Source of the DNA: Pseudomonadota bacterium
GTDB taxonomy: Bacteria > Pseudomonadota > Alphaproteobacteria > Parvibaculales > Parvibaculaceae
Direction: 5' to 3'
Assembly (NCBI GenBank): GCA_021780275.1
Contig: JAJXZC010000363.1
Coordinates: forward strand, 1 to 20,663
DNA: 20,663 bases
Positions within the stretch are counted from its first letter, which is position 1. The number at the start of each line of letters is the position of its first letter. The notes below the pieces were generated by a model, which was not told the origin of the DNA, did not search any database, and worked only from the letters and a program-made list of their open reading frames with translations. Positions 1 through 20,663 of the stretch are shown in pieces. The position numbers and the translations under genes were made by a program.

Positions 1-552
1 GGCGTCGCGGCCCTGCTGCCAGTGACGCACGCGACCGCAATCGACATGCACGAAGTCGGATGCGGGATAGTAACCCACGCCACCGCCTTTGAGCACCAGC
101 GCCGCCTTCTGCACCACGGCGAGATCGCGGCCCGGCACGCGAATGTCGATCGCCTGTCCCTGCATGTGAAGGCTGTGCTTGGCGACGCCGCCGCTCGCCT
201 TGTGCATCTTCGCGTTGCTCTCGGGCGAGCGATAGCCGGAGATGACTTCGAAATGTGAGTTGGTGTCGAGCTTGCCGCGCAGCACGACCAGAAGATCGAG
301 CAGATGCGTGTCGATGTCGTGTTCCGCGCCGTTGCGATGGTCGCGCAGGACCTTCTTTATGCCCGCAAGCGCTTCGGGTACGTAGGCGCCGTCTGCCCAA
401 TAAGTCTCGGCAAAGACTTCGCCCGTATGCGTATTATGGAATTTCAGGGCCCTGCGTGAGGGGCCTGCGGCAAGAGCCGGTTTCGTGAGCGCCAGGGTCG
501 CTGCACCAGCGCCCAGACCGAAGAAACCTCTGCGTGTGAAATGCAACGCCAC
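1..552 (-). CDS. DUF882 / YcbK-like M15-family peptidase, Tat-exported (3' end outside window)
   Basis: The frame is open from a GTG at 552 to the window edge, giving at least 184 residues; the C-terminus is cut off. The N-terminus carries a twin-arginine signal (TRRGFFGLGAGAATLAL, then KPALAAG), so the product is probably exported folded. The mature part shows the M15/DUF882 signature: SGYRSPESN, then KHSLHMQGQAIDIRV (H-x6-D metal-binding pattern), then FVHVDCGRVRHW supplying the last His. Members of this family resemble D-alanyl-D-alanine carboxypeptidases of the VanY type and are thought to act on peptidoglycan. The GTG has a GAGAGG ribosome binding site just upstream and places the Arg pair about seven residues in; a TTG two codons later is an alternative. 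A good promoter lies directly upstream. The neighbour is an L,D-transpeptidase, a pairing common in alphaproteobacteria. Exact substrate is unknown. Confidence 0.88.
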   Translation of the reverse strand, partial: MALHFTRRGFFGLGAGAATLALTKPALAAGPSRRALKFHNTHTGEVFAETYWADGAYVPEALAGIKKVLRDHRNGAEHDIDTHLLDLLVVLRGKLDTNSHFEVISGYRSPESNAKMHKASGGVAKHSLHMQGQAIDIRVPGRDLAVVQKAALVLKGGGVGYYPASDFVHVDCGRVRHWQQGRDA

Positions 553-587
553 GCTACCTCTCGAAGTTTGAACGCCCCCGTTAAACC

Positions 588-616
588 CGTATAGGAAATA
601 TGGTCTCCGGCGTCAA
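588..616 (-). promoter_or_regulatory. Sigma-70-type promoter for the DUF882 gene
   Basis: Read on the minus strand, TTGACG (616-611) is followed by exactly 17 bases and then TATACG (593-588). This is close to the housekeeping consensus. A start site about 7 bases downstream would give a leader near 30 bases before the GTG at 552. It implies the DUF882 gene can be transcribed separately from the L,D-transpeptidase upstream. Confidence 0.55.
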
Positions 617-663
617 ATGACATCGCGCCCATGCGATCATGAGACGCAACTGCAATACCTGCC

Positions 664-2265
664 TCAGGCCATGCAGGCCCCCACCTTGGCCCCGCCCACA
701 GGCGCCATGCTGACCGGTCCGATGGGCGCGGGCACCGCTTCTCCGCCATGCGGCAGCGCCGCCGCCAACCGGTGATCGCGGCCATAAATATCCTCGCGGA
801 ACTCCGCCGCGCCATCCTCGTCGGCAAAGGCCGTCCAGTAGGCAATCACCACCGGAATGTCGGTCGCCATCTGCACACGTTGAGTCGCGCCCTCGTCGAT
901 TGCCGCTTCGATGCGCTCACGCGGCCAGTTCGCATTGTCCTGGAGAAGCTTCGTGGCGAGGTCGAGCGGCTTTTCGAGACGGACGCAACCGTGGCTGCGG
1001 GCACGCGCATCGCGATCGGCCTTGTTGAAAAGGCTGCGCGCGGGCGTGTCATGCAGATAGACGTCGAAGGCGCTGTGCAGCTCAAATTTGATGCGGCCAA
1101 GCGAATTTTTCGGCCCCGGCGCCTGCACGATCTGGCCGTTCTTCCACTCCATGTTGTGCGCTTCGAGATAGTCCGGATTGCGCCTGAGCGCCGGCATGAT
1201 CTCCTTGCGCACGATCGAAACCGGCACCACCCATGGCGGATTGACCACCACCGCGCGAATATCGCTGCGCACGATAGGGGTCGGCGTCTTCTTCGCACCG
1301 ACCACCGTGCGCATGCGGAGCACAGGCTTTTCATCGACGATGAGCGCGGCGGCGGCCGCCGCCGTGTTGACCTCGATGCGCGTCTTTGGAATGCCGCCCG
1401 AAAGCTGCCGCCAGCGTTCGAGATTGAGCGCGATCTGCTCGGCACGGGCACTCGCGCTCGCATTGAGTGCAGCAACTGTTTTCTTGCCCAGCGCGCCGTC
1501 ATTATCGAGCCCGTGGCGCACCTGAAAGCTTTTCAACGCTGCGAGTACGTCGCCCGCGAGAACCTCGCCGCCCTCGGCATTGGCTAGATAGCCTTCCGCC
1601 GCAAGACGCCGCCGCAAGACGGCGACGGCCGGGCTCGACTTGCCCGGCTTCAGCGAGGGATCCTGCAATGCGATCATGGGCCACCCGCCTTGCGCCGCGA
1701 CCGACCGATAATGCGCCAGGAGCCCGATGAGAGCCTTATATTCCGGCTGATGCGGCGGCAGGCCTGCGAGCCAATCCGAAACGTCGCCTTGCGAAAGGGC
1801 GGACTTCAAGCCCGGCAGCACGTCGCCCGGATATATATCGAAGTCGATATCGTCATCGACGGTCGTGGGATCGACCTGCCCTCGCGTCATGATCCGCGCA
1901 TAGCGAAGCGCGTCATCGGAGAGAAGCAGGTCGCGCAGCGCTATGTCGGTTGGGGAACCATGAAGCCGCGCAATATCATCGAGATGGAAGAGCGCCGGAT
2001 CGAGCCCCTGATCGCCTGCCTTGCTCAGCGTGGCGATGAGCGCCGCCGCATTCCGGCTGGACCAGAGGCAAGGCCCCTGCGCGCCCGCATAAAGTCGCTG
2101 CAGATCGTCCTGCCTTATATCGGTGCGCAGCGAGGCAACGCTGCCAAGCGAAGCGGTGCAGCCGTCCGCCCGCGCGTTGCCGCCCGTCAGAAGAAGCCCC
2201 GCAATCGTCAGAAAAGCCAGACCGGATAGCCGGGAGATGGAGGACCAACGCTGCACTGGCGACAC
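664..2265 (-). CDS. YcbB-type L,D-transpeptidase (murein cross-linking)
   Basis: The 533-residue protein has an N-terminal hydrophobic segment (about residues 13-29, LSGLAFLTIAGLLLTGG, followed by ARA) consistent with a signal peptide. It then has a scaffold domain, a peptidoglycan-binding repeat around residues 210-270 (AVLRRRLAAEGYL ... FQVRHGLDNDGALGKKTVAAL), and a YkuD catalytic domain. The catalytic motif SHGCVRL has its cysteine at about residue 427, preceded by the histidine in FELHSAFDVYLHDTP. This domain order and length match YcbB/LdtD-type enzymes, which form 3-3 (mDAP-mDAP) cross-links in the periplasm. The GTG start has AAGCAGG upstream. The gene follows btaB by about 90 bases and precedes the DUF882 gene. 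The choice between a cross-linking and a lipoprotein-attaching role is inferred from architecture only. Confidence 0.92.
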   Translation of the reverse strand: MSPVQRWSSISRLSGLAFLTIAGLLLTGGNARADGCTASLGSVASLRTDIRQDDLQRLYAGAQGPCLWSSRNAAALIATLSKAGDQGLDPALFHLDDIARLHGSPTDIALRDLLLSDDALRYARIMTRGQVDPTTVDDDIDFDIYPGDVLPGLKSALSQGDVSDWLAGLPPHQPEYKALIGLLAHYRSVAAQGGWPMIALQDPSLKPGKSSPAVAVLRRRLAAEGYLANAEGGEVLAGDVLAALKSFQVRHGLDNDGALGKKTVAALNASASARAEQIALNLERWRQLSGGIPKTRIEVNTAAAAAALIVDEKPVLRMRTVVGAKKTPTPIVRSDIRAVVVNPPWVVPVSIVRKEIMPALRRNPDYLEAHNMEWKNGQIVQAPGPKNSLGRIKFELHSAFDVYLHDTPARSLFNKADRDARARSHGCVRLEKPLDLATKLLQDNANWPRERIEAAIDEGATQRVQMATDIPVVIAYWTAFADEDGAAEFREDIYGRDHRLAAALPHGGEAVPAPIGPVSMAPVGGAKVGACMA

Positions 2266-2277
2266 CCTGCTTCAAAC

Positions 2278-2302
2278 GACCGATACTCATTCGCGATCGG
2301 TC
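2278..2302. repeat. Perfect 7-bp inverted repeat before the L,D-transpeptidase gene
   Basis: GACCGAT (2278-2284) and ATCGGTC (2296-2302) flank an 11-base loop, ending 13 bases upstream of the GTG start at 2265. It could be an operator or a small leader hairpin. No T-run follows, so it is not a clear terminator of btaB. Confidence 0.4.
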
Positions 2303-2357
2303 AAAGAATGGACCAACCACCATCAGTTTACATTGAAGCAGATCAACAGGGCAAAAA

Positions 2358-3017
2358 TCAGGCGGGACGTTTCAGCACAGCCAGCCAGCTGTAGCCGCGA
2401 TGGAGCGGCTGAAAATCGAGCGATGCACCATGCGCCGCGGCGATCTCGCTCAGCGCGTCGCGCAGGTCAGCGCGCGGGCTGACATGGAACCAGCGGAGCC
2501 AAGCGAAAAGCAGCGCCCGGAAAAAGCGGGGAAGCTCCTCCTGCTGGCCGAAATCGACGATATGAAGGCTGCCGCCCGGCGCGACATTGCGCATGGCCTG
2601 CTCGATTGCCTTGCGCCATTCCGGGATCATCGACACGGTGTAGGACATGAAGACACGCTCGAATTGCGGAATGCCGAAAGCGCGCGCCGGATCGAAATCG
2701 GTCGCGTCGCCCTGCGCAAAGCTCACGCGCTGTTCGAGCCGCGCCTTGCATGCCGCAGTGCGCGCCGTCGCAAGCATCTCCGACGAGATGTCCATGCCGT
2801 AGAACTCGGCATGCGGAAAGCGGCGGAGCGCCGCAATGATGTTGCGGCCCGTGCCGCATCCGACTTCGAGGACGCGCATCCCCGGCCGCGCATCGAGACC
2901 GGCGATGAGCCGGTCCCGGCCAAGGAGGTAATAGCGGCGCGTGAGGTCGTAGATATGCCTCTGGTTCCGGTAGACCCGGTCCATCAGATGCGAATGTCCA
3001 GCGTCGGCAATCGACAT
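2358..3017 (-). CDS. btaB: BtaB: SAM-dependent N-methyltransferase for betaine lipid synthesis
   Basis: A 219-residue class I methyltransferase with the SAM-binding motif VLEVGCGTGRN (about 49-59), the acidic loop FYGMDIS (about 72-78) and motif FAQGDATDFD. In characterised BtaB enzymes, three successive methylations convert diacylglyceryl-homoserine to diacylglyceryl-N,N,N-trimethylhomoserine. The ATG at 3017 is chosen because it gives the normal N-terminus (MSIADAGHSHLMDRVYRNQR) and lies 7 bases after the btaA stop. A longer frame reaching to 3194 only runs antiphase over btaA. The assignment rests on the methyltransferase fold plus its position directly behind btaA, the standard bacterial arrangement. 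Taken alone it could be called only a generic methyltransferase. Confidence 0.88.
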   Translation of the reverse strand: MSIADAGHSHLMDRVYRNQRHIYDLTRRYYLLGRDRLIAGLDARPGMRVLEVGCGTGRNIIAALRRFPHAEFYGMDISSEMLATARTAACKARLEQRVSFAQGDATDFDPARAFGIPQFERVFMSYTVSMIPEWRKAIEQAMRNVAPGGSLHIVDFGQQEELPRFFRALLFAWLRWFHVSPRADLRDALSEIAAAHGASLDFQPLHRGYSWLAVLKRPA

Positions 3018-3024
3018 GACGCCC

Positions 3025-4290
3025 TCAGCCTTTGAACGTATAGAGATGGAAGCCGCCATAGATCGACGAGCGATCTCGCTGGGTCCAGTCGAGCGAGCGC
3101 TCCGCCTCGTAATGCCAGCGGTCGAGGATTTCCGGCACGACGCGACCGGGCAGAAGGCTCGGCTCGGCGGCGGTGCGGAAGATGACCCGTGCACCGGGGC
3201 GCGCCGTGCGCGTCATTTCGCGCCAGATGTCATTCAGTTGCTCGTCCGTCATCCAGTCCTGCGCATCGAGCAGAACGTAACGGTCGGCGCTGGCGTCCGG
3301 TTCGCTGCGCAGGAATTCCGTGAAGTTGCGGTTCATCACTTCAACGCGGCCCGCACCCGCCTGCAACGCCGCGAAATTATCGCGCTGCAGATAGGGCGGC
3401 AGCGACGGGTGCTCGCCCGGAGCATAGTGGCGGGCGAACGCCTGCCAGGCGAAATAATTGTCGGCGATGGGAAAACCGCAGGCGAGCCGCTCCAGGCGCT
3501 CGCGCAGCACCTCATGCATGGGCCGCCCGCCGGCGAGCTTCTCATATTGCGACGGCGGAATGCCGAGGCCATAGAGCGAAGCTGGATTGTCGGTGATGCG
3601 GCGCACGAATTTCTTGTCGAAGAGAGGCGCGAGCTTCGTGTCGAAAAAGACGCGCTGACCGGCAAGCGAACCCGCATCAAGCAGCGGACGGAAATCGACG
3701 CCATAAAGCCTCGCCGCGAGATGCGCCCAACCGATGAAATAGCCGAGCAGCCCGTAGCGGTAGAAATTGCGCGTGAAGAGCGTGATGCGCTTGCGGCCCG
3801 AAATAGACCGGCGTTCCCAATAGTTGAATGTGTCGTCGTCGAGACGGTCGCGCAGAAAACGCCGATAGGTTTCGAGATTGGCCGGGCTGTTCGCCTCGCC
3901 GAAGAAGCGGAAGAAATGCTCATAGCTCGGCATATGCGCGGCGGCGGCAAGCTTCAGGCGCCCCAGCGCCACATGCGCGGGATTGAGATCCACCGCCGTG
4001 ATGCGTGCGGGGCCCGCCGCGAGATAAGACATGACGTTGCAGCCGCCCGACGCGATCGCCACCACATGATGCTCGGGGCGAAGTTCCATAGCCTCGAGAT
4101 CAATCAGCGGATCTTCCCATATCTGCGGGTAGACAAGGCCAGTGAAAAGCAGCGTGAAAAGCCGCTCCAGAACGCCCTCTTTCGAGGCCGCCCTGTGCCG
4201 ATGCACGGCGCGGTTCAAGCGTTCCTTGGGGCGCAGAAGAGCGCCTTCTTCCACCAGAGGTTCGGCAATGGCAGCGGCCTGATCGGTCAC
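3025..4290 (-). CDS. btaA: BtaA: S-adenosylmethionine:diacylglycerol 3-amino-3-carboxypropyl transferase
   Basis: A 421-residue DUF3419 protein. Characteristic segments are YPQIWEDPLIDLEAM (about 54-68), the nucleotide-binding-like VVAIASGGCNVMSYL (about 76-90), and ITAVDLNPAHVALGRLKL (about 97-114). BtaA transfers the 3-amino-3-carboxypropyl group of SAM to diacylglycerol, the first step of betaine lipid synthesis at the inner membrane. The GTG start at 4290 has GAGGGA about 6 bases upstream. btaB follows after 7 bases, so the two are probably one transcript. A Pho-box-like element lies about 115 bases upstream; in Rhodobacter and Sinorhizobium this pathway replaces phospholipids during phosphate limitation. 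No key residue appears to be missing. Confidence 0.93.
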   Translation of the reverse strand: MTDQAAAIAEPLVEEGALLRPKERLNRAVHRHRAASKEGVLERLFTLLFTGLVYPQIWEDPLIDLEAMELRPEHHVVAIASGGCNVMSYLAAGPARITAVDLNPAHVALGRLKLAAAAHMPSYEHFFRFFGEANSPANLETYRRFLRDRLDDDTFNYWERRSISGRKRITLFTRNFYRYGLLGYFIGWAHLAARLYGVDFRPLLDAGSLAGQRVFFDTKLAPLFDKKFVRRITDNPASLYGLGIPPSQYEKLAGGRPMHEVLRERLERLACGFPIADNYFAWQAFARHYAPGEHPSLPPYLQRDNFAALQAGAGRVEVMNRNFTEFLRSEPDASADRYVLLDAQDWMTDEQLNDIWREMTRTARPGARVIFRTAAEPSLLPGRVVPEILDRWHYEAERSLDWTQRDRSSIYGGFHLYTFKG

Positions 4291-4405
4291 GTCGTCCCTC
4301 GCTTTCGCGCTATAGACCGGCGAATCGAATGTCCGAAAGTCTCGCGCCGGCCTTTCAGCAGCTACAGGCCTTGCGTGAAGTGCTTATGAACTTCTTGTGT
4401 CGATT

Positions 4406-4423
4406 GTGACAATGCGGGGACAG
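4406..4423 (-). promoter_or_regulatory. Pho-box-like PhoB site upstream of btaA
   Basis: On the minus strand, CTGTCCC (4423-4417), four bases (CGCA), then TTGTCAC (4412-4406) form two direct 7-base half-sites 11 bases apart. This matches the PhoB layout of CTGTCAT-like half-sites separated by 4 bases. It lies 116 bases upstream of the btaA start. Phosphate-starvation control of btaAB is known in other alphaproteobacteria; binding here is inferred. Confidence 0.5.
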
Positions 4424-4485
4424 ATCAATGGAAATGCCCTCGAAATGATGACAATGGCCGCAAGGACGCCGGAAGCCGTCATCAG

Positions 4486-4519
4486 ATTCATGAATATGGC
4501 CCCCGCTGTTTCATGAAAC
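4486..4519. promoter_or_regulatory. Two TTCATGAA-core palindromes, possible operator pair
   Basis: ATTCATGAAT (4486-4495) and GTTTCATGAAAC (4508-4519) are perfect palindromes sharing the core TTCATGAA. Their centres are 23 bases apart, about two helical turns. They sit in the divergent region between btaA and the gmhB-like gene, with the second one 63 bases before the latter's start. The arrangement suggests a dimeric regulator bound side by side on one DNA face. The regulator is not identifiable from the window. Confidence 0.4.
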
Positions 4520-4582
4520 CCCTGCCTCGTGATCTAATGACTATTCACAGTGAGGTGAAACAATGGTCGAGCGCGCAGGCTG

Positions 4583-5221
4583 ATGCTTCTTCAGAACGGC
4601 ATCTGGATTTCCGATTCCGCGCCCGCCCGGAGTGGCGGCCCCGCCCTCTTTCTCGACCGCGACGGCGTCATCGTGCGGGAGGTGAACTACCTCTCCCGGC
4701 CCGAAGACGTGGCGCTGGAAACGGGTATCGTGGACCTGATCGCCTGGGCGCATGCGCAGGGCATCGCGGTCGCCGCCGTCACCAATCAATCGGGCATCGC
4801 GAGGGGGCGCTTCGGCTGGGCTGAATATGAGGCGGTCGAGACGGAGGTCGCGCGGCAACTCGCGGAGCGCGGCGTGGCGCTCGACCTCGTCGTCGCCTGC
4901 GCCTTCCATGAAGACCACACCGAGGGCTTTGCCGAAGAACATGCGCGCTGGCGCAAACCCGGTCCGGCCATGCTTGAACTCGCCGCCGAAAAGCTGGGGC
5001 GCAACCTTGAGGCGAGCATCATGATCGGCGACAAGGCGAGCGACGTCGAAGCGGCCCGCAATGCGGGCCTCGCCGAAGCCATCCATGTCCTGACCGGACA
5101 TGGAGAGAAGGAACGCGCCGCGACGCTGAAACTCGCGCGGCCCGGTTTCACGGTTCACGCCGCCGCCGACCTCGCCGAGGCGCTGTCGCTGCTCAAATCC
5201 AGAGCTTGGGGAAGGCCATAG
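4583..5221 (+). CDS. GmhB-like HAD phosphatase (D,D-heptose 1,7-bisphosphate phosphatase / histidinol-phosphatase family)
   Basis: A 212-residue HAD subfamily IIIA phosphatase. Motif I is FLDRDGVI (nucleophile D25, acid D27), motif II TNQSGIARG (67-75), motif III RKPGPAM (K125), motif IV IGDKASD (D150, D154). This family removes the C7 phosphate of heptose bisphosphate for LPS inner core or related sugars. GmhB enzymes usually hold a structural zinc with a C-x-H...C-x-C pattern. Here only C106 and H109 (VACAFHEDH) remain and the second Cys pair is absent, so zinc binding is doubtful. The ATG at 4583 is preceded by GCAGG. A WecE-like aminotransferase follows on the same strand, suggesting sugar-nucleotide metabolism. 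The precise substrate is uncertain, hence no symbol is assigned. Confidence 0.82.
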   Translation: MLLQNGIWISDSAPARSGGPALFLDRDGVIVREVNYLSRPEDVALETGIVDLIAWAHAQGIAVAAVTNQSGIARGRFGWAEYEAVETEVARQLAERGVALDLVVACAFHEDHTEGFAEEHARWRKPGPAMLELAAEKLGRNLEASIMIGDKASDVEAARNAGLAEAIHVLTGHGEKERAATLKLARPGFTVHAAADLAEALSLLKSRAWGRP

Positions 5222-5324
5222 GGCACCCCTTGCATAAGCATCATCGGGCCTGTTGAATGAGCGCCGACTCGGGCAGGGACGCTTGTTCCCGCCGCCCGGC
5301 CCATTCCCGCCTTGGCAGACACAC

Positions 5325-6449
5325 ATGACCGTTCCCTATTACGAGCCGACCCTTGCCGGCCGCGAGAGACAATATCTGGACGAGGTTCTATCGGCGAAGC
5401 AGCTCGCGGGCGACGGCAGGTTCACCAAGGCCTGCCATGCGCTGATCGAGGAAAAGACGGGCACCCACAAGGCGCTTCTCACGCATTCAGGCACGGGCGC
5501 ACTCGACATGATCGGCCTGTTGCTCGAAATCGAGCCGGGCGACGAGGTCATCATTCCGACCTATACATTCGTGAGTTCGGCCAACGCCATCGCGCTTCGT
5601 GGTGGCGTTCCGGTCTTCGTCGACATTCGTGCCGATACACTCAATCTCGACGAGACGCTCATCGAGGCGGCCATCACGCCGAGAACCCGCGCCATCATGC
5701 CGGTGCATTATGCGGGCATTTCCTGCGAAATGGACACGATCCTCTCCATCGCGAAGAAGCACAACCTCATCGTCGTCGAGGACGCCGCGCAGGGCTACGG
5801 CGCGACCTACAAGGGAAAGCCGCTCGGAACCTTGGGTGCACTATCCGCGCTGAGCTTCCATGCGAGCAAGAATGTCATCGCAGGCGAAGGCGGCGCGCTT
5901 CTCGTCAACGATCCGGCCTATCGGCTGCGCGCCGAGATCGTGCGCGAAAAAGGCACGAACCGCGCCCAGTTCTTCCGTGGCGAGATCGACAAATATACAT
6001 GGGTCGACCTCGGCTCATCGTTCCTGCCGAGCGAAATCGTCGCGGCGCTGCTGCTTGCCCAGCTCGAACAGGCCGACGCCATCAACGACCGCCGCATCGC
6101 GCTGTGGGAGGCGTACCACGCCGCTCTGGCGCCACTCGAAGCGCGCGGACTTGCCAGACGCGCCGTCGTGCCGAATGCCTGCCGTCACAATGGCCATATC
6201 TACTGGCTGGTTTTTGAAACGGGCGAGCTTCGCGCAAAGGCACGCGACCTTCTGGTCGCCGAAGGGTTGACGGCTTCCGCGCATTTTGCGCCGCTGCACA
6301 ATTCGCCCGCGGGCAAGCGCTTCGGCCGCACCGGCAGCGACATGAAGGTTGCCGAACACGCAGGCGACGGCCTGCTCCGCATGCCGCTATTCGCGCATAT
6401 GGAGCCGGACGTGATCGCCCAGGTCGCGGACGTTCTGAAAAAGCTATAA
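5325..6449 (+). CDS. wecE: WecE/RffA-like dTDP-4-oxo-6-deoxyglucose aminotransferase
   Basis: A 374-residue DegT/DnrJ/EryC1/StrS aminotransferase, fold type I PLP enzyme. The PLP lysine is K182 in SFHASKN; VVEDAAQ (150-156) carries the Asp that holds the pyridine nitrogen. The protein follows enterobacterial WecE almost motif for motif: GDEVIIPTYTFVSSANA, MPVHYAGISCEMDTI, REKGTNRAQFFRGEIDKYTW, and LHNSPAGKRFG near the C-terminus. WecE makes dTDP-4-amino-4,6-dideoxygalactose for enterobacterial common antigen or O-antigen sugars. The ATG at 5325 is chosen because it gives the family N-terminus (MTVPYYEPTLAG); an in-frame TTG at 5253 would add 24 Pro-rich residues. No other dTDP-sugar genes are in view, so the final product cannot be named. 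Confidence 0.88.
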   Translation: MTVPYYEPTLAGRERQYLDEVLSAKQLAGDGRFTKACHALIEEKTGTHKALLTHSGTGALDMIGLLLEIEPGDEVIIPTYTFVSSANAIALRGGVPVFVDIRADTLNLDETLIEAAITPRTRAIMPVHYAGISCEMDTILSIAKKHNLIVVEDAAQGYGATYKGKPLGTLGALSALSFHASKNVIAGEGGALLVNDPAYRLRAEIVREKGTNRAQFFRGEIDKYTWVDLGSSFLPSEIVAALLLAQLEQADAINDRRIALWEAYHAALAPLEARGLARRAVVPNACRHNGHIYWLVFETGELRAKARDLLVAEGLTASAHFAPLHNSPAGKRFGRTGSDMKVAEHAGDGLLRMPLFAHMEPDVIAQVADVLKKL

Positions 6450-6470
6450 GCCAGGCAGCAAGGTGGATCG

Positions 6471-6788
6471 TCAGCCGCGTTTAACCGGCAGGCCTGCCTT
6501 CTTCCAGCCTTCAATGCCGCCGGTAAGTTCGAAGAGTTCGCCCTCGCAGGCTGCAGCGAGCTTTCCGGCATTCGTGGTCGTGCGCATGCCGCCCTTGCAG
6601 TGAAAGACGACCTGATGCTTTCCCAGCGACTTCAGATCGTGCTGGCCGAGTTCCGACAGGGGCACGAGATGGGCGCCGGCAATATGCTCCGCGGCATGCT
6701 CGTTACGCTCGCGAATATCGACGAGCACGGCATCGCCCGCATCGAGCCATGATTTGACGGTGGCCGCATCGACCGGTTTCAGCGACAT
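6471..6788 (-). CDS. Single-domain rhodanese (sulfurtransferase)
   Basis: A 105-residue single rhodanese domain, probably cytoplasmic as there is no signal peptide. The six-residue active-site loop is CKGGMR (64-69), starting with the catalytic cysteine that would carry the persulfide and ending with the usual Arg. Family landmarks VLVDIRERNEHAAEHIAGA and LTGGIEGWKKAGLPV are present. The ATG at 6788 has GAGGAAAA directly upstream and overlaps the stop codon of the ArsR-type gene (ATGA), so translation is probably coupled. Pairing with a BigR-like regulator points to sulfane sulfur or hydrogen sulfide handling. Confidence 0.93.
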   Translation of the reverse strand: MSLKPVDAATVKSWLDAGDAVLVDIRERNEHAAEHIAGAHLVPLSELGQHDLKSLGKHQVVFHCKGGMRTTTNAGKLAAACEGELFELTGGIEGWKKAGLPVKRG

Positions 6789-7120
6789 CAGATTTTCCTC
6801 TTCGTGGCTCGCGCCTTTGCGGGCGGACAATAGATATCGGCAAGCGTTTCGATGACGCGCTGCGCCGCCGGGCTCGCGAGCTTGTAATAGATCGTCTGCG
6901 CTTCGCGCCGCGTGGCCACCAGCCCCAATTCCCGCAACAGTGCGAGGTGTTGGGAAAGCGCCGATTGGCTGATGCCGACAAGCTCCTGGAGTTCGCCGAC
7001 CGAGATTTCCCGGTCCGCGATCTGGCAAAGGATCAAAAGCCGCCGTTCATTGGCAAGCGCGCCGAGAAGCTTCGTTGCCTCCGCGGCACTCGCTTCCAGA
7101 TCCTTGATGTCCGCTGCCAT
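6788..7120 (-). CDS. ArsR-family repressor, BigR/SqrR-like (sulfide/persulfide sensor candidate)
   Basis: A 110-residue winged-helix ArsR protein with the recognition helix region LVGISQSALSQHLALLRELG and wing RREAQTIYYKL. Two cysteines, C32 (LLILCQIAD) and C98 (ADIYCPP), sit where BigR, SqrR and YgaV have their redox pair in helices 2 and 5; the ArsR metal motif (ELCVCDL) is absent. In those relatives the cysteines form a disulfide or polysulfide link that releases DNA. The ATG at 7120 is preferred: the predicted promoter at 7179-7206 would leave only about 10 leader bases before the alternative ATG at 7162. The gene overlaps the rhodanese start by 4 bases, and likely represses its own operon through the inverted repeat upstream. 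Confidence 0.87.
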   Translation of the reverse strand: MAADIKDLEASAAEATKLLGALANERRLLILCQIADREISVGELQELVGISQSALSQHLALLRELGLVATRREAQTIYYKLASPAAQRVIETLADIYCPPAKARATKRKI

Positions 7121-7177
7121 GACAGTACTCGCGCAAATCCCGTCGCCGCCCGCCGACGACATGGTTCAACGTCTCTT

Positions 7178-7206
7178 TATATTAGCGTTAGTTGATATAT
7201 TTTCAA
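7178..7206 (-). promoter_or_regulatory. Promoter with overlapping inverted-repeat operator for the arsR-rhodanese pair
   Basis: On the minus strand, TTGAAA (7206-7201), 16 bases and TAATAT (7184-7179) form a plausible -35/-10 pair. An imperfect inverted repeat, TATATTAGC (7178-7186) and GTTGATATA (7191-7199), matching at 7 of 9 positions, covers the -10 and spacer. Repressor binding there would block transcription, as expected for an autoregulated ArsR-family gene. Confidence 0.5.
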
Positions 7207-7244
7207 GCTCCGGCACGATCTCGCACAAAATCTGAACGGGGCGC

Positions 7245-7273
7245 TTGACGCCCACCAGCCGCCAACGCTAGTC
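7245..7273 (+). promoter_or_regulatory. Weak candidate promoter for the catabolic operon
   Basis: TTGACG (7245-7250), a 17-base spacer, and CTAGTC (7268-7273). The -35 is good but the -10 is poor, as would fit an activator-dependent promoter. It lies 150 bases upstream of the monooxygenase start. Confidence 0.25.
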
Positions 7274-7317
7274 TTGTTGCAATGCAGCATCGGACCCAAA
7301 AATGGGAGATGCGTCAT

Positions 7318-7332
7318 TCCGAGTTATTCGGA
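7318..7332. repeat. Inverted repeat TCCGA-N5-TCGGA upstream of the monooxygenase gene
   Basis: TCCGA (7318-7322) and TCGGA (7328-7332) flank GTTAT. The element lies downstream of the candidate promoter and 90 bases before the start codon. It is a possible operator or leader element. A related TTCCGAG occurs at 17370-17376 before the ArcS-like gene, but such a short match can arise by chance. Confidence 0.3.
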
Positions 7333-7422
7333 CATACCCTTGTCTTTCAAAACGGCCCCACTTCCGATTTGCAAAGGGCATGAAGCCTGGCGTCGGTCTC
7401 CAGCTCAGAAAGCGGACCCGCC

Positions 7423-8904
7423 ATGGTAAAAGACAGCAAGCGCCACATCGACAGCCTCAAGGACGGACGCACCATCTTCATCGATGGACGGCGCGTCGCG
7501 GATGTGACCACGGACCCCGCCTTCGCCAATGCCGTCGCGACCGCAGGCAATTTCTACGATTTTCAGGCGGCACCCCAGAATATCGACGCGATGACCTTCA
7601 CCTCGCCCAAGACCGGCGATCAGGTGAGCCGCGCCTGGCAGCTGCCCCGCAACCACCGCGAACTCGTCGAACGGCGCGAAGCGCTCGTCAAATGGTCGCG
7701 CATGACCTGCGGCATGGTCGGCCGCTCGCCCGATCACGTCGCCTCGACCATGGCCGGCTTCCGCATGGGCCTGCACGTCTTCCACGAGAACAATCCATCG
7801 CGCGCCCGCGCGGTCGAGGGCTATTACGAATATGCCCGCGACAATGACCTCTACCTCTCCTACGTCATCATCAACCCGCAGTCCGACAAGGCAAAGTCCG
7901 CCAGCGGCCAGCCGGACCCTCATCTCGTCGCGTCGGTGGTGGACGAGGACTCGACCGGCATCACCATTCGCGGCGCGAAGATGCTCGCGACCAGCGGCAT
8001 CATGGCGAACGAGGTTCTGGTCTCCGGCTTCCAGGCCCTGCAGGCAGGCGATGAACCCTATGCCTTCACGGCGGCCGTTCCTATCGGCGCCAAAGGCCTG
8101 ACGCTGATGTCGCGCCGCAGCTATGAGCAGAACGCCACATCGACCTTCGACTACCCGCTCTCCGCCCAGTTCGACGAGAACGACGCCGTCATCTATTTCG
8201 ACGATGTGAAGATTCCGTGGGACCGCGTCTTTGTCTACAAGGACCTGAAGATGGCGCAGGCGCAGTGGCACGACACGCGCACGCATGTCTTCCAGAACTA
8301 TCAGTGCATGATCCGCCTGATGGTGAAGCTGCAGTTCCTGCTCGGCCTCGCCCGCAAGATCGCTGAAATCAACAACATCATCAATTATCCGCAGGTGCGC
8401 GAGACGCTCGGCCTGCTGGCCGCCAAGGTCAACAATATCGAGGCCCTCGTCATCGCGATGGAAGCCTCGGGCGAGAACTATCACGGCTATTACGTGCCGA
8501 ACCGCAGCATTCTCTGCACGGCGCAGGTGATCGCCCAGAACACCTATCCCGAAGTGGTGGAGGCCATCCGCACGCTGGCGGGCGGCGGCCTCATCATGGT
8601 GCCCTCCTCCTATGCCGATTTCAGCACGCCGGAAACCAACGCCATCATCCAGAAGACGCAGCGCTCTGTCAGCACCACGTCGGAAGGCCGTGTGAAGCTG
8701 ATGAAGCTCGCATGGGACGCGATCGGCTCGGAATTCGGCTCGCGCCATCTGCAATACGAGATGTTCTATTCGGGCCCGACCTTCGTCACGCGCGGAAACT
8801 CCTTCCGCTTCTTCGACTGGGATGGCGTCAAGGGATTCGTGGACGAGTTCATGAATTCCTACGACCTGCCTTCTGCTGGATCTTCGCGCTCCGCAGCGGA
8901 GTAA
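7423..8904 (+). CDS. HpaB-family FADH2-dependent monooxygenase, oxygenase component
   Basis: A 493-residue protein of the 4-hydroxyphenylacetate 3-monooxygenase (HpaB/PvcC, group D flavoprotein) family, with the acyl-CoA-dehydrogenase-like fold. Family-like segments are VKWSRMTCGMVGRSPDHV (about 90-107), GAKMLATSGIMANEVLV (about 185-201), IYFDDVKIPWDRVFVY (about 257-272) and FVTRGNSFRFFDWDG near the C-terminus. Such enzymes use reduced FAD supplied by a separate reductase to hydroxylate phenols or, in other members, N-heterocycles such as pyrrole-2-carboxylate. A matching flavin reductase lies four genes downstream. This is the first gene of the tight operon; the ribosome binding site (AAGCGGA) is modest. 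The family and cofactor use are secure, the substrate is unknown, and hydroxyphenylacetate itself is unlikely given the hydrolase-rich surroundings. Confidence 0.9.
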   Translation: MVKDSKRHIDSLKDGRTIFIDGRRVADVTTDPAFANAVATAGNFYDFQAAPQNIDAMTFTSPKTGDQVSRAWQLPRNHRELVERREALVKWSRMTCGMVGRSPDHVASTMAGFRMGLHVFHENNPSRARAVEGYYEYARDNDLYLSYVIINPQSDKAKSASGQPDPHLVASVVDEDSTGITIRGAKMLATSGIMANEVLVSGFQALQAGDEPYAFTAAVPIGAKGLTLMSRRSYEQNATSTFDYPLSAQFDENDAVIYFDDVKIPWDRVFVYKDLKMAQAQWHDTRTHVFQNYQCMIRLMVKLQFLLGLARKIAEINNIINYPQVRETLGLLAAKVNNIEALVIAMEASGENYHGYYVPNRSILCTAQVIAQNTYPEVVEAIRTLAGGGLIMVPSSYADFSTPETNAIIQKTQRSVSTTSEGRVKLMKLAWDAIGSEFGSRHLQYEMFYSGPTFVTRGNSFRFFDWDGVKGFVDEFMNSYDLPSAGSSRSAAE

Positions 8905-8910
8905 GCGTCG

Positions 8911-10107
8911 ATGCACGGATCGGTAATAGTCTCGCCGGATGAGATCCGGCGGCTCGCCTTTGTCGAGCATGGACCGGCATCGCTTCAGATCTCGGATACC
9001 GGCCCTCTCGCCGGTCTCGACTTCGCGGTGAAGGACCTTTTCGACGTCGCAGGCTATAAAACCGCCTGCGGCAATCCCGACAGGTTGCGCGACAATGCGC
9101 CCGCCGTCGCGACGGCGCCCTCCGTCATCGTGGCACTCGCCGCAGGCGCACGCCTCATCGGCAAGACGCATACGGACGAAGTTGCTTGCGGCATGTTCGG
9201 CATGAACCCGCATTTCGGGACGCCGATCAATCCCAGGGCGCCCAACCGCGCGCCCGGCGGCTCGTCCAGCGGTTCCGCATCGGCGGTCGCCGCGGGTCTT
9301 TGCGACTTCGCACTCGGCACCGACACAGGCGGCTCGATCCGCGTACCCGCGAACTTCTGCGGCCTTTATGGCCTTCGCACGACGTTCGGCCGCGTCTCGG
9401 TCGCAGGCGTCATGGCCATGGCACCGAGTTTCGACACGGTGGGCTGGCTCGCTCGCGACGCTGCCATGCTCCGCCGCGTGAGCGAGATCTATCTGGGTCC
9501 GGTGCACAAGTATTCGGCTCCGCGCCTACTGTTGGCTCGCGATGCATTCGACATTCCCGTGCGCGGCATCGGCGCGGCGCTTCTGCCCATTGCGAAGGCG
9601 CTCGGTGCAACGAACGAGATCACGCTTTTCAAGGAAGGCATCGATCATTGGCTCGATACGTTCCGCCCGCTTCAACTGCATGATCTCTGGTCGACGCTCG
9701 GCCAGTGGGGCACGATGCCGGGGCGCAACCTCAGCCAGGCGGTTGCCGAACGCATCGAGCTTTCATCAACCATCAAGCCGGAGGCCATCGCCGCAGCCGT
9801 CCTCAAGCGCGAGGCGCTGGCCGCGCGCCTCATCGACCTTCTCGGCGATGACGGCTTCATCGTCATCCCGACGGCACATGACCTGCCGCCACTCCGCGAT
9901 GCCCTGGTGTCCGCGCAGGTCGAGTTTCGCGAAAAGACGCTGGCGCTCACCTGCATCGCAAGCCTGACGCGCCTGCCCCAAATCAACATCCCCGCGACGA
10001 CCTTCGAAGATTGCCCGATCGGGCTTTCCCTGATCGCTGGCCCACGCGGCGAAGAGCGCCTTCTCGCATTCGCCGAAAGCCTTGGAACGCTGGACGGCAT
10101 CACATGA
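8911..10107 (+). CDS. Amidase-signature family hydrolase
   Basis: A 398-residue amidase with the Ser-cisSer-Lys triad: Lys41 in DFAVKDLFD, the Gly/Ser-rich GGSSSGSASAVAAG (116-129) with the cis-Ser, and the nucleophile Ser142 in GTDTGGSIRVPANFCGLYG. It is shorter than GatA (about 480 residues) and resembles the compact catabolic amidases and half-amidases. It would hydrolyse a carboxamide to acid and ammonia, plausibly a ring-opened intermediate of this operon. The ATG at 8911 follows the monooxygenase stop by 6 bases with GGAG at good spacing. Its stop overlaps the next start (ATGA), so translation is coupled. The substrate is not predictable. Confidence 0.93.
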   Translation: MHGSVIVSPDEIRRLAFVEHGPASLQISDTGPLAGLDFAVKDLFDVAGYKTACGNPDRLRDNAPAVATAPSVIVALAAGARLIGKTHTDEVACGMFGMNPHFGTPINPRAPNRAPGGSSSGSASAVAAGLCDFALGTDTGGSIRVPANFCGLYGLRTTFGRVSVAGVMAMAPSFDTVGWLARDAAMLRRVSEIYLGPVHKYSAPRLLLARDAFDIPVRGIGAALLPIAKALGATNEITLFKEGIDHWLDTFRPLQLHDLWSTLGQWGTMPGRNLSQAVAERIELSSTIKPEAIAAAVLKREALAARLIDLLGDDGFIVIPTAHDLPPLRDALVSAQVEFREKTLALTCIASLTRLPQINIPATTFEDCPIGLSLIAGPRGEERLLAFAESLGTLDGIT

Positions 10108-11027
10108 AGATTTTTCCCGACGGACAGCGCGACTTTGTCGGATATGGCCGCAATCGGCCCGATGCCCGCTGGCCCGGCGGCGCACGGCTCGCGCTCGTCA
10201 TCGTGCTCAATGTCGAGGAAGGGGCCGAACCTTCCCTGCCCGATGGAGACGCCGCGACGGAAATCGCCCTGACGGACGGCATTTTTGGCGAGGTTCCTGC
10301 GGGCAAGCGCGACTTCGTTGCCGAGACACTGTTCGAATATGGCTCGCGCGTCGGCTTCTGGCGCCTCCATGACCTTTTCGTCGAACGCGGGCTCCCGCTC
10401 ACCATCAGCGCCTGCGCTCAGGCGCTACAGCGCAATTCTGAAATCGCAGGCGCAATCCGCGAAGGCAAGTTCGACCTTTGCTGCCATGGCGACCGTTTCC
10501 TGCGCCAGTTCAACATGAGCGAGGATGAGGAACGCGACGCCATCGCCACGGCGGTGAAGAGTCTGCAACAAACGCTCGGCCGCGCGCCTCTTGGCTGGCA
10601 GAGCCGCTATTCGCCCAGCTCGCGCACGCGCTCGCTTCTCGTCGAGCACGGGGGCTTTCTTTATGACGCAGACTCCTACGCCGACGACCTGCCCTATTGG
10701 GTCGATGTGGCGGGCAAGCCGCATCTCGTCGTGCCGCACACATTCACGAATAACGACAATCGCCTGGCGACCGCGAAACTCGCGACGGCATCGGAGTTCT
10801 ACGAACATCTTGCCAGCGCCTTTCGCGTGCTTCACGCCGAAAGCGCAAGCAACCCGCGCATGATGACGGTGAGCCTTCACGCCCGCATTTCCGGGCAGCC
10901 CGCGCGCTTCGAAGGCATCAGCCGTTTTCTCGATCTCGTGGCGAACCATGACGATGTGTGGTTCGCCGGGCGCTCGGAGGTCGCGCAGCACTGGGTCACC
11001 GAACATCCGCCGGTGACCACACCATGA
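10104..11027 (+). CDS. PuuE-like polysaccharide-deacetylase-fold hydrolase (allantoinase/amide hydrolase type)
   Basis: A 307-residue NodB-fold protein. The N-terminus DFVGYGRNRPDARWPGGARLALVIVLNVEEG and the segments SRYSPSSRTRSLLVEHGG and FLYDADSYADDLPYWV follow PuuE, the bacterial allantoinase that opens the hydantoin ring in purine breakdown. The segment normally reading like a conserved HGW is here CCHGDRFLRQF (about 126-136), so the active site may differ. The ATG at 10104 overlaps the amidase stop and gives the family N-terminus; longer upstream in-frame sequence only overlaps the amidase gene. A second deacetylase-fold enzyme lies later in the operon, so two distinct C-N bond hydrolyses of this type are likely. 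True chitin or peptidoglycan deacetylation is unlikely in this context and without a signal peptide. Confidence 0.85.
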   Translation: MKIFPDGQRDFVGYGRNRPDARWPGGARLALVIVLNVEEGAEPSLPDGDAATEIALTDGIFGEVPAGKRDFVAETLFEYGSRVGFWRLHDLFVERGLPLTISACAQALQRNSEIAGAIREGKFDLCCHGDRFLRQFNMSEDEERDAIATAVKSLQQTLGRAPLGWQSRYSPSSRTRSLLVEHGGFLYDADSYADDLPYWVDVAGKPHLVVPHTFTNNDNRLATAKLATASEFYEHLASAFRVLHAESASNPRMMTVSLHARISGQPARFEGISRFLDLVANHDDVWFAGRSEVAQHWVTEHPPVTTP

Positions 11028-12529
11028 GCGCCTCCGAGCTTCTCATCCGTGGCGGCCTCGTTGCCGATCCGGCGACCGGCACAGTCGAACCGCGCGATCT
11101 CCTGATCGCCGACGGCCGCATCGCCGCCATCGACCGTCCGGGGGCAATCCTCTCGGCCGGCGCCGTCCATGACGCATCGAACCGCCTGATCCTTCCGGGC
11201 TTCGTCAACGCGCATACGCATGGGCATTCCAATCTCGTCAAAGGCGTCGCCGACCGCTGGACGCTCGAAGCCTCGCTCACCAAAGGGCCCTGGCTCGCAG
11301 GCGCGCGCGACGCCGAGACGATTTATCTCTCCACCCTTCTCGGCGCGCTCGACATGCTCAGCAAGGGCTGCACCTCCTGTTTCGATCTCGTCTATGAATT
11401 TCCGCTGCCGACCAAAGCGGGCTTTGCCGCAGCCGCACGGGCCTATGCCGACGCAGGCATGAAGGCCGTGCTCGCGCCCATGATCGCCGACAAGACGCTC
11501 TTCACCGCCATTCCCGGCCTTCTCGACTCATTGCCAGAAGATCTCCGCAAGACCGTAAGCCAGTTCGATCTTGGCAGCGCGGACGCGACCTTTGCCGCCA
11601 TCGAAGAGATCATCGCCGCGCGAGACGAATTGCCTGAAGGCATAGAACTGGCCATCGCGCCGACGATCCCGCATCACTGCTCCGAAGAATTCCTCGCGCG
11701 TTGCGTCGCGCCGGCGGAGCGCCACGGGCTCCGCATTCACATGCATATCGCAGAGTCGCGGCTTCAGGCCGTCACCGCGCGGCAGCTCTGGGGCGTCTCG
11801 CCGGTGCGCTACCTCGCCGATCGCGGCATCCTGCGCCCCGGCTTTGTCGCCGCCCACGGCGTCTGGCTCGACGGGCACGACCTCGATCTCCTGGCCGAAC
11901 ATCAATGTTCCATCGCGCATATCCCGGCGAGCAATTTCCGCCTCGGCTCCGGCATGGCGCATGTGCGCTCCATGCTTGAACGCCGCATCAATGTGGGTCT
12001 TGCGACCGACGGCGCCAATTCTTCCGACGCACTCAGCATGCTCCAGGCCATGCGGCTCGCCTCCTACGCCTCTCGCGGATTTTCAGGCCCGCGCGAGAAT
12101 TGGCTCAGCGCCATTGAGACGCTGAGACTCGCGACACAGGGCAGCGCGAACATAACCGGCTTCGCGGATACCGGCCGCATCGCCGTTGGTTATGCCGCCG
12201 ATCTCGTCTTCTTCGACCTGGACCACCTCGATTTCATTCCCCTGACAGATCCGCTCAACCAGATCGTCACGGCGGCAGACTCCGCCTCCGTCCGTGACGT
12301 CATGGCGAATGGACGAATAGTTGTCTCCAACGGACGCTTCACCGCCATAGACACATCGAACTTGCGCGAGCGCGTGCAGGACACCGTATTCAGGCTTTCC
12401 ACGAAGCTCGCCGACGCGCGGCCCCTCGCGGCGCGGCTGGAACCGCATGTCGTCGCCTTCGCCCAAAAGGCTTCCGAAGAGCCACTCGATATCGAGCGCC
12501 TTGTAAATCCGCGTGAGAAAAAACAATGA
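11024..12529 (+). CDS. Amidohydrolase-superfamily deaminase/hydrolase (ATZ/TRZ, SsnA-like)
   Basis: A 501-residue cytoplasmic metal-dependent amidohydrolase. The metal ligands are visible: PGFVNAHTHGHSN (H64, H66), IHMHIAES (H239/H241), AAHGVWLDGHD (H278) and LATDGANSSD (D329). The N- and C-terminal segments (LLIRGGLVADPATG; GYAADLVFFDLD ... VRDVMANGRIVVSNGRF) form the usual composite beta-sandwich. This subgroup includes guanine deaminase, S-adenosylhomocysteine deaminase, hydroxydechloroatrazine hydrolases and SsnA-like proteins, which remove an amino group or halide from a nitrogen heterocycle. The ATG at 11024 overlaps the previous stop (ATGA), and its own stop overlaps the flavin reductase start. 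The C-terminal tail of about 70 residues after the metal barrel is longer than in minimal deaminases. The substrate is open. Confidence 0.9.
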   Translation: MSASELLIRGGLVADPATGTVEPRDLLIADGRIAAIDRPGAILSAGAVHDASNRLILPGFVNAHTHGHSNLVKGVADRWTLEASLTKGPWLAGARDAETIYLSTLLGALDMLSKGCTSCFDLVYEFPLPTKAGFAAAARAYADAGMKAVLAPMIADKTLFTAIPGLLDSLPEDLRKTVSQFDLGSADATFAAIEEIIAARDELPEGIELAIAPTIPHHCSEEFLARCVAPAERHGLRIHMHIAESRLQAVTARQLWGVSPVRYLADRGILRPGFVAAHGVWLDGHDLDLLAEHQCSIAHIPASNFRLGSGMAHVRSMLERRINVGLATDGANSSDALSMLQAMRLASYASRGFSGPRENWLSAIETLRLATQGSANITGFADTGRIAVGYAADLVFFDLDHLDFIPLTDPLNQIVTAADSASVRDVMANGRIVVSNGRFTAIDTSNLRERVQDTVFRLSTKLADARPLAARLEPHVVAFAQKASEEPLDIERLVNPREKKQ

Positions 12530-13038
12530 CCGTCATGTCCTCCACCATCGGCGCGCAGGACTTCCGCAAGGCCTGCTCCCTCTTCACCACTGGCGTTGCC
12601 GTGGTTACGGCCCGGCATGGCGATATGCAGGTCGGCATGACGATCAATTCCTTCGCGTCCGTTTCTCTCGAGCCGCCGCTCGTTCTCTGGAGCCTCCGCG
12701 ACACATCGCGCTCGCGCCCGATTTTTGAGAAGGCTGGCAGCTTCGCCATTAATATTCTCTCTGCCGAACAAATGGCGTTGGCGCAGCACTTCGCGAAAGG
12801 CGCCGAGGACGTCTTCGACGGGCACGAACTCGTTCCCTCGGCTCTCGGCTTGCCGCTTATCGCAGATGCGCTTGCCCATCTCGAATGCCGGACCCGCCAT
12901 ATCTATGACGCAGGCGATCACCGCATCTTCGTGGGTGAAGTCGTGGACCTCAATTCGCGCGACGGCACGCCGCTCGTCTTCTTTCAGGGCCGTTTCCTGC
13001 CCGGCCTTCCCGATACCAATGTTTCAGGCGCCGCATAA
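12526..13038 (+). CDS. Flavin reductase (HpaC-like), partner of the monooxygenase
   Basis: A 170-residue flavin-reductase-like FMN-binding split-barrel protein. Landmarks are FRKACSLFTTGVAVVTA (about 13-29), VGMTINSFASVSLEPPLVLWSL (two stretches, about 37-58), FAINILSAEQ (about 71-80) and the C-terminal FFQGRFLPGL. It would use NAD(P)H to supply reduced flavin to the HpaB-type oxygenase encoded upstream, in the cytoplasm. The start codon overlaps the amidohydrolase stop by 4 bases and its stop overlaps the next ATG by one base (TAATG). The presence of both oxygenase components in one operon supports a complete two-component system. Confidence 0.93.
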   Translation: MTVMSSTIGAQDFRKACSLFTTGVAVVTARHGDMQVGMTINSFASVSLEPPLVLWSLRDTSRSRPIFEKAGSFAINILSAEQMALAQHFAKGAEDVFDGHELVPSALGLPLIADALAHLECRTRHIYDAGDHRIFVGEVVDLNSRDGTPLVFFQGRFLPGLPDTNVSGAA

Positions 13039-13763
13039 TGAGAAAGATCATCCGCATCGGCCATATCACGCCGTCTTCCAATACCGCGCTCGAGCCGCTC
13101 ACCTACGCGATGAACGAGCCGTTGAAGCACCGGATGACGCATCATTTCTCGCGTATGACAGTGACGCATCTTGCCTTAAGCGGATCGTCCGAAGCGCAAT
13201 TCCAGATGGAGCCTATGCTCGCGACCACGCGCTTGCTCGCCGACGCGCCGCTTGACGCGATCCTCTGGAACGGAACCTCGGCAAGCTGGCGCGGACTCGA
13301 GAACGACGTCGCTCTCTGTGAGGCGATTACGAGAGAGACCGGAATTGCCGCCTCCTCGACAACCATCGCCTTTTACAAGACCTTCCGGGAGAACAGATGG
13401 CGCCGCATCGCGCTGGCTGTTCCCTACACGCCCGACATTACGGAGCAGATCAGTGTCGAATATGCGCGTCAGGGCTTCGAGGTTGTGGGGGCCTCCAACC
13501 TCGGCGCGCGGGAGAATGTCGAGATCGGCGCGACCGGACCGGAACCAATACGCAAGCTGCTGCGCACAGCGGCGAAGAGCGAGCCCGATTGCATTGCCGT
13601 CGTCTGCACGAATTTCAACGCGACCGAGCTTGTTGAAGAAATGGAAGCCGAACTCGGCATTCCGATTGTCGACTCCATCGCGATCACCTTCCGTGAAGCC
13701 TGCCTGATGGCGGGCGTGGACCTCCGCATCCCCGGCTGGGGCCGGGTTCTCGCCGGAAACTGA
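13038..13763 (+). CDS. Asp/Glu racemase superfamily enzyme, arylmalonate-decarboxylase-like (single catalytic Cys)
   Basis: A 241-residue member of the maleate isomerase/Asp-Glu racemase/arylmalonate decarboxylase superfamily. Racemases and maleate isomerase have two catalytic cysteines. Here the first position is glycine, G79 in ILWNGTSASWRG, while the second is kept as C190 in IAVVCTNFNA. This single-Cys GTS arrangement is that of arylmalonate decarboxylase (G74, C188). The C-terminal GVDLRIPGWGRVL also matches that family. It therefore probably decarboxylates or otherwise forms an enolate-type intermediate rather than racemising. The gene overlaps the flavin reductase by one base and precedes the asparaginase by 3 bases. 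The family is secure; the reaction is inferred. Confidence 0.85.
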   Translation: MRKIIRIGHITPSSNTALEPLTYAMNEPLKHRMTHHFSRMTVTHLALSGSSEAQFQMEPMLATTRLLADAPLDAILWNGTSASWRGLENDVALCEAITRETGIAASSTTIAFYKTFRENRWRRIALAVPYTPDITEQISVEYARQGFEVVGASNLGARENVEIGATGPEPIRKLLRTAAKSEPDCIAVVCTNFNATELVEEMEAELGIPIVDSIAITFREACLMAGVDLRIPGWGRVLAGN

Positions 13764-13766
13764 GAC

Positions 13767-14780
13767 ATGACCGTGGCCACTGCCTTTACCGGGAAAATCG
13801 CGGTGCTCACCACCGGCGGCACGATTGCGTCGACCTATGATCGTGCGAGCTGCGCCGTTCATGCAACGCTCGATGCAAGCGTCCTTCTCGCCGGATTGCC
13901 GGCTGGCGACCTGCCGCCGGTCGAAGGACGCAGCATCCTTGCCCGCAACAGCTATGCGCTATCCCTCGATGACGCTCTCGCCATCGTCAAAGCCATAGGC
14001 GAGGCGCGGCGCCGCGCCGACATCGCGGGCGTCGTCGTTACGCATGGAACAGACACGCTCGAAGAGACCGCCTTTCTGGCCGACCTTTTGCTCGAACCGG
14101 GAAAGCCGGTTGTCTTCACCGGCGCTCAGGCCTCCGCCGACGAACCCGACCGCGACGGACCGCGCAATCTCGGCGATGCGATCCGTGTCGCGGGGACGCG
14201 CGCCGCGTCAGGGCTCGGCGTGTTGGTCGTTTTCGACGGCGACATACTGTCCGCCCGCGATGCCACCAAAAGGCATAGCTCGCGGCGCCACGCCTTCGCC
14301 GCGACGAACGGGCCCATAGGCACCGTGGACCGCGACGTGGTGCGCCTCACGCGAAGGCCTGCGGGCTTCACGCGTTTCGCCGAAGCGAGCCTCGCAACGC
14401 CCGTCGATCTCGTTACGCTGACACTCGGCGGCGGCGACAGAGTCCTGAAGCTCTGCGCCGAGGGAGGTGCGCGAGGGCTGGTGCTCGCGGCAACCGGGCG
14501 CGGAAATGCCACGCCGAACATCGTTGTGCTTGTGGCGCAACTCCATGCACGAGGCATTCCCGTCCTCGTCACTTCGCGTTCGCCGGAGGGCCGGGTCGAG
14601 CCGATCTACGGACAGGGCGGCGGCGCCGATCTCGAAAAGGCAGGCGCCATTTTTGCGGGCGACCTCACAGGCCCCAAGGCGCGGCTGCTGCTGTCGCTGA
14701 TCCTCGGCCAACCGACTACCAGCGACGTCGCCGCCATCGTTCATTCCATCGCCAATTCATGCATCGAGGAGAGACCCTGA
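13767..14780 (+). CDS. Asparaginase/glutaminase-family amidohydrolase
   Basis: A 337-residue asparaginase-fold protein. The first active-site motif is LTTGGTIAS (nucleophile Thr19), the second [10 protein letters not shown] (91-100, T95-D96), with a conserved Lys region RDATKRHSS near 167-175 and [10 protein letters not shown] before it. There is no signal peptide, so it is cytoplasmic. The enzyme would release ammonia from an asparagine-like or half-amide substrate. It begins 3 bases after the previous stop and its TGA overlaps the next ATG (TGATG). Within a catabolic operon it may act on a pathway amide rather than free asparagine; that is inference. Confidence 0.9.
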
Positions 14781-15676
14781 TGACGAAGGAAATACTGGTT
14801 GCCTACGGCATCGACGTCGATGCAGTCGCAGGCTGGCTTGGCTCCTATGGCGGCGAGGACAGCCCTTGCGATATCTCGCGTGGCGTCTTCGCGGGCGAAA
14901 TCGGCATTCCCCGGCTTCTACGCATGTTCGAGCGCTTCGGCATCGAGACGACATGGTTCGCGCCCGGCCATTCCATCGAAACTTTTCCCGACGAAATGAA
15001 GGCGGTCGCCGCTGCCGGTCACGAGATCGGCATGCACGGCTATTCGCATGAGAACCCGCTGATGATGACGCAGGATCAGGAGGCGGCCGTCATCGACAAA
15101 TCCATCGAACTCATCACGAAATTGCAGGGTCGCCCGCCCGTCGGCTACGTCGCGCCCTGGTGGGAATTCAGCGCGGGCACGATCGACCTGCTGCTCCAGC
15201 GCGGCATCCTGTACGACCACAGCCTGATGCATAACGACTTCTTTCCTTACTACGCGCGGAAAGACGAGAGCTGGTCAAAGATCGACTACGGCAAATCCGC
15301 CGAGACGTGGATGAAGCCGATGAATCGTGGAAAGGAAACGGATCTCGTCGAGATTCCCGCCTCCTGGTACATCGACGATCTGCCACCCATGATGTTCATG
15401 AAGGCATCGCCCAACAGCCACGGCTTCGTCAATCCGCGCGACATAGAAGAACTCTGGCGCGACCAGTTCGACTGGGTCTATCGCGAATATGACTACGCGG
15501 CTTTCACCATTACGATCCATCCGGACGTGTCCGGCCGCCCGCAGGTGCTCTCGATGCATGAGCGCTTCTTCAGCCACATGGCGAGCCATCCCGGCGTGCG
15601 CTTCGTAACCTTCGAGGAGATTGCCCGAGATTTCATCGAGCGTTATCCACGCGGCACGCAAGGCCCGAGGCCCTGA
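14780..15676 (+). CDS. HP0310/PgdA-like polysaccharide-deacetylase-fold hydrolase; cyclic imide hydrolase candidate
   Basis: A 298-residue NodB-fold enzyme that follows Helicobacter HP0310 (HpPgdA) very closely, including the metal ligands D14 ([19 protein letters not shown]), H86 and H90 ([10 protein letters not shown]), plus [29 protein letters not shown] and the C-terminal [19 protein letters not shown]0310 is reported as a peptidoglycan deacetylase, and a close relative in Pseudomonas was purified as a cyclic imide hydrolase, from memory. With no signal peptide and surrounded by amidases, hydrolysis of a cyclic imide or amide ring is the more likely role. The ATG at 14780 has an excellent GAGGAGAG site and overlaps the asparaginase stop. 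Cytoplasmic location is expected. Confidence 0.88.
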
Positions 15677-15681
15677 CGGAC

Positions 15682-15984
15682 ATGTGCGGCTTCTGCGGAT
15701 CGTTCAGCGAACACAGGCATTGGAGCGCCGGACCATTGACGGCGTCCCGACAAGGCGCCGTGCGCATTCGTATTGCGAATACAGCAGGCGAACTCGCCGC
15801 GCCTGCCGGCGTGCGCCTGATGGCGTGGCGCGACCGCTTTCAACTGACCGGACCGACCGGCAAGCGCGAGCTGGCGACCGACCTCGCCGGCATCTGGCGC
15901 GCCGTCGACAGGCTGGGCCGCACCATGCCGGATCCACTCGATGAGGCATTTCTCGAGTGCCTGCGAGGACGGGTGGAGGAATGA
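15682..15984 (+). CDS. Small MCGFCG protein of unknown function, linked to CobW GTPase
   Basis: I do not recognise a characterised family. The 100-residue protein begins MCGFCGSFSEHRHWS, giving a Cys-x2-Cys pair at positions 2 and 5 and two histidines at 11 and 13, a possible metal site. The rest is mixed alpha/beta with FQLTGPTGKRELATDL and LAGIWRAVDRLGRTMPDPLDEAFLECLRG. It lies 5 bases after the deacetylase-fold gene and its stop overlaps the CobW start (ATGA), so it is co-translated with a metal chaperone. The MCG start resembles class II glutamine amidotransferases, but the protein is far too short for that domain. A metal-receiving or metal-delivering partner is a reasonable guess, no more. 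Confidence 0.8.
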   Translation: MCGFCGSFSEHRHWSAGPLTASRQGAVRIRIANTAGELAAPAGVRLMAWRDRFQLTGPTGKRELATDLAGIWRAVDRLGRTMPDPLDEAFLECLRGRVEE

Positions 15985-17009
15985 CCAGCCGGTCCTACGT
16001 CATTGTGGACGTGCTGACGGGTTTTCTCGGCGCAGGCAAGACATCGCTTGTACGGCGGCTTGCTGAAACGGGCGCGCTTTGCTGCGTGGCTGTGCTGGTC
16101 AATGAATATGCGGATATTCCCGTCGATCAGAACCTGATGGGATTGTCGGGCCTCAAGGCCGGCACCTTCGCAGATGGTTGCCTCTGCTGCGCGACCGATG
16201 GTGACCTTCGTGCATCTCTCCTGCAACTTCTTGAAGATCGCGCGAGCGGCAAGGTGCCGCATTTCTCGCGCGTTCTGATCGAGACATCGGGCATCTCCGA
16301 TCCAGCCTCGCTCCTCGCCACTCTCGTCACCGATCCAATGCTTCGCCCGCGTCTCCGGCTCGGCCGCGTCGTCACGCTGGTCGATCTCTGCCATGCGCCT
16401 GCAACATTGGCCGAGCAACCCGAAGCCGTCGCGCAGATCGTCGCGGCGGACGTCGTTCTCTTCACCAAATCCGACATGGCGGACGAGAACGAGATCGAAG
16501 TGGCCCGCGTCACGGTAAGTACGATCAACCCGATCGCCATATTGCGTGAATGCGACCCGCATGACAGCCTCGACCCCTTCGACCGTCACGCGCTGGAAAC
16601 GAACAAGGCGAGAGCGCCACTCGCATCGCCAGCACACGCTCATCATCACGGCATTGCCGCGACCGTTCTTCGCTGGCCTGCATCTGTCGACTGGGCCGTC
16701 TTCGCAAGCTGGCTGTCGCTGTTGCTGCACCGGCACGGACCCAACATCCTTCGGATGAAGGGAACAATGACTATTGCGGGCGAAGAGCAGAACGGGCCTG
16801 TCGTCATCCAGTCCGTGCGCCACATCGTCCACATGCCGGAACATATGGCTCAGTCGGTGGCCAATGCGGGCACCGAGATCGTCGTCATCGTGCGCGAGAT
16901 CGACCCCACGCTTATCCGGCGCTCCTTCGAAACCTTTCTCGCCCAGGCCGAATGCAAAATACGCCCCCCAGAGAACGGTTTGCCCCAAAACCATGCGGCG
17001 ATTGCCTAG
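15981..17009 (+). CDS. CobW/G3E-family GTPase, metallochaperone
   Basis: A 342-residue G3E GTPase. The Walker A motif is GFLGAGKT (14-21), followed by NEYADIPVD (41-49), the metal-binding GCLCC (66-70), ETSGISDP (101-108) and the guanine-specificity TKSD (162-165). A short His-rich stretch, AHAHHHG (218-224), joins it to the C-terminal CobW domain. Such proteins insert zinc, cobalt or iron into target enzymes using GTP. Its likely clients are the metal-dependent hydrolases of this operon. The ATG at 15981 has GGTGGAGG upstream and overlaps the stop of the small MCGFCG gene. It is the last gene of the tight operon; 374 bases follow without a convincing gene. Confidence 0.92.
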   Translation: MTSRSYVIVDVLTGFLGAGKTSLVRRLAETGALCCVAVLVNEYADIPVDQNLMGLSGLKAGTFADGCLCCATDGDLRASLLQLLEDRASGKVPHFSRVLIETSGISDPASLLATLVTDPMLRPRLRLGRVVTLVDLCHAPATLAEQPEAVAQIVAADVVLFTKSDMADENEIEVARVTVSTINPIAILRECDPHDSLDPFDRHALETNKARAPLASPAHAHHHGIAATVLRWPASVDWAVFASWLSLLLHRHGPNILRMKGTMTIAGEEQNGPVVIQSVRHIVHMPEHMAQSVANAGTEIVVIVREIDPTLIRRSFETFLAQAECKIRPPENGLPQNHAAIA

Positions 17010-17383
17010 ATTTTCACCATGGATTCTGCGGCGCCTCGGGATCGCGCCATCGCCCAACTGGTACGAGCATTGCTAGGTGGTTCCTTGCTCCGAGTGACCG
17101 GAAAACCGGATCGGGCCGACCTCCATCAACGCGCGACACATGCGCCGTAAATGCGTCGGATTCCGGCTGGTCCCTGGGGCAGATGAGTAAGCGTTTGGGA
17201 AACTCGCCGATGTCCAGTGAAGCAAGCGTCGCGATGAAAATGGAGAACTGAATCCGCCTCGTGCCAAAGCGTCAAATCTGTCCCTGACGCATAGGCGCGG
17301 CATCGGCAATTTTGCCGCGACATCGTTTTCCTGAATGCGCTTCGGGCGCCACGCTCCGAAGCTCAATCGTTCCGAGAGTATCC
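17010..17383. other. Intergenic gap of 374 bases without a convincing gene
   Basis: No reading frame here looks coding. A 43-codon frame from the ATG at 17019 and antisense frames across the gap have no ribosome binding site and no family resemblance. The gap contains one clear stem-loop at 17296-17319 and a ribosome binding site (GAGAG) before 17384. It probably separates two transcription units and holds the promoter of the second, but I see no strong -35/-10 pair. Confidence 0.5.
17296..17319. repeat. Stem-loop with two alternative pairings upstream of the ArcS-like gene
   Basis: CGCGGCA (17296-17302) pairs perfectly with TGCCGCG (17313-17319) around a 10-base loop. The inner CGGCAATTTTGCCG (17304-17317) can instead form its own short hairpin, so the two pairings exclude each other. 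The only T-rich stretch downstream is CGTTTTCC, so a terminator is possible but not clear. A similar hairpin occurs at 20480-20497. Confidence 0.4.
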
Positions 17384-18403
17384 ATGGTTACCATCATCGA
17401 CCGCGACCAGCGCTTCCTCGAATCCTCGCAGAAGATTGAAAGCCCCTTCCAGCTCGATCCGACGCTTTGCCTCTACAGCCCGCAGGACAATGTCGACTCG
17501 CTCTCGCATCCGCGCATTGCGGCATGGCTCAACTTCGTGCGGAACGAGTATGAACCGAAGCTGCCCAAGGCGAAGCGTCGCGTTCTGCTCTTCATGCCCT
17601 GCACTAAGACCAAGCCCTACCCCTTCTCCTCAGAACACAAGGCGATCAACCAGCGCCTGATCGACTCCGGATTCCGGCCGACGTCGCGCCAATATCTGCC
17701 GCAGGAACTTCAGGCCCGCCTCGAGCCCTCATTTTCGCAGGAAGTGCTGAACATCTCGCCGCTCATCGACGATGATGGCTTGCTCATCCACCGCATGGTG
17801 ATTTCCGAGCCGATGGGCGTCGTGCCTTACGAACACATCGCCGAATATCGCGGCCTGCCCTCGCCGGCGACCGCCTATGACGATCCGGGGCTTTTCGAAA
17901 AACGCGGCAATGCCGTCTCGCCATGGCGTGCGGATTCGACAGCGACCGCCATTTCCGCGAACCGCTGGAAATGGGGCGACGAGGAGCGCCGTGCCTATGT
18001 GGTGATGCACAACGCCATGGCGGAGGCGGTCGCCGCCGTCGTCGCGCGGATCGGCCACAACTATGACGACATTGTTTCCTGGGTTGCACCGGGCCTCACT
18101 CATCGCAGCTTCGTCATCGGTCGCGACGAACGCTCAGCCAACAATGTCGCCGCCTCGCGCAAGGTCGGCACAACGCGCCTCGAACTCATCGGCGCGAACG
18201 ACCATCTGCCCGACGGCAAGAAGATCACCTGCCTGCCCACGCCAGAGCAATGCAAGGAAGCCGTGGTGCGCCTCGCGGATCGCCTCGGCACCGACCTTAC
18301 CCATGCCTATGGCGTCTATGCACGCGGCGGCGCCAACGCAACGCCGCTCGCCCTGCCCGAGCTTCTCGACGACTTGATGGCGCGTCTGCGCCCGACAGCT
18401 TGA
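17384..18403 (+). CDS. DUF5591-type protein with the archaeosine synthase (ArcS) catalytic signature
   Basis: A 339-residue protein. Residues 72-85 read PCTKTKPYPFSSEH, an exact match to the PC-x3-KPY-x2-S-x2-H signature described for archaeal ArcS. The core begins RRVLLFMPC (about 65-73). It continues with VISEPMGVVPYE (139-150), TAYDDPGLF and WKWGDEERRAY (196-205), which parallel the ArcS core segments around PLGVVPRE and YD-P. ArcS acts on the nitrile of preQ0 in archaeal tRNA. This protein lacks the TGT-like and PUA domains, so tRNA binding is not evident. The ATG at 17384 has GAGAG at good spacing; upstream in-frame sequence has no family character. It precedes the decarboxylase-like gene by 19 bases and lies among catabolic genes, which suggests small-molecule amidino/nitrile chemistry. 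The domain match is strong; function is unknown. Confidence 0.8.
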   Translation: MVTIIDRDQRFLESSQKIESPFQLDPTLCLYSPQDNVDSLSHPRIAAWLNFVRNEYEPKLPKAKRRVLLFMPCTKTKPYPFSSEHKAINQRLIDSGFRPTSRQYLPQELQARLEPSFSQEVLNISPLIDDDGLLIHRMVISEPMGVVPYEHIAEYRGLPSPATAYDDPGLFEKRGNAVSPWRADSTATAISANRWKWGDEERRAYVVMHNAMAEAVAAVVARIGHNYDDIVSWVAPGLTHRSFVIGRDERSANNVAASRKVGTTRLELIGANDHLPDGKKITCLPTPEQCKEAVVRLADRLGTDLTHAYGVYARGGANATPLALPELLDDLMARLRPTA

Positions 18404-18422
18404 GCGGGGAGAGGCGAAGAAA

Positions 18423-19400
18423 ATGACATCAATGAAACTGAAAATCGGCGTTAGCGACAGCGACAGGACGAGGCCGCTGGCGAATGGCGAAGTCTCGCTC
18501 GATGGCATCGATGCGGAAATCTCGCTGATGGGCGTACAGGCGCTCTTCAACAAGCAGCTGAAAGATCACACTTTCGACGCTTGCGAATTTCCCATCGCGA
18601 CTTATCTCCGCACGCTGGAAACGCCGGAACGCCCCTATGTGGCCGTACCGCTCTTTCCCTCACGGCATTTCCGCCTTTCCTGCGTCTTCATCAACAAGAC
18701 GAAAGGCATCAGGACGCCTGCAGACCTTGCGGGCAAGCGCATCGGCCTCATGGTCTTCGACATGGCGGCAGCGGTCTGGCTGCGTGGCATTTTCGAGGAG
18801 CATTTCGGCCTGCCGCGTACCGCTCCCATTTATGTGAGCGGCGGTCTCGAAGCGCCGCGCTCGGGCGACGAACATCCGCAATTCTATCCGGACCAGTTCC
18901 GGATCGAGCACCGCACCGATGCGAGCCTCGCGGCGCTTCTCGAAAGCGGCGAGATCGACGCGCTTTATACCGCCCGCGCGCCCAGCACATGGCCATCGGC
19001 AAATGTCGGGCGGCTGTTCGAGAATCCGATGGAAGCCGAACTCGCCTATTTCGAGAAGACCGGCATCTTCCCGCCAATGCATATTCTCGCGATCAAGCGT
19101 CCGCTGGTCGAGGCCGATCCGACGCTGCCGCGCAAGCTCTTCAATGCGTTCGCCGCCGCGCAGGAAGTTGCCCGCTCAAAGCTCTTCGACTCGGCGGCTC
19201 TGTCCACCATGTTGCCCTGGCAGCTCGAAGCCCTGCTCGGTGCCGAGGAAAAACTTGGCAAGGACTATTGGCCTGTCGGCTTTGCGAAGAACCGGGCGAT
19301 GCTCGACGTTTTCATCCGCTACATGCTGGAGGATGGCCTCATCACCACGCCCTTCACGCCCGAGAGCATTTTCGACGGTGCAGATATTCTTTCAACCTGA
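18423..19400 (+). CDS. 4,5-dihydroxyphthalate decarboxylase-like protein (periplasmic-binding-protein fold, no signal peptide)
   Basis: A 325-residue protein of the family annotated as 4,5-dihydroxyphthalate decarboxylase, related to NMT1/SsuA-type binding proteins. Segments include KIGVSDSDRTRPLANGEV (about 7-24), FPIATYLRTL, VAVPLFPSRHFRLSCVFIN, TPADLAGKRIGLM and WPSANVGRLFENP. There is no signal peptide or lipobox and no transporter permease or ATPase gene nearby, which favours a cytoplasmic enzyme over a solute receptor. If it is a decarboxylase, it could act on a hydroxylated acid made by the HpaB-type enzyme. The ATG at 18423 follows GGGGAGAGGCGAAG. It lies 19 bases after the ArcS-like gene and 24 before the AraC gene. 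The binding-protein alternative remains possible. Confidence 0.8.
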   Translation: MTSMKLKIGVSDSDRTRPLANGEVSLDGIDAEISLMGVQALFNKQLKDHTFDACEFPIATYLRTLETPERPYVAVPLFPSRHFRLSCVFINKTKGIRTPADLAGKRIGLMVFDMAAAVWLRGIFEEHFGLPRTAPIYVSGGLEAPRSGDEHPQFYPDQFRIEHRTDASLAALLESGEIDALYTARAPSTWPSANVGRLFENPMEAELAYFEKTGIFPPMHILAIKRPLVEADPTLPRKLFNAFAAAQEVARSKLFDSAALSTMLPWQLEALLGAEEKLGKDYWPVGFAKNRAMLDVFIRYMLEDGLITTPFTPESIFDGADILST

Positions 19401-19424
19401 CGATGGCGGAGCGGAGAGAGCGGC

Positions 19425-20390
19425 ATGACGCAATCGGCAGGTAGCTGGCAGAACCTCTGCACCGAAGCCGTTCCTCCGCGCGACCGCCTGGACTATTGGC
19501 ACGAAGCGACGAACCGCCTCTTTCCGCCCACACGCCTCAGCCGGTCGAGTCATGAAGGCTTCTACGGCCATGTCTCATGGCTCAAATTCGGTGAGGTAAC
19601 ACTCGCCAATATCGTCTCGACGAGCCTCGATGTGACGCGAGGCGAACGCGAAATCACCCGCGACGACGATCGCTGGTATGAGATCAATGTCCAGATCGAC
19701 GGGACAAGCGCCTTCACCCAGGACGGACGAGAGGTCACGGCGGGCCCGCGCTCCCTCGTTCTCTACGATAGTCGACGGCCATACCAGATGCGCTTCGAGG
19801 GGCCCTATCGGCAACTCTCGCTGAAGATTCCGCGCGAAGCACTGCGCGACCGCGTGCCGAATATCGGCGCGCTCATCGCGAGACATATCCCGGCAGACGG
19901 CATCCCCGGACGCTTCTTCTACGATTTTTCCGCCGCGCTCTGCGACGCACCGGAAGGCATTCCCGGATATATCGCCTCGCGTCTCGAGGAACACACACTT
20001 GACCTTCTGGCCACGGCCTTGCTGGGAGCGACGGCGGAACCTGCCGCCACCGTCAACCGCATTTCCCAGCTCGACCGGATAAAGGCCTACATCCTGGACA
20101 GGCTGGACCAGCCCGACCTCACGCCCAGCGCCATCGCGGAGGCGCACCAGATCTCGCTTCGCCATCTCTACGCACTCTTCGAGGCGGAGGAGCACCAGGT
20201 CGCGCGCTGGATTCAGGCGCATCGCCTCGACCGCATCAGACGAGACCTCGCCGATCCGCTGAAGCGCGGCTGGCCGATCAACACCATCGCGCTCAGTTGC
20301 GGCTTCAAGGACTTCTCGCATTTCAGCCGGAGCTTCCGGCGGCAATATGGCATCTCGCCCCGCGACTACCGCAACAGCCTGACGCACTGA
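19425..20390 (+). CDS. AraC-family transcriptional regulator
   Basis: A 321-residue regulator with an N-terminal sensing domain of the AraC-binding-like type seen in FeaR-like proteins (about 15-205; WYEINVQIDGTSAFTQDGREV, two stretches, and SLVLYDSRRPYQMRF). A linker follows, then the double helix-turn-helix domain (about 215-318): first helix pair DLTPSAIAEAHQISLRHLY, second NTIALSCGFKDFSHFSRSF, ending RQYGISPRDYR. Such proteins usually activate a nearby catabolic operon when a pathway compound binds. The start has GGAGAGAG upstream. It follows the decarboxylase-like gene by 24 bases, so it may be autoregulated with it. It is the only plausible pathway-specific regulator in the window. Confidence 0.92.
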   Translation: MTQSAGSWQNLCTEAVPPRDRLDYWHEATNRLFPPTRLSRSSHEGFYGHVSWLKFGEVTLANIVSTSLDVTRGEREITRDDDRWYEINVQIDGTSAFTQDGREVTAGPRSLVLYDSRRPYQMRFEGPYRQLSLKIPREALRDRVPNIGALIARHIPADGIPGRFFYDFSAALCDAPEGIPGYIASRLEEHTLDLLATALLGATAEPAATVNRISQLDRIKAYILDRLDQPDLTPSAIAEAHQISLRHLYALFEAEEHQVARWIQAHRLDRIRRDLADPLKRGWPINTIALSCGFKDFSHFSRSFRRQYGISPRDYRNSLTH

Positions 20391-20479
20391 ATGGCGCACG
20401 GTCGATCATGTTTTCGCGCCGCGCCAGACCAGGCGGCAAGCTGGCGTCTTCCCGGGGATGAGGGCTCAATGATGGCCGA

Positions 20480-20497
20480 CGCGGCAGTTTCGCCGCG
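20480..20497. repeat. Stem-loop between the AraC gene and the aminotransferase gene
   Basis: CGCGGC (20480-20485) pairs perfectly with GCCGCG (20492-20497) around the loop AGTTTC. No T-run follows. Its arms resemble the hairpin at 17296-17319, and both lie in the leader of the next gene. It could be an RNA structure or a coincidence of GC-rich sequence. Confidence 0.35.
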
Positions 20498-20530
20498 CGG
20501 AATGCGAGTGACATCTTGACCTATAAAAGC

Positions 20531-20663
20531 ATGGAAACGCCGGCGTGGCAGGTGCTCGACAGGGCGCATTATCTCCATCCCTTCACCGATCACGCGGGCC
20601 TGCGCCAGACCGGATCTCGTGTCGCCACGCGCGGCGAAGGCATTTACGTCTGGGATACCAACG
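20531..20663 (+). CDS. Class III (omega) aminotransferase, N-terminal fragment
   Basis: Only 44 codons are in the window. The segment LDRAHYLHPFTDHAGLRQTG followed by SRVATRGEGIYVWDTN is typical of the N-terminus of omega-amino acid:pyruvate aminotransferases, PLP enzymes of fold type I. The ATG at 20531 has no clear ribosome binding site; an in-frame TTG at 20516 (adding MTYKS) has GAG seven bases upstream and is equally possible. The reading frame is closed further upstream by a stop at 20459. The gene points the same way as the AraC regulator and may transaminate an amino or aldehyde product of the neighbouring pathway. The catalytic lysine lies outside the window. Confidence 0.78.
   Translation, partial: METPAWQVLDRAHYLHPFTDHAGLRQTGSRVATRGEGIYVWDTN

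Follow-up and report, generated by a model that had tools for sequence, protein, structure and literature searches.

The protein reported here is a relative of archaeosine synthase (ArcS). Excerpts of a study of the T. kodakarensis enzyme (PMC11298593) describe ArcS as adding lysine to the preQ0 nitrile in tRNA; it also uses the free 5′-nucleotide, acts very slowly on the nucleoside, and does not use the preQ0 base. In the excerpted text of PMC5485725, ArcS is treated as an amidinotransferase with glutamine as its ammonia source, and the QueF-like (QueF-L) reaction goes through a cysteine thioimidate on the preQ0 nitrile. QueF-like belongs to the T-fold superfamily and, according to the title of the same paper, is non-homologous to ArcS. 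By analogy with QueF-like, we infer that ArcS itself may follow a cysteine thioimidate route, and the analogy possibly extends to the protein described below. A third system is Vibrio phage nt-1, which has its own ArcS homologue and whose DNA bears 7-deazaguanines, namely dPreQ0, dADG (an amide) and dG+; the authors suggest that some phage ArcS proteins are possibly also amidohydrolases (PMC6884629, as excerpted). Within the library covered, our literature search found no paper naming DUF5591, no description of queuine or deazaguanine degradation, and no description of a stand-alone bacterial ArcS relative in a catabolic operon, which we term ArcSl.

The window analyzed here, the whole 20,663-nucleotide stretch of contig JAJXZC010000363.1 from a member of the Parvibaculaceae, encodes one ArcSl of 339 aa (Table 1). 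Comparison with Parvibaculum sedimenti revealed 96 synonymous and 16 non-synonymous codon changes in this ORF (GC3 0.78), and this mostly synonymous change shows the frame to be real. At residues 72-85, PCTKTKPYPFSSEH is an exact match to PC-x3-KPY-x2-S-x2-H, with Cys73 as the cysteine, bearing out what a first-pass annotation had claimed from the letters alone; we checked on archaeal sequences that this pattern is an ArcS signature. Given the composition of ArcSl, 4.9e-8 matches are expected by chance in the protein, and 4e-6 over the six frames of the window compared to one observed, which rules out a chance origin. The signature is intact in all 120 homologues among the matches listed (120 of 670, including the query's own cluster) and in 42/43 short archaeal relatives, the exception being a 109-aa fragment.

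We assessed the kinship to ArcS by profiles, alignments and fold. The Pfam DUF5591 profile (PF17884) scores 31.9 bits on ArcSl against a cut-off of 26, although the alignment is partial (residues 46-91; positions 2-43 of the 150 in the profile), and the cut-off is exceeded in 8 of the 12 relatives' genomes. The ArcS kinship proposed in the first-pass annotation therefore stood up to the profile check. Because Pfam gives no other match up to E 1, neither a TGT-like nor a PUA domain is seen, consistent with the protein having been called stand-alone. Against the NCBIfam archaeosine synthase equivalogs, ArcSl lies below the cut-offs (30.1 bits vs 600 and 26 bits vs 440).

As outside ArcS sequences we used those of a Haladaptatus plasmid, Sulfolobus virus STSV2 and Vibrio phage nt-1, together with 43 short DUF5591 proteins that were reached via the STSV2 protein, are mostly from Sulfolobales where named, and include one labelled 'Archaeosine synthase, short' by its source. 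Comparing the profile of 67 ArcSl sequences with that of 36 short ArcS sequences gave a probability of 96.7 and an E-value of 3.5e-10 over 136 columns; against four mixed ArcS/viral sequences the values were 92.9 and 3.8e-7. Both profile groups have the signature throughout (67/67 ArcSl, 36/36 short ArcS), and a second motif, SEP[ML]..VP.E, is found in 67/67 and 35/36, respectively. When six ArcSl sequences were aligned with three outside sequences, 11 columns were invariant, including Cys73, Pro78, Tyr79, Ser82, Ser141, Pro148, Tyr165 and Asp166.

The predicted ArcSl fold agrees with the ArcS-domain structure AF0587 (PDB 2q07), an archaeal protein deposited as uncharacterised of which 138 residues only align. 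This places ArcSl in the ArcS core fold, and to that extent the structural check attached to the first-pass annotation went in its favour. Foldseek against the PDB returned nothing at E<=0.001, with AF0587 ranked fourth at E 0.48. A PDB sequence search with the single ArcSl protein gave no match up to E 10, and a search with the ArcSl family profile gave AF0587 as its sole match, at E 1.5. In BFVD, the phage nt-1 DUF5591 protein was the only match at E<=1e-3. Searching the phage collection with ArcSl (P0001) yielded 8 records with a best E-value of 0.3, and a Haladaptatus domain query yielded 7 records, the best (E 7e-5) from Sulfolobus viruses. Among plasmids, ArcSl (P0001) gave 8 records, one of them full-length (Rhizobium ACO-34A). 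A match in genome G113 (E 4.8e-4) spans just 52 residues and was left out of the counts. Judged from these sequence comparisons, ArcSl is almost certainly homologous to ArcS over more than the motif. Although its signature and core fold are those of ArcS, its domain layout and the curated cut-offs exclude it from ArcS proper.

Short ArcS proteins (e.g., P0131 of Saccharolobus shibatae) are, like ArcSl, stand-alone DUF5591 cores, and the two share PC-x3-KPY-x2-S-x2-H, SEPM..VP.E and the order of core secondary-structure elements. They differ in that short ArcS is archaeal and 188 aa long, whereas the bacterial ArcSl has 339 aa, its core elements being separated by additional conserved segments. 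Full-length ArcS (NF040592, NF053620; Haladaptatus L019) has the same signature and core domain as ArcSl, together with the TGT-like and PUA domains that ArcSl is without. The phage nt-1 DUF5591 protein is likewise stand-alone, but its signature reads LCTTTRPYENSRKW, with the first Pro, the Lys and the His replaced, whereas ArcSl keeps all of them; the ORF that follows its gene resembles GTP cyclohydrolase FolE, as read from the translation. On the Haladaptatus plasmid (L019), two ArcS-like genes with DUF5591, annotated as tRNA-guanine transglycosylase, lie beside an AAA-domain gene in what is possibly a DNA-modification or defence island. STSV2 (L020:2920-3477) encodes a stand-alone short ArcS annotated as hypothetical.

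Table 1. Features of the catabolic cluster in the window, by position
Feature	Position	Strand	Remarks
HpaB-type flavin monooxygenase, oxygenase component	7423..8904	+	Matches Pfam HpaB_N and HpaB
Amidase	8911..10107	+	NF006169, 430 bits (cut-off 391)
PuuE allantoinase-like hydrolase	10104..11027	+	Mechanical ORF from 10011
TRZ/ATZ-type amidohydrolase (deaminase superfamily)	11024..12529	+	ATG 11024 chosen; mechanical ORF from 10958
Flavin reductase, probable partner of the HpaB-type oxygenase	12526..13038	+	
Arylmalonate-decarboxylase-like protein	13038..13763	+	GTS replaces the first racemase Cys; CTN at the second
Asparaginase-type amidohydrolase	13767..14780	+	
Second polysaccharide-deacetylase/allantoinase-fold hydrolase	14780..15676	+	ATG 14780 chosen; mechanical ORF from 14759
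Small 100-aa protein, no family	15682..15984	+	Stays with the cluster in several relatives
CobW-type GTPase	15981..17009	+	ATG 15981 chosen; mechanical ORF from 15957
Gap before ArcSl	17010..17383	.	374 bp; shares 87% identity with the P. sedimenti gap across 347 bases
ArcSl, ArcS-like stand-alone DUF5591 protein	17384..18403	+	Starts with ATG; 339 aa; motif at residues 72-85
Codons for PCTKTKPYPFSSEH	17597..17638	+	Residues 72-85; coordinates derived from start 17384
Decarboxylase-like protein, relative of 4,5-dihydroxyphthalate decarboxylase	18423..19400	+	PDB 9jp7, E 1.7e-59
AraC-family regulator	19425..20390	+	

The neighbours recognised in the first-pass annotation (an HpaB oxygenase with its flavin reductase, amide hydrolases, a decarboxylase-like protein and an AraC regulator) are all present. 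Several of the encoded proteins fall below curated cut-offs: the HpaB-type protein scores 323.2 bits against 480.2 for the NCBIfam 4-hydroxyphenylacetate 3-monooxygenase equivalog, and the PuuE-like hydrolase 325.6 against 424.6 for TIGR03212. The arylmalonate-decarboxylase-like protein, at 63.3 bits, passes Pfam PF17645 (cut-off 25.9) and stays below the NCBIfam equivalog (cut-off 225). GTS and CTN are kept in all seven of its sequences that were read, out of 12. The decarboxylase-like protein has no NCBIfam match. Scans of the TRZ/ATZ-type amidohydrolase started one codon after its ATG. The CobW-type GTPase could be a metal chaperone for the hydrolases.

The gap before ArcSl has stops in all three forward frames, and its place is taken by a flavoprotein gene in 15/18 relatives' loci. 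Of five flavoproteins compared with the gap, one gives a weak 21-residue match (E 5e-4), which may be a decayed flavoprotein remnant. The HpaB-type oxygenase is 99% identical to its P. sedimenti counterpart and the other cluster proteins are 79-96% identical, which suggests unusually strong constraint on the oxygenase. Directly upstream of the cluster and divergent from it lies a rhodanese-domain gene (6471-7162, minus strand) with an ArsR-type regulator. Further upstream, 2358-4290 (minus strand) encodes a DUF3419 protein (PF11899) and then a methyltransferase, which look like a BtaA-BtaB betaine-lipid pair.

We compared gene content over 18 loci other than the window: 13 genome contigs, one Rhizobium plasmid, three loci from an order survey and one from a class survey (L001-L013, L018, L033, L034, L035 and G310, the last comprising L021, L037 and L038). 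Short stubs, some of them of counted loci (L014-L017, L027-L032), were left out. The gene counts rest on tblastn matches, and gene boundaries in unannotated loci come from ORF picking and are approximate. L002 is a 9.6-kb contig ending inside the cluster, where missing genes are uninformative and a 29% deaminase entry was left out as a cross-hit; the L007 HpaB gene, of which the locus includes an end piece of 47 aa, was counted.

The decarboxylase-like gene follows ArcSl in 16/18 loci. The TRZ-type amidohydrolase is likewise found in 16, as is an N-hydroxylase-like flavoprotein whose Pfam matches include lysine/ornithine N-monooxygenase, and G310 has one more copy at a distance of about 23 kb. 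The HpaB-type oxygenase, the amidase, the PuuE-like hydrolase and an 8-oxoguanine-deaminase-like enzyme each occur in 15/18 loci, followed by a class III transaminase (13), flavin reductase and aldehyde dehydrogenase (12 each), the arylmalonate-decarboxylase-like protein (11) and an HDAC-like hydrolase (10). The deaminase and the flavoprotein lie past the end of the window and were seen downstream in the closely related P. sedimenti locus. The L001 deaminase scores 617.7 bits against NCBIfam NF006055 (8-oxoguanine deaminase; cut-off 532), and because its nearest solved relatives include triazine hydrolases, the family leaves the substrate unfixed. With ArcSl tied to hydrolases and other catabolic partners in 16/18 loci, the neighbourhood supports the earlier suggestion that the context is one of small-molecule catabolism and not of tRNA modification.

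In one order (397 genomes), ArcSl occurs in seven genomes, four of which were already among the 13 loci, and the decarboxylase (71-76% identity) adjoins it in the same seven; 14 other genomes of that order pass E 1e-60 with decarboxylase relatives at 35-42%. Identical genome sets would have a probability of 3e-15 if the two genes were independent, a figure that is overstated and no true probability because the genomes share descent. Three Bradyrhizobium loci keep ArcSl, the decarboxylase, HpaB and the deaminase. In the stretch fetched, they have no flavin reductase, arylmalonate-decarboxylase-like, transaminase, aldehyde dehydrogenase or HDAC-like genes, and parts of the route proposed below are therefore not constant.

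The decarboxylase orthologue is absent from the G310 and L010 genomes, where the best relatives are 27-28% identical. The ArcSl gene of G310 has a Rieske ferredoxin on one side and molybdenum-hydroxylase subunits on the other; close by are enzymes of the barbiturase/cyanuric-hydrolase family and of RutB/biuret-hydrolase-like and dihydroorotase/dihydropyrimidinase type, as well as a xanthine permease, ureidoglycolate lyase, allantoicase, PuuE-UraD, HIU hydrolase and urate oxidase. About 10-27 kb from ArcSl are an amidase (44%), a flavoprotein (42%), an ABC ATPase (50%) and a ureidoglycolate-lyase-like protein 59% identical to that of P. sedimenti. G310 is thus a second, differently built purine-like catabolic region; across L021, L037 and L038 it forms a large N-heterocycle region with Rieske oxygenase, molybdenum hydroxylase, barbiturase-family and urate genes. 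In L010, ArcSl sits beside a cytidine-deaminase-fold protein, a hydroxypyruvate-isomerase-like protein and CocE-type hydrolases, with short-chain dehydrogenase pieces and rod-shape genes nearby, and none of the cluster genes lies within about 30 kb.

Sibling HpaB genes (53-58% identity) were found in plasmid clusters of Thioclava, Caballeronia, Roseateles and Paracoccus with no ArcSl in the fetched stretch, indicating that the HpaB monooxygenase chemistry is not tied to ArcSl. The Thioclava, Caballeronia and Roseateles clusters (L042, L044, L045; HpaB 53-56%) also contain a flavin reductase, a cupin or DUF4437 protein, an amidase, DUF2848 and a branched-chain-type ABC transporter.

Tgt, QueC and QueF were looked for in the 13 genomes. 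Each has exactly one Tgt, three have a full-length QueC match (208 of 210 positions covered), seven have QueF, and six have neither. The other QueC matches are partial (34-76 positions, 19.9-24.5 bits); a looser tally would give 13/13 at E<=0.001 and 10/13 over the cut-off. On these QueC and QueF counts, preQ0 would come from outside in most of the genomes, and the six with neither gene would, by inference, need outside preQ1 or queuine; these absences are soft because some genomes are metagenome bins. These counts, together with that of Tgt, led us to reject queuosine synthesis as the role of the cluster.

Rfam found no preQ1 riboswitch in the window and 11 loci (the scan left out L002, L005, L011, L013 and loci from L022 on), its sole match being a tRNA in L010, and among the cluster genes we recognised neither a queuine/preQ0 transporter nor an enzyme for salvage. 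Vut_1 (YhhQ family) occurs in 4/13 genomes; the Q_salvage profile (PF10343) was silent everywhere, controls included, and is uninformative. We also rejected the canonical urate-allantoin pathway as the role of the cluster, given that HIU hydrolase is present in 13/13 genomes, in 12 of them away from the fetched ArcSl locus, and that the PuuE-like protein is under the allantoinase cut-off.

The cluster very probably serves N-heterocycle catabolism, and a purine-like ring as the catabolised compound is well supported. As to whether that compound is a 7-deazaguanine, which is plausible, the evidence is evenly balanced. We hypothesize, with a little less than even confidence, that ArcSl was recruited into the alphaproteobacterial breakdown of a purine-like base, most likely 7-deazaguanines (preQ0, preQ1, queuine). 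More tentatively, these genes could constitute a dedicated 7-deazaguanine catabolic pathway in which the ArcS fold hydrolyses a nitrile, a phthalate-type decarboxylase follows, and the ring is dismantled via deaza-urate and barbiturate-like intermediates. Nitrile hydrolysis as the exact ArcSl reaction we regard as rather doubtful. Two ideas had been floated in the first-pass annotation, pyrrolopyrimidine breakdown and amidine synthesis; the former agrees better with the neighbourhood, because decarboxylase-like, 8-oxoguanine-deaminase-family and allantoinase-like genes travel with ArcSl.

In the proposed pathway, a thioimidate would arise when Cys73 attacks the C7 nitrile of a preQ0-type compound, and water, not lysine or ammonia, would resolve it to an amide or acid; this opening is modelled on the precedents of ArcS, QueF-like and phage nt-1, as excerpted. 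The 4,5-dihydroxyphthalate-decarboxylase-like neighbour would then remove the C7 carboxylate of 7-carboxy-7-deazaguanine to give 7-deazaguanine. Where present, the transaminase and aldehyde dehydrogenase might start from preQ1, the aminomethyl base, and arrive at that same acid. The HpaB flavin monooxygenase would oxidise the pyrrole ring to a product resembling 8-oxoguanine, from which the 8-oxoguanine-deaminase-family enzyme would take off the 2-amino group to leave a deaza-urate. The allantoinase-like, TRZ-type and amidase enzymes could open the rings, giving a barbiturate with a carboxymethyl group and then a substituted malonate, and the arylmalonate-decarboxylase-like enzyme might finish this malonate-type product. 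We infer the later steps wholly from enzyme families, as a chain that is chemically coherent.

The cluster might instead degrade a different ring compound of guanine-like or N-fused type (a pterin, 8-oxoguanine, isocytosine or a triazine derivative), on which ArcSl would perform a thiol-based addition or hydrolysis. We consider this somewhat unlikely. It is a live rival because archaeal ArcS rejects the preQ0 base (PMC11298593, as excerpted), because of the riboswitch, transporter and salvage results above, and because the deaminase-type enzymes belong to broad families, several steps are inconstant and HpaB sibling clusters occur whose fetched stretches hold no ArcSl. However, ArcSl fully keeps the ArcS signature, second motif and fold, and the DUF5591 proteins studied act on preQ0 or accompany preQ0-derived bases, according to the excerpts of PMC11298593 and PMC6884629.

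It is improbable that ArcSl retains the ArcS reaction, joining lysine, ammonia or a polyamine to the nitrile to yield an amidine whose amine part is handled by the transaminase, the HDAC-like hydrolase and the aldehyde dehydrogenase: these genes are present in 13, 10 and 12 of the 18 loci and ArcS does add lysine to preQ0 (PMC11298593, as excerpted), but the three Bradyrhizobium loci have none of them in the fetched stretch, and the constant decarboxylase partnership would be left unexplained. One Tgt in every genome, full-length QueC in just 3/13 and catabolic partners in 16/18 loci make it very improbable that ArcSl is a bacterial enzyme of archaeosine type that modifies tRNA or DNA and has catabolic genes merely nearby, even though the short ArcS of archaea and the protein of phage nt-1 are stand-alone domains too and nt-1 DNA contains dG+ (excerpt of PMC6884629). 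We likewise think it highly improbable that ArcSl strips the sugar from a deazapurine nucleoside via a uracil-glycosylase-like fold.

ArcSl is real, conserved and unusual, a stand-alone relative of ArcS encoded by bacteria in an operon for purine-like catabolism. Animals and plants receive queuine and its precursors from the bacteria that make them. A catabolic role, if true, would be a new use for the ArcS family, with an RNA-modification fold reused for catabolism. These genes would then close the 7-deazaguanine cycle, and they would provide stand-alone enzymes for dissecting ArcS chemistry without tRNA.
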